From contig JAACMV010000022.1 of the NCBI GenBank assembly GCA_010909725.1, forward strand, positions 682,001 through 746,000: a stretch of 64,000 nt of DNA, given 5' to 3'. The stretch comes from Picochlorum sp. 'celeri'. Taxonomy: Eukaryota; Chlorophyta; Trebouxiophyceae. A program made the position numbers and the translations under genes. The notes beneath the pieces are model-generated. The model made no database searches and was not told where the DNA came from. It saw only the letters and a program-made list of their open reading frames with translations. This document shows positions 1 to 64,000 of this stretch, one piece after another; the first letter of the stretch is position 1, and every line of letters begins with the position of its first letter.

Positions 1-544
1 TATTTCGATCATTGCAATAGTCTACTTGTTTTGCCTGAGTTGCCTGGGCACACTGCATCAATCCAGCCAACATTTGACCAGTTTGACTGCAATCATCATC
101 CACAGATTGCTTTCCAAGAAAGATTACATCACATGCTTTCATTTGAGCCACATGAGATAGTATTTTCGCAACCTGTAGCTGTCTCAGTGGCTCTTCAGCC
201 AATACGTGCACTGCCTCATCTACAGAACCCTTGGACAAGCCTGTCCTCAACACTTGGACAGCGTCCGCATCACCCACAGTCACAATGGTCACACCACTAA
301 ACACTTTGGATTCCTTTAATCTCAGAGCCTCTTCCAGAGCAATATCACAGAAAGGATTCAAAGCCCACGCGACTTGAGAAAGATCCAAAGAACCCTGCAT
401 GTAATCAATAAGGCCTTCATCCCTCTTCCTCAACACTCCAATCCAAATCAGTATCAGACATACCCCATCCTTATGTACTCGAACGATCGAGTTGTAATCC
501 GGAACTCGCTTCAAGGCAACAAGGGCTCTTCGAAGAAATGACAT
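1..544 (-). CDS. ETFB: Electron transfer flavoprotein beta subunit (partial, C-terminus off window)
   Basis: ETF-beta pairs with ETF-alpha in the mitochondrial matrix and passes electrons from acyl-CoA and other flavin dehydrogenases to ETF-ubiquinone oxidoreductase. The first exon (464-544) starts MSFLRRALVALKRVPDY, matching the family N-terminus. A 69-nt GT-AG intron (395-463) is removed in phase 0. Exon 2 reads SQVAWALNPFCDIALEEALR, then the conserved signature GKQSVDDDCSQTGQM that binds AMP/FAD. About 155 residues of a roughly 250-residue protein are present; the gene runs off the left edge. It is divergent from the Prp43 gene. The start is the only ATG preceding the conserved LKRVPDY block. 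Identification is firm; cofactor and partner come from family knowledge. Confidence 0.9.
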   Translation of the reverse strand, partial: MSFLRRALVALKRVPDYNSIVRVHKDGVCLILIWIGVLRKRDEGLIDYMQGSLDLSQVAWALNPFCDIALEEALRLKESKVFSGVTIVTVGDADAVQVLRTGLSKGSVDEAVHVLAEEPLRQLQVAKILSHVAQMKACDVIFLGKQSVDDDCSQTGQMLAGLMQCAQATQAKQVDYCNDRN

Positions 545-892
545 AATCTCAAGGAATTCAACCTGAGCATCGAAATGGCAACTATCTTCATCTCATCATA
601 TGCGTATTTAAATATATTAATGGGGTAATCATGCTATCTGACGTTTAAAAACTTGACGTGGCCATGGCCAGTCGAAAGATCTAGATCTCAGATCTGAGGG
701 CAGTCACATCAGGGACTAAACAATCAGCAAATCGGTGCATGCATATGACTCAGGAAATTCACATGCAATTGAATATTCTCAATATTGTTTTATTTATCTG
801 AGTTTCTGAACTCCCCCGAGTGTATCAGTCTTTTGCGTGTACCTTGTCTGTGGCATGAAAGAGCAACGGTGACTCAAGCGCAACATTTCAGT
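545..892. promoter_or_regulatory. Divergent intergenic region between ETFB and the Prp43 gene
   Basis: This 348-bp gap holds the 5' flanks of two divergent genes. It contains AT-rich stretches and a short palindrome-rich patch (AGATCTAGATCTCAGATCTG near 678-697). I see no coding sequence or RNA gene. A promoter role is inferred from gene orientation only. Confidence 0.45.
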
Positions 893-3437
<2,545 letters not shown>

Positions 3438-3684
3438 CAAAAGTCATCTTCACTGGTCTATTGAGTACGCATCAATTGACATAACCCACAATGTAAATCC
3501 CCAAACCAGGAATTCCAAATTTGCAAACAACAGGCTCGAATGGAGATTGGATCGGCCTGCCATCTCCCTGTGCCGGATGAGGCAACGAGGGTATTCGAGT
3601 ATCAGTTCAGAAAGCTTGCATGGACACCAGAGAACTCGATTAAATACAAGATAATAAACCTGGTTGATCGAACTCGGCAGTAAG

Positions 3685-5171
3685 ATGAGTAGTGTACTGA
3701 CTCAATCAAAGCACGCCTGCTTCTGCAGTCACTTTCGCAGACAACCAAGTATGTGCCGGATATTTTGGATATAATACAATCCATGTACTCACGTTATATC
3801 AAAAATGCAGATAAGCAATTGGGAGCGTCTTTGAATCGCAATAAACAGTTATGGCAGCGTATTTCAGAGTCCCGGGACGGTTTGGTTACAGCTGCAGTTT
3901 CCTCTGAAACTGGATCATATGGTGTCTTCACTCTCAACTATGAGGCTGACAATGTGCGTGATATGATTGAGACAGCAGGTGGTTTTCGACTTTCACCGGT
4001 TCTTACTGTGTGGCCATTTTTTGTAGGAAGATCCAAGGTTGACCAGCACGTGGAAAAAGACTATGAATGTTGTAGTCACAGGAGCTGCCGGGCAGATTGC
4101 AAACCATCTTCTGTTTATGATTGCGTCAGGAGAAGTTTTTGGTAGAGATCAGCCAATTGCTCTTCACCTGCTAGGCTCTGAACGTTCCAGAGAGGCAGTA
4201 GAGGGAGTTGCAATGGAACTGGAGGATTCTCTTTATCCCCTTTTGAGACAAGTGATCATCGGAACGGATCCTTACAAGGTGTTCAAGGATGCCGATTGGG
4301 CTATTCTGATCGGTGCCAAGCCACGAGGTCCTGGTATGGAGCGAGCAGACTTGTTGGACATTAATGGTCAAATCTTTCAGGAACAGGGCAAGGCCATCAA
4401 TGAGGTTGCAAGCAGGAACTGCAAGATGATGGTCGTAGGAAACCCCTGCAACACAAATGCAATGATTGCAATGGAAAATGCACCTGATATTCCAAGAGAG
4501 AACTGGCATGCTTTGACAAGACTGGATGAGAACAGGGCAAAATGCCAATTGGGACTAAAGGCTGGAAAGTTCTACACATCTGTTACAAATATGTGTGTTT
4601 GGGGAAATCATTCCACATCACAAGTACCGGACTTTGTCAATGCCAAAATCGGGGGAAAGAGAGCTCCCGCAGTTATCAAAGATACACAGTGGTTGAAAGA
4701 AGAGTTCACACCTACTGTTGCCACAAGAGGTGCAGCTTTGATCAAGAAATGGGGAAGATCCTCTGGAGCATCAACAGCTGTATCTATTGCTGATGCACTT
4801 CGATCCCTTTATACACCAACTCCTGAAGGAGATTGCTTCTCAAGTGCTGTCTGCACTGATGGAAATCCATATGATCTGGAAGGTACGAACTCTCATTCTC
4901 TCTGTCTATTATCATTATCTATATCTGATTCATGTATCGCTTATCATTTTTTGTAGAGGGTCTTATTTTCAGTATGCCATGTCGATCAAATGGCGATGGA
5001 ACATACGAGGTGATTGACGATTTTGTGATCGATGATTGGCTCAGATCAAAGTTGGAGGCAACCCAGCAGGAATTGATTTTGGAGCGCGACTGCGTTGGCC
5101 ACCTGATTCCAAATTCTTCCAGAGCAGTGTGTACTATCAAAGAAGACACAATGTTGCCAGGAGAGAATTAA
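3685..5171 (+). CDS. Chloroplast-type NADP-dependent malate dehydrogenase
   Basis: Reduces oxaloacetate to malate with NADPH in the stroma (the malate valve that exports reducing power). Exons 3685-3748, 3811-3953, 4027-4882 and 4957-5171 join in frame to 425 residues, near plant enzymes. Seen: Rossmann start [14 protein letters not shown], substrate loop [34 protein letters not shown], catalytic His in [12 protein letters not shown], and the family end EDTMLPGE. The C-terminal redox pair (Cys400, Cys413) is present. The N-terminal pair of land plants is replaced by Ser57 and Thr62 in SYGVFT. A Ser/Arg/Lys-rich leader fits a transit peptide. Intron 1 is inferred from GTATGT...GCAG and restores the frame, so the start is less certain than the body. 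It lies just downstream of Prp43. Confidence 0.92.
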
Positions 5172-5235
5172 TCTTTCTCTGATATATTGTCTTGCTGTTT
5201 TGAAATTCCATGAGAATTTTTTATCATACATAAAG

Positions 5236-5795
5236 TCACAATGTTTCATGTTTCTTCTTCCTTCTCCTGGTTTTCTGTGCTACCAATAAATCATCCTTAC
5301 TCGTTTTCCGTTTTTTTGGAGCTGAAAACATTTGACTTCGACCCATTTCTTCTTCTTCTTCCTCAACATCTCCCACTGGGTCTTGTGACTGATTCCTTTT
5401 CAGTGTGGCACCAAGTTTACGCTCATGCTGGCGTTTAGAAGAGGACAGTCTTTCAGTCAAGTGCTCATCTACTTTCCATACACTCTGCATAGATTCCAAT
5501 AATGGTCTTTCGAACCTTGCCAACGCATTACATTGCATATTCACCCACACCTTTTTCTTTGTTTTTGGTACTTTGTGCCGCCTATATCCCAGCCCACTAA
5601 ATTGTCCCAAGACAGGCTCTTCTACCGCATCTACTTGCTCAATCACCTCCTTTTCATTCGTACCAAGCCATTGCGCAGCCTGATCAGAAGACAACATATC
5701 AGTAAAACGCTTCAGCTACAAACAAGGAGCATATCGCATACCAGTCGTAGAGCCTGTCCTGTAGCAACCACTTCGTCCTTCTTCCTGCCACTCAT
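5236..5795 (-). CDS. Small lysine/acid-rich hypothetical protein, probably nuclear
   Basis: Not recognised. Two exons (5742-5795 and 5716-upstream ending 5715-5236) give 177 residues if a 26-nt GT-AG intron (5716-5741) is removed; without removal the frame hits a stop at once. The N-terminus (MSGRKKDEVVATGQALR) leads into an amphipathic helix, then a segment with FSGLGYRRHKV and KKKVWVNMQCNALARFERP, then an acidic run (VEEEEEEM) and a basic tail (TRRRKKKHETL) resembling nuclear localisation signals. It converges on the MDH gene with 64 bp between stop codons. The initiating ATG is the first in frame after a clean leader. Function cannot be assigned. Confidence 0.55.
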
Positions 5796-6396
5796 ATCAA
5801 TTTCTATTAGTATTACTCCTCAGATACATTGTTTCAATCGTGTTCAATCCAGAAATGAACAACTGAATCTCAGAACTCCTGACTGCTCGTAAGTGCGCCA
5901 GTCCGATTCATCGAAGAGGTGCAAAAAATCACACTAATAATACAAATAATGCTTATTTTTGATACACTTGTTGCATAGGTGAAGGAAAGACTCGCGAGAC
6001 CAGTGTATGGCAAATGCAAATGGGCATAGGGCGCCCCAGGCCTGGGGCCTAGGATATCCTAGGATTTGAGTGCCCCGGGCCGGCCCGGGGTCCCGGGGCC
6101 AATCGGCCAATTCCTGTATCTTTTGAAAATAGTACCATAGAAGGACAAAGTGTGTTAAACAAGAATAGTTATTTCATTTCATTGATTTAATTGGAATTGA
6201 GCGATCGCATGCGGCATTCTATGAGGTTGCCAGAAACGAGCAACTTGAAAGAGCTCTTCCCCGGCAGTTGAACAATCTTTGACCGGTTGTTGGCGAACAA
6301 TATACATAGTTTTAGCCCCTATCTGTACATTAAACGACTATCAAGGACTATTGAAAGCCATTTATCGATTGACAGTGGACATTTGTTGACCAATCC
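5796..6396. other. Intergenic region with a palindrome cluster
   Basis: About 600 bp between a minus-strand and a plus-strand gene start, so it should hold both promoters. Apart from the GC-rich palindromes at 6033-6090, listed separately, it is AT-rich. No coding sequence or RNA gene is recognisable. Confidence 0.5.
6033..6090. repeat. Three adjacent perfect palindromes
   Basis: Within 58 bp lie three perfect inverted repeats without spacers: GCCCCAGGCCTGGGGC (6033-6048), CCTAGGATATCCTAGG (6048-6063) and CCCCGGGCCGGCCCGGGG (6073-6090), followed by another CCCGGG. Each can form a hairpin or a dimeric protein site. The block is far richer in GC than its surroundings. It lies in the divergent promoter region. 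Candidate explanations are a clustered DNA-binding site, a transcription boundary or a recombination remnant; the sequence does not decide. Confidence 0.7.
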
Positions 6397-8481
6397 ATGA
6401 TGGTCGTTGACCCTACCTGCTCGAGTAGGGTTGTTGTCGTTCAGGATTTATATGGCCGATATCTGGGCTATTCTGAGGACAAGGGTGTCCATTTTGCTTC
6501 AAAATCTCATAAACTTATTCTCAAATGGACTGAGGCTGGTGTGGTGCTTGCATTGAGAGAAAACCCCGAACTGGTGTTGATACAGGACAAGGGCTCTGTT
6601 CTCGTGGAGAGGAACCCTTTTGATCTAACCAAAGCCAGTATAGTTCTCTACTGCAATCTCCAGCGATGTACGATGATTCAATTATCTTCTCTGATTGAGG
6701 CATCTGTTTTTGTGATGATACCATTGTTGTTTGCAGCTTATGCAATTCAGTTCTCCTCTGCAAAGAGTTTCATAGCAAACTCCCATGGCAAATGTATTGC
6801 CTCTGATGAACCATTGAGCACCCGCAAAACTTCCAAGCTTTTCAAATTGGAAGTTTTGCTAGACTCTTCTCCCATGAAATGGCCTACACGTATCAATTTA
6901 CAGGGCACAAGTAGCAAATTGTACCTTGAGAATTCAAATGGCCAGGTGATGCTCGGAGCAGCTGCCAAATGCTGCACTGAGGAATTCATACTGGAAATTC
7001 CATCAGTCCATGCTTCCTCCGATTCTCAATGGAAAGGTTGTATTTGGTATGGAGATGGAGAGCACGTGGTGAGTGCTAATCAGGCGTATTCATCTTTGTC
7101 TCTGACACGCCAGCATACTTGCTTTGGAAGAGAGGAGTTCATCTACAATTACGAGGGAAAAAATGTCCTCAGTTTCTGTTTAGTAGAACAAAATAGCAGA
7201 ATAAAAATAAATCTAGAGAATGAGAAGAAATTCCAGATGGAAATTTGCTCAAAGCCTTGTGCCATTGTCTCTGTCTATGGAGATGTTCTCTATCCCTTTG
7301 TGTTTGATGACCAAATGGCCAGCAATCGCGTCGAAACGGTGCATATTTCGGTACAAAACACACGAAAATTGAACTCTGTATGCTCTTCCTGGATATTTAG
7401 GCATCACGGTGATTGTATATATTCAATCGAATGCTCAGAAACCAGACAAAATCTAATTCTGTCTCCGTTTGGATGTTTGGCATTTTCAGTAAACCAGGAT
7501 GACAGATATCCTAATCAAGTCGCATTGTTTGAAGTGGAAATGGTTTCTACACGTCTTCCAGGTGCTCTTACGATAGGTGGTGGGAATGCGTACGTGACTG
7601 GCTTCCGTATTTCGTGTGTCCAGAAGTACAATGGGCGTAAAATGACACTGAATGCCCTTCCCGATGGATCCATCCGGTTGCTGGAGTCTAGTAAGATACC
7701 TTGTCCAGACGAAATATTTACCATAGCAGACTCCAGAACTGCAAAAAATAGTGTATACCTAAAAGGGACCATTTTTGACCCTCATAAGGATGTGATGAGG
7801 AAAACCAAGAGCCACATGGTGCTGGGGTCACAAATAAACAATCCAACTGTCAGACCATCTCAATCCTGTGACAATATCGCCGCAAAATTCAGCGAGATGA
7901 AATATGTCGAAGAGAAAAAGTGGGGACTTATAAGCGCAGCTAGTGCAGAGATGTATCTGGAGTCATTTATCGCAGATTTCATCTCAAAACATTATGACCT
8001 GCAATCTCCTGCTGATATTCAGGTGATCCTGAATGATCTCTTGCCATCACAGTACATCCACTGCTCCGAGTTCACAGTATTGCGTGATATCCTCTCGAAA
8101 CAGTGCGCCATGAATTCTCCAAACCGCATGTCTTCAAAAGTTTCTTGCGCAGATATGGTTATGACTGCCATGGTTGATGATAGCGAAGAAGGCATCATGC
8201 ACATGGCGTCAACTCTCGATGATGAAGAAAAACGTGAAGCTTTCTTTTGCACAGCATGCAAAGGTAAAACTGGGTTGCTCAAGCCACTGCATCCTGAAAT
8301 CAACCCGCAGCACCATTTGTATCTCAAAACTATGCTGAGGCTGCAGTTTGGGGGCACACGGACTCGAAGAGGACTTCCTACAGCACATCAATCAAACAGG
8401 CCAGGCAGCGCACTCGTGCAAAAGTGCATTTTCCTCGGAGCGTGTGCATTTATGGCATACAAGAAAGTTACTTCGACATAA
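6397..8481 (+). CDS. Large beta-trefoil/fascin-like protein with C-terminal membrane anchor
   Basis: Not assigned to a known family. The frame is open for 694 codons. A probable 69-nt intron (6668-6736, donor GTACGA, acceptor TTTGCAG) removes a hydrophobic stretch; because it is a multiple of three and stop-free, both forms are readable, leaving 671 residues if spliced. The N-terminal half has recurrent short beta segments like GRYLGYSED, GKCIASDE and SKLYLENSNGQV, typical of beta-trefoil actin-crosslinking/fascin or ricin-type folds. The C-terminal third is helical and polar. The last 20 residues contain a hydrophobic helix (CIFLGACAFMAY) followed by Lys-Lys, like a tail-anchored protein. 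Seen: repeats and anchor. Inferred: fold and membrane attachment. Confidence 0.6.
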   Translation: MMVVDPTCSSRVVVVQDLYGRYLGYSEDKGVHFASKSHKLILKWTEAGVVLALRENPELVLIQDKGSVLVERNPFDLTKASIVLYCNLQRCTMIQLSSLIEASVFVMIPLLFAAYAIQFSSAKSFIANSHGKCIASDEPLSTRKTSKLFKLEVLLDSSPMKWPTRINLQGTSSKLYLENSNGQVMLGAAAKCCTEEFILEIPSVHASSDSQWKGCIWYGDGEHVVSANQAYSSLSLTRQHTCFGREEFIYNYEGKNVLSFCLVEQNSRIKINLENEKKFQMEICSKPCAIVSVYGDVLYPFVFDDQMASNRVETVHISVQNTRKLNSVCSSWIFRHHGDCIYSIECSETRQNLILSPFGCLAFSVNQDDRYPNQVALFEVEMVSTRLPGALTIGGGNAYVTGFRISCVQKYNGRKMTLNALPDGSIRLLESSKIPCPDEIFTIADSRTAKNSVYLKGTIFDPHKDVMRKTKSHMVLGSQINNPTVRPSQSCDNIAAKFSEMKYVEEKKWGLISAASAEMYLESFIADFISKHYDLQSPADIQVILNDLLPSQYIHCSEFTVLRDILSKQCAMNSPNRMSSKVSCADMVMTAMVDDSEEGIMHMASTLDDEEKREAFFCTACKGKTGLLKPLHPEINPQHHLYLKTMLRLQFGGTRTRRGLPTAHQSNRPGSALVQKCIFLGACAFMAYKKVTST

Positions 8482-8776
8482 ACTGTATACTAGAATATAC
8501 TTGACGCATCATATGTGACCAGTGGGTTGCACATCCAAAACTGGAATAGGAGACTTCCGGATGCATGCATCGCTGCATGGGAAGACCCCGAGAGAGCGCC
8601 TTGGACGAACCTGATTTCCAAACCCTAGACAAGAGAAGGACAGAAAGGGCTACAAGTACATTATTTGAACAAATTAAATATATGAAAACAAATTAAAAGG
8701 ATCTGTAAGATTTGAAAGGATTCTACTTGATACGAGAAACGAATACACGTAGCGCCGTCGATACCCTCGATCACAG
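8482..8776. promoter_or_regulatory. Upstream region of the GOGAT gene
   Basis: 295 bp without coding sequence, between the beta-trefoil gene stop and the GOGAT start. It should contain the 3' end of the first and the promoter of the second. No clear core element stands out. Confidence 0.4.
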
Positions 8777-11700
8777 ATGCTCGAAACAAGTTTAACGAGC
8801 ATGCTCGGACCCGTACGAGCTCCTTGTCGACTGCAAAGTAGACAAAATTGTAAAAATATTGGACGGAAGTTAGGGTTTGTTCGATTTAATGGTCTGAAGG
8901 GAGTTCGTGTGACCAGATCCGCATGGAGTTCCGGAAAGCCCTCGACTCTTTGGGGCAGGAAGGGTCGCTCTATGGCAACAGTACGTGTTCTAATTTAATA
9001 AATTGTATAAAATTTACTCTCGAAGTTTTGAGACATGTATTCCAACCTCGTTCAGGTGTACGCAAAACACAGTGAGGTGCCAGAGTCACAAGGGCTTTTC
9101 AATCCCTCGAACGACAAGGATGCTTGTGGGGTTGGGTTTGTCGCGGAACTGTCAAAAGTACCAACTCGAAAGACTGTGACAGATTCTTTGGAGATGCTCG
9201 TGAGAATGCGGCATCGAGGTGCCTGTGGATGTGAACCCAACACTGGGGACGGTGCCGGTATCCTTGTGGCGATTCCACATGACTTCCTGGTGCATGAAAT
9301 CGAACAATCCAGTGCATTTGTGCTACCTAAAAGAGGAGAGTATGGGGTCGGTATGGTCTTTCTTCCGACGGATCCCGAGCAGTATGACAGCGCAAAGTCT
9401 GCATTAAGACGGGTTGTTGAATCTAGAGGTCACACGATGCTTGGGTGGAGAACAGTGCCAACGGATAGCACCGGCCTTGGAGAAGGTGCTCTCAGGACCC
9501 AACCAATCATTGAACAATTCTTCATCACTGAGAGTGACAAGCCAAATGGCAAAACTATTGAGCAGCAGATGTTTGTACTCAGGAAATTGATTGAACAGGG
9601 GTGGAGGGTTGCAGGTTTGACTGATGATGATGCATACATGTGTTCTTTGTCTTCTGAGACAGTGGTGTATAAAGGTCAACTTACTCCGGAACAGGTTGAA
9701 GGCTTTTTCTTGGATCTTCAGAGCCCAATGTTTACATCCTATGTGGCATTGGTGCACTCTAGATTTTCCACAAATACATTCCCAGCTTGGCACAGGGCCC
9801 AGCCAATGAGAATGCTTGGACACAATGGTGAAATCAATACACTTCGGGGAAATGTGAATTGGATGAAGGCAAGACAAGGAGTGATGAGGTGTAACTCTTT
9901 GTCTGTAACTGAGAGAACTTTGCAAAAGCTGCTGCCAATCATACCTAAAGAGCAGTCAGATTCTGGTTCATTTGACTCTGTCTTGGAATTGCTTGTTCGC
10001 AGTGGTAGAGACTTGCCGGAAGCTATGATGATGTGTATTCCAGAAGCATGGCAAAATGATCAGCTAATGTCCCAGGAAAAAAGAGACTTTTACAAGTTCC
10101 ATTCTTGTATAATGGAGCCATGGGATGGGCCAGCACTGGTGGCTTTCACAGATGGCCATTTCATTGGAGCAACCCTTGACAGGAATGGACTCAGGCCTGG
10201 TCGATATTATATCACAAAAGACAAGAGGGTTGTGATGGCATCTGAGGTAGGAGTTGTCGATATTCTGCCTGAAAATATTGAGAAGAAGGGAAGGCTCATG
10301 CCAGGCAATATTTTCCTGGTAGACTTCGATTCTCATGCTGTGATCGATGATAAAGAATTGAAATACAAGTATGCAACTTCAAGGCCTTATGGAGAGTGGG
10401 TTGAGAAGGAAACTGTTCGTTTGTATGATGTTGTCAAGAGTGTTCCTCATCCTATCAAACCTCCAGAGATTCAAGGTGCAAATGTCCAAGGGAATGGAAG
10501 TGGACCTCCAAAAGGGATCCAAAAGCTTCTCTCACCTTTAAAGGCTTTCGGATATACGACTGAGACGATTGATAAAATCCTGCTGCCAATGTCGTCTACA
10601 GCAGCAGATCCCCTGGGATCAATGGGAAACGATTCCCCCTTGGCAGTAATGAGTGACAGACCCAAACTGCTGTATGAATATTTCAAACAACTGTTCGCTC
10701 AGGTCACAAATCCTGCTATAGACCCTCTGAGAGAGAAATTTGTTACTTCTATGAGAAGTATGATCGGTCCAGAAGGGGATATTACAGAAACTCAGGAGGA
10801 TCAAGCTCATCGTTTGGATTTGCCGCATCCATTCCTGAAGCCAGAGGAAATGGAGGCTATCAAGAGGATGCAATTCCGAGGCTGGGCATCAAAGACAATA
10901 GATATCACTTGGCCTATCAGTGAGGGGCCGAAAGGCATCACTGCTGCCCTGGATAGAGTGTGTGCAGAGGCAGCTTTGGCTATTGAGGATGGATTTGATT
11001 TTATTGTTCTCTCTGACAGGGAAGCCAACCATTCAAGAGCGTCCATGAGTGCATTGATGGCAGTTGGAAGAGTTCATCATCACCTTGTACAGCTGCAAAA
11101 ACGATCTAGAGTCGGCCTGTTGGTTGAAACAGGAGATGCAAGAGAAGTCCACCATTTCTGCTTGTTACTTGGCTTTGGTGTGGATGCCATTTGTCCATAT
11201 CTTGCAATGGAAACAGTTGTTGGACTGCAGCAGGATGGCTTGATTCAGCAGTCATCATCAAGGGATGAGATAATTGATAGATACATTAAAGCAGCCAGAG
11301 ATGGTGTTGTCAAGGTGATGGCAAAGATGGGAATTTCAACAGTTGCATCCTACCGTGGTTCCCAAATATTCGAAGCCGTGGGTCTTGGGGATGAAGTTAT
11401 CAATAGTTGCTTCAAAGGAACTTCATCGAGGATTGGTGGGCTAGGATTTATGGAATTGGCAAATGATCTTCTCGATCTCCACAAGGTAGCTTATGGTAGT
11501 CACTATGAGAGCAACGTCTTGCCCAATCCTGGATCTTATCATTTCAGGTCGACATCTGAGAACGAAGCACACCTGAATTCTCCCTTGGCAATCGCAAAAC
11601 TTCAGGAAGCTTCTCGAGAGGGCAGTATTGCCGCTTACAAGGAGTATTCGAGATTGACCCAAGAACTGAATCGCAAGGTGAACATTCGAGGCATGCTGAA

Positions 11701-14700
11701 GTTCAAACCATCTCCCACAGGGCCAATTCCAATTAGCGAGGTCGAGCCTGCTTCGGAAATTTGCAAAAGATTTGTGACGGGAGCAATGTCTTATGGGTCC
11801 ATTTCTCTCGAAGCTCACACAACCTTGGCGATCGCAATGAATTCCATCGGAGGAAAATCAAACACTGGAGAGGGAGGAGAAAATCCTCGACGGCTTGTGC
11901 CTAATGAGGATGGATCAAGGAACCCTATGAGATCCTCCATTAAACAAGTGGCCTCTGGGCGTTTCGGTGTTACAGCAAATTATTTGACCAATTCTGACGA
12001 GATCCAAATCAAGATATCTCAAGGTGCAAAACCTGGAGAGGGTGGTGAACTTCCTGGGACAAAGGTCAAAGGTGATATAGGTAAGTAGAATCTTTGTTGT
12101 TTGAACGTTGATGCTGATTTACACCCGTAACAAATTTTGATCTGATATTTGTCTGCAGCAAAAACACGAAAGTCTACACCTGGAGTGGGACTCATTTCTC
12201 CCCCACCTCATCATGATATTTACTCCATCGAAGATCTTGCACAACTCATCTATGATTTGAAGAGCTCCAATCCCGATGCTCGTATATCAGTCAAACTTGT
12301 GAGTGAGAATGGTGTAGGTGTCGTCGCATCTGGTGTTGTGAAAGGCCATGCAGACCATGTCTTGATCTCTGGCCATGACGGAGGAACTGGGGCTGCCAAA
12401 TGGACATCAATCAAGAATGCTGGACTCCCTTGGGAGCTTGGGCTCGCAGAAACACATCAGACTCTCGTAGCTAATGATCTCAGGAGTCGTACTGTTTTGC
12501 AGGCAGACGGTCAGATGAAGACAGGAAGAGATATTGCAGTAGCTGCCTTGCTTGGTGCTGAGGAGTTTGGATTTGCGACTGCTCCTTTGATAACCATGGG
12601 GTGTATCATGATGAGAAAGTGCCACACAAACACTTGCCCAGTAGGTGTTGCTACTCAAGATCCTGTGCTGCGCGCCAAATTTGCAGGCGAGCCGGAATAT
12701 GTCATCAACTACTTGTTCATGGTTGCGGAAGAAATGAGAGAATATATGGCAGAGATGGGATTCAGAACTGTGACAGAAATGGTCGGTAGGGCTGATATGC
12801 TTGAGGTCGATGAGGAAGTCATTCAGGAGAATCCAAAGTTATCAGGTGTCGATCTCTCAAAGATGTTGATTCCTGCCGCAACAATTCGTCCAGAGGCAAA
12901 ACAAACATGTCACATAAAGCAGGACCACGGATTGGATACTGGATTGGACCCAGAACTGATTTCTTTATGCAAAGCTGCGCTTCCAGATGATGGAAGCCCA
13001 GCAGAGAGTGTCAAAGTCGAGACCAAAGTATCTAATGTGAACCGGGCTGTCGGCACAACTTTGTCACACGAAGTGACAAAGAGATTTGGGGAAGAAGGCC
13101 TTCCATCGGATACGATTCACATCAAGCTGGAGGGGCATGCTGGACAATCCCTGGGTGCCTGGCTGTGCCATGGAATCACTATTGAGCTTGAAGGGGATGC
13201 AAATGATTATGTCGGAAAAGGCCTTTCAGGTGGTCTCATTGCAGTGTATCCTTCAAAGAAGTCATCATTCGCCCCCGAGGAGAACATAATTGCTGGAAAT
13301 GTCTGTTTGTATGGTGCTACAGCAGGTGAAGCTTACCTCAGTGGGGTAGCAGCAGAGAGATTCTGTGTACGTAATTCTGGAGCTCAAGCTGTTGTTGAAG
13401 GCGTGGGTGACCATGGATGTGAGTACATGACAGGGGGAACCGCAGTCATTTTGGGCAAGATAGGGAAAAACTTTGGAGCTGGAATGAGTGGAGGGCTTGC
13501 ATTTGTCTACGACCCATCTGACACCATGCATTCGCTATGCAATGTAGACATTGCACAAGATCTCTATCCAATTGTTGAACAAGAAGATATAGACACATTG
13601 CACGGTTTGATCAGCAACCATCTGAAATTCACAGGATCACCCATTGCCCAGAGAATCCTGGAAAATTGGAAAGAGACTCTTCCAGCTTTCAAGAAAGTGT
13701 ACCCAAGAGATTACAAAAATGCCTTGGAGGAACAAAAGAGGATTGAGAGTGCACAAAAAGAAGAGAAACAGCTCATGTCCCAAATGGTACCAGGAGAAGA
13801 TGCCTTTGACACTCTCAGAAAAATGGCCAAAAGTATTGTCGACGATGGTGCCAAACTTAGCACCTCTCCAAGAAGAATTGTCTCACCGCCCACACCGAAG
13901 TTGTCAGCTGATCTGAAGGAGGAGTACGACCGTCTTCTCAAAGATGCATCAAGTGGCCTTCCTGTAGCAGGGAGGGAGCCAGTTTGGGATACAGAGAGAC
14001 CCAGAATTGTACAAAATGGCGAGACACAAAAGCAGGGAGGATTTATGAGATATGAGCGTGAGCCTTTACCTTATCGTCCGGTGGATGAGAGGTTGAAGGA
14101 TTATCACGAGGTACTTGCTCCATCGGCAAATGGAACAAACTCAGATCTCTTGAAAACACAGAGTGCCAGGTGTATGGACTGTGGTACCCCGTATTGCCTC
14201 AATAAGGAAACTGGATGTCCACTTGGAAACCTGATTCCAGAGTGGAATACACTGGTCTGGCAAGGAAGGTGGAAAGAGGCAGCGGACAGGTTGCTTGCTA
14301 CAAATAACTTCCCTGAATTTACAGGCAGGGTCTGCCCGGCTCCTTGTGAAGGCTCTTGTGTCCTCGGAATTAACCAGAATCCAGTCACCATTAAAACCAT
14401 GGAAGTCTCGATCATTGATAAAGCATTTGAGGAAGGCTGGATAGTTCCACGACCCCCAAAGACAAGAACTGGAAGACGAGTAGCTATCATTGGCAGTGGT
14501 CCTTCAGGAATGGCAGCAGCTGACCAGTTGAACAAGATGGGTCATGCTGTGACAGTGTTCGAAAGAGCGGATCGTATTGGGGGATTGATGATGTATGGTG
14601 TACCAAATATGAAAACTGGCAAGAAGGAGATTGTTCAGAGGAGGGTTGACTTGATGGCCGACGAGGGCGTCAAATTTGTTACAAATGCATCCGTGGGCAA

Positions 14701-15605
14701 AAATGTGGATGTGAAACTTCTGAAAGCTGAATCTGACGCAGTCATTCTTGCTGCTGGTGCTACCAAGCCAAGGGACTTGCCCATCGAAGGAAGGGAGTAC
14801 AGTGGCATTCACTTTGCGATGGAATTTCTGACTGCCAACACGAAAAGCCTGCTTGACTCGAACCATGCAGATGGCAAGTACATTTCAGCCAAAGGCAAAC
14901 GTGTTGTAGTCATTGGTGGTGGTGACACAGGAACAGATTGCATTGGTACAAGCTGTGAGACATGGGGCAACCGAAGTAATCAATCTTGAGCTCTTAAGCA
15001 AACCTTCAGACACGAGATCTGAGAGTAACCCTTGGCCATACTTCCCACGAGTATTCAAGGTTGACTATGGCCATGCAGAGGCATCCCATGCCTTTGGTAA
15101 GGATCCAAGGGAATATGACGTTCTCACAAAACGATTCATTGGAGACGAAAATGGAAATCTGAAGGGTATTGAGATCGTTGATGTTGTCTGGACGCCACCT
15201 CAGAATGGAGGAAGGCCTACATTTGAAGAAGTGGAGGGAAGCAGCAGGATCATTGAAGCAGACCTGATATTGCTAGCTATGGGATTCTTGGGACCAGAAG
15301 AAACCCTCGCAGAGGCTCTGGGCATTGAGTGTGATGAGAGATCAAACTTCAAAGCCCAGTATGGTAACTTTGCCACGTCAATAGATGGAGTATTTGCTGC
15401 AGGAGATTGCCGCAGGGGCCAGTCCCTCGTTGTTTGGGCTATCGCGGAGGGCCGTGAGGCAGCTGATTCTTGTCACAAGTATCTGATGGCTAAGGATGCA
15501 TCCTTCCCGGATGGTACAGATGAATTCACAGGAGGGGTGATTGATCTGGACACATTTGAGAGCACAGGAGGACTGTTGGGAGCCTCTGGTGCAGTAGCAG
15601 CATAA
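8777..15605 (+). CDS. NADH-type glutamate synthase (GltB-GltD fusion)
   Basis: Converts glutamine plus 2-oxoglutarate to two glutamates; it refixes ammonia, including that from photorespiration. Exons 8777-8980, 9056-12080, 12159-15605 code about 2,224 residues. A basic leader (transit peptide-like) precedes the class-II glutaminase domain, whose nucleophile is the Cys in KDACGVGF. Then come the FMN synthase domain, the 3Fe-4S loop ([11 protein letters not shown]) and the GXGXG beta-helix ([22 protein letters not shown]). The GltD part has 4Fe-4S cysteines (CMDCGTPYC...TGCPLGN), FAD site [14 protein letters not shown] and NAD site [12 protein letters not shown]. The fused GltD part marks the NADH form rather than ferredoxin-GOGAT. 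One extra base at 14951-14957 shifts the frame after DCIGTS; coding resumes at [13 protein letters not shown]. It converges on HPR with 19 bp between stops. Confidence 0.95.
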
Positions 15606-15624
15606 ATTGTAATTACATGTACAT

Positions 15625-17029
15625 TTAAGACATTTTCAAATTCAATTCCTTTGCATTGACAATAGATGGGGCTGCCTTTGGAATAGATTCAAATGGTCCG
15701 TCAACAAAGCCCAATACATCTGGCTTGTTCCACACTGGATAATCCTGCAAAATTGCAGCAACATTGCTTGCTGCCAGTGTTGCCATGCCAGACCTTGTCC
15801 ATTGCGTCGCAGACGCAATATGAGGGACAATGACAGCATTCTCACACTCTTTGAGCCCTGGCTTCATCAATGGCTCGTCTTCGAAAACATCCAAACCGAC
15901 TCTGAACTCTGGATTTTTTCTTCAAGTGAGCAACCAAGGCAACCTCATCAATGACAGGTCCACGTGCTGCATTTACAAGCACTGCATTGGACTTCATCAT
16001 ATTCAATTTCTCTTCATTGATCAAATGTTTGGTGTTTTCATCCAGGTTACAGTGCAGACTGACGACATCCGACACCTTCAACACCTCCTCCACAGTACCA
16101 CAACGAGTCACTGTGATCTCATCCCCACCTTTGCTCTGCACCAACTTGGAGTAATCTTTGACATACTCCTCCAAAAATTTGTTCTCATACGGATCATAAT
16201 ACACAAGATTCATCTTATGCCCTTCCACCATCATTCTGGCATACGCAGTACCAATCCTTCCTGCACCAATGATGCCCACAGTTTTACCCTGTAAAAGGTT
16301 TCCGACAAAAAGAGTTGGAAGCCATCCCTTGTACTTTTCAGCCCGCATAAAGCTATCTCCCTCTACAACTCTTCTCGCAGCAGCAAATGTCAACGCTGCT
16401 GCAAGCTCAGCAGTCGTCTCCGTCAACACCCCTGGAGTATTACCAACTGGAATACCGCGAGCAGTTGCCTCTGGAACAACAACATTGTTATACCCTACTG
16501 CATAATTACTGAAGCCCTTCCACCCGCTTTCTTCAATGCTTCAAACAATTCACTTCCCCAGTCTTCCGTAAGCTGCCCAATCACTCCATCACAAGAGTTC
16601 CCAATCAATTTCACAATAGTGGCATTATCCAGAATTGTCTCTGGAGACTGAGAGATTTCAACTCTGCACCCAGCAGAGGCCAAAATCTGCTTCCATCGAT
16701 CCCCAGGAAGATTTTTTGTCACAATCACTCTTTTGGCCCCTTCTGGATTCACAACCTGTGATCAAACGGTACAATGTCAGAACAGATTCCCAGAAAGCCC
16801 CAGTAGTAGACTCCTACAACGATCCCGCCAACACCCCACCAAACCCGCATCGATTCCCACAATGCTACCCATAAATATATAGATCAGCATTTCATATAAA
16901 AAATCATACCTCCACCGGGATCCCATTGACCGTTTCTGTAGCCATTGATCGCACCGACTGGACACTCAACCCAAGGTTTTGTCTCGTAGATGCTGCTGTA
17001 CGATACAATGCACGTGCGATTCTGTTCAT
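15625..17029 (-). CDS. HPR1: Hydroxypyruvate reductase (HPR1-like D-2-hydroxyacid dehydrogenase)
   Basis: Reduces hydroxypyruvate to D-glycerate with NAD(P)H, the penultimate photorespiratory step. Exon 1 is 16910-17029, a 154-nt intron spans 16756-16909, and the rest runs to 15625. The leader MNRIARALYRTAASTR is amphipathic, suggesting mitochondrial import (as in algae); an alternative ATG lies at 17095. Conserved HPR1 blocks: CDGVIGQLTEDWG, VGYNNV, NTPGVLTETTAELAA, nucleotide site GIIGAGRIGTAYARMM, and catalytic Arg (NAARGPVIDE), Glu (LDVFEDEP) and His (VPHIASATQW). Two frame breaks sit in homopolymers: one base missing at 16511-16515 and one extra T in the run 15914-15919. All catalytic residues survive, so I favour consensus errors over decay. 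It is divergent from the LOV gene. Confidence 0.9.
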
Positions 17030-17164
17030 GATGAATACAACACGAATAATGTTTTTTAAAAACAGTGTCGATATCCCCATCGCTGATGTGGACATTTAAG
17101 CAGCGGTCCCTTCCGAGCGAATTCTCTATTCTATTTATGTAAGGAACTTTTTTACGCTTGGTGG
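17030..17164. promoter_or_regulatory. Bidirectional promoter between HPR and the twin-LOV gene
   Basis: Only about 135-200 bp separate the starts of the divergent HPR and LOV reading frames (exact size depends on which ATG each uses). One control region must therefore serve both. No TATA-like box stands out. Co-regulation is inferred from the spacing. Confidence 0.5.
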
Positions 17165-18259
17165 TTGGACAATGTGTTTTACTTGGCGACACTTCGGATA
17201 TGTATTCTGTTTGAATATTGTTGTGATGGAGAGTGTTTTGAATCGTTTGGACTGAGTTTTGTAATCTCAAATCCACGCGAGCAGGACAATCCAATTGTGT
17301 ATGCCTCAGAGAACTTTTACAAGACAACAGGATACTCTCCAAAAGAAGTCATTAACCGAAATTGTCGGTTTTTACAAGGTAAAGATACATCCCGACAGAG
17401 TGTGTGCGAGATTCGGGATGCCATTCGGGAGGGAGCGAGCTACGTCGACGTGTCTTTTGAATTATAGAAAGAATGGTACCCCATTCTGGAATGCTTTTCA
17501 TCTAGAACCTGTGAAAGATGTTCATGGGATGACGGAATTTTACATCGGGGTCCAGGTCGATGTCACGGAGATGTTCAAGAGTGCTTTGGGAGAGGCTGCT
17601 GTGTCTGAATGTTCAAAGGATGTGTGTAGTAAGGCACAGCAGTTGGCGGATGAGGGTGAAAAAGTATGCCGACAAGCTTCATGAGAATGCGCGTGTTAGT
17701 GTAGCTGTTGCTGACTCTATACCGAGTCCTCTTCTGTCAGGTTTGTCAACAATCAATCATGCATTTTGTTTGACGGATCCCAGCATCCCGGGTAATCCAA
17801 TGGTATATTGTTCACCTGGGTTTTTACATATGACGCGGTATTCGAGTTCGGAGTTGATTGGAAAGCCGTGCTCAATGCTGCAAGGGGAATTGACAGATCA
17901 GAAAGAGGTGGAGAAAATCCGGATGCTATTCATCATGAGCCGCCTCGGCCAGTATCGGCTTGTTTGGTGAATTATAGAAAGGATGGAGAGGTATTTATGA
18001 ATTCTGTTCATATTGCAAACCGGTGAATTGCTCATCAGGAAAGGTGAAGTACTTCTGTGGAGTTCAAAGTGAGGTTCCAATGAATGTAGATGAGGGTTGT
18101 AAGACGAGCAATCCATTGGTATTATTGAAGCAGAAGGGAGTTATAGGAGCTGTGCGAGTGGCGGCTCGGGGACTTGCCGATTCGGGGCTTGTGAGAAAGC
18201 CAGATCATCAAGTGCCATGCAAGAGTGTTCTGAATCCTGATAAATTAACGGAGAAATGA
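17165..18259 (+). CDS. Twin-LOV blue-light receptor protein (two LOV/PAS domains)
   Basis: LOV domains bind FMN and form a flavin-cysteine adduct in blue light. LOV1: SFVISNPREQDNPIVYAS, TGYSPKEVINRNCRFLQG with the adduct Cys, LLNYRKNGTPFWN, FYIGVQVDVTEM. A helical linker follows. LOV2: FCLTDPSIPGNPMVYCS, GKPCSMLQG (Cys and Gln kept, Asn/Arg/Phe replaced), CLVNYRKDG, KYFCGVQSEV. A short C-terminal tail ends LNPDKLTEK. No kinase, bZIP or other output domain is seen, so it resembles plant PAS/LOV (twin-LOV) proteins of about 350-400 residues. Frame breaks of one base occur near 17450-17457, 17659-17663, 17919-17922 and 18015-18020, perhaps also near 17255. The start is uncertain: ATG 17226 (MESVLNRLD) fits if a base is missing at 17255, otherwise 17165. 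Confidence 0.8.
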
Positions 18260-18340
18260 TGCGTTCGTGTAAAATAGATGTAGATGATTAAACGAATAGA
18301 AATGAAAATTTAGCATAGAAAAAAAAAGGATTCCTTGTCT

Positions 18341-21300
18341 CTATGAGGAAGAGGAGGTTTCTTTTGGTTTTGGCTTTGTTGCTTCATCAACGAGGTACAC
18401 AAGTCCTCTAAAGTGCATTCCTGAATGGTTACTCAGAGACATTTCGCACGTTCTCGACGTAGAATATCCATCAGAACATCCTGCGACGTTGAGGTGCTGG
18501 AGGGAGGACGAGGTCAATTCTGGGTACCTCATTCCCCTGTCACCCGCCATACCACAGCATGGAATGTTGGATGGAACCACCTCATTGGCACACATGGATG
18601 CTACCTTCATGAACGACTCCTCAATGCCCATTTCTTTGAAGAACATGGAACATGGATGGCTACAGTATCCCTGACCTTTGAGAAGTCCAATTTATCGAGC
18701 ATGAAGTGCCTGATAAACTCAACTGGTTCATACAGGGAGAAACGCAATGCTGGGTCAGACAAACCGGATTTGATCTGAGCCAAGCATGGCGATGTGTCGC
18801 ACACGATTGGGTACTTTCCATTATCTGATGCTTTAAGCAAAGCTGCCTCGAGTTCAGATCCCTTCTTTGCTGCTGCATCCTTGAAACCTCTGCTGTTAAA
18901 CATCATACCACAGCAGGATGATGACAATCCCTCAGGATAAACCACCTCATACCCTCCTTTTTGGAAGATTGACAACAGCTTCTCATGCACACTTGCATTT
19001 TCCGTATCGTTCTTAGCTGGTCCCATGATTCGTGTCACACAGGCAGGAACATATACCACCTTTCTTGGGATGCCCTTCTCAGCTTCAACCGAGACCTCTG
19101 GAGCAGGTGGATTCATGTTCAATGGAGATGCAGCCTTTGGCATGTATGGGTTCCATTCTGGTACCATGTGTCCTGAAATCTTATCAATGCTCTGGAAATA
19201 GTTTGAAGAGGCCATGGTCCGAGAATTTGATGGGCCACATTGACAGCCCCAAGGAGTTTGTTAAATGTCCAGCTGTTGCTCCAAAGTTATTTGCAACCAT
19301 ATCAGCCACCTTGCTTGCCTTTGGCATCTCATCCATTGCTTCGCTTCTGATATGTTTCACTAATTCACCTGTGTTGATCTTCACGGGGCATTTCTCCTTG
19401 GCACATACCATCAGCGGCACATGTATCAATTCCATCGTACTCGAAAGTCTTTGACATTTCGGCAAGTCTTTTTTCTTGCTCTGGCGTCCTGGATGGGATC
19501 GACTTCAATCGATAAATTCCTTGAATACAGCAATGCGCTGTCTTGGCGTCAAAGTGAGATCCCTTGATGGACAGTTGCTCTCACAAAATCCGCATTCAAT
19601 ACAACGTTCACGAGCTTGCTTGCTGTTGGGGGATGGCTTCAAATTCTTCACATGCACCATAGCATCCTCATTCAAAATTACGCCAGGATTCAGCACATAA
19701 TCAGGGTCAAAGATCTCCTTCAGCTCCCACATCAATTCAGTTGCCTTGGCACCCCACTCCATCTCAACATATGGGGCCATGTTTCTACCAGTTCCGTGCT
19801 CTCCTTTCAGAGATCCTCTATGCTTCACTGCAACAATGTGGCACATTTCATCCATCATGTCCTGGAAACGCTTCACTTCTTCTGGTGTACGGAACCCTTG
19901 AGAGAAGACAAGGTGCAAGTTTCCTTCGAGTGCATGACCAAAGCAGGACGCATCATGGTATCCATGCTTTTCAAACATTTCAATGAGATCCATAGTCATG
20001 TCACCGAGCCTATCAGTTGGGCATGCAACATCCTCCAGAAGCATCGTCGTTCCATCCTCTCTCGCTCCTCCAACAATAGGAATGAGACCCTTTCTCACAT
20101 CCCAGTACACCTTGGCATCCTTTTGGTCGTGTTTAAACTCATATGCATCTAAAGATGTCTCCTTGCCAGGAGCAGGTCCAAATGGAAGCTGAGATCCTTC
20201 CAGCGCTACTCGAATCTCCTCAATACGAGCCTTCAAATCTTCTTCAGTCTGACCTCTGCATTCAATCAATAGAGCTGCAGCCATTGGGCCACACCCATCA
20301 ATATCTGGTACCAGGCGAGTCATGTCTTCATTCCCAGCACACTCCCTCAATGAAGCCCTGTCGAACATTTCTACAGCATCTACAGATGTTTGAGATCTAA
20401 GGACAGCAGCTGCTTGGCAGGCGGCCTTCACATGAGGGAACATGACGAATGCAGATGCCTTATTTGGCCACTCTGGCACAGTATTGTAGGTCACCTGTGA
20501 CACAAATCCCAATGTTCCTTCGCTTCCAATGATCACTCTCTTGATAATCTCAATCGGATCATCTATTGGAAAATCAACCAAAGCGTTCAAAGAATACCCA
20601 GTCGTGCACTTGATGGCAAACTTTCTGCGAATAAGAGAAGCCAATTGCTTATCCGACTGCACCCTCTTGGCCAAGTCCACCACCTTGCTCACCAAATCAG
20701 CATGAGACTTCAAAAATGCCTGCCTACTTTCCTCGCTCGATGTATCCAACACAGTACCATCAACAAAAACCACCCGGAGATCCTTCAACGTGTGATATGT
20801 ATTCTGTGATACACCGCAGCACATTCCAGAGGAGTTGTTTGACACAATGCCTCCAATCATGCATGAATCGATAGATGATGGATCTGGACCAATTTTATAC
20901 TGTACTGGAAGCTTATTCTTGATCTTGTGCTGTGCCAAAATCCTATTCACCTCACCCCCAATCAACCCAGGCTCGACGGTAATGCTGCTTCCATCCCCAT
21001 GAACTGTGAAATTCCTAAAATTCTTACCAGTGTGTGAAATCTTCACCAAAACAGAATCCGTCAAAGCCTGGCCAGACAAAGATGTACCGGCAGCCCTGAA
21101 TGTAATAGGAACCCCATGCTTCTTAGCAATCGGCAACAGCTTGATCGCCTCCTCCTCCGAATGCATCTTGACCACCAACTTTGGATTCAAACGATAAAAA
21201 CTCGCATCTGTCCCATACGCAAAAGTCCTCACCGGATCCGTGAATTGCCTTGTCTTGGGCACAAACTCTGAAATCTCCTCGATAAATGCGGCATACCTCC

Positions 21301-21677
21301 CATCTTCAATTCGACGCCCATCCATGTTTTCAAATGCCGTCACCCTTGCGATCAAGCTCGTGAGGCTCTACAATGGAAATAGCCCCAACCTCATCAATTC
21401 GAGTCAATGGTAACGCAGAAGGCTCAACCTTGGTCTCTACCATCTGTTGCGCAGCTGGTTGCGATGCTGCTGGTCGGGTTTGCTGAAAGCGTCCATGTCC
21501 ACCACGGAATTCCTCAAAGTTCTCCAACCCCTTCTTTCCCTTGCCCTTACTCACCAGACCTCGAGTACTGGTATTCAACAACCCATATGCATTGTTATCA
21601 GTAGAAACACTACCACCAGCGCCCCTTTTGGTGACAACAAGATTGTCCAACACGCGTGACACAAGGCGTCGTCTCAT
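18341..21677 (-). CDS. Glycolate dehydrogenase-like GlcD-GlcF fusion (FAD plus 4Fe-4S)
   Basis: Oxidises glycolate (or D-lactate) to glyoxylate (or pyruvate) and passes electrons to the respiratory chain in mitochondria. An Arg-rich leader (MRRRLVSRVLDNLVV) precedes the FAD-binding domain (AYGTDASFYRLNPKLVVK, FRAAGTSLSGQAL, GGIVSNNSSGMCCG) and FAD-oxidase C domain (HALEGNLHLVFSQG, RGSLKGEHGTGRN). Then a ferredoxin-like pair (CIECGFCESNCPSR; DTCAADGMC...CPVKINTGEL) and two CCG cysteine motifs (SSSCCGMMF; IPCCGMAGDRG). Total about 1,000 residues. Frame breaks: near 19511-19517, 19396-19401, about 19240, about 19195 and about 18640, plus 21304-21343, where a 40-nt GT-AG micro-intron could equally restore the frame. 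Glycolate rather than D-lactate as substrate is inferred from the SGAT and HPR neighbours and similarity to the Chlamydomonas-type enzyme. Confidence 0.85.
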
Positions 21678-22073
21678 GGTATTACGACACTATGAAATCA
21701 ATCAAATCAGTCTTAATGGAATATAAATGAAATACCATCAATGGCATTGCCAGGGTCTGGGAGTGTCATAGTCAAAATCTCCCATCTGGATATCACCAAT
21801 ACTGGGGGTGGCGCCTTGTTCGTAGTAGACTAGTCTTCGTAGTAGAGTACCCTGTCCTTTGGTTCATCTCCAGGGCACGTACTACAAGCATCGTTGGTAT
21901 CAACGGATGGCAGATACAATTACCTCTGATTTTGATATCTGAGAATTTAATAGAGTATTACTACGAGAAGAAGGGTCTCCTACCACGAACATATTGTATT
22001 CTGTCATACAGGCAAGGGTCTTTGTTGAAGCCAGATACAGTAACAAACACTACGACGAGTAATATCCGTGACG
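21678..22073. promoter_or_regulatory. Bidirectional promoter between glycolate dehydrogenase and SGAT
   Basis: 396 bp separate the two divergent start codons. It contains a direct repeat TTCGTAGTAGA at about 21819-21829 and 21836-21846 (17-bp offset) and a related inverted GTACTAC at about 21879-21885. These are candidate binding sites for a regulator shared by both genes. The region has no coding sequence. Role inferred from position. Confidence 0.5.
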
Positions 22074-23506
22074 ATGATGTTGAGACAGTCTCGTAAAGTA
22101 TCAAAGATTGTTCAGAGGGCAATGAGCTCTATGCCGGCCTTTGCGGAGGAGGTGTGTCGATGTTGGTGACATGTGACATGTATTGGTGGTTTCTAAACCT
22201 CGTGGGTTTTGGGGTGTGGTGCTGATCAAATATCTGTTTTTGAATATAGGTTGCTTCTGAAGCAAAGAAAACCTCCACGAGGGCACCATTTTCGTATGAA
22301 CCTCCTGGGAGGAACCACTTGTTCGTTCCAGGTCCGGTGAATATTCACGACAATGTCTTGAGGGCTATGCATGTGGGTGGCCAGAATCACCGCGATGCTT
22401 GGTTCCCAGAGTTTTACAAGACGTGTTTGGAGGAGAGTAAGATGATCTTTGGCACGACCAAGGGTACTCCAATCTTCTGGCCTGGTACTGGAACTGGTGG
22501 GTGGGAAGCTGCTCTGACGAATACGCTTTCTCCAGGAGACAAAGTCGTGACCTTCAGATATGGACTCTTCTCTCATCTCTGGATTGATATGATGCAGCGC
22601 CTCGGACTTGATGTGGAGGTGATTGACTGCAGATGGGGAGATGGAGCTGATGAGGAGCGTCTTGCAGAAGTATTGAAGGCTGACACTGAGAAGAAGATCA
22701 AGGCTGTGTGTGTCGTTCATAATGAGACCACTACTGGTGTGACATCAGATATTGGTCATGTGAGGACGACGATGAATGAATTTTCTCATCCAGCAATGCT
22801 TTTGGTTGACGGTGTGTCTTCCATTGGAGCATTGGACTTTAAGTTTGATGAGTGGGGTGTTGATGTGGCCGTCACTGGTTCTCAAAAGGCACTCTCTCTT
22901 CCAACTGGTTTGGCTGTGGTGTGTGCTTCTGAGAAGGCCATTGCTGCGAGCAAGACTGCGACATCCAAGAGAGTGTATTTTGACTTTGCTGATATGCTTA
23001 GAACAAATCCATCTGGCAATGTGCCATACACACCAGAGCTTCAGATGTTGTATGGCCTCAGGGAATCTTTGAAGATGTTGAGAGAGGAAGGTATGGAGAA
23101 TGTCGTTGCACGTCATCACCGCTTGGCAGAGGGAACCCGTCGCGCTGTGGCTGGATGGGGTCTGGAGACACTCTGCAAAAACCCACGCTGGTACTCTGAC
23201 TCTCTGACTGTGATCGAAACTCCTGAGGGGATTGATTCACAGAAGATTGTAGATATTGCGTACGCAAAGTACAACATGTCTTTGGGCATTGGATTGGACA
23301 GAGTCAAGGGCAAGGTGTTCAGAATCGGACACCTTGGAAACATGGATGAAATAATGCTGAGTGGAGCCCTTAGCGGCGTCGAATTGGCCTTGAAAGATGC
23401 AGGTGTGCCAATTACTCTTGGAAGCGGTGTCTCCAAGGCCATGGAGTACTGGAGCGAGACAATGGAGGTCATCCCAACACGGGAGCACTTGGTGCAAGAA
23501 GCCTAA
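22074..23506 (+). CDS. SGAT: Serine-glyoxylate aminotransferase
   Basis: PLP enzyme that transfers the amino group of serine to glyoxylate, giving hydroxypyruvate and glycine in photorespiration. Exon 1 (22074-22151) encodes a basic leader MLRQSRKVSKIVQRAMSS, like a mitochondrial presequence. A 98-nt intron precedes exon 2 (22250-23506); total 444 residues. Motifs match plant AGT1: LFVPGPVNIHDNVLRAM, GTGTGGWEAALTNTLSPGD, VHNETTTGVTSDI, LLVDGVSSIGALDFK, PLP lysine in TGSQKALSLPTGL, LGIGLDRVKGKVFRIGHLGN. It has no frame break. It is divergent from the glycolate dehydrogenase gene, whose product supplies its substrate. The first of two adjacent ATGs is used; 22077 is equally possible. Confidence 0.93.
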
Positions 23507-23549
23507 TATGAAATGATTTTCTCCTCGATTTTGTACAAAAATTATACAT

Positions 23550-24347
23550 TTAATACGATGAACCTCGATTATTTTCCCATATATCATCAATCACTCCAAA
23601 GTCTAGTGGCTGGAGGTCAGGGGCACTGTGGTCATCTGTCACCATGTATGCATCTTCATCCTCTGATTCCTCATCTTCTTCATCCTCCTCGAAATCTATG
23701 TAGGGTTCTTCATCATTAAAATCCCGTCGTAATTGTACAGCCTGACCAAGAACGTGTCCAAGAATCTGGGATGTATCATCCACCATGTCCAAGGACATTG
23801 AATGGATTATAGGAGGAATACCAACATCATACAGCACTTGAACAATCTCCAACTGATTTAGTTGCCTACATACAATAGTAGTCCATCCTGAATTATACGC
23901 TTGTACCGGACAGGTGAATAAAAAGCATAGCAACACGTACGGAATATTTTGAAACAACAAAACCCTTTCCTGTCCCCACCCACCTCCGTCTATCCAATCA
24001 GGAGGTATTGGACTCGACCAGTCTGGCTCAGAGCCTTCCTGAAAGACCTGTTGAACAGGTGTATATAGCAAATCAGAGGAACACACAATCATTTCAATGG
24101 CATTGCCACCTGCCTCATCGAGTGCCATTCGAATAATTGGCATCTCGGCTACCAAAAACCCAGCCAAAACCATACCCATTTTACCATCATTTTCATAATG
24201 ATCGTATGTGCTGGATCGTATGTGGGATTTAGAGATGTATAAATTCTTCGGTGGAGCGAAAGCGAATGCATTCCTCCCATGCGGACGTGTATGCTGCCTC
24301 CGAGATGCTACATACCGATGATAGCACGCGAAAGAGGTAGAAGACAT
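23550..24347 (-). CDS. DUF3783-like protein, probably plastid-targeted
   Basis: Function unknown. A Ser/Arg-rich leader (MSSTSFACYHRYVASRRQ) suggests organelle import. The core reads MGMVLAGFLVAEMPIIR, then ERVLLFQNIP...LNQLEIVQVLYDVGIPP, the pattern of DUF3783 proteins found in plant chloroplasts and some bacteria. A 75-nt intron (23866-23940, GTACGT...TGTAG) is very likely; it is stop-free and a multiple of three, so the unspliced frame is also open (265 codons), but splicing restores the DUF3783 block. The C-terminus is strongly acidic (EEDEEDEESEDEDAY). Stop codons of this gene and SGAT are about 45 bp apart, tail to tail. Confidence 0.7.
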   Translation of the reverse strand: MSSTSFACYHRYVASRRQHTRPHGRNAFAFAPPKNLYISKSHIRSSTYDHYENDGKMGMVLAGFLVAEMPIIRMALDEAGGNAIEMIVCSSDLLYTPVQQVFQEGSEPDWSSPIPPDWIDGGGWGQERVLLFQNIPYVLLCFLFTCPVQAYNSGWTTIVCRQLNQLEIVQVLYDVGIPPIIHSMSLDMVDDTSQILGHVLGQAVQLRRDFNDEEPYIDFEEDEEDEESEDEDAYMVTDDHSAPDLQPLDFGVIDDIWENNRGSSY

Positions 24348-24734
24348 TGTATTAAATACTTGATATGAGTCATGGAAGCACAGCTGGACAGGTCAATGAG
24401 GTCGAATTTTGAAAAAAAATGTTTGAATTAAGAAGTCAGCTGCACTGAGCAGAATATGCATGTACCAAGCATCATTCGTCATGTGGATCCTGTACCCATC
24501 CAACTATGGATACAGAGTGATTACACTAGCATCCAAGTTACCGTATGGCAACCACCATTGGATTTGAATGCATTCACCATGTTGTGTTTCATATGAAATT
24601 CTAGGTTCCTAGATCCTTGGATAGGACGCGGCATAAACGAATATTCTCCAAGGCACCCTTGCCGGAAGAACAAAATCAAATACAATTACCATGAAAATAT
24701 AGTTCATATTAATATTGCAAAGGTCATTCGCGGC

Positions 24735-24902
24735 ATGGGTAATGCAGCAATTTACGATTCCATACTCCGTCAACAGAAGGAGTCGAGGGACTCTCGGAGG
24801 AAGAAGCAAATCGCAAAGGCTGCTAGTACAAAGGAACGACTGAGACGCACAAGCGATCGTCTGAAAAACTTGAACGCTCGAAAGGAAGCGGAGAAGAAGT
24901 GA
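24735..24902 (+). CDS. Small basic helical protein, 55 residues
   Basis: An open frame from ATG (MGNAAIYDSILRQQKESRDS) to TGA (NARKEAEKK). It is rich in Arg, Lys, Glu and Gln and predicts one long charged helix. A Gly at position 2 could be myristoylated. It lies between two minus-strand genes with space for its own promoter, and its stop is 64 bp from the TAF7 stop. It could also be the last exon of a longer gene with unrecognised 5' exons. No family is recognised. Confidence 0.4.
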   Translation: MGNAAIYDSILRQQKESRDSRRKKQIAKAASTKERLRRTSDRLKNLNARKEAEKK

Positions 24903-24966
24903 ACTTTTGTACAGTATCTGATGACCACAATTACATGGGAAAATGTGGCTGCATTTCTATTCTATT

Positions 24967-25626
24967 CTAATCAGTGGCAGGGACCCATCGTCCTTTCCCT
25001 GTAGCTTGATCTATTTCCCAAATTTCCTCAGTATCTTGGTACCTATATCCTTTGGCAGCACCCCCCTGCAATGGGTATACACAGTATCATTCACTTGTTT
25101 ATACGCTCTATTAACGAATAATTCATGTAATACACACAAGAATCCGTGCTACAGTGCATAGCAAGTGACGTACATCTAATATAGAGAAAAGGTAATCTTC
25201 TACTTTCTGCACCGTGTCCTTGGACACATTGATTGGCTCTCTAAACACTCTCTGCCTGGCATTACGAAGTGGCGGTGTGACTCCATCTCGCACCTCTCCT
25301 GTCGTGGACTCTTCTTCTATAAGGTCGCCGACAACCAATACCTGGCCCACGTCCCCTGTTTTTACTAAATTAACTTCATCATATGACTTGTAGCATTCGG
25401 TTACCCCTGGAAGGTTGAGAACTGTGAGCTGGTATTGCTTCCCTTGAAAACGAAGAACTCCATTGTAATTGCTCTTATCGAAAACAATCTGGAGATGGTC
25501 ACTAACATTTTCTTCTTCTCTTAAAATCTTTCTAATTGTCTCAGCAAGAGCAGGGTCCCTCACTCGCAGGATGAATTCCTCTTCAAACTTCCACTCTCCA
25601 AGGATTTCATCCCTTCGTGCAGCCAT
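24967..25626 (-). CDS. TAF7: TFIID subunit TAF7
   Basis: Subunit of the general transcription factor TFIID in the nucleus. Exon 1 (25174-25626) starts MAARRDEILGEWKFEEEFILRV, the TAFII55-region opening, and continues with VLNLPGVTECYKSYDEVNLVKTGDVGQVL and DGVTPPLRNARQRVFRE, the diagnostic 'LPC-ES-KT' and 'GITPP-KN-R-RRF' blocks. A 108-nt intron (25066-25173) leads to a 32-residue last exon ending GKGRWVPATD. Total 183 residues, shorter than animal TAF7 but containing the conserved domain. ATG 25626 is chosen because the frame upstream has only a GTG. The neighbouring mitoribosomal gene is divergent. Confidence 0.88.
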
Positions 25627-25872
25627 TCTCTTTTCCTTTCTGTCGTGATGAAGTAGAGGGAAGAGAAAATGCTTTTTTGGACGTGGCAAAGCGAATAGCA
25701 CTCATGCCTGTAGATTCGGGGGCATGGAGTCCATGCCATCCAAGGCCTACGGTCCAGGGCATACGTTGATGGGAGTGTGCATCACTGCATTACCCTCTGT
25801 CGATGTTTCTTACATCTATGTTCGAAGTGCAAGGTATACTTTCAAAAATCATTGGAAAACTTTAGAAGAAAG

Positions 25873-25899
25873 ATATATATATATATATATATATATATA
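25873..25899. repeat. (AT)n microsatellite next to a start codon
   Basis: A 27-nt uninterrupted AT dinucleotide run ends one base before the presumed ATG of the mitoribosomal S1 gene. It sits in the 5' UTR or core promoter. Length variation here could alter expression; that is inference. Confidence 0.85.
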
Positions 25900-25900
25900 C

Positions 25901-26816
25901 ATGCAGCGAATAAGGAATAGGGGTCTGCAGCGTCTCATATCCAGAGTGGTTGCCTCTGAAGAGGCAAGGTGGGCAACAGCCGGGTATTCTACCGTTGCCA
26001 AGTCGATTCTTGAGATTGATGATGCACAGAAATTTGTAGATTCTATATTTGGAGATGATTTGGCGTATGTCAAGAAGCGCCTGAAATCTGTGCTCGATAG
26101 GCCTGTTCAACCTGGGAAGTCTGCTGAGGAATTATCACCTTCTGAGCGAGAGGTATGGCAATCTTTGGTAGAAGGCGTGGTTATTCAGATTTAAAGTCAT
26201 AGTTGGATTTTTGCAGGCTATCTTTGAATTATTTCGGCTTCATAATTCGTCTATGAAGGTGTCTGGGGGTCATATGATAAAGGCAAAGGTGATCAAGAAG
26301 GACAAGAAGAAGATTATTTTGGATACTGGGGTGAAGATGGCAACGATTGGGACTCACGAAATTACGCCTGACTCTATCTTGGAGAAGGCACCAGGGCCTC
26401 GGGATGATGGATCTGTGTGTGTGGGTGATACAGTGCAAGTGTTTTTGGAAAGTGTGGAAACACCAGAAGGTGACATGCTGGTGACTGGGCAAGAGTCCGC
26501 AGTGCAGAGAAGGACAAAGGCTGTATGGGCGGAGCTGCTGGAAAGATTAAAGGATGGAAAGCCTGTGAAAGGACGTCTGTTGAATTCGCTGGCAGGAGGA
26601 TATTCTGTGGGTGTAGCTGGTATTGTTTGCTTCCTCCCAAACAGGAATGCATCCAAGATAACCGTTTCACAAATAGGCGAACTTGCAGATTATAGAGTCA
26701 TACAAATGAATGCATCTAGAAGCAATGTGGTTTTGGAAGATTGTAGATTGCAGCATAGAAAGCATGGCAAGACCAGTAAGAGGCCTGCCCGGAGGGGTGA
26801 ATTACTCCGATATTAG
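25901..26816 (+). CDS. Mitochondrial ribosomal protein S1-like (S1 RNA-binding domains)
   Basis: Nuclear-encoded organelle small-subunit protein. Exon 1 (25901-26152) begins MQRIRNRGLQRLISRVVASE, a basic amphipathic presequence; a 64-nt intron follows; exon 2 (26217-26816) completes 283 residues. Exon 2 contains S1-type beta-barrel strands: GHMIKAKVIKKDKKKIILDTG, and KGRLLNSLAGGYSVGVAGIVCFLPNR, the typical 'GGY-V-V-GI-GFLP' of bacterial-type S1. The C-terminus is basic (HGKTSKRPARRGELLRY). Targeting to mitochondria rather than plastid is inferred from the leader. A longer in-frame upstream reading passes through the AT repeat and is unlikely to be coding. Confidence 0.75.
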
Positions 26817-26875
26817 ATACAGTGTAACACATGGATTTTTATTACAAATCATAAATGTTTGATACATAAATATAT

Positions 26876-28199
26876 GACTTCCACAGCAGTCCCCTTGCTG
26901 AGCATCTCCTGATCCCGAGGATACCAGTTTGATCTCTCAAGCAGTGTTGCAACCAAGCTGCAAAAGGCATCACACTAGAGTCTCTCTTGGGGTGCCTTGG
27001 CTGAAGGCACCACTCCATAGACTTTTCCTTTACCAAGCTGGCTTGATTTTGGTATAGTTGAAGTCGTCCACGGTCTTGATGGACATGGCAGATTGTGATT
27101 TATGAGGCGGTCTTGGAGCAGTGGCTCCAACAGCGGACGTCTGCTTGACAGCAATGGTCTGCTTGACAGCAGTATCCCTATCCTTGACGACTGTCCAGTT
27201 TGCCTTGCTGTCGACGCCTGCAGCCACGGTGGGCTGCTGCTCTATGTTGGCCGCTGCTTTCCTGGCACGCTTGTTCTGTCGCCTCCTGAAATTCTTCTTG
27301 GCAGCCTTGGAGTACTGCTCGGCAGGCTCCGGCACCGCCACCGCCAGCAGCCCTCTTTGGAACAGTGGCGTGGGGTGCTTCCATGTGTTGGCACGGCGTG
27401 GTCTGAACTTCTTGGCCACTGCAGCATGTCACAGAAATACGTGTGAGATCATCATCATGTCCACGGTGGCATCGAAGAAGACACGGGCACAGACTGGCGT
27501 CCAGGTGGGATCCTGGCAAGCAGCGGGCAAGGCCATGACAAAGCGGGTCTCGTGTGTTAACAACGCCACCCCAACTCCCGTTGTCACCACCCACCATGCC
27601 CCCCAAACCCACCTCCCCGGGGGCTCAAACACTGTAATATGATATAAGACACGTACTTTGGATAACGATAGCAGCAATGCGCGCTTGATGAGCGAGTCGG
27701 TATGAACTCGAATCGAATCAGATCGTGAGCAGTGGAACGAGTTCCCTTGTGTTTGTGGTGCTTGCGTGGTTGTTTGGCAGTCACGGTAGCACGTGTATGT
27801 TTTGAGTGTCAGTTATCTGACGTTGCGATGTTGTTTGTTGTATTTTGTTTGCGGGAGGTGGTTGGTATGGTGGTGCATTTGAGCGGTTGTTGGGTCCCGA
27901 TGGCGCCTGGGGGGTCCTGCCTCATCCCCTCCCATGGCGCCGGGTGCTGGATGGGACAGCGAGCGTACGATGGGCATTTCCTTTCGACCGCCCTCCCGCA
28001 ACGGAATCAAAGCACCGCCAAGCAACAGATTGTCAAATGTCGTTGGAACGCAAGGGCAGTATGACCTCCTTGGATATGAAGGCAGGCCTGACACACGTGT
28101 GCCCAGGTGGTGTGAGTAGATACATGCATAGTAGGGTTACACGTCATGGCGTGATTGATTCATACAAACATGTGCATTTTCATACAGTGTGAGAATGTG
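26876..28199 (-). repeat. 1.32-kb gene-bearing repeat, copy R1
   Basis: Nearly identical, in inverse orientation, to the tandem units at 59-62.5 kb, and immediately followed by a second partial copy whose start repeats the motif GACTTCCACAGCAG with a spacing of about 1,324 bp. The unit carries a 5' flank, a short coding region and a 3' tail. Compared with R4-R6 it shows a handful of amino-acid differences in the encoded head. No terminal inverted repeats, transposase or reverse transcriptase are seen, so it is a segmental or satellite-like duplication rather than a recognisable transposon. Confidence 0.85.
27030..27536 (-). CDS. Repeat-encoded basic protein (copy in R1)
   Basis: Unrecognised family. 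The long frame opening AKKFRPRRANTWKHP has no ATG of its own. An upstream exon starting MALPAACQDPTWTPVCA (27485-27536) joins it through a 66-nt GT-AG intron (27419-27484, donor GTGTCT), giving 146 residues. The product is highly basic at first (FRRRQNKRARKAAAN), then Thr/Val-rich, and ends DDFNYTKIKPAW. The same model fits every copy. The weak donor makes the splice uncertain. The basic head suggests nucleic-acid binding. Confidence 0.4.
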
Positions 28200-28566
28200 T
28201 GACTTCCACAGCAGTCCCCTTGCTGAGCATCTCCTGATCCCGAGGATACCAGTTTGATCTCTTAACCAGTGTTCCAACCAAGCTGCAAAAGGCATCACAC
28301 TAAAGTCTCTCTTGGGGTGCCTTGGCTGAAGGCACCACTCGTTAGACTTTTCCTTTACCAAGCTGGCTTGATTTTGGTATAGTTGAAGTCGTCCACGGTC
28401 TTGATGGACATGGAAGATTGTGATATATGTATGTGTATGTTTTGAGTGTCAGTTATCTGACGTTGCGATGTTGTTTGCGGGAGGTGGTTGGTATGGTGGT
28501 GCATCTGAGAGGTTGTTGGGTCCCGATGGCGCCTCGGGGTCCTGACCTCATTCCCCATGGCGCCGG
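28200..28566 (-). repeat. Internally deleted repeat copy R2
   Basis: Direct continuation of R1 in the same orientation. It matches the unit from its 3' end through the coding tail (KIKPAW region), then jumps near 28427 to the unit's 5' flank, losing roughly 690 bp including most of the coding head. The junction lies at a short TATGTGTATGT stretch, as expected of microhomology-mediated deletion. The outer edge falls in the CCATGGCGCCGG motif. Confidence 0.75.
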
Positions 28567-28808
28567 TTGTGTTAGTTAGTCTATCTTTGAGTAAATCTTT
28601 AGTTCAATTTTAAATTTGAATACAATCAAGTGTGAATGATAAACATGCACTTAAGGTTTAGATGTCAATGCTCAAACCTTGCAATGTGCATTCAATTTTG
28701 TTTTGACCTGCATCTTTTCATTAGCCACAATTATATCGACAAGGGGCTGTTCTGTGGATCTTGTTCTTGAAATCCTCAAATGTTGGATGTTGAGTGCAGA
28801 TACTATCA

Positions 28809-30899
28809 TCAAAGAGGAGTGTGCTGTGCTACCTCAGAATTTTGCTGTCCCTTTCCTCCAGATGATGGGAAGATGGCATCATCCTGGATTAAGGATTCAA
28901 AAGCTGCATGAATCAAAAGCAGATGTAAACACGTGGAAGAATCTATTAAAACATATCAAGCAGTGACGTACTTGCATTTATTCCACACAGCAAGGATTCC
29001 ATGGCAGAGTCCGTTGGTGTTGCCAATGGCGGTGGCATCTCATTCGGATCAGAGCCCTTGAATTGAAACAGGTGAGAATTTTCAAAGTTGCCATTATCTT
29101 GTCTAATATCTAATGGCCTTGTGTTCGGATAGAGCTCGGTATGGTGGCTTTGTGGATGATCTACCTGTGCATTCAGATGAGGAATCTCCAATATTGGGAC
29201 ATTGTCAGTTGGTGGGGACTGAGACATCATTAGTTGTACAAATGCTGCAACAGGATCGTCGGTTGGTCCACTTTGTCTGGAGGTGGTGGGCTCTCCTGCT
29301 TGAACAAGATTGGTGACCGCAGGAATCTTATTCTGGGGCAGTGTTGGGACATAGAATCTTTCCATAGAGGCAAGATTCCCACATGCATGTACGTTGCCTC
29401 GTTGCTGCTGCTGGTACTGAAGTTGTTGCTCTTGCTGCTGCTGCTGCTGCTGTAAATCATGGTTGAGTTCCTGGAGCCAATGTGCCAGAGAGTTTTCCAC
29501 GCATTGCTGATTGTTTGTCTGGCTCTGCCATTGTGCAAATGGAGATGTTGTATTCTGTGCATGGGCTGTCAAATTAATCGTGTGCCTGGAATGAGAGTAA
29601 TCCTCAACCTTTCCTTTCTTCATTGACTGTGTCCTGCGTATCGCATGCTGCAATTTCTCATCCTCAATGTCGTCCATCATAGAAGAAAATCGTTTCTGTC
29701 CTGATGATGCTGCTTTCCGAAGTCGCGCACTCAATCTTTTGGGAGTAGCCAAGGAATCAAAACTCTCTTTTCTTGCAAAATCTCCCCCTGCTGGAGAAAT
29801 TGGTGGAAATAGCTGCACAGGAGTGAAACTGCTCTCCCAGCCCGGCCAAGATGAGTCAACTTCCATGAACATTTCAATATGAGCAGCTCCAGTTGGGACA
29901 TCGTTATTTGCCAGCACTCTGATTGGCTGAGAAACTGATGTCCCAATCAAGGATCCATTGACATCAAATGCTCCACACACAAGCCTAAAGCATCTGCATC
30001 CAACGTGTGTCACAGCTTCGTCCAATGAGAGATACATGTATCTCGAATCCTTCATGTTGGAGTTAGTCCTATCTAATCTCCCTCCTGTTGACGCTGGAGA
30101 TTTTGGAGTATTACAATTACTCCCTGAGCGTTTACCCATCTTTCCAAATCGCTGGATGGCTCTCATGACTGGACCCTCACACCCTCTCTTGCATTCTCCT
30201 CTATTCACCAGGATCCAATCATACAAGCCATCTTTGTTCATCATGTGATTCATTTCGTCTCCAATTCGTGTATCATACACAAGATATGCAGACAAAGTAA
30301 CCACCTCGTCATTTGTGAGTGTAATCTGATAGCTGATCCCCCCACAATCTCCCAATTCTGGAACAGCAGGACCTCCATGCATTGCCTGTTTTGAGTGCAG
30401 CTCCCTTTTGCCGTCTTTCTCCATTAACACCACCTCAATCTGATTATACGACCATCGCTTCTTCCCCAACTTGTATGCCTTGATTTCCTGGGCCGAGGGC
30501 ACACCTTGCACCGCCTCCTGGAAACTTGCCCCTCTCGTAGTTGAGATTGGACACAATGTCCTCCCACTTGCCTCCATTCTCCTCGATAAAGCGTGTATGA
30601 TACTTCTGAATCTCGTATCTGTCCCGATTGGAGGCAATCGCCAGAAAGAGATAGGGATCTCGCTCACGAATCACGTGTTCCCAGTCTCTGTTCCGTCTTT
30701 GCCTGTCTCCTGTCCCGCCAAAGACCTGGGAAGCAATTCTGCAACAAAGACACCACCTTTGAATCAAAATAGTTGAATTAAAAAGGAAAAATGCCTCAAC
30801 GCAAGTATCATGGACCAATCTTCCACCAAAGTAGATACAGATTCACAAAACCAGGGATGGCAGATCTACAAGAGTAGATTCCTCTGCTCCACCACCCAT
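28809..30899 (-). CDS. Glutamine-rich hypothetical protein, possible transcription regulator
   Basis: Unrecognised. Proposed start ATG 30899 (MGGGAEESTLVDLPS), intron 30739-30846, main exon to 28972, intron 28904-28971 (GTACGT...GCAG, 68 nt), last exon to the TGA at 28809, ending SEVAQHTPL. The conserved-looking N-terminal part contains DWEHVIRERDPYLFLAIASN and KKRWSYNQIEVVLMEKDGK, then a Cys-containing segment (VNRGECKRGCEGPVM). The C-terminal half is low complexity with polyglutamine (about 29390-29455) and Asn/Pro-rich stretches, common in transcription factors. One extra G near 30530 (GGGG) breaks the frame between LNYER and SFQEAV. Total roughly 650 residues. The 5' exon is tentative. 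Confidence 0.55.
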
Positions 30900-31191
30900 A
30901 CCCCCAAATCGTACCTGATGAGGTGCTGATAGGCAAAGTAGAGTAATTATATGTATTAATATTCATTGATTGGAGACTATATGGGTTGTAAGGGCATAAT
31001 TCACACGTAGCTTCCCGACCAGGTAGATCAACCCGAAATGGATGTCGGAGGACCGATCAATTCCATCCTGAAAAGGGGGGAATGTACGCAAGGAGGTTTT
31101 CTAATATCTATTTAAGAAAACTCATTCCCTTTTGACATTGAGTCCATATGTGTTGACCAGAAGGGCGATCAATATACATTTTGAATGCACA
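30900..31191. promoter_or_regulatory. Divergent promoter region (Q-rich gene / SWIB gene)
   Basis: About 290 bp between two divergent starts. Contains TATTTAAGAA about 75 bp before the SWIB ATG, a possible core element. No coding sequence. Confidence 0.35.
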
Positions 31192-32272
31192 ATGTCTGAT
31201 AAAAATACAATATGTGGCCCAAGTGGCGCTGTTGCTCCAGAGACCGAGAGTGGTCCTCGAGTGGAGGACAATGCAGTTGAACAGAATGTGACTCAGGAAC
31301 AGCCTCAGAATAGCGTAGTAATAAAAGAGGTAACAGATGAGAATCTAAGAGCGGCGTTGATGGAGTTGTTGGAAAAGAGCGATTTAAATGTGACAACCGG
31401 TGCGTAACAATGTTTGACTTTTTTTGATGGATTTGATCGGATTTTAATGAGTATGATTGATTTGTAATGTAGCTAAAATGTTGAGGAAGGAACTGGAGAA
31501 GATATTTGGGGATTTATCCGGGAAAAAGTCCTTTATAAAGGAGGAGATTACACAGTATGTGATGCGGCAGCAGGACGATGGCAATGACGATACTAATGAT
31601 GCCGACGATGAGGATAAGGATGATGATGGTGATGAAGAGGACGTTCCGGTAGCTCGATCAGGGAAGAGGCGGGCGCGATTTGGGCAAATCTTGTCGTATG
31701 AGATGAGCGAGTTTCTTGGAATGGAGGAGTGTCCTCGAGGGCAGGTTGTGAAAAAGTTGTGGGAATATATCAAGGGGAACAAGCTTCAGGACCCTAAAAA
31801 TGGACAGAGAATAATATTAGATGATAAACTCAAGGTGTTGTTTCCTGGGAGGAAATCTCTAAACATGTTTGCCATGAACAAGCTGATCAGCAAGCATGTT
31901 TTTATTGATGACACAATGTATGAGCAGAGCAGCGTGAAGAAGAAGCCAAAAGAGAAGAAAAGGGCCAACCCTCCTCCAAAGAGCACTGAAACGAAGAAAT
32001 CAAAGGCTGATGGGGCAAAGAAGACAAGTGTGTTCTCCAAGCCTGTCAAGTTGTCACCAGAGCTGCAGGCTTGGATGGGGAGCGAAACATCCTCACGCCC
32101 AGAAATAACGAAAAAGTTCTGGCAGTATGTCAAGGAACATAATTTGCAGGATTCTTCGGATCGAAGATATGTAAACGCTGACGATACCTTGCAGTATCTG
32201 ACAGGAGAATCTCACTTCAAGGCATTTACCTTTATCAAGTTGATAAAGGATCATGTCCTGGGGTTTGCATAA
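31192..32272 (+). CDS. DEK-C and double SWIB/MDM2 domain protein
   Basis: Chromatin-associated protein resembling yeast UAF30 and plant SWIB proteins, which act with RNA polymerase I upstream factors or chromatin remodelers. Exons 31192-31399 and 31473-32272, 335 residues. Domains in order: DEK-C-like helices (TDENLRAALMELLEKSDLN ... SFIKEEITQYVM, about 45-110), an acidic Asp-rich linker (about 112-135), SWIB 1 (LSYEMSEFLGMEECPRGQVV, KLWEYIKGNKLQDPKNGQ), a Lys/Pro-rich linker, and SWIB 2 (LSPELQAWMGSETSSRPEI, FWQYVKEHNLQD), ending DHVLGFA. The intron is phase 1 with consensus borders. It faces the MTHFR gene tail to tail, 83 bp apart. Confidence 0.9.
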
Positions 32273-32355
32273 ATCGCGTATTTAATCGTATGCTGGTTTC
32301 TATCAGAAATCGAGTATGTATATTCTGTTGCAAAATATGAATACCTGTAAACATT

Positions 32356-33354
32356 TTAATTCTTCACCTTGTCAGCAGGAATGAGGCCAACATTTTTCAA
32401 AATGCCAACAGCAGACTTGTCTAAATTCAAAGTATACATGTGCAAGCCTGGCACTCCAGCAGCAAGGAGCCTCTGGCACATTTGTGTCCCAAGAGACACA
32501 CCAAACGCTTTGACAGCCTCATCATTGTCTTTGATGGTTTCAAGCACATTTGTGATATGCTCTGGCACATACGTCTTGCAGAAGCTTGTCATGCGCTTAA
32601 ATCCACCATAGTTCATTATAGGCATGATGCCTGGAAGAATTGGAACATTGATGCCAGCAGACTTGCAATCAGTCACAAACTTGAGAAACAAATCAACATC
32701 ATAAAAGAGCTGTGTGATCACAAAGTCAGCACCGGCTTCAACCTTCTTCTTCAGATAATCAATGTCTTCCCAATACTTCTTCTTCATCTCCTCTGGATCG
32801 TCTACAATCTGATCTGGATGTGCTTCTGGGTACCCACTCACACATATTCCAAAGTAATCTCCATGCTTTTCGCGAATATACTTGACCAAATCCAGAGCAC
32901 ATGCAAATCCTCCTTCTACTTGTGTAAACTTGTCCTCTCCATGAGGTGGATCGCCCCGCAAAGCGAGGATGTTTCTGATCCCTGCTTCTTTGCACTGCTG
33001 TAGGGCCGCCTCGAGCTTTTCAACAGGCATATTCGTGCATGTCAGATGCATCATAGTCTCCGCTTGAACCTATACAGCGTCAGTAATTCATTTAATCTCA
33101 CTCACGTGGGATTATGCAGTCAATAGATGACCTACCTCGTTCTGCATCTTCTCGGCAATTGTCAGAGTCAGGTCTGCTGTCGACCCTCCAGCACCCCATG
33201 TGATGTCACAGAACAATGGATCCAGGGATTTCATATATATCTGACGCTGATGAAGGTTTTTGACACCTTCATCGGTCTTTGGAGGAAAGTATTCAAACGA
33301 GTAAAATGTCTCTCCATTATCAATTTTCGAGTTGATCTTCTCTATGATCTTCAT
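32356..33354 (-). CDS. MTHFR: Short methylenetetrahydrofolate reductase (catalytic domain only)
   Basis: Reduces 5,10-methylene-THF to 5-methyl-THF with a flavin cofactor. Exons 33136-33354 and 32356-33069 (66-nt intron) encode 310 residues. Motifs match eukaryotic [18 protein letters not shown] (33 first-exon codons in), [92 protein letters not shown]. The protein ends shortly after [18 protein letters not shown]. The roughly 300-residue C-terminal regulatory domain of plant, animal and fungal enzymes is missing, and only 83 bp separate this stop from the next gene, so it cannot be hidden downstream. No leader is evident; cytosolic by default. Confidence 0.9.
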
Positions 33355-33476
33355 CTTTGTCAATCTGAGTTTTAATATGAAATATAAATTATAATTCTAC
33401 GTTGAAATTGGTCAGTAATTGAAATAAGGGCATTGCATGCCATGTTGCATTATTGATCGAGTGGTGGTCAGCACCT

Positions 33477-34654
33477 CTAGGATTCTCTGGCTAGGCTATC
33501 AATGAGAAGACTCGTGTGCTCTGTGGCGATAAGCAACTCATCAAAAAATGCCTCCTTCATGGGTTCCGGAAGTATCTGCCCAAATGTGTTCAGGGCATCC
33601 CGGATAACCTTTTGGGGTGGGTGTTCACAGGAATAGTCAAGATATGTATGCGCTGCATCTCTCTGGACCAGGTCAATCTTTTCCACGCAGACTGAGCCTA
33701 TTCTGTTCCCTATTGCAACCTGACTCACTGAAATCATATAAATATGGGCACAGAGCCTGCATTATAGTGCAAGAAAATAGTATTCAAAGACACATTGGAG
33801 AGTTTCTCAAGATGGATTCACATGAAAAACACAACAGTACCTTGATGCGAGCGTGCGCAAGTCGTCCGGGAGAGAGCATGTGCTGCATTCTATTCCTATG
33901 GATCGTATTATATGTGCATACTCAGTAGCACATGCGCTGGGCTGGAGTTCTGGATCAGGAATGCCTGAGGGCCTTGTTGCCCGAAGCTGCTTAATGTCCT
34001 TACGAATGCAATCTCCCCTGTATATTCCCAACCCCATCGGGTCTATGACCCATTCTTCTGCATTATGGTTGTCAGCTATGGCGCTGCGGATTGCATGACG
34101 TGCCCGCTCCACAGCCTCTGCCATGGAGGTATGTACCTGTTCCAAATCTACAAGGTACTGTTCATAGTGCTCTTCTTGAAACGCCATCTCTCAAAGGGAG
34201 GGATATTTGGTCGAGCTATACGAGAGCGCTCAAATCTGTTCATTTGCTCTGATTCTGCCAGAAAATTTGAGACGGTCTCAGGAAAGGATAAGCCATTCTT
34301 GGTACTGTAGTCAAGAACCCGACGCACGGGCCCTCTGGCTTTCAAATCTCCTGCATCAAAATCAGGCTTCTCATCCTCTTGGCCCCAGTCTTGAACATAG
34401 ACGTGATCCACAATGCCCTTATCCCCGTTGCTGGGTGGCATGGCATTGGAGGCTGAAAATCTCCCCACATGCCAACGCGGCCCACTATCTGCTCTTTTAG
34501 CGTTACTTGAACGCATCCAAGCAGAATGTAGTACCTATAACAGAATATAATGTAAATTATTCAGTTTTAAAGCAATTTGTATAGGGTTTTGTCTGCGTAC
34601 CTGTTGTTGGCACATGTCTCGTCTCGTCGATATAGCAGCTTTGTGTACAATCAT
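33477..34654 (-). CDS. Heme-oxygenase-like protein (plastid HY1/HO2-related)
   Basis: Distant member of the plant heme oxygenase family, which cleaves heme to biliverdin in plastids. Exon 1 (34601-34654) encodes a leader MIVHKAAISTRRDM; introns are 34535-34600 and 33757-33840; about 342 residues. Family pattern seen: EQYLVDLEQVHTSMAEAVERA aligns with the 'GYLKFLVDSKLVYDTLE' helix, MGLGIYRGDCIRKDIKQL with 'TGLERAESLAKDL', and LCAHIYMISVSQVAIGNRIG with 'HFYNIYFAHSAGGRMIG'. The proximal heme His of HO1 (in 'RLHT') is not evident at the aligned place, as in HO2. One base appears missing near 34195. The start lies 17 bp downstream of the SNAPC3 stop on the same strand. Enzymatic activity is doubtful. 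Confidence 0.6.
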
Positions 34655-34671
34655 GCTTTATACAGTCCCAT

Positions 34672-36051
34672 TTATTTCGTAATATGCATCAATGTTGATT
34701 GATAATCGTGTTTGTATGGAAATACCCGGAAATCTGAATAGATGAGCTTTCCTGATGCTTCATAATGCATTCTGTTGAAACATGGATCACACCAATAGAA
34801 TGGAGAATGGGGTGTCCTGATATCATTATACGTCACTTTCCTTGCAGTTTTCGACACGCATACTTCGCAATTTCTATAGTGCTCCAGTACCACTCCAGGG
34901 GCACGGATTCTGCATGGATATTGGTCCTTGTACACTGGATCTGACACGGAGTTGTGTGTCCTGACGTCTTGAAACACCATCAGGTGCTCACAGCATTTCT
35001 GATGGCAAAACAATGCCGGGGATGACATGCCTAATTGTACTTGAAGATCTGCGAAGCACTTGCCTTCCATAGAGACGATGGAAAAAGAATCGGTGTATTT
35101 CCCTCTACTGCTGGATTCCTCATCCTGCTGCCAGGTGTGGTGAAGGGGGGCTTTCAACTTGTTCTCCCTGTAGACAAAGGCATTCGAGTTATATGGTATC
35201 AGTATTCGTAAAAACAAGTTGTATATATCCCAATAGCAGTACCTTAAGTATCGAACGATCGTCGCAGATAAATCCTCTTCAGGCGCATGCCGCCTGTCCT
35301 CAAAGAATGTACCCTCCACATAAAAGTACGCTGATGCGTCATAGATCTTTTCTGGCTCTTGTCCCTGCTGTAATCTCATGTTGTTATACTCTGTTTCTAC
35401 ATTTTTTACATTTTCGTCCATGACGCAGTAGATGCTGTCCCGCAGGGAGCATAGGCTTGTGCTTCCTAAAACAAGCCACTCTTCACTCACATATGATGGT
35501 GTCTGTGACAAATGAATCGAAAGTCGAATAACAATGTCATCATCACCTACTCTTTCCCTCATCGTCGAATTTTTATTGCATGATGCACTGTCTCCCAATG
35601 ACAGCTTGCGACCTGCAGATTTGTTTGACGACTCTGGCACTGTTCCCTCCCCTGATGTATGTTGCAAACAATGTAAAATCCCTGCTGCTGCCTCTCTCTC
35701 CGCTTCCCTCTCTTTTCTACACTTTTGGAGAGCTTGCTCATATATTTGAATGATCTCACGCTTCTGCTCGACGTGCCCATGGTGCCTTTTCTTCGTTTTC
35801 GACGGACTACTGTGGTTCTTGGGTTCAAACTCGGGAATTTGAACGTTCAGAATCTCATCCTCACTCCGCAGTCGCAAATCACTGGCATCCACAGACGTTT
35901 TGTTTCGTTTTTTATTCTTATTAATGGCGCATTCGATCTGTTCGCGAAGCTCTGACGCTTTATTTTGGAATTCACGTATTCGAACTGGCTCCAAAACTCG
36001 TCCTTGTCGCGGAGCAGAGTCTGGATCACTGATGAGACTACTAGGATCCAT
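34672..36051 (-). CDS. SNAPC3: snRNA-activating protein complex subunit 3 (SNAPC3/SNAP50)
   Basis: Subunit of the complex that binds the proximal sequence element of snRNA gene promoters. Exons 35243-36051 and 34672-35167 (75-nt in-frame intron) give 434 residues. The N-terminal half is charged and helical (KREIIQIYEQALQKCRKERE). The C-terminal half holds the conserved SNAPC3 zinc region: SSPALFCHQKCCEHLMVFQD, YPCRIRAPGVVLEHYRNCEV and HSPFYWCDPCFNRMHY. ATG 36051 is used because the longer frame begins only with GTG. No frame break. The intron is stop-free, so the unspliced frame is also open; splicing fits the family better. Confidence 0.85.
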   Translation of the reverse strand: MDPSSLISDPDSAPRQGRVLEPVRIREFQNKASELREQIECAINKNKKRNKTSVDASDLRLRSEDEILNVQIPEFEPKNHSSPSKTKKRHHGHVEQKREIIQIYEQALQKCRKEREAEREAAAGILHCLQHTSGEGTVPESSNKSAGRKLSLGDSASCNKNSTMRERVGDDDIVIRLSIHLSQTPSYVSEEWLVLGSTSLCSLRDSIYCVMDENVKNVETEYNNMRLQQGQEPEKIYDASAYFYVEGTFFEDRRHAPEEDLSATIVRYLRYCYWDIYNLFLRILIPYNSNAFVYRENKLKAPLHHTWQQDEESSSRGKYTDSFSIVSMEGKCFADLQVQLGMSSPALFCHQKCCEHLMVFQDVRTHNSVSDPVYKDQYPCRIRAPGVVLEHYRNCEVCVSKTARKVTYNDIRTPHSPFYWCDPCFNRMHYEASGKLIYSDFRVFPYKHDYQSTLMHITK

Positions 36052-36228
36052 GATCAAATCAAATATGTAAGGCAGAATTGGAACTGGGCGCACTTAATAT
36101 GACTGCAGCATGTAGAGTGGATTTTGTCAGGGTAGATCCCTGTGCATGATTGGCAACATGGGCTTAGTACCGTCATTTTTTACAAACAGAGACATATTTG
36201 AACAAAAAGTCGAAAGAATATACAGTAA

Positions 36229-37324
36229 TTATATGTAAGTCAGGTCTGGTGCAGCGTCAACCAAGTCTCTCAGCCCGAATTTCTCTCCAATGTGGGGCCT
36301 CACGTCATCGACATGGGCAAGCTGCTCTAAAAAGGGAATCAGTCTTAGCAATTCGATATCTTCATCATCATCGTACCAAGACTCGATTGGAATGCCATTT
36401 TCCAATTGAAACCCGAATGCCTGGGGAGAATTGTCAACGATAATAGTGTGGGCCAAGTCTCTCCCCAGGACTGTTAAATCTTTCAGATAATTTCCTTCCC
36501 ACACCACGCAGGAATCCCTGTATACCCTGTGACGAATATATCTGCCATTAGGGTCAACAATGTCCAAAAGTTGCTCTGCGTAGATCTGCTGGGATGCTGT
36601 GAAGACCACAATCTCAAAACATCTGGCCATTCGCTCCAAAAAGGTATGAAGATGTGGTCTCTTTCGAACCGCCACCATGTGTGTTATATTTCCAAGTGGA
36701 ACTGGAAACATAAAATCTGTACCTTCACATGTATCATCCAGTGTTGAGTGCACTAGTGTCTCAATCCAGGTCCAGCACAAGAGTCTTCTTCTTCTGACTG
36801 TGCCGTGTCAGCCTGGGAAGAAGGAAGTCATTTCTGGCCGGGACACAAGCGCTTAATGGAGGAAGAGTTTTAATGAATGCGAATGGGTCAAATTCGATCT
36901 CTTCATACACCTCATCGTCAGCATCATTGTCCGACACCTGCCCCAGTTGTTGGCACATGACACCTCCTGATGTGACGCAACCACTTCGCTACAATCTAAA
37001 TATGTCACCACTTTAGATGATATCTGAGAAAAAGTGACTGACGAGGAGTGTGTGGGGGCGTATTCTCTGACCTATTGAGGCCCATTCTGTTCCAGTGATT
37101 CTGCTGTCCGCGTGGGAATTGTCTGTGGATATTGTATCTTCAGCTGCTACAGGTTGCGAGTTCACAACAGGTGTTTCCAAATCTATCACAAGATTCTCTT
37201 CTGATTCTTCTGTTCTTGCTGAAGACGCCTGCTCTAGAACTACACACACTTTGAGGCGTTTGCGCCCATCCTGCACTCGTGTGCTGACGAATCCTTGCCT
37301 CTTTCTTGCAGCAGACGTAATCAA
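36229..37324 (-). CDS. SCP/NIF-type CTD phosphatase (HAD family)
   Basis: Ser/Thr phosphatase of the small CTD phosphatase class; acts on the RNA polymerase II C-terminal domain or similar substrates. The signature DLDETLVHS (D-x-D-x-T/V) is split by one extra T at 36759-36762. Downstream: AVRKRPHLHTFLERM, FEIVVFTASQQIYAEQLLDIVDP, HRVYRDSC, YLKDLTVLGRDL, IIVDNSPQAF (catalytic Lys/Asp region), ending DLVDAAPDLTYI. Upstream in frame is an acidic stretch with DDEVYEEIEFDPFAF. A further N-terminal exon (37013-37324) with a basic patch (AARKRQGF, DGRKRLKV) is probable, but I could not join it in phase, so the 5' end is unresolved. Confidence 0.8.
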
Positions 37325-38270
37325 ATCTACCTTTTCTTCTTTATTTTTGTCGCATCTTCACCATCGTCTTCTACTCGTATGGTGTAAAAAAAGCAAAAAC
37401 AAGGCCTTCAGGGTCACAACACAGACCTACACAACAGGGTGGTACTCTCATCAGCATCAAACAGTCGATCAGAATTACTATTGTTACTATCCATGTCATA
37501 TTTCGAGGTCTGTTAATGCCCTGTTCCCCCCTGGACAGCTCCCCGGTCGACGTGAGAGTTTCCCGCCCAAATCGTATGTCACGCGTTCTCACGACCCAAC
37601 CCCTCTTTCGCCCCCAGAAGGACATCAAACACAATATACAAGTATATAAAAGCATTTTATAGCCAATACCAGCCAAAACATGCTCATACCTTGTCTCTGA
37701 TGTTTCTAGAAAGACACCCACGTGCTCAAAAGAACTCTCAAGAGTTTCACAGGGCTCTCTCGGTTCCAAAAGCAACTCCTCCCTCTCTTATCCCTATTTA
37801 ATGCCTAGAGAGCATATATTGACGCGATAGTAGCGTCTTTGGAGCCTCCCGACGTTCAGCGAGGAGGCGCGCCTCCGCAATTCACACACCGTGTGCGGCG
37901 CGAGTTATGTATCTGCTGTACTGGAGATACAAAAATTTGCCACTCTTGTAATTTATTGATTTTTTGATACGCAGTTCAGGTGGGTTCGGGTCTATTTTGT
38001 GCATGCCGGGATGGCTGCTCGGGCGCTGCTTGTGGTTCGCACGGTGCCGAGGTTCCAGGGTCAAATTATTCGATTCCGAATTCTAAATGCCCTGCTTCGG
38101 AATTAAGATAATTTTTTTGCAACGACGTCCTACATACTTTGCGGATGCTCTGATCCATTCACAGGTACAAACTGATAAAAAGTATTGATTTAATTGAGGC
38201 CATAGCCCTGTATTCTATGCACTTTCTGGGAATAGGGAGACATTCTAGTTGAATAGTGGAATTGGATTCC
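37325..38270. other. Gene-poor stretch; possible 5' exon of the phosphatase gene
   Basis: On the minus strand, 37690-37775 reads as a possible coding segment (GVFLETSETR) ending at a GTATGA donor, perhaps the first exon of the phosphatase gene, but no ATG is visible. Near 37861-37912 is a GC-rich patch with the palindrome GAGGCGCGCCTC and CGCGCC/GGCGCG pairs. The rest looks non-coding and includes the MIC19 promoter. Confidence 0.35.
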
Positions 38271-38928
38271 ATGGGGCAACGTTCTAGTCGCGAGGCTCGT
38301 GATAAGCCATCCTTCAATGGTGTTAGAGTGAGTTTGATGTGGTAGAGGTCGTGTGAAATGCAGATCTGACCCCTTTGTCTTGAATACTTGTAGATGACAC
38401 AGGCACTTGGTACTAGGCTGGGTTTGACGGAATCCAAGGCATCCATTATTTTAGAAGAAAGCGCGAGCGATCTTATGAAAAGTAAGGATCCAGAAATTAG
38501 GGCAGCTGTGTCACTGTCATCGAGGTCCGTATGTAGGGTTCTGTATCTGTGCTGTGAGTCTGCATTCCTCTGACACTGCGGTGTTTCAACTGTATAGGGT
38601 CGACAAGGATGTGAAAATGGCAACAGAGAAGCTTATTGAAAAGAATAAAATTTTAGCGAAAGCTCTGCAGACGAGCAAGCACGTGAATGACCTGTTGCTT
38701 GCTCGGGAGGAGGAGGAGATGGAGAAGATTGATAAATTGTCAAGGGATATACTTGAAAAGGAGGCAATCAAGTATCATTTAGATGTTGAGCATGAAGAAG
38801 AGGCACCGTGTGAAGTGTATGAGGAAAAAGTGTTGCGTTGCTATTTGGATCATGCAGGAGATCCTTTCAAATGTAGATCTGTCGTGGAAGAGTATGCGGA
38901 ATGCGGAAAGCGTGTTACTGTTCAATAA
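38271..38928 (+). CDS. MIC19-like CHCH-domain protein of the MICOS complex
   Basis: Inner-membrane organising protein of mitochondria. Exons 38271-38327, 38394-38524, 38598-38928 give 172 residues. The start MGQRSSREARDK has Gly2 and Ser5, like the myristoylation site of MIC19/CHCHD3. The middle is a long charged coiled coil (KLIEKNKILAKALQTSKHVN). The C-terminus has a twin CX9C motif: CEVYEEKVLRC, then CRSVVEEYAEC, which is oxidised by the MIA40 pathway. Splice phases are consistent. Family and length fit well; the complex assignment is by homology. Confidence 0.8.
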
Positions 38929-38969
38929 ATATTTATTTCATAGACATCGAGCATTTGAAATGAAAAATA

Positions 38970-40073
38970 TTACGAAAGTTCAAAATTGAGGGTTCGAAGA
39001 TTCATGACCAAGTCTTGGTCGTAGCCTGGGCCACCATTGCATGGTCTAACTGCGCGAAGTGGCTCCAAGAGTTCCCACGGGTCACATCTCCAGCCACTGC
39101 ACACCGCCTTCAATTGCTCCCTATCCAGAGTAGCCAGCAGCATTCTAGTTGAGCCGTAAAGCTCTGAAGTAAGTTCGTAGGCATCCATAGAGTTGGCTGG
39201 TGGGGGCCCCAGTGTGACTGCTGCATCATACGTGACATCTGGGCGACAGGTAAGTCGGATGACACCATCGAATAGAGCTCTTCTAATACCAAACGATTCC
39301 CCCTCTTTCTCTTCTGGTCCAGCATGTGGGACGGAACAAGCATCTTCTGCTATGGTTGACCAGGTATTTGCTTCCCACAGCCTGGACATGCCTTGCAGGT
39401 GGGAGGATCCTACGACTCCAACAACAAGAGCTCCTGACCCTGCTTTTGCGCCCGCCTCGTACAGAGATTTTACGAGCACCGCATCCCTTTCTTCAAATAA
39501 AATTTTTTCTGTCACATTGGTCGAGTTCAGGTCCTTTTCAAAAGGAGCATTGGAGACTAAATCATGATAATTCGAGGCACATTGAATCCCAAAAGCTGTA
39601 TCTAAATCTGCCAATGTTGGGCACATGAGCATTCTTTGGTATGTTGTTAGCTTTGGTCTGTCTCCATAGACCAAGTTTGCATCAGTGCACAGAGCAGCAA
39701 CATAAGCTAAATGCTCACTGTAAATCATATTTGATGCCACCAAGTCTTGCCAAACAGATGATGCTAATATATCCCCAGTATCTTTCAGGCGGGCGGCAAG
39801 CTGAGAGATACCAAGTGTTTGTGAGTCTCTTGGGCCGTCTGGTGTCACACGCAGGCAGCTCTCCAAATTCACAGAATTCCCAGTCTCAGACCCATGAGAA
39901 GGGTTCAAAGCAGTCTCAACAACAACACTGTGTGGCTTCTCCTCCACAATAAACCTCCCGATTCGAGAATCCTCTGTGTCAGCATGAACTGTACCAAATA
40001 CTGCAATTTTAGCATTATTGGGAGCCTCCAACCATAAATCTGGGCCTCCATGTATGTCTGTAAAGCCTGGCAT
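38970..40073 (-). CDS. TraB/PrgY-family protein
   Basis: Member of the TraB/TIKI-like fold family; eukaryotic members are often organelle-membrane or organelle-targeted proteins of poorly defined function. A single 367-codon frame starts MPGFTDIHGGPDLWLEA. The family opening appears as IAVFGTVHADTEDSRIGRFIVEE (residues about 22-44), with a second conserved block VVGVVGSSHLQGMSRLW (about 220-236). No clear targeting peptide or membrane helix is seen, so an upstream exon may be missing. Its stop is 41 bp from the MIC19 stop, tail to tail. Confidence 0.7.
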   Translation of the reverse strand: MPGFTDIHGGPDLWLEAPNNAKIAVFGTVHADTEDSRIGRFIVEEKPHSVVVETALNPSHGSETGNSVNLESCLRVTPDGPRDSQTLGISQLAARLKDTGDILASSVWQDLVASNMIYSEHLAYVAALCTDANLVYGDRPKLTTYQRMLMCPTLADLDTAFGIQCASNYHDLVSNAPFEKDLNSTNVTEKILFEERDAVLVKSLYEAGAKAGSGALVVGVVGSSHLQGMSRLWEANTWSTIAEDACSVPHAGPEEKEGESFGIRRALFDGVIRLTCRPDVTYDAAVTLGPPPANSMDAYELTSELYGSTRMLLATLDREQLKAVCSGWRCDPWELLEPLRAVRPCNGGPGYDQDLVMNLRTLNFELS

Positions 40074-41090
40074 CGTATCCCATGGACCCTACCATGTCCC
40101 CTGTGGCACGCGTCGCGATGCAAGCTAGTATACGTATTGCTCAAAGGTATACAGTGTATCATCATCTGCAACCAAATGATAGGTATTACCACGCAGTCAT
40201 GTGATCACCCACCGTGTAATGCCCCAAACCACCCATTTCATTGTGACACTCAACATCTCGTTTGGCAGCTTCAGAATTCATGAGTATCATCACACCACCC
40301 AGCATATGACCATCGCAGCCCATAGTAATAATACTATAAAGCGCGACTCGCACACACATGAGCAATGTCAGATATATGCTTGTCAAAAAATTGTAACATC
40401 ACCAGCAGCCACCACAATGAAAAAACAGAATGTGTAGCCTCAGATAGGAGCGAAAGACTTTGATGAATCGTTCTCTACATATCTAGTAGTTCAGTTGAAC
40501 TATGCATGTATTGTAACATCATCAGCCACACACCCAGGGCAAGCCTGGTGACTCTGTTGTTCAATCCCCTTGTCCCCTCATGGTCTCATAGAAATCCGCT
40601 AATAGCGATCATCAAACAATGTAACTTTGTCGAAAAAGTCACATCAGTGTGTGTAACAACAAAAAGCATCATCGACCAGGGAGCACTGATTGCCATGCCG
40701 GCCGGAAACAGAGTCACCAATTCTGCCGGCAATACCAGACCACCCACCCCACCCCAAACACATTTATATTCTTCTTTCATCTTGATTTGATCCATATGAA
40801 TGACCTACCATGACGTTGTCGCAGTCCTCTGAGAAATTGATGAAAGCATGCACACCTCCGTTCAATAAGACTCAATTACCATTCCATGAGACAGAGTATG
40901 ACACTATAATGATATTTTGAATCTATCTGACTGCTGAGGTGTGGAGTAGGCGTGTATCCAAATCGACCGGGTTCCGGGATTTCCTTCAATAAAACATTTA
41001 AATGTTTTTTGCTCGGTGTTGTTGACAGAAAACCGTGTGGTAGCCCACCCTTGTCGTATAGTATACGAAAACGTCTCATATAGTAGAAAT
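40074..41090. other. About 1 kb intergenic region without recognised genes
   Basis: Lies between the divergent TraB-family and ClpX genes. Short frames occur on both strands but show no family resemblance, no splice logic and no codon pattern like neighbouring genes. It contains a short inverted GCCGGC/GCCGGC pair near 40694-40730. No tRNA-like A/B boxes were spotted by eye. Confidence 0.45.
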
Positions 41091-42947
41091 ATGTTTCGAA
41101 CAGTGGTAAAAGGGCGTGCGGGTATCTGTCTTTCCCGCTGTGGTAGTAGGCTTGGGGAAATTTTGGAATGCCAGACAAGACCGGGTTCTACTGTTGCAAG
41201 GAACCTTGTCGCTGTTCAAAGTGGCATACATGATGGGAGAAATATCAAAACTCCGTCGACTGGGAACAAGGCCGTGAAGGGTGGAGGTGCGGTTCCAAGT
41301 CACTACCCTGCTCACCAAACGGCAGGTCACCAGCACCAGGGGGAGGTGACACATCACAAAGAGGAAGAACAAGAGCAATCATTGAAGAGCGGTATTCCAA
41401 ATTATGGTGGAAGGAGCCCATCTGGGAATCCCGTGAAGCAGGAGAAAGGGTGGAGAATGGGAGTATTCCTCGCCCCAGTGAGATGGTGTCCATGTTGGAT
41501 CAATATGTCGTTGGTCAGCAACAAGCGAAAAAGGTGCTGTCTGTTGGAGTGCATAATCATTACAAGCGAGTTGAACACGGACGTGGACAGTCTTACAATA
41601 AGGAAGACGCTGTGGAGGACTCTAGATCCATCAAGATTGGCAAGTATCCAGATTTGGTTGAGAAGGGCTTGCCTGTGGATGAGGCAGAACGGTACATGCG
41701 GTTGAATTTGATGGCTCGAACGGATCCTGCAGCAGCAGTTGCGGTTAAATCATATGCTTCTGCTTTAGCGGAAACGATGGAAGAGAGAATTCGCCAGGAG
41801 AATACTCAGGCAAGTTCCGGGAACAAGGTTCAAGCTCCACAGGATAAGGAGAGTGGATATGACGATGTGGAGATTGAAAAGAGCAATGTTTTGATATTGG
41901 GTCCTACTGGTTGCGGCAAGACATTGTTGGCGAAAACATTGGCAAAATTGGTGAACGTGCCATTTGCAATGGCAGATGCAACAACTCTGACGCAGGCTGG
42001 ATATGTTGGAGAGGATGTTGAGAGCATACTGTACAAGCTGTATCAGGCTTCAGGATACGATGCAGTGGCTGCTCAACAGGGTATTGTGTATATCGACGAA
42101 ATTGATAAAATTACCAGGAAGTCGGAAAATGTCAGCATTACTCGAGATGTCAGTGGCGAGGGAGTTCAGCAAGCATTGTTGAGGATGCTTGAGGGAACTG
42201 TCGTCAACGTTCCAGAAAAAGGAGGTAGAAAGAATCCTCGTGGCGAATTTATTTCAATAGATACAACAAATATCTTGTTCATCTGTGGTGGGGCTTTTGT
42301 GGGTCTGGATAAACTGATCACAGAGAGACTCACCACATCATCCATTGGATTCGGTAATCCTGTACGAGCAAAGCTTCAATCATCTTCTGATAGCGCAGAA
42401 GTTGCCATGGAATACAGCAATGCTCTTCTCCAAGCCGAGCAGAGAGATTTGATCCACTATGGACTCATTCCTGAATTTGTAGGAAGATTTCCAGTCATGT
42501 GCTCTCTTGGCATGCTGAACGAAGAAGAATTATCTCGTGTACTTTTGGAGCCAAAAAGTGCTTTGATAAAGCAATACAAGGCAATGTTTGCGAGGTGTAA
42601 TGCCAAGTTTCTTGCCACAGATGAAGGTGTGAAAGCAGTTGCACGAAAAGCCTTCAGGATGGGTGTTGGAGCGAGAGGCCTGAGGTCTCTCTTGGAAAAT
42701 CTATTGCTTGATGCATCATACCATGTATGTGTTTGTCATGTTTCATACGATATCATTGACATGCTGATTGATGTACAATTCTGTGCAGGCTCCCGAAGAT
42801 GATGTTGAAGGCTGCATACTTCACGTTGATGAAGTTCAGGAACCACAGGCAATCCTTTGCAAAGGAAGAGGTTCATTCGAAACAAAAATGAAGGATATCA
42901 AATTGTCTGTCGAAGACAACGATGAATTTGAAGCTGCAACAGTCTGA
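41091..42947 (+). CDS. CLPX: Mitochondrial ClpX (AAA+ unfoldase of ClpXP)
   Basis: ATP-driven protein unfoldase. ATG 41091 starts a basic leader [16 protein letters not shown] (mitochondrial presequence). After a low-complexity Gly/His/Glu-rich linker comes the ClpX core: [27 protein letters not shown] (split in my quote only by family reading), Walker [31 protein letters not shown], Walker [23 protein letters not shown] block ([18 protein letters not shown]), [12 protein letters not shown], sensor 2 [13 protein letters not shown] 64-nt intron (42725-42788) precedes the last exon, ending FEAATV. One G is missing at 41445-41449 (GGG for GGGG), before ENGSIPRP. No N-terminal zinc-binding domain is evident. 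Confidence 0.93.
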
Positions 42948-43207
42948 TCATGAACACTATGCCTCTCGAGAGAAGCTCCACTGTTGTACCACCACATTTT
43001 CCCTGTATAATATTTCAAATTTTCCCTTGTGCTTTCCCATGTACCTTGTTGCATAAGATATATCCACTAGAAATAGTGGCGAACAGATGCAATTGTAAAT
43101 ACAGCGAGTGTAACTGAAAAAGAAGATCTTCCACACTGTTGTTTGCTCAAGCCAAAAGTAGCTGGCTCCGACGAACCTCAGCCACTTCTAATTGAGATTC
43201 CATCGCC

Positions 43208-44021
<814 letters not shown>

Positions 44022-44047
44022 TAGAATTACATGTAATTGATCAAAAT

Positions 44048-46441
44048 TTATGCGTTGACAGCAGATCTAGCCCGTGTTAATATGCCATTGAGCAGCTTCG
44101 TGTTGCTGTCTGGATCATCTGAACTCCAAGAATAGAACGGAATAGATGCAACATGCCATCCTCGTGCTCTGAGCATATCGTCCCTTGCTAGAGAATCACC
44201 TAAAGGCTCTCCTGCTCTGGTGAAATGAAGAGGCCCATCTATTTCCAGTGCAATCTTTTCTTTGGGAATGCAATGTCAATGGAAAAGCACCCGTCAGGTG
44301 TCATGTATTCCATTTCATGCTCCTCAGACATGTTCAATAAGGTTTGTGAGACGCGGGAATGAAATTCAGATATTCTGCATGGAATTCAATTTGTCAAAAG
44401 GATGAATGCACAGGGTGCCATTCTCAGAGGCAGATGGATAATATGGGCAAATTGGCATACCTGACTTTTCTCGTGACGTCTTTCCACGCTTTCTCTGCAA
44501 TGTCCTCTAGACTATCTGGTATGGTCCAGGGCTGCTCTGGGCTTCTGGCCTCCAATATCAATTTTGATTGAAACACTTGTGTAAGGGTTTCCTGCTTGAC
44601 ATTGAGATTGGATGATATTTGCTTCATGAGGAAATTCCAGGTTTCTCTATCCATTGCATCAGATACTGACAAGGCCCATAGTATATTGGCAAGTTGGAAA
44701 GATTCAGGGGCATCACCACTGCTAGCCCTTTGCAATACCTCTGCTTTGACACTTGATGCCATCTCTGAATCTTTGAAACCAAGAGAAGCGTAACCCCACA
44801 GCATATTTCCAAAATGCTGATACGAAAGGTATGTAACTTTTTCGGAATATATGTCAATGCAGCCTTATATAATGCAGTGCACGAATGCCTGAGTTTCGCA
44901 AATGCCCACAGGACATTGCCTCAGATTCTGGCCCTCGTACTCGTCCATCTTTTGGACAACACTATCTGCTATCAGATTCATCGCTGCCTTGTTGTAATAG
45001 TCTAACCTCGCACACGACCATGCGATGTTTGCGATTTCCTGAGGCTTGAAATCTTGCATCTTGATGAGGGCGGACGTCATCAAATTCTCAGAGCAGGCAG
45101 CCCGGGTGATTCCAGTCGAGTTCCGAGGGACCAAAAATAATTGGACAGGTTTTGGCAAGAAAATTCACTGGAAGTCTTGGGGTCCTTCAATCTAGAACAT
45201 ATTTCATTCGAGAGTAAATCAAAAAGCTTCTGATTAGCATCACTCTGTCCTTTGACTCCTTGCATTGATACAGAAACAGAAATACTCCAAACAGCATTCG
45301 ACAGGTTCTGCGGAGTCCAGTCGGAGAAATCAATGGAAGCATTCGAGGCTATTGCAGAAAGAAACTCCCGACTTATAGGTTTATCTAGATGTGCAAAACT
45401 CCATAGAATGTTCGATACAGACTGAGCGCTAAGGTGTGGTAATAGTTCAATAGCCTGTTGGACAACCATCATCAAACACTGGATGGTATGCTTCAAGCTT
45501 GCTCAGGCTCCAAACCAAATTTGACTGCAGGATACCTTGCGGTCGTAAGTTATGAAAGTATGTATCCAAAAAGATGAAGGCACGTACCAAATTTTGAGGA
45601 GAAAATTCCCGAATTTTCTTCTGGGCCACATCACAGAACTGTTGAAGGCAATCTTTCCCTGGATTGAAATCAACATTCGCAATCCCCACAGCGTCAAGGC
45701 TATATTTTGAGCATTATATGATGGAAGTAAAGGCATCGATGCATCTACCAGCTGTTTTGAACACCGTGGCATCGTGTGCTCCCAATTTGCTAAGGACCCC
45801 AGACAGAGTTGGAGAGAGCTTGTGAACTGAATCCATCAATCTTCTCCAACAAGCCCCTCTTCAGACAGAGCATAGTTGCTTCTTGTGGTGCATAATCCTC
45901 ACATTTTGCGAATGATAATAAACAGTTAGCAATGTTTTGATCTGTGAAATCGGCAATCTATTCTTTGAATCTCGAATTCGATGGCTTTCATGACTCTATC
46001 GTTGGGGGGAGTACCTCAGCAGAGCTATTGCCCAAAGAGAGTTTGCGATATTCTGAGGCAATCCTTGAGATATTTGTGGTATAACAGGCAATTGCAAAGA
46101 AAATCTAAACATTTTCTGACCTATACTCCAGCTTAGCAAAGCCCCATAACACATTTGCTATATTCCTGATGGCCAGTGATGATGATTTGGATGGTATTTT
46201 TGCTTACCAATTGATGAAATTCCTTGGAGGACCTGATCTCCTCCAACATCATGGGAGTCATATCAAAACTTGCTAGGCGATGAATTGCTGTTGATATATT
46301 GACTCCATCAAAGTTCTCCAGATCTCTATTAACAATATTGAGGATATCATGAGGCAGTTTTTGCATGGGTGATGTCCCTGTTGATGCGTATCGCAAAGGT
46401 TCTTGCAAGATTTTTTGTACACTGGCTTTTTTCAAACCCAT
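44048..46441 (-). CDS. RAP-domain protein with tandem helical repeats (organelle RNA factor)
   Basis: Proteins of this kind (FASTK/OPR/HPR type) stabilise or process organelle RNAs. ATG 46441 starts MGLKKASVQKILQEPLRYAS. Repeats of roughly 38-40 residues recur, each with an Asn-x-x-x-x-hydrophobic-Trp core: NIANVLWGFAKLEY, NIALTLWGLRML, SVSNILWSFAHLDK, NLSNAVWSISVSV, NLSNYFWSLGTRL, EIANIAWSCARLDY, QLANILWALSVSD. The C-terminal RAP domain reads KIALEIDGPLHFTRAGEPLGDS, LRARGWHVASIPFYSWSS (44050-44260). The frame moves between several readings; at least some changes are introns, others probably single-base errors, and I could not resolve every join. The RNA target is unknown. Confidence 0.72.
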
Positions 46442-46538
46442 ACGTATGACGTGGTCGATACGTTGAAATGTATGATATCTGCATCACAAATATAAGATAT
46501 TGTTACTCAAATATTCCCGGACTACTTCAACAGATTAT

Positions 46539-46772
46539 TCACACATTCCCAATCACCCCACTCCCAACCATTGCTGTCGTTGACACGGGCGCATACAACG
46601 CCACGCTCATCGTACCAGTATCATTATTATTATTAGATGAAATATGAAGCAAATCAAGCGAAGGCGCAGGGTGCTCTATGTTGTCACGCATTTTCCTGCC
46701 CCAATATGATGGGAGACGCGTGCTGTAATTTGACTCTTTCGAACCCCTTTGATTCGATTTGGGAGGCGACAT
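46539..46772 (-). CDS. Small hypothetical protein, 77 residues
   Basis: A frame from ATG (MSPPKSNQRGSKESNYSTR) to TGA (MVGSGVIGNV). It has a Ser/Arg/Lys-rich start and an Asn run (SSNNNNDTG). No family recognised. It could be an exon of the proline-rich gene immediately upstream on the same strand or a separate small gene. Support is weak: only an ATG, moderate length and codon use similar to neighbours. Confidence 0.3.
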   Translation of the reverse strand: MSPPKSNQRGSKESNYSTRLPSYWGRKMRDNIEHPAPSLDLLHISSNNNNDTGTMSVALYAPVSTTAMVGSGVIGNV

Positions 46773-46944
46773 TTTCAACGTTTCATTCCATTAATACGAA
46801 ATAAACTGAAATTGAACTATACAAGTGGCCGCTTACTCCATATAGCATCACGAGGGGCTTCATGCAGTGTCATAAAACCCCATGCAAACAAAATCATACA
46901 TCTGACTCCATGCAACCAGTATCAGACCCCATCCAATCTATTTA

Positions 46945-47453
46945 TCAGGCAAAATATAAATACGAGACATACCATTTTGTGGTATCATACCTGAGGGATA
47001 CAATTGGGGAGGAGGTGGTGGCGGCACACCCCTTGGAGGGACTGAGGAATCCAGGCCCGTGATTCGGCAGTGAGGGCGGTGGCGGTGGCCTTCCCTGAGG
47101 CCTGTGTGGTTGGATCATAGGAGAAATCATTGCCGAACGCTGTCCTCCAGGATGTGGCGGATATATCTGTGGAATATATCCTTGACTGTTCATGGAGATA
47201 TACTGAGGATGACTTCCCACAACCGGGGTGCTTGGGGGTAAATCGGGCCTACTACTTCCACTTGGTACTTAAATGATGTTCTTCTGACTTCATCCCTTCT
47301 TTTGCGCTTCCTATCGTCCATGGTACAATACATTTGAAAGGCAGACTCGCCTTCCCTGCGGACTGTGTTCTGGTTTCCTGTGTACCAAGGTTTTGGGCTC
47401 GTATATCGCTGATGGCCTGCTTTAAAACAGACAGTGATTTCTTTCAAATTCAC
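46945..47453 (-). CDS. Proline-rich hypothetical protein
   Basis: Two overlapping frames probably form one protein. The first part is basic (MDDRKRKRRDEVRRTSF, from about 47320). The second is rich in Pro, Gln and Tyr (YIPQIYPPHPGGQRS, HRPQGRPPPPPSLPNHGPG), typical of RNA-binding or splicing-associated low-complexity tails. The change of frame near 47265-47275 needs one base or a splice I could not define; the intermediate reading SGSSRPDLPPSTPVVGSHP suits the second part. The 5' and 3' ends are uncertain. Confidence 0.35.
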
Positions 47454-47678
47454 ACGAGATGCTGCCGTGCGTTTTTATGAAGTCTGAGAAAGAATTCACT
47501 GGTCAACATAGACGAGACTGGCCAGTCCAGACCTTGACAAGTATTCCATCCCTGGTTCGTTACAGAATTAACTCTGCATCAATCTGATCCAAACATGAGC
47601 TGTTGGTTGGATTTGAATGGAGAAATCGAGACAGTGATAATCTGGATAATCCGGGTGTTTTATTGGACTGTCCAATGG

Positions 47679-48710
47679 TCAACAAGATACAGTCTCAGAC
47701 TGGAGTCTAGTCACTAGACAGTCTCTAGGGGCAAATTTGGCCGTGTCGCGAAACCTGGTGTACTCGCATTCAATATTGCTTGACTCGTGGGTCATTGTCA
47801 AGAAAGGTTGTAAATTACAGAACCGCAGTATATACAAGTGATCATCATAGTATTCGTCCAGCTCGAATAGGTTTGTGGCGAAAGTGCTTGACAAACTCAG
47901 AGCCATCAGATGTACAATCTGCGGAAATACTCCTAGTGCTTTGAAGTAATGTCTTGGTATTGTAGCAGAGGTTGCATTTTGTTCTCTCTGAGTATGAACA
48001 GATCTGCAAACATGTCCGCTCTATACTCTGGGGTCCATCTCCAGATCAATATCATGCACAGACAATTCCAAATCTGCATCACGAAAAGTCACATGGTCTA
48101 TTTTGAAGTCTATATTTCTTCCCAAATATGTGAAAATCAATCGCATGCCCTAATTCATGGCTAATAATGCCTTCAACTGTTTCATCAGAGGCATTGAATA
48201 CTCGTGATGACAAAACAAACGGTAGACACAGAGTCTGCTGGCCTTGCCGGAAATCGATCATATGGTACACAGTATGCATAATGTCTACAGCATTCTCGCG
48301 TCAACATGTCGTCCTGTGCATCTCGCTGTGAGCAGCATTGATATGGCTCGACCCCTTGGAGAGAGGGAGGAATGAAGTGTCCCACACCTTCCTTTGTTAT
48401 AATCTTTTGCTGGATCACCAGGTGATCCAGATGGCAAGACTTTGTGACCCCATATATAGGCGAGTCGAGCATTAAATCCAGCGCCTATTTCCCTCTGAAT
48501 CAAGTGCACACCGTTCACAAAGTAGTCTGCAATGTGTTGCGGAATCTCAGGCCCAATCAAATCCTCAGATCTCAACAATCCACCACTCCACGCTTCAGAG
48601 GGAATAAGTAATTGCGAGATAGCCACCATAGCACCGCTTCCAACCAAGATTTGTCGACGGTCGATGTCTGTCGATTGAGCTGATGAATGTTTCTGAGCTC
48701 TGCTGAGCAT
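47679..48710 (-). CDS. Zinc metallopeptidase with a twin-arginine lumenal signal
   Basis: Gluzincin-type peptidase. The leader contains DRRQILVGSGAMVAISQLLI followed by PSEAWSGG: a twin-Arg, a hydrophobic core and an A-x-A-like cleavage site, as in thylakoid-lumen Tat substrates. The mature part includes GAGFNARLAYIWGHKVLP, then LPFVLSSRVFNASDETVEGI and the zinc motif SHELGHAIDFH (HExxH). A later segment YRADMFADLFILRENK may hold the third ligand. Frame changes near 48405, 48295 and between 48079 and 48000 reflect introns and single-base errors; at least the one near 48405 is one extra A. Substrate unknown. An upstream frame from 48786 may supply more transit peptide. Confidence 0.6.
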
Positions 48711-48988
48711 GTGTCTCCTTGTTGTCGAGAGTTTGACCGAGCACGGCGTTTGGTTGGATTTTTGCTCGATTCACTCGGTATTTCATTTTTTAATAACTCA
48801 ATATAATTCTAGATTTGCATATTAAATTTCAAATCTTTGCGATCGAGAATTTCAATAGCGGAAAGGAACTCGCGTAGAAAACCTCTACTTGCCTTCTTCA
48901 CGAACAAGTACAACGTTTCATTCAATATCTGCACCACTCATCAACACATCCAGATTTTTCGGTATTTATTAGATCCTTGTAAACGCTG

Positions 48989-49744
48989 TCATGTAGCCAA
49001 AATCGTCATCTGCCTCATCACGTGCCCAGAGCATGCTGCTGGGCAGTCCCATGTTGCCTTCTTGATGAGAGCTTCCTTGTAGGGTGCCATCAGCATCTCG
49101 GCTTCTCCTGTGAGCGCATCCACGGTATAAGCACTCCCTTCCAAAATACCGACGCATGTATCTGTTTTGTCATCGTCGTCCATCAGTGAAAGGCAGACAT
49201 CATCAAAGCCAATGTTGCCTCCACCAGGCCTGATGTTGTACAGTGGCAGAATGGCTGGCGTTTCAGATAAATCACTTCGTCCAAGGAGTTCTAACCGCTC
49301 CTCTATAGCTACTATATCGCTTCCTCGTATATGCTCTTGCCATAGTATTTGCATAAAACCACTTGAGTCCATGTGTTTTCTGCATTCCTTGTACATTGCA
49401 GATCTCGCTTGCTGGTCATCATGTCCACTAAGAATGGGAAAGTCCAGTACTATGAGGTCTATGGGTCCATTAATGCACCAGAAGCTATCATCAGTGTACA
49501 GCGGTCGATACAGGTATCAAAAGTTCTCACCGTTATGTGATGTTGCTGTGCTGCAAACACTTTTTTCATTGCAGTGACTGCATTATCAGTTCCACCCACG
49601 TCATCCCTCGATCCAATCTGTATTACGACAACATTTCCTTTTCTTGACAGTTGATAGTCATGCATCATGGAAAACGCTTCCATTCGATGTTTCATTGTTT
49701 CAAGTAGCAAACTTGCAACGATACGTGCTGGTACAACATCCTCC
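48989..49744 (-). CDS. Unassigned coding region downstream of the J-domain gene
   Basis: Two well-formed reading segments in the same strand as the J-domain gene: MKHRMEAFSMMHDYQLSRKG with VVVIQIGSRDDVGGTDNAV, and, after a probable intron (donor GTGAGA near 49529), DLIVLDFPILSGHDD to the stop after MTILAT. Features such as PLYNIRPGGGNIGFDDV and an Asp run (MDDDDK) look coding, but I recognise no family. It may be a C-terminal extension of the J-domain protein or a separate gene without a visible start. Joins are unresolved. Confidence 0.35.
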
Positions 49745-51109
49745 ACACTCCCTAGTAAGAAAACTTCCCCTGGCTTCACACAGCAATTGATTGACTTTCT
49801 CTTCCAACAAAAATGCAGGATATCTGGCGGATACATTGAGTATACCCACTGGTGCATTCCATGGGCTCTTTGGATCAAAACAAGCCCTGCCCAGGCAATG
49901 AACAAGTCCCACATGCCACCACATCCCTGTTCGCCAATGATTCATACAAGGAGTGCAAACAAAGGGTGTATTCTTTATCTGATAACGTTTTGACATCAAG
50001 CAGTTGCAAAATATCGCCAGGATTCCCTTTCGTATGGACGAATACCTCCAAATCCTTGTCCCCAACTCTCTTGAAAACTGGATGTGGCTTTGAGTACAAG
50101 GTAAACACCAAATCACCTGCGTGTGTATCCACGTCTCTTCCCCTTCATCTTCATATATCAAAGTATCCCCTTCTCTACTTCCTTTGCGAATTACGAGGTG
50201 AAACGTCTTCTCCGAGACAAACTCCTTGCCCGAGTAGTCAACTCGTCTCCTGGAAACAGTCACAGGTTCTGTGCATCCGAAATTCAGTTTTTTCTATTGG
50301 TAGGTAACTTTTCTATGTAATGTATCATGCTTTTTTAATTTGGGTCCCATTCGTCTCATTCGCGAAAGCTCACCAGCCCCACGGCTGACTTGACGAGATT
50401 CCTCAGGAGTCAACGTTGGCAGTCCCTTGCCAGGATTCGTCTCCATATAATCCCTACATTTATCATATACTGCTCTTCTATCTTCATTCGTCAGTACATC
50501 AAAAGCCTTTGGCCACATCAAGAAACTTTTGAGCGATCGCTTTGCGTTCTTCCTCTGAAGATGCCTTGATGCTTGTCTGGGTGGTACAACAAAGAAAATT
50601 TGCGGTACGCAGCACGGACCTCTGACGCACTCGCTGCGCGATCGAGGCCCAGGATACCATAATAGTCCTTTTAGGATCAAATTTGTCGTCATCAAGAGCT
50701 CGCGCATCACCATCCTCGTGCGCCTGCTTCCTTGGCCTCTCGTGCCTCCCTCGCCCGTTCCTTCCTTATCGTCTTGTATGCAGATCCCTCTCTTTTCCTT
50801 CGTTCCTCTTCCCTATCATGCTCTAATTTCGCTTGCTCTTCAGATTTTTTTCGCATTTCTTCCATCAATCTCTGAAATGCCTGAGGATCTGTAACGCGAA
50901 GACCACCAGAAGACCCTCCTCCTCTCTGCAGTCTCTGTCGATTGTATTCTTCATTGCGAAGGGCCCACTTCCTGACCTGAATCCCTGTACAATGATTGAA
51001 ATGCAGTAATCATCTCGTGCTCTTTCCATTCCGCCGCATAAGACACCAAATACCAACGATGAGTGCAACAACGTTCAGTATCGTTCAGCGTACCGTATTG
51101 AAGTGCCAT
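49745..51109 (-). CDS. J-domain co-chaperone (DnaJ class II-like)
   Basis: Stimulates Hsp70 ATPase. Exon 1 (51094-51109) starts MALQY; a 109-nt intron follows; exon 2 begins GIQVRKWALRNEEYNRQ and a highly charged helix (EEERRKREGSAYKTIRKERA). Then the J-domain: DYYGILGLDRAASASEVRAA, YRKFSLLYHPDKH with the HPD motif, and AKAFDVLTNEDRRAVYDKC. The C-terminal substrate-binding domain follows: VTVSRRRVDYSGKEF, LVIRKGSREGDTLIYEDEGEE, GDLVFTLYSKPHPVFKRVGD. No Cys-rich zinc region is seen, hence class II. Several single-base frame changes occur (near 50700, 50660, 50570, 50530, 50500 and 49910). The basic N-terminal extension before the J-domain is unusual. Confidence 0.7.
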
Positions 51110-51333
51110 GGCTTGATTTGGAATTTACATGAATTCAAATGAGAAATAAAATGATACAGTGCGAAGCGGACGTGCCATTAAGCGAGTGTCTCGTCGACAC
51201 CGTGGACGATCGAATTTGGGCCAATTCGCTGCATGCAAAAGAGACCTATAGTGTATTGCATGCAGTTGCATTATACCATGCATGTATTCTACCTTACGAA
51301 GACATTTCGCATTGCAGAACCTTTCGTTGTACA

Positions 51334-52320
51334 CTATTCGTTGAATGGGATATTTATCCATCCGTTTGACTCCCTATCGAAATACCATTGCCATAATGTG
51401 CATGGCCTATGAAGGTCACCTTCCTCGTATGGAATCCCCAAAACATACTGATTTGGAATCCTATTGTGCCACGGGTTGCCGATGAGACGCCTACCTGATT
51501 TAAAATATACATGGTCTCCTCCATACATGTAAATCTCCCTGGCGTCATCTGACACGACCCGATAGTATGCTCTGTACTTGAGCAATGTTCTTGTCCAGAT
51601 GTGTCTGTACAAAAAGATTCCAATCGATCGATCATCTTGGATTTACTATACACTGGTACATAATAATTTGTGGGGTACACCTCTGTACACAATACCTATA
51701 TCCTTCCTGGACAAGGATTCTGGTGTTGGAATGTGATCTGCTGTGAAGCGCACCCCAATTGATCTGTGATATTTCATATCCTTCTTCTCCATCTCGATGC
51801 ACTTGCGATTGGATTTCCACCAATCCTTCATATCTCTTCATTCTTCATACATGATTTATACTCATGGAAATGTGTTCCATCGTTCAGGTACATACCACCG
51901 TTCATTCCCAACATGCACATCCGAGTCCTCAAATGGTGATGCATGGTCTCCAATTTTGACTTTGGCAACGCGAACGATTCCTATGCGATCAAATGTATGA
52001 TCTGACTGCAGCGCAGATATCGAATCTTCGAGCATATCGGCATAGATTGGGGACTGGGTCCAGACAATGTGCTTGTATACAACTCGAAGAGCCATGCAGA
52101 GACACCTGGAACATGATTTCTCAGGGAACTGGATCATCTCATCGTCGATATATATTGGGTCCATTAGATTTGTTATCAACGCCGCTTGAGTGAGCGATGG
52201 ACATCTCAGGATGAGGGAACCTATCGCAGGCTGTTACAAGACTGTTGATGAGTTCAAAGGAACGCTCTCCTTGGTGGGATAAAAGCCACTCTGCGCGTGT
52301 AAAATTAATATAATAAGATT
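51334..52320 (-). CDS. Hypothetical protein
   Basis: Not recognised. Several overlapping frames on the minus strand read as one continuous coding sequence with single-base shifts: RAEWLLSHQGERSFELINSL, MDPIYIDDEMIQFPEKSCS, RIGIVRVAKVKIGDHASPF, HRSIGVRFTADHIPTPESLS, YYRVVSDDAREIYMYGGDHV, ending NGWINIPFNE. Tryptophan- and aromatic-rich content and lack of low complexity argue for a folded protein. The start was not located. The region between 51110 and 51333 holds nothing clear. Confidence 0.35.
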
Positions 52321-52514
52321 TGTGATATGTTTTTCCACAAGAAAGTACAGATTCACACCATTTGAGAATCAGACATTCTGCAGATCTTTCGAAATTCGAA
52401 ACCAGACACCCGCGGAGTGATCAAATTACTAGATAGAGAAGGCTTATTTCATTTATGAATAGTACAAGCATTTAATTTAATTGAAATATTTCGGTTGGGA
52501 TCGTTTGCATGGTG

Positions 52515-52896
52515 TCATGGTCTGATCAGTTGGTAGACCGTTGTCGGATCTGGATCTCCAGTGGAGCTAGGAGATAACCATGCACGAGGCTCATCCGCGA
52601 GCGCCACCACCCCACGTTGTTCGACATGGGCAGAGGAGAAAGGATATCGTTTTACATGATGCTTTTCTTCTCTTGTGATAAAGTTTTTTCTTCGAGTTCC
52701 ATCTAGCCTTGGTCCAGTCAGTGGTACTTCCAAACAGGAACTCTTCAGCCAGACCCATATATAGGGTGCCTTCTTCATCAAAATGACACGCATCATTCGT
52801 AGAGGCACCATCTACAACAACTTGAACGCTCTTTCCTGGATTCAAGTTGACAATGGTTTTATTGGATCTCGCATGGGAACATGGCGATACAGACAA
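52515..52896 (-). CDS. Gene tail joined to a repeat head (hypothetical)
   Basis: Unrecognised coding tail directly next to repeat copy R3 on the same strand. It reads NLNPGKSVQVVVDGASTNDA, FDEEGTLYMGLAEEFLFGST, DWTKARWNSKK, then after one extra A in an A-run near 52683, FITREEKHHVKRYPFSSAHV, ending TTVYQLIRP. There is no ATG at its start; the upstream DNA is the repeat, whose frame stops after VKHITTNSW. It may be the 3' end of an older gene whose 5' part was replaced by the repeat. Confidence 0.4.
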
Positions 52897-53295
52897 TCAC
52901 CAGCTATTTGTCGTGATATGCTTGACAGCAGTATCCCTATCCTTCACGACTGTCCAGTTTGTCTTGCTGTCGACGCCTGCAGCCACGGTGAGATGTTGTT
53001 CCATGTTGGCCGCTGCTTTCCTGGCACGCTTGTTCTGTCGCCTCCTGAAATTCTTCTTGGCAGCCTTGGAGTACTGCTCGGCAGGCTCCGGCACCGCCAC
53101 CGCCAGCAGCCCTCTTTGGAACAGTGGCGTGGGGTGCTTCCACGTGTTGGCACGGCGTGGTCTGAACTTCTTGGCCACTACAGCATGTCACAGAAATACG
53201 TGTGAGTTCATCATCATGTCCACGGTGGCATCCACAAAGGCACGGGCACAGACAGGCCTCCATGTGGGATCCTGGCAAGCAGCGGGCAAGGCCAT
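52897..53295 (-). CDS. Repeat-encoded basic protein (copy in R3, altered C-terminus)
   Basis: Same head as the other copies: exon MALPAACQDPTW... (ATG 53295) and the AKKFRPRRANTWKHP frame, if the 66-nt intron is used. Substitutions relative to R1 include Met-Glu-Gln-His-Leu for Ile-Glu-Gln-Gln-Pro. After DRDTAVK the repeat ends and the frame closes within nine codons (HITTNSW), so the usual tail KIKPAW is absent. Expression is unknown. Confidence 0.35.
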
Positions 53296-53717
53296 GACAA
53301 AGCGGGTCTCGTGTGTTAACAACGCCACCCCAACTCCCGTTGTCACCCCCCCACCACGCCCCCCAAACCCACCTCCCCGGGGGCTCAAACACTGTAATAT
53401 GATATAAGACACGTACTTTGGATAACGATAGCAGCAATGCGCGCTTGATGAGCGAGTCGGTATGAACTCGAATCGAATCAGATCGTGAGCAGTGGAACGA
53501 GTTCCCTTGTGTTTGTGGTGCTTGCGTGGTTGTTTGGCAGTCACGGTAGCACGTGTATGTTTTGAGTGTCAGTTATCTGACGTTGCGATGTTGTTTGTTG
53601 TATTTTGTTTGCGGGAGGTGGTTGGTATGGTGGTGCATTTGAGCGGTTGTTGGGTCCCGATGGCGCCTGGGGGTCCTGCCTCATCCCCCTCCCATGGCGC
53701 CTGGTGCTGGATGGGAT
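52919..53717 (-). repeat. Repeat copy R3, truncated at both ends
   Basis: Covers the 5' flank, head exon and most of the basic coding head of the 1.32-kb unit. It ends in the coding region after ACTGCTGTCAAGCA and, on the other side, near GGTGCTGGATGGGA. Both ends differ from those of the other copies, so units break at different places. Confidence 0.8.
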
Positions 53718-53787
53718 GGAAGCGTGGACGCATTGTTCATTTACATGCTATTCGCGTGTATTACATGATGGTTTTTTTCTCATGTTG

Positions 53788-56700
53788 TCAAAGATGTATC
53801 ACAGGCATTTGAAGTATTTTCGCTGTTCCAGAAGCAACCCTCCACGAAATCTCCTCCTGCTGATTACCAGAGCGCTCAAGCTGCATCAGCTCCTCATATT
53901 CATCCAGAAAAGGAATCACTGCAGGTGCATTGAATTCTGTTTTGCCGCCCAATTGATCAGGGCTGTCCAGTCGACGCAGTTGTCCTGAGAGGAGTATTAT
54001 TGAAGACGTTTGGCCGATGGTATCTCCAAAGGTAACCTTTACTATTTTGGCCACGTGAAGAAGGTTTTCGGATTCTGCTTGTGATCTCTTTTGCCACAAT
54101 TTTTGCCCTATTCTGGATGAATGTCTTTCTAGATATCCTTTCCATTTCTTGAGTATGGAAACCGATTGCCTCAGTGCTCAAGACATTTCCAAGGGAAGGT
54201 TTCTTTCAATGTTTTCATTACTCCATGGGCTCTTCTTCTTGAATAGATTGCCCTTGCACCTGAAAGGGGCTCCTAGTAGCTTCTTTGTCACGATATTTGA
54301 AACTGATTCGCGCACGATCATTGCTTCGAAAATCAAGATACTTTGAAATTTGATCAACTAGAGACTCCTCTGAGTTCTCAAGTATGTATAGAGCTGCTAA
54401 CCTAGTCCAGCCTTCAAGCAACTCCAACATATCTGACGAGCCTGATTCTGCAAGTGACTGTATATCATCTATATCAGACTGAAGGAACCTCAATACAATT
54501 GGTCCTCTCCCTGCATACATAACGTATTCGTAAATAACCCTTTCCTTTGGCATTTAATCAATTTTACACACCTAGAGCATTTCCCACGGCAACGATAGAC
54601 TCTGAGCCTGGAAGAGGAGCAAATTGTAAAGCACCCAGAAGACCAAAACAACTTCCATGTCCACAATATTCTTCTTTCTCTCCGTGATTGTGGCTTTTCA
54701 CAGATTTGACGACGCCACTAAGCAGATGGAAGATACCGAGGCTTTCAGACTGCTCATTGATGGTGCAAATCAGCTGCTGTGGCTTGTACTCTTGTACAAG
54801 ACCCATTTGCCAGAGCATCTTTGCGGTCTCAGAATTCAGACCGGAGAATGGTCTTAGGGTGCAGAAAATATCCTTAAACTTTGGAGGCCTCCAAACAGGT
54901 CCCGTAAGTTCTAGCTTCCTTAACTTGTCATCAACGTGGCTGTGAATTATTTCACCTTCATTTTCTTCCATCACACCTGCATCTACTAGATCTTCTACAA
55001 ACTTTTGCATGCTTTTAAGTACAACAAGGGCGGCACGATACGACCTGGATGGCCCTGAAAGTATCTGGTGCTTCCACTTCTCTATCGATGATGAAATCAT
55101 GGGATTTCTTGATTTCTTTCTCTACCTCTTGCAGTAATGTCCAGAAATTTTCATCATGGAGCTTCAGCCATTTCACATGCTCACTTGTAGATAGAGCTAA
55201 ATGATATTCTATTGCTACTTCACAGGCAACAAGCATTGTTTTCCCTAAGTAATGGCGAAAAATCTTATTCATCAGTGAGTATGGATAATATAAGATATAT
55301 TTCGCCCAGGTGTGCGCCCGTTTGAAAGATTTGGTTCCTTTGTATGATAAATAAGCCATTGTATGCACAAACGATACCTTCTCTAGCTTTCTCATCAAAA
55401 GTTCCCAAAGATCTAATCGGTCTTGGATGGCCTCCAATTTTTCATTGCAAACTTGCTCTAGAATAAGATATGCAGCAATAGACAGCTTTCCTCCTATTCT
55501 TCGCTGCTTAAAACGACGTTTGAGTCCTCCAATCAACCGATGTCTAATTTCTTTCAGGGCACTATGTTAAGCGCGCTGCATGCATTGAAATGATGAAGAT
55601 TGATGTAATTCGACGACGACTCTATACGATAATGAAATTCAACCAAGTCTTGACGAACCTATCTGAATGCTTGCTATTCACTGCATTGTTATTCTCTTGG
55701 AAGCCGGACACTTTACCGTTTTCGCTATGTTCAGTGCGTATGTCTTGCTCGTCATTCAATATGAATTCTTCCTTAAGCTGATCAATATGCGAATTCAGGT
55801 GTAGATGATGCGAAATCAGTCCAACCTGGCCGCCTCTGGAGTTCATGGTATCACTGCATGGCAAAAGAAAGGAAAGCAAAATAAAGAGAACAGGTATGGA
55901 AGCCAACAATTCTGGTGAACATACATGGAACTGCTCCGCAACACATGATCAAAATTCGCACGATTTCCCATCAAATCGAGCTTTCTGGTCAAGCTATCAG
56001 GTCTAATGTTTTGTTGCTGCAGCAATTCGGCATGAAGCCGCCTTCCTGTTGCAGTGTTCAAAGTCTTATGATTTCGAAGGAATCTCCTGTCCTCGGCTTC
56101 TTCGGAATCCTCCATTTTACTCATAGACAGTTTACTTAGATATGCGGCCACGTCTTGGAATCTAGCCGGATGTGAATGCTTTTTTTCACTCACTGAATGA
56201 TTCTCTGATTGTCTGACGCCCAAGCTTGCTTGACGATCGAGGCTTTTCCGGAGACTTTCTTGAATTTCTTGACGAGAGGCTGCTGGCATGCTGGAGTAGT
56301 TTCGATTCAGCTCCTCTCGCTCAAACTCCTCCTCTTCAACACTATTCTCTATTTCAGTTCCTCCTTCTACAAGAAGAGTCTGAAGATCCTGGAGAACTTT
56401 TTTGCCCGATTTACTAGTCAAGCAATGCTGGTCTGATTCATCAGAGGCTCCTGTCAGGTCATATTTACCTATGGTTCGCCTTTCTATCCCACTCTCAATG
56501 TCCACCACAGGCTCTCCATGATTTTGCCTTCTTCCAATTCACTGCTGTGGCTCATGCCCAGCGAAGGCCCTTGATAATGGCATTCATTATTGTTTCCAAA
56601 GTCATCTGCATCCTCGCTGTCAGTGAAATCCTTCAGGCCATCTTCACTGCTAATATGAGAAAAATTATCGCTATTATCATGTTTCTTCCAAAATATTCTC

Positions 56701-58714
56701 AGTGTCACAATCTCAAACATAATCTGCTTCGCTCCATACCACAAAGTGCTGACAAAGGCTTTTGCAACTCCAGAGTATGAATTATCGTCCCATGTGGCAT
56801 TTTTACCTTGGCTGGTTTCTTTCACATCCTCAGAAGACTGCCCAAATGATTCCAACTTTTTGGTAAGATCAACATATTTGGCCACAATTTCCCAGTCAGC
56901 CCCAGCAAGAAACACATCATCATTATCCTTGTACCGCTGGATGCAGAGTCTTGTATGCTCCAAAAATTGTCATTTTAGCTTTGTTCTGAATCATTTTCGC
57001 TTCTCTCGAGGTTTCGTTCAACTTCAAAGACTTCAGAAGCGGTGCAATTAGGGGAGAATTGATAATCAGAGTGAGAACCACAAAACTTGCTGTCCACAAG
57101 GCAATATCGGAGATGACAACCTTCTCCCCATAGTCGCCAGAATATGAGCTCGAAGATAACGATGCCAACATGATGAGAGAAACGGCACCGCGTAATCCAG
57201 ACCAACCGGTAAAAGCAATTTCCGCAACGGTAAGAGGTTCACCGACTAAATGGAAAAGAGGGTTGAAAAGTGCAACACAGCCAGTCCTAATGAGTAGCAT
57301 GAAGATATAGACTAGAATGATCGATGCATAGGTCATTGCATCTTTTGGAATTTGCGTAATCGATCCAATTAAGAAGTTTAAAGATGCCACGCCTGCCCAA
57401 AAGAACACCAAACCATTTGCTGCGAAAGATATCATGTCCCAGACTGCTTCAAATGCACCTGATTTATATGACGAGCCCGTCATACCCCATAGCATGGTCA
57501 TGTTCCCAAACAATCCAAATATTACAACAGAAATAACCCCAGATCCTCCAGCCACCGCATTTGTGATATAATATGATAGATATGCCATCGCTAACACATA
57601 TGTTGCCTCAATGTGAGCACCTGTATAGAAGAACTCTGGTAATGTGCCAGGAAAAGACAAAAGATACAAGACTGCTGCATACCTGCCCCCCTCCACCGAA
57701 TCCACCTCATGATATAATATGAAATCATGGAGAAACCCAACCCTATCCCAAATCCAATGGATGATAACTTGATGATATCCACAATTATAGTTGGTATCAC
57801 ACTCCACACCGAAGGAGAATTTGTTGTAGAGGCATCTTCAATGATCTTCTGGAAAACCTCAAACAATGTGATACCAGTAGCATCATTCAACAAAGATTCT
57901 CCTTCCATAATAGCTGTCAATATTGCTGGACCATGGACTTTTTTCAAAATCGAGGAGACTGCCAGGGCATCTGTTGGAGCAATGATGGATGCAAACAGTG
58001 CACCATACACCCAGCTCCAACCCGGCGAACCGTCATATCCCAAAACAAATAAAATCAAGGAAGTTAAAATAATCGCAGTGATGATGACCATAACGACCGC
58101 CAGCATAAGAGAATGAAAAATTGTCTTTCGAAACATGTAAATGTCAATTCGAATCGCCTGTTCAACTATCAGCGGCGGCAGGAACGCATAGAAGAAAAGA
58201 TCAGCAGGCTGAATTCGTAGCCATAATGTTACTGCATTTCCAATCTCTAACAAGTTCACGTAGTAGTTGAGTATTCCCAACAGAGCTCCTGATATGAGAA
58301 CATAGACAGTTGACAACTTCCCAAACAAAAAGCAGGTTGCCAACAATGCAAGAGAGGCAAATAAGAAAGCATCGTAGCCTCTTAAAGGTACTGTGCAGTA
58401 ATTAAATGTATCTGCAACAGTCAATGTTCCTTTAATTTCAAATTCAGAGAAGAAGAACAAATTTGACCATTACCTGGGAGGTATACTCTGTTTGTAAGGG
58501 TTGTGTTGAAGAGCAAGCAAACAACACCGCCCCACATTGAAGTGTAGTTATTGAAGGCATATATACTCGGCGGATCTGTCACATTCAAACGCATTGACTC
58601 GCAAACAACTTGCGAACTTGCATCGTCCAATGTCAAACATTGCTCCTCAGTGTAGTTACTATACGCCGCTAAATCGCTAGAATAAAACGCTGAACTATCA
58701 AAAGAATTAGCCAT
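53788..58714 (-). CDS. SOS1: SOS1/NHX7-like plasma-membrane Na+/H+ exchanger with cyclic-nucleotide-binding-like domain
   Basis: CPA1 antiporter. Exon 1 58474-58714 (MANSFDSSAFYSSDLAAYSN); a 44-nt intron 58430-58473; a 62-nt intron 57621-57682. About ten membrane helices follow; key blocks PADLFFYAFLPPLIVEQAI, SIIAPTDALAVSSILKKV, GESLLNDATGITLFEVF (transport Asp) and TGWSGLRGAVSLIMLASL. The long cytosolic tail has a charged helical region and then LGIFHLLSGVVKSVKSH...GSCFGLLGALQF, resembling the CNB-like domain of SOS1. The last part ends ILQMPVIHL. Frame breaks lie near 56950 (T-run) and 56500, and others are likely; some joins in the tail are unresolved. Total about 1,300 residues. The gene is flanked by inverted repeat copies. 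Confidence 0.85.
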
Positions 58715-59080
58715 AGAGATTCGTTGAATAAAACGCTATTCACAGCACTCGGGCGGAAACCTTTGACCACAAGTCACGTCGAGCAGTATGGACACGGTTT
58801 TACGGCTGACCCGTTATTATTGTCGCGAATTAATCCATATTCTGAGTTGAACAAATATTATTACTGATAAAATTTCCTAGATACGGACCATCAAATATTT
58901 GATGCGATCTTCTGCTCTCTGCGGGTGTTGGGACTGGCAGTGGATTGTCTCGTCCCATATTCATATCCATCCATCCACCCATGGGAAGAGAAGAGTTTCG
59001 TTCCTGCCGGAAAGAATAGATGGGTACACAGAGACACCATTGATCGGGAGTGGTACTCCATGTAGATGGCATTCATGTGT
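58715..59080. other. Intergenic region before the tandem repeats
   Basis: About 365 bp upstream of the exchanger gene. AT-rich near 58800-58880. No convincing coding sequence; the short antisense frames lack family resemblance. Confidence 0.45.
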
Positions 59081-60401
59081 TGATTCCGTTGCGGGAGGGC
59101 GGTCGAAAGGAAATGCCCATCGTACGCTCGCTGTCCCATCCAGCACCCGGCGCCATGGGAGGGGATGAGAGGACCCCCCAGGCGCCATCGGGACCCAACA
59201 ACCGCTCAAATGCACCACCATACCAACCACCTCCCGCAAACAAAATACAACAAACAACATCGCAACGTCAGATAACTGACACTCAAACATACACGTGCTA
59301 CCGTGACTGCCAAACAACCACGCAAGCACCACAAACACAAGGGAACTCGTTCCACTGCTCACGATCTGATTCGATTCGAGTTCATACCGACTCGCTCATC
59401 AAGCGCGCATTGCTGCTATCGTTATCCAAAGTACGTGTCTTATATCATATTACAGTGTTTGAGCCCCCGGGGAGGTGGGTTTGGGGGGCATGGTGGGTGG
59501 TGACAACGGGAGTTGGGGTGGCGTTGTTAACACACGAGACCCGCTTTGTCATGGCCTTGCCCGCTGCTTGCCAGGATCCCACCTGGACGCCTGTCTGTGC
59601 CCGTGTCTTCTTCGATGCCACCGTGGACATGATGATGAACTCACACGTATTTCTGTGACATGCTGTAGTGGCCAAGAAGTTCAGACCACGCCGTGCCAAC
59701 ACATGGAAGCACCCCACTCCACTGTTCCAAAGAGGCCTGCTGGCGGTGGCGGTGCCGGAGCCTGCCGAGCAGTACTCCAAGGCTGCCAAGAAGAATTTCA
59801 GGAGGCGACAGAACAGGCGTGCCAGAAAAGCAGCGGCCAACATGGAACAACATCTCACCGTGGCTGCAGGCGTCGACAGCAAGACAAACTGGACAGTCGT
59901 GAAGGATGGGGATACTGCTGTCAAGCAGACCATTGCTGTCAAGCAGACGTCCGCTGTTGGAGCCACTGCTCCAAGACCGCCTCATAAATCACAATCTGCC
60001 ATGTCCATCAAGACCGTGGACGACTTCAACTATACCAAAATCAAGCCAGCTTGGTAAAGGAAAGTCTATGGAGTGGTGCCTTCAGCCAAGGTACCCCAAG
60101 AGAGACTCTAGTGTGATGCCTTTTGCAGCTTGGTTGGAACACTGCTTGAGAGATCAAACTGGTATCCTCGGGACCAGGAGATGCTCAGCAAGGGGACTGC
60201 TGTGGAAGTCACACATTCTCACACTGTATGAAAATGCACAAATTTGTATGAATCAATCACGCCATGACGTGTAACCCTACTATGCCTGTATCTACTCACA
60301 CCACCTGGGCACACGTATGTCAGGCCTGCCTTCATATCCAAGGAGGTCATACTGCCCTTGCGTCCCGACGACAATTGACAATCTGTTGCTTGGCGGTGCT
60401 T
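59081..60401 (+). repeat. Tandem repeat unit R4
   Basis: First full unit of a head-to-tail array, starting at TTGATTCCGTTGCGGG. Contains 5' flank, head exon, coding region and 3' tail. It is the most diverged of the three at its 5' end. Period to the next unit about 1,321 bp. Confidence 0.9.
59551..60057 (+). CDS. Repeat-encoded basic protein (copy in R4)
   Basis: Exon 59551-59602 (MALPAACQDPTWTPVCA) plus 59669-60057 if the 66-nt intron is spliced, 146 residues ending DDFNYTKIKPAW. Compared with R1, changes include RRRQNRRARK for RRRQNKRARK and DSKTNW for DSKANW. Nearly all changes seen between copies alter amino acids, so purifying selection is not obvious. Function unknown. Confidence 0.4.
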
Positions 60402-61726
60402 TGATTCCGTTGCGGGAGGGCGGTCGAAAGGAAATGCCCATCGTACGCTCGCTCTCCCATCCAGCACCCGGCGCCATGGGAGGGGATGAGACAGGAACCC
60501 CCAGGCGCCATCGGGACCCAACAACCGCTCAAATGCACCACCATACCAACCACCTCCCGCAAACAAAATACAACAAACAACATCGCAACGTCAGATAACT
60601 GACACTCAAAACATACACGTGCTACCGTGACTGCCAAACAACCACGCAAGCACCACAAACACAAGGGAACTCGTTCCACTGCTCACGATCTGATTCGATT
60701 CGAGTTCATACCGACTCGCTCATCAAGCGCGCATTGCTGCTATCGTTATCCAAAGTACGTGTCTTATATCATATTACAGTGTTTGAGCCCCCGGGGAAGT
60801 GGGTTTGGGGAGCATGGTGGGTGGTGACAACGGGAGTTGGGGTGGCGTTGTTAACACACGAGACCCGCTTTGTCATGGCCTTGCCCGCTGCTTGCCAGGA
60901 TCCCACCTGGACGCCTGTCTGTGCCCGTGTCTTCTTCGATGCCACCGTGGACATGATGATGAACTCACACGTATTTCTGTGACATGCTGTAGTGGCCAAG
61001 AAGTTCAGACCACGCCGTGCCAACACATGGAAGCACCCCACGCCACTGTTCCAAAGAGGGCTGCTGGCGGTGGCGGTGCCGGAGCCTGCCGAGCAGTACT
61101 CCAAGGCTGCCAAGAAGAATTTCAGGAGGCGACAGAACAGGCGTGCCAGAAAAGCAGCGGCCAACATGGAACAACATCTCACCGTGGCTGCAGGCGTCGA
61201 CAGCAAGACAAACTGGACAGTCGTGAAGGATGGGGATACTGCTGTCAAGCAGACCATTGCTGTCAAGCAGACGTCCGCTGTTGGAGCCACTGCTCCAAGA
61301 CCGCCTCATAAATCACAATCTGCCATGTCCATCAAGACCGTGGACGACTTCAACTATACCAAAATCAAGCCAGCTTGGTAAAGGAAAAGTCTATGGAGTG
61401 GTGCCTTCAGCCAAGGTACCCCAAGAGAGACTCTAGTGTGATGCCTTTTGCAGCTTGGTTGGAACACTGCTTGAGAGATCAAACTGGTATCCTCGGGACC
61501 AGGAGATGCTCAGCAAGGGGACTGCTGTGGAAGTCACACATTCTCACACTGTATGAAAATGCACAAATTTGTATGAATCAATCACGCCATGACGTGTAAC
61601 CCTACTATGCCTGTATCTACTCACACCACCTGGGCACACGTATGTCAGGCCTGCCTTCATATCCAAGGAGGTCATACTGCCCTTGCGTCCCGACGACAAT
61701 TGACAGTCTGTTGCTTGGCGGTGCTT
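60402..61726 (+). repeat. Tandem repeat unit R5
   Basis: Second full unit, 1,325 bp, almost identical to R4 and to the shared part of R6, implying recent duplication or ongoing homogenisation. Same internal order as R4. Confidence 0.92.
60875..61381 (+). CDS. Repeat-encoded basic protein (copy in R5)
   Basis: Exon 60875-60926 plus 60993-61381 under the same splice model. The encoded 146-residue product equals that of R4 except for single positions such as LLAVAV context near the head. The 3' part of the unit after the stop is non-coding in this frame. Confidence 0.4.
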
Positions 61727-62464
61727 TGATTCCGTTGCGGGAGGGCGGTCGAAAGGAAATGCCCATCGTACGCTCGCTCTCCCATCCAGCACCCGGCGCC
61801 ATGGGAGGGGATGAGACAGGAACCCCCAGGCGCCATCGGGACCCAACAACCGCTCAAATGCACCACCATACCAACCACCTCCCGCAAACAAAATACAACA
61901 AACAACATCGCAACGTCAGATAACTGACACTCAAAACATACACGTGCTACCGTGACTGCCAAACAACCACGCAAGCACCACAAACACAAGGGAACTCGTT
62001 CCACTGCTCACGATCTGATTCGATTCGAGTTCATACCGACTCGCTCATCAAGCGCGCATTGCTGCTATCGTTATCCAAAGTACGTGTCTTATATCATATT
62101 ACAGTGTTTGAGCCCCCGGGGAAGTGGGTTTGGGGAGCATGGTGGGTGGTGACAACGGGAGTTGGGGTGGCGTTGTTAACACACGAGACCCGCTTTGTCA
62201 TGGCCTTGCCCGCTGCTTGCCAGGATCCCACCTGGACGCCTGTCTGTGCCCGTGTCTTCTTCGATGCCACCGTGGACATGATGATGAACTCACACGTATT
62301 TCTGTGACATGCTGTAGTGGCCAAGAAGTTCAGACCACGCCGTGCCAACACATGGAAGCACCCCACGCCACTGTTCCAAAGAGGGCTGCTGGCGGTGGCG
62401 GTGCCGGAGCCTGCCGAGCAGTACTCCAAGGCTGCCAAGAAGAATTTCAGGAGGCGACAGAACA
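61727..62464 (+). repeat. Truncated repeat unit R6 joined to a unique gene
   Basis: Third unit, identical to R5 up to AGGCGACAGAACA, where the array ends inside the coding head and unique sequence begins. The bases AGAACA are repeated at the junction. It supplies the promoter and first codons of the following 539-residue gene. Confidence 0.9.
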
Positions 62465-63885
62465 AGAACAGGAGGTTAACTGTCGAGGAAGGGGCCGATA
62501 CCATTATCCCTAGCTCTGTGAGGAATGGGGGTGCAGGTCCTGAGGAATGCCACAATGCCAGCGGGAATACCTCTGCGCTTGCTGATGTTACGAATGATGG
62601 AGACTGTAATGTATCTCTGTCTTCCGATAACACGGATGTATCTATTAAAAAAGTTTCAGATACGAAAAATGAGAGAGAGAGCTGCTCCACGAGGCAGAGT
62701 AAACAAAGTCGTATGGACTCTTCAGAAGATGTAGCTTCATGTGACAAGGTTGCACACGTGTCAGGGTCCATCGACGCCGCAACAGACACCAAACCATTAT
62801 CAAACAGCAAAATAGCAAGGAAGAATCGAAGGCGAAGACGCAATAAGCTTGCAAAGAGACAAGAGAAGGAGGGTACACTCACTGTTGGCTTGGGACCTCA
62901 GGAAGATGAAATACCGGTAGGTATCAAAGATTTTCGCAAGACTGGCATGACGGGGGATCACTCCAAGCATAATAACTACAATCAAAGTATCCAAGCCCAT
63001 CGACAAGGTCAGCAAGCTCCATACAATGGACTCTTGATGTCACCATGGACCCAGGTCAGCAGGGTACCAGAGGGAAAGCGAGTCATAGCCATGTATGAGG
63101 AGCAGAAGGAGGATGGAAACCGTGTGAGATTTGTAGACCACAATCGTGCACTCACATCTCTCGAAAAGATTGCCGGTGTATTGAGGTCTATTGATCTGGA
63201 TTCGCTCACCAAAGATGAGGGACCGCATCCTCAAACAGAACAGGACAAGCACAACGGGTGGATACTCCTAGAAGAAATGGGAAGCATGAAATCGCAGTTC
63301 ATTGTTAGAAAATGTATTCGAGTATGCGAATCATTGCCACATCCCATCGAGTGCTACCAAGTGAAATGCATTGGAGGCCCTGCCAGTCATAATGGGGCTT
63401 TCTTTTCATTCTCCAACGACGGGACCCCATGGCAGTTCACCAAAGAGTTTGGCGAGTACTTTTGCAAAAATCGGTCGAAATTCAATAGCCAACAAGAAGA
63501 GGAGGACTTTACGAGGAAGGAGAAACAACGCTTGATAAACGCAGGAATGAAATTAGGACCAGACCAAAATCCTTTGTCTGATGGCTTGTCTTCTTTGGTA
63601 AACAAAGGTTTTGTGTACCGTGGCCGGCCTCGACAAATCAACAAACACACAATTTTTTACAAGGCAAACCTTGAAGACACAAATTTGTCACCTGCGTACA
63701 AGACAAAGATGCTGGCTTATAAGGTGTACTACAAGGTGCCTGTGCAATCCTCAGGTGCCATTCAGGATGAGTATCATCACGGTGGGGAGCACTTATTCTA
63801 CCCCTCCGGGCAACGGTGCGCCCTCCCAATCAATGGAAACAGCAAAAATCAAATGAATGATATTGTAGACTGCATATGCATATGA
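62200..63885 (+). CDS. Long member of the repeat-head family, 539 residues
   Basis: Exon 62200-62251, 66-nt intron, exon 62318-63885. The head (AKKFRPRRANTWKHP to FRRRQN) is repeat-derived; from NRRLTVEEGADTIIP onward the sequence is unique. A Ser/Asp/Asn-rich linker leads to a second basic cluster (KIARKNRRRRRNKLAKRQ, about residue 200). A folded C-terminal part follows: LLMSPWTQVSRVPEGKRVI, NGWILLEEMGSMKSQFIV, HNGAFFSFSNDGTPWQFTK, YKTKMLAYKVYYKVPVQSS, ending NDIVDCICI. No family recognised. It may be the parental gene from whose 5' end the tandem units were copied. The head splice is tentative; the main frame is certain. Confidence 0.55.
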
Positions 63886-64000
63886 ATGCACGAGTGCAGA
63901 TGTTATTAATAGCCCCTCCTGGGATTGTGTCAAGTAACTGGATCAACTATTCTTATATGCTGTTTTGATGCTTGGAACAATTTTATGATCCCATGTTCCC

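Follow-up and report, generated by a model that had tools for sequence, protein, structure and literature searches.

A conserved photorespiration gene cluster with divergent gene pairs in the green alga Picochlorum sp. 'celeri'

Genes at the locus

The window, which is the whole 64,000-nucleotide stretch of Picochlorum sp. 'celeri' DNA analyzed, carries a contiguous run of five genes between positions 8777 and 23506. These encode NADH-type glutamate synthase (GOGAT), hydroxypyruvate reductase (HPR), a twin-LOV protein, glycolate dehydrogenase (GYD) and serine-glyoxylate aminotransferase (SGAT). The end points, the GOGAT ATG and the SGAT stop codon, were read from the sequence. Profile searches of this interval returned the GOGAT large subunit, the 2-hydroxyacid dehydrogenase/HPR family, two PAS/LOV domains, the FAD_binding_4, FAD-oxidase_C and 4Fe-4S domains and a class-V aminotransferase. 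The preliminary description had named the same five adjacent genes, and its families, identities and coordinates all hold. Two divergent pairs, HPR/LOV and GYD/SGAT, lie inside the window.

Table 1 Features of the locus and its neighbors, in window coordinates
Feature	Position	Strand	Evidence and remarks
ETF beta subunit gene	1..544	-	PF01012, 64.5 bits; runs on upstream of the window in L062; membership uncertain
NADP-malate dehydrogenase, chloroplast type	3684..5171	+	TIGR01757; 5' end approximate; loose neighbor
NADH-type GOGAT, large and pyridine-nucleotide parts in one gene	8777..15605	+	NF008730, Pyr_redox_2
HPR, HPR1 type	15625..17029	-	PF02826; leader MNRIARALYRTAAS... in exon 1
Shared upstream region, divergent pair HPR/twin-LOV	17030..17225	.	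196 bp; gene starts read from sequence
Twin-LOV protein	17226..18259	+	Two LOV stretches; PAS_9 twice
GYD, GlcD-like FAD and GlcF-like 4Fe-4S parts fused, 1111 aa	18341..21677	-	PF01565, PF02913, Fer4
Shared upstream region, divergent pair GYD/SGAT	21678..22076	.	399 bp; gene starts
SGAT, two exons	22077..23506	+	6pk1; CHLRE_01g005150; leader MLRQSRKVSKIVQRAM
MTHFR	32356..33396	-	TIGR00677, 349 bits on 32356-33069; second exon by reading; 5' part approximate; unlikely member

In the window copy the HPR, LOV and GYD genes and the end of the GOGAT gene are frame-shifted. The HPR breaks (near 15914 and 16512) and the GYD indel breaks are confined to this copy, and the other assembly phase has a 378-codon open frame for HPR (L010:7625-8758) and an open GYD frame (L011:338-3682). 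The LOV frame is broken in both phases, as is that of GOGAT near 14990, where inter-phase indels lie at 14950 and 14994; an intact GOGAT end in the other phase was tested and ruled out, as both phases stop there. Comparison of the phases at the cluster gave small indels and zero SNPs. Given indels without SNPs and the intact HPR and GYD genes of the second copy, the frame breaks look like assembly errors. The SNP-free tract runs from 7914 to 23679, and thus the phases are not independent across it. The idea that homozygosity sets the cluster apart was rejected, as 31936-45962 is a second SNP-free tract.

The first long exon of GOGAT scored 942 bits against NF008730 (the whole-protein cut-off is 1047), and a Pyr_redox_2 domain lies at the C-terminus. 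A second GOGAT gene is found away from the cluster, on C14/C18. HPR is 75% identical over 375 aa to CHLRE_06g295450, the Chlamydomonas HPR1, and several of its public matches are named hydroxypyruvate reductase 1, which by sequence places it close to CrHPR1 as a predicted HPR1. GYD is 71% identical over 1038 aa to CHLRE_06g288700, the Chlamydomonas GYD1 (PMC12174325). With its FAD_binding_4, FAD-oxidase_C and 4Fe-4S domains in one chain, GYD is near CrGYD1 and is assigned on sequence grounds to the green-algal GYD1 type. The public names of its relatives are divided between glycolate dehydrogenase and D-lactate dehydrogenase, and the genome also encodes a glycolate-oxidase-like FMN enzyme. Four pattern matches for algal contigs were found among viral contigs, and none of the four encodes a GYD relative.

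The best solved structure for SGAT was 6pk1, a serine-glyoxylate aminotransferase that we take to be of plant origin, with 488 bits versus 113 for 1h0c (AGXT, presumably human). By these scores the protein is nearer SGAT than AGXT. Its identity to CHLRE_01g005150, listed as SGAT in Table 2 of PMC8320531, is 71% over 426 aa.

The twin-LOV protein has a cysteine in both LOV motifs (NRNCRFLQ in LOV1 and GKPCSMLQ in LOV2), and its best structure matches are phototropin LOV structures. No kinase lies 3' of LOV2, the gene stopping about 80 bases before GYD, and hence it lacks the LOV1-LOV2-kinase architecture of a phototropin. A separate LOV-LOV-kinase phototropin frame is present on C5/C20, its kinase part having been read by eye.

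Targeting signals and flanking genes

The HPR, GYD and SGAT leaders are rich in Arg/Lys, with 1, 2 and 0 acidic residues, respectively, in the stretches counted, a composition (the only property scored) that would suit mitochondrial import. PTS1 signals were found at none of the five C-termini inspected (GYD, HPR, SGAT, AGXT and AlaAT) and at none of those of ten listed relatives; PTS1, the signal expected in plant-type peroxisomal photorespiration, is therefore absent from these proteins. Chlamydomonas HPR1 is mitochondrial (PMC8264790).

The cluster is larger than the preliminary description had it. Within 10 kb upstream of the window (C22:674-681 kb) lie an alanine-aminotransferase-family (AlaAT) gene, a divergent AGXT-type alanine-glyoxylate aminotransferase gene, a malate dehydrogenase gene and a mitochondrial carrier gene, AlaAT/AGXT forming a further divergent pair. 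The AlaAT-family protein, whose family includes GGAT, scored 339 bits with 3tcm. Each haploid set has two close loci of this family, one at this locus and the second on C15/C27. An assignment of the carrier by resemblance to BOU, a glutamate carrier of plants, was dropped: the PDB matches are uncoupling and ADP/ATP carriers.

NADP-malate dehydrogenase and MTHFR lie where they had been placed, 3.6 kb upstream (the former gene ends at 5171) and about 9 kb downstream (the near, 3' end of the latter, at 32356, is 8.9 kb away). The exon at 4027-4953 scored 565 bits against TIGR01757, whose cut-off is 598. As core members neither is supported. Intervening genes separate both from the cluster: two genes of unknown function without a Pfam match on the upstream side and about 9 kb of genes on the downstream side, where a single Pfam search gave no match.

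Linkage in other algae and the odds of chance clustering

Linkage of GYD, SGAT and HPR in relatives was judged from locus tags and from contigs of equal length. Linked pairs among the three occur in Chlorella, Nannochloris and Micractinium and on metagenome contigs. GYD and SGAT have consecutive tags in Nannochloris (Ndes2526B_g09647/g09646) and Chlorella vulgaris (D9Q98_005775/005776), and the GYD and HPR tags of Micractinium sp. CCAP 211/92 are two apart (ABPG77_007858/007856). Among contigs of at least 10 kb (46 GYD, 39 of 40 HPR and 37 SGAT rows), equal lengths were shared by GYD and SGAT in eight cases, GYD and HPR in six, HPR and SGAT in four and all three in one. Note that equal lengths of 4-9 Mb (Myrmecia, Apatococcus, Chlamydomonas and C. 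sorokiniana) indicate the same chromosome at most. Nannochloris HPR has a distant tag and a contig of another length, although GYD-SGAT is kept, and in about a dozen other green algae these genes are on contigs of differing lengths. The synteny check proposed in the preliminary description thus came out in favor of linked pairs in several relatives but not of tight linkage in Chlamydomonas. The refuting conditions it named, genes unlinked in relatives or a misjoined contig, are largely answered by these pairs. By tags and equal-length contigs the linkage is conserved in relatives, and this pairwise linkage argues that the cluster is real.

The pathway is clustered only in part. The genes for PGP, GDC-P and GDC-T lie elsewhere in the genome, and so do the second GOGAT and three SHMTs; the nearest SHMT is about 90 kb from the cluster on the same chromosome. 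Chance clustering was modeled by two runs of 2,000,000 random placements each on the genome taken as one 13.7 Mb line, with a set of pathway loci picked after the fact. Three of 13 located loci fell within 6.5 kb in 363 and 405 placements, and four of 13 within 10.5-10.6 kb in five and four. Five of 13 within about 28 kb were not obtained in either run (with 20 loci, 3 of 2,000,000). The locus therefore has at least three adjacent non-homologous genes of one pathway, grouped beyond chance.

A partial pathway cluster and its alternatives

Photorespiration is the route by which cells salvage the product of Rubisco's mistaken reaction with oxygen. We consider it likely that the locus is a metabolic gene cluster, conserved among relatives, that serves the mitochondrial part of this route in green algae. 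A pathway cluster arranged as divergent pairs, as first proposed, is the best reading of the gene order, the divergent starts and the linkage in relatives. GYD would convert glycolate to glyoxylate, and SGAT would form glycine from glyoxylate, as would the AlaAT/GGAT-type and AGXT-type enzymes if true to family. SGAT would also convert serine to hydroxypyruvate, which HPR would reduce to glycerate with NADH possibly supplied by a malate dehydrogenase, and glutamate could be re-made by NADH-GOGAT. The starts of the divergent pairs (AlaAT/AGXT, HPR/LOV and GYD/SGAT) are 196-399 bp apart, and given this layout each pair probably has a common promoter region. Such regions would let the pairs rise together at low CO2 or high light. 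A candidate element common to the upstream regions of AlaAT/AGXT and GYD/SGAT, GAGTACCC near GTAGTAG, was dropped after a genome-wide control. About one shared 9-mer is expected by chance in upstream regions of such size, and the genome-wide pattern found the AlaAT/AGXT site only, once per phase, while a backward control pattern also gave two matches. The two halves of the GYD/SGAT copy share one base, which is why the pattern missed it.

A misjoin in assembly is exceedingly improbable. Although the phases lack independence over the SNP-free 7914 to 23679, the same links occur in other organisms, and GYD (87%) and SGAT (91%) relatives are both on contigs of 51,067 b. It also seems rather unlikely that the genes are passively linked, as an ancestral segment kept close by a very compact genome without selection for co-regulation. 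The dispersal of the remaining pathway genes fits such a history, and the Chlamydomonas chromosome 6 group together with the Picochlorum SHMT about 90 kb off suggests an old linkage group. However, random placement this tight is rare, and GYD-SGAT adjacency recurs in other genera, though Chlamydomonas SGAT is on another chromosome. Quite possibly, if on balance not the case, the twin-LOV and NADH-GOGAT genes are incidental neighbors and the cluster consists of GYD, SGAT and HPR, perhaps with the upstream aminotransferases. The common HPR-LOV upstream region may reflect the compact genome only, whereas a single tag number separates Micractinium HPR and GYD, the place of LOV here, as judged from the numbers only.

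The pathway cluster is not a first for Picochlorum. As cited in PMC7826186 and PMC12198440, a functional gene cluster for photorespiration was reported in Picochlorum SENEW3 (Foflonker et al. 2016, Algal Research 16:465). It has genus and pathway in common with the P. celeri cluster and, compared through the citing descriptions, is very probably the same locus. The survey of Foflonker and Blaby-Haas (2020; PMC7826186), which gives 317 conserved neighborhoods in ten green algae, likewise recovers a photorespiration neighborhood. The Chlamydomonas GYD, HPR and SGAT proteins are close relatives of those of P. celeri (71-75% identity) but their genes lack its tight linkage: GYD1 and HPR1 are apart on chromosome 6 and SGAT is on chromosome 1. 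By the locus names in Table 2 of PMC8320531, chromosome 6 carries GYD1 (Cre06.g288700), SHMT2 (g293950), AGT1 (g294650) and HPR1 (g295450); AAT is a further photorespiratory gene of that table. The same paper describes GYD1 (there GDH), HPR1 and SGAT1 as dependent on CIA5 and CO2. As these genes, though apart, are under common control, co-regulation does not require linkage.

Gene clusters for primary metabolism are better known from bacteria than from photosynthetic eukaryotes. Here, a cluster that unites GYD and HPR with as many as three kinds of glyoxylate aminotransferase is retained in one class of algae and loosened in another, a contrast that makes a role of linkage in co-regulation testable; P. 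celeri is described as transformable (PMC11156908). The LOV protein and the mitochondrial carrier are candidate regulators and transporters of algal photorespiration. We think it quite improbable that the twin-LOV protein, expressed from the upstream region it has in common with HPR, responds to blue or high light and controls how far the clustered mitochondrial enzymes are expressed or how active they are. If it did, a blue-light receptor inside a photorespiration cluster would mean light-anticipating control of algal photorespiration.

Gene content of the cluster and its upstream extension

The preliminary description had placed a photorespiration gene cluster at 8777-23506, and the genes for NADH-dependent glutamate synthase (GOGAT), hydroxypyruvate reductase (HPR), a twin-LOV protein, glycolate dehydrogenase (GYD) and serine-glyoxylate aminotransferase (SGAT) were indeed found to be contiguous there, with no room seen for an extra gene between the five. 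Their arrangement as divergent pairs was also confirmed: the HPR and LOV starts lie 196 bases apart and those of GYD and SGAT 399 bases apart, with 19 bases between the GOGAT and HPR ends and 81 between the LOV and GYD ends. A 702-codon open frame without a Pfam match lies immediately 5' of NADH-GOGAT (6373-8481).

Features of the cluster and pathway loci elsewhere in the genome (plain coordinates are window positions; L062 is the 10 kb directly 5' of the window, C22:672001-682000; a slash joins paired contigs)
Feature	Location	Strand	Remarks
Malate dehydrogenase	L062	-	TIGR01772, 214 bits on one exon (under the cut-off of 273)
AlaAT-family enzyme	L062	-	3tcm 339 bits, 3ihj 296
AGXT-type aminotransferase	L062	+	2huf 398 bits, 1h0c 338, versus 6pk1 111
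Mitochondrial carrier	L062		Mito_carr 125 bits
RraA-like gene	L062:8988-9736		just 5' of the window
ETF beta	L062 (3' part); 1-544 (5' part)
NADH-GOGAT	8777-15605	+
HPR	15625-17029	-
Twin-LOV	17226-18259	+
GYD	18341-21677	-
SGAT	22077-23506	+
GDC-P	C14/C18
SHMT, three places	C6/C28, C1/C21, C2/C22
SHMT on C2/C22	C22:582694-583934		about 90 kb from the cluster, same chromosome
GDC-T	C15/C27
PGP	C3/C23
Second GOGAT	C14/C18		putative ferredoxin type
Glycolate-oxidase-like FMN enzyme	C5/C20

The claimed genes stood, and the extent of the cluster proved larger than had been claimed. With an alanine-aminotransferase (AlaAT) family enzyme, an alanine-glyoxylate aminotransferase (AGXT) type enzyme, a malate dehydrogenase and a carrier upstream, it spans about 31 kb (C22:674.3-705.5 kb) and holds GYD, HPR, two malate dehydrogenases, NADH-GOGAT, the carrier and up to three predicted types of glyoxylate aminotransferase. 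The upstream AlaAT and AGXT genes also form a divergent pair (starts 330 bases apart). The best AGXT match, 2huf, is named alanine glyoxylate aminotransferase, and both structures matched by the AlaAT-family protein are named alanine aminotransferase 2, a family that includes plant glutamate-glyoxylate aminotransferase. In each haploid set, a search with the AlaAT-family protein picked up the L062 locus, another on C15/C27 (50% identity) and a weak match on C4/C30. SGAT scored 488 bits against 6pk1 (serine-glyoxylate aminotransferase, which we take to be a plant protein) versus 113 against 1h0c (AGXT, presumably human).

Interspersed in the 31 kb are a helicase, the RraA-like, ETF beta and LOV genes and two genes that matched nothing in Pfam; the cluster's two halves are separated by the RraA-like and ETF beta genes. 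A speculative role for ETF beta is that of an electron acceptor partner for GYD or another mitochondrial 2-hydroxyacid dehydrogenase. Both LOV stretches of the cluster's LOV protein most resemble phototropin LOV domains, and no kinase follows them; its LOV2 retains a cysteine in a motif that deviates from the usual NCRFLQ. A LOV-LOV-kinase frame of 738 codons was found on C5/C20. Further 2-hydroxyacid dehydrogenases lie away from the cluster. The SHMT match at C22:582694-583934 carries a single TGA, present in both phases, that could simply be part of an unspliced intron.

The N-terminal leaders of GYD, SGAT, HPR and AGXT are basic and acid-poor, that of AGXT being Arg-rich, and no C-terminal PTS1 was found in these four proteins and AlaAT (0 of 5) or in 10 relatives. 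These features agree with, and are not proof of, a mitochondrial photorespiration of the Chlamydomonas type; Chlamydomonas HPR1 is localised to mitochondria (PMC8264790).

Chance, linkage in relatives and prior reports

Chance clustering was simulated by random placement on 13.7 Mb (2,000,000 trials per run). With 13 loci (PGP, GYD, two AlaAT, SGAT, GDC-P, GDC-T, three SHMT, HPR and two GOGAT), three fell within 6.5 kb in 363 trials, four within 10.5 kb in 5 and five within 28 kb in none. A second run, with spans of 6.5, 10.6 and 28.2 kb for three, four and five loci, yielded 405, 4 and 0 for 13 loci, 525, 1 and 0 for 14, and 1520, 24 and 3 for 20; these frequencies are guides, because the locus set was drawn after the cluster had been seen and only one pathway was scanned.

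Relatives were compared by locus tag and length of the longest contig in three protein searches (GYD, HPR and SGAT; best 120 of 8000, 7888 and 7997 matches). Linkage in related algae held for pairs of genes, by tags and equal lengths, in Nannochloris, Chlorella vulgaris and Micractinium. Among the matches listed, GYD and SGAT tags are consecutive in Nannochloris 'desiccata' and C. vulgaris, and GYD to HPR is two tags in Micractinium sp. CCAP 211/92. Lengths were compared for contigs of at least 10 kb (46 GYD, 37 SGAT and, with P0126 of about 13.8 kb omitted, 39 of 40 HPR rows), an identical length being read as the same contig. The matches listed gave eight identities for GYD-SGAT (13,245; 51,067; 104,581; 323,881; 444,206; 1.93, 2.60 and 5.81 Mb), six for GYD-HPR (40,433; 170,221; 252,858; 323,881; 4.94 and 9.02 Mb) and four for HPR-SGAT (40,690; 323,881; 552,609; 4.10 Mb), with one length (323,881) common to all three; no pair of listed rows differed by 1-50 bases. 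Nannochloris, Elliptochloris, Symbiochloris and Picochlorum are all Trebouxiophyceae, as are Chlorella, Micractinium, Apatococcus and Myrmecia.

Linkage was not seen for Nannochloris HPR, which has a far-off tag and a different length among the matches listed, or for Chlamydomonas. In Chlamydomonas SGAT is on chromosome 1, and about 135 tag steps separate GYD1 from HPR1 on chromosome 6 (tags presumably numbered in steps of 50). Among the matches listed, lengths were unequal for GYD-SGAT in Volvox reticuliferus, Edaphochlamys, C. eustigma, Sanguina, Haematococcus, Scenedesmus NREL 46B-D3 and Auxenochlorella (separate records), for GYD-HPR in Scenedesmus PABB004, for HPR-SGAT in Raphidocelis, Astrephomene and Bryopsis, and for all three in Pedinophyceae YPF-701, and the Myrmecia SGAT length was unlike those of GYD and HPR; such inequality is not proof of separation, because each row stands for a cluster of proteins and carries the length of its longest contig.

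The Chlamydomonas counterparts are CHLRE_06g288700 for GYD (71% identity, 1038 aa), CHLRE_06g295450 for HPR (75%, 375 aa) and CHLRE_01g005150 for SGAT (71%, 426 aa), named GYD1 and HPR1 in PMC12174325 and SGAT in Table 2 of PMC8320531. By locus name, chromosome 6 also has AGT1 and SHMT2 (PMC8320531). These chromosome 6 names hint that an ancient, loose linkage group became tighter in Trebouxiophyceae, given putative orthology.

The cluster is real and conserved, and its kind is already published for the genus Picochlorum. Photorespiration, credited to Foflonker et al. 2016, is among five functional clusters already on record that a survey across ten green algae recovered (PMC7826186). For Picochlorum SENEW3, PMC12198440 counts photorespiration among the functional clusters, some of which are co-expressed under salinity stress. 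In the portions of the open-licence literature covered, no further description of this cluster, its LOV gene or its upstream extension was recognised.

Phases and reading frames

The genome comprises 30 contigs (27.41 Mb), with the window at C22:682001-746000. Paired contigs (C2/C22, C14/C18, C5/C20 and others) hold most family-search matches, a few weak or single ones having no listed partner. This pairing and the size fit the phased diploid P. celeri assembly, which PMC7225527 describes as two phases of 15 scaffolds each (27.43 Mb, 46% GC) polished with long reads only.

The phases differ by 69 SNPs in the window's first 8 kb (1 to 16 per kb, about 0.9% difference) and by none over 7914-23679 (15.8 kb). 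Within 14.9-21.4 kb the phases differ by 21 indels, 19 of them single-base. A second SNP-free tract, with indels only, lies at 31936-45962 (14.0 kb). Both tracts look like homozygous or unphased sequence with residual consensus errors. The GYD and HPR frames are broken in the window. In the other phase GYD is uninterrupted over 1115 codons, 1111 when counted from its first Met, and HPR exon 2 is open (378 codons). The GOGAT end is broken near 14990 and the LOV gene has frame breaks, in both phases; we infer that these are consensus errors of the unphased or homozygous stretch rather than signs of pseudogenes.

Comparison of the phases also gave off-diagonal matches at 59080-62464, marking a tandem repeat whose unit measures about 1.3 kb. 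Repeated sequence also occurs at 26869-28569, where stretches 236 and about 155 bases long from 26.9-27.9 kb reappear at 28.2-28.6 kb with 84-98% identity.
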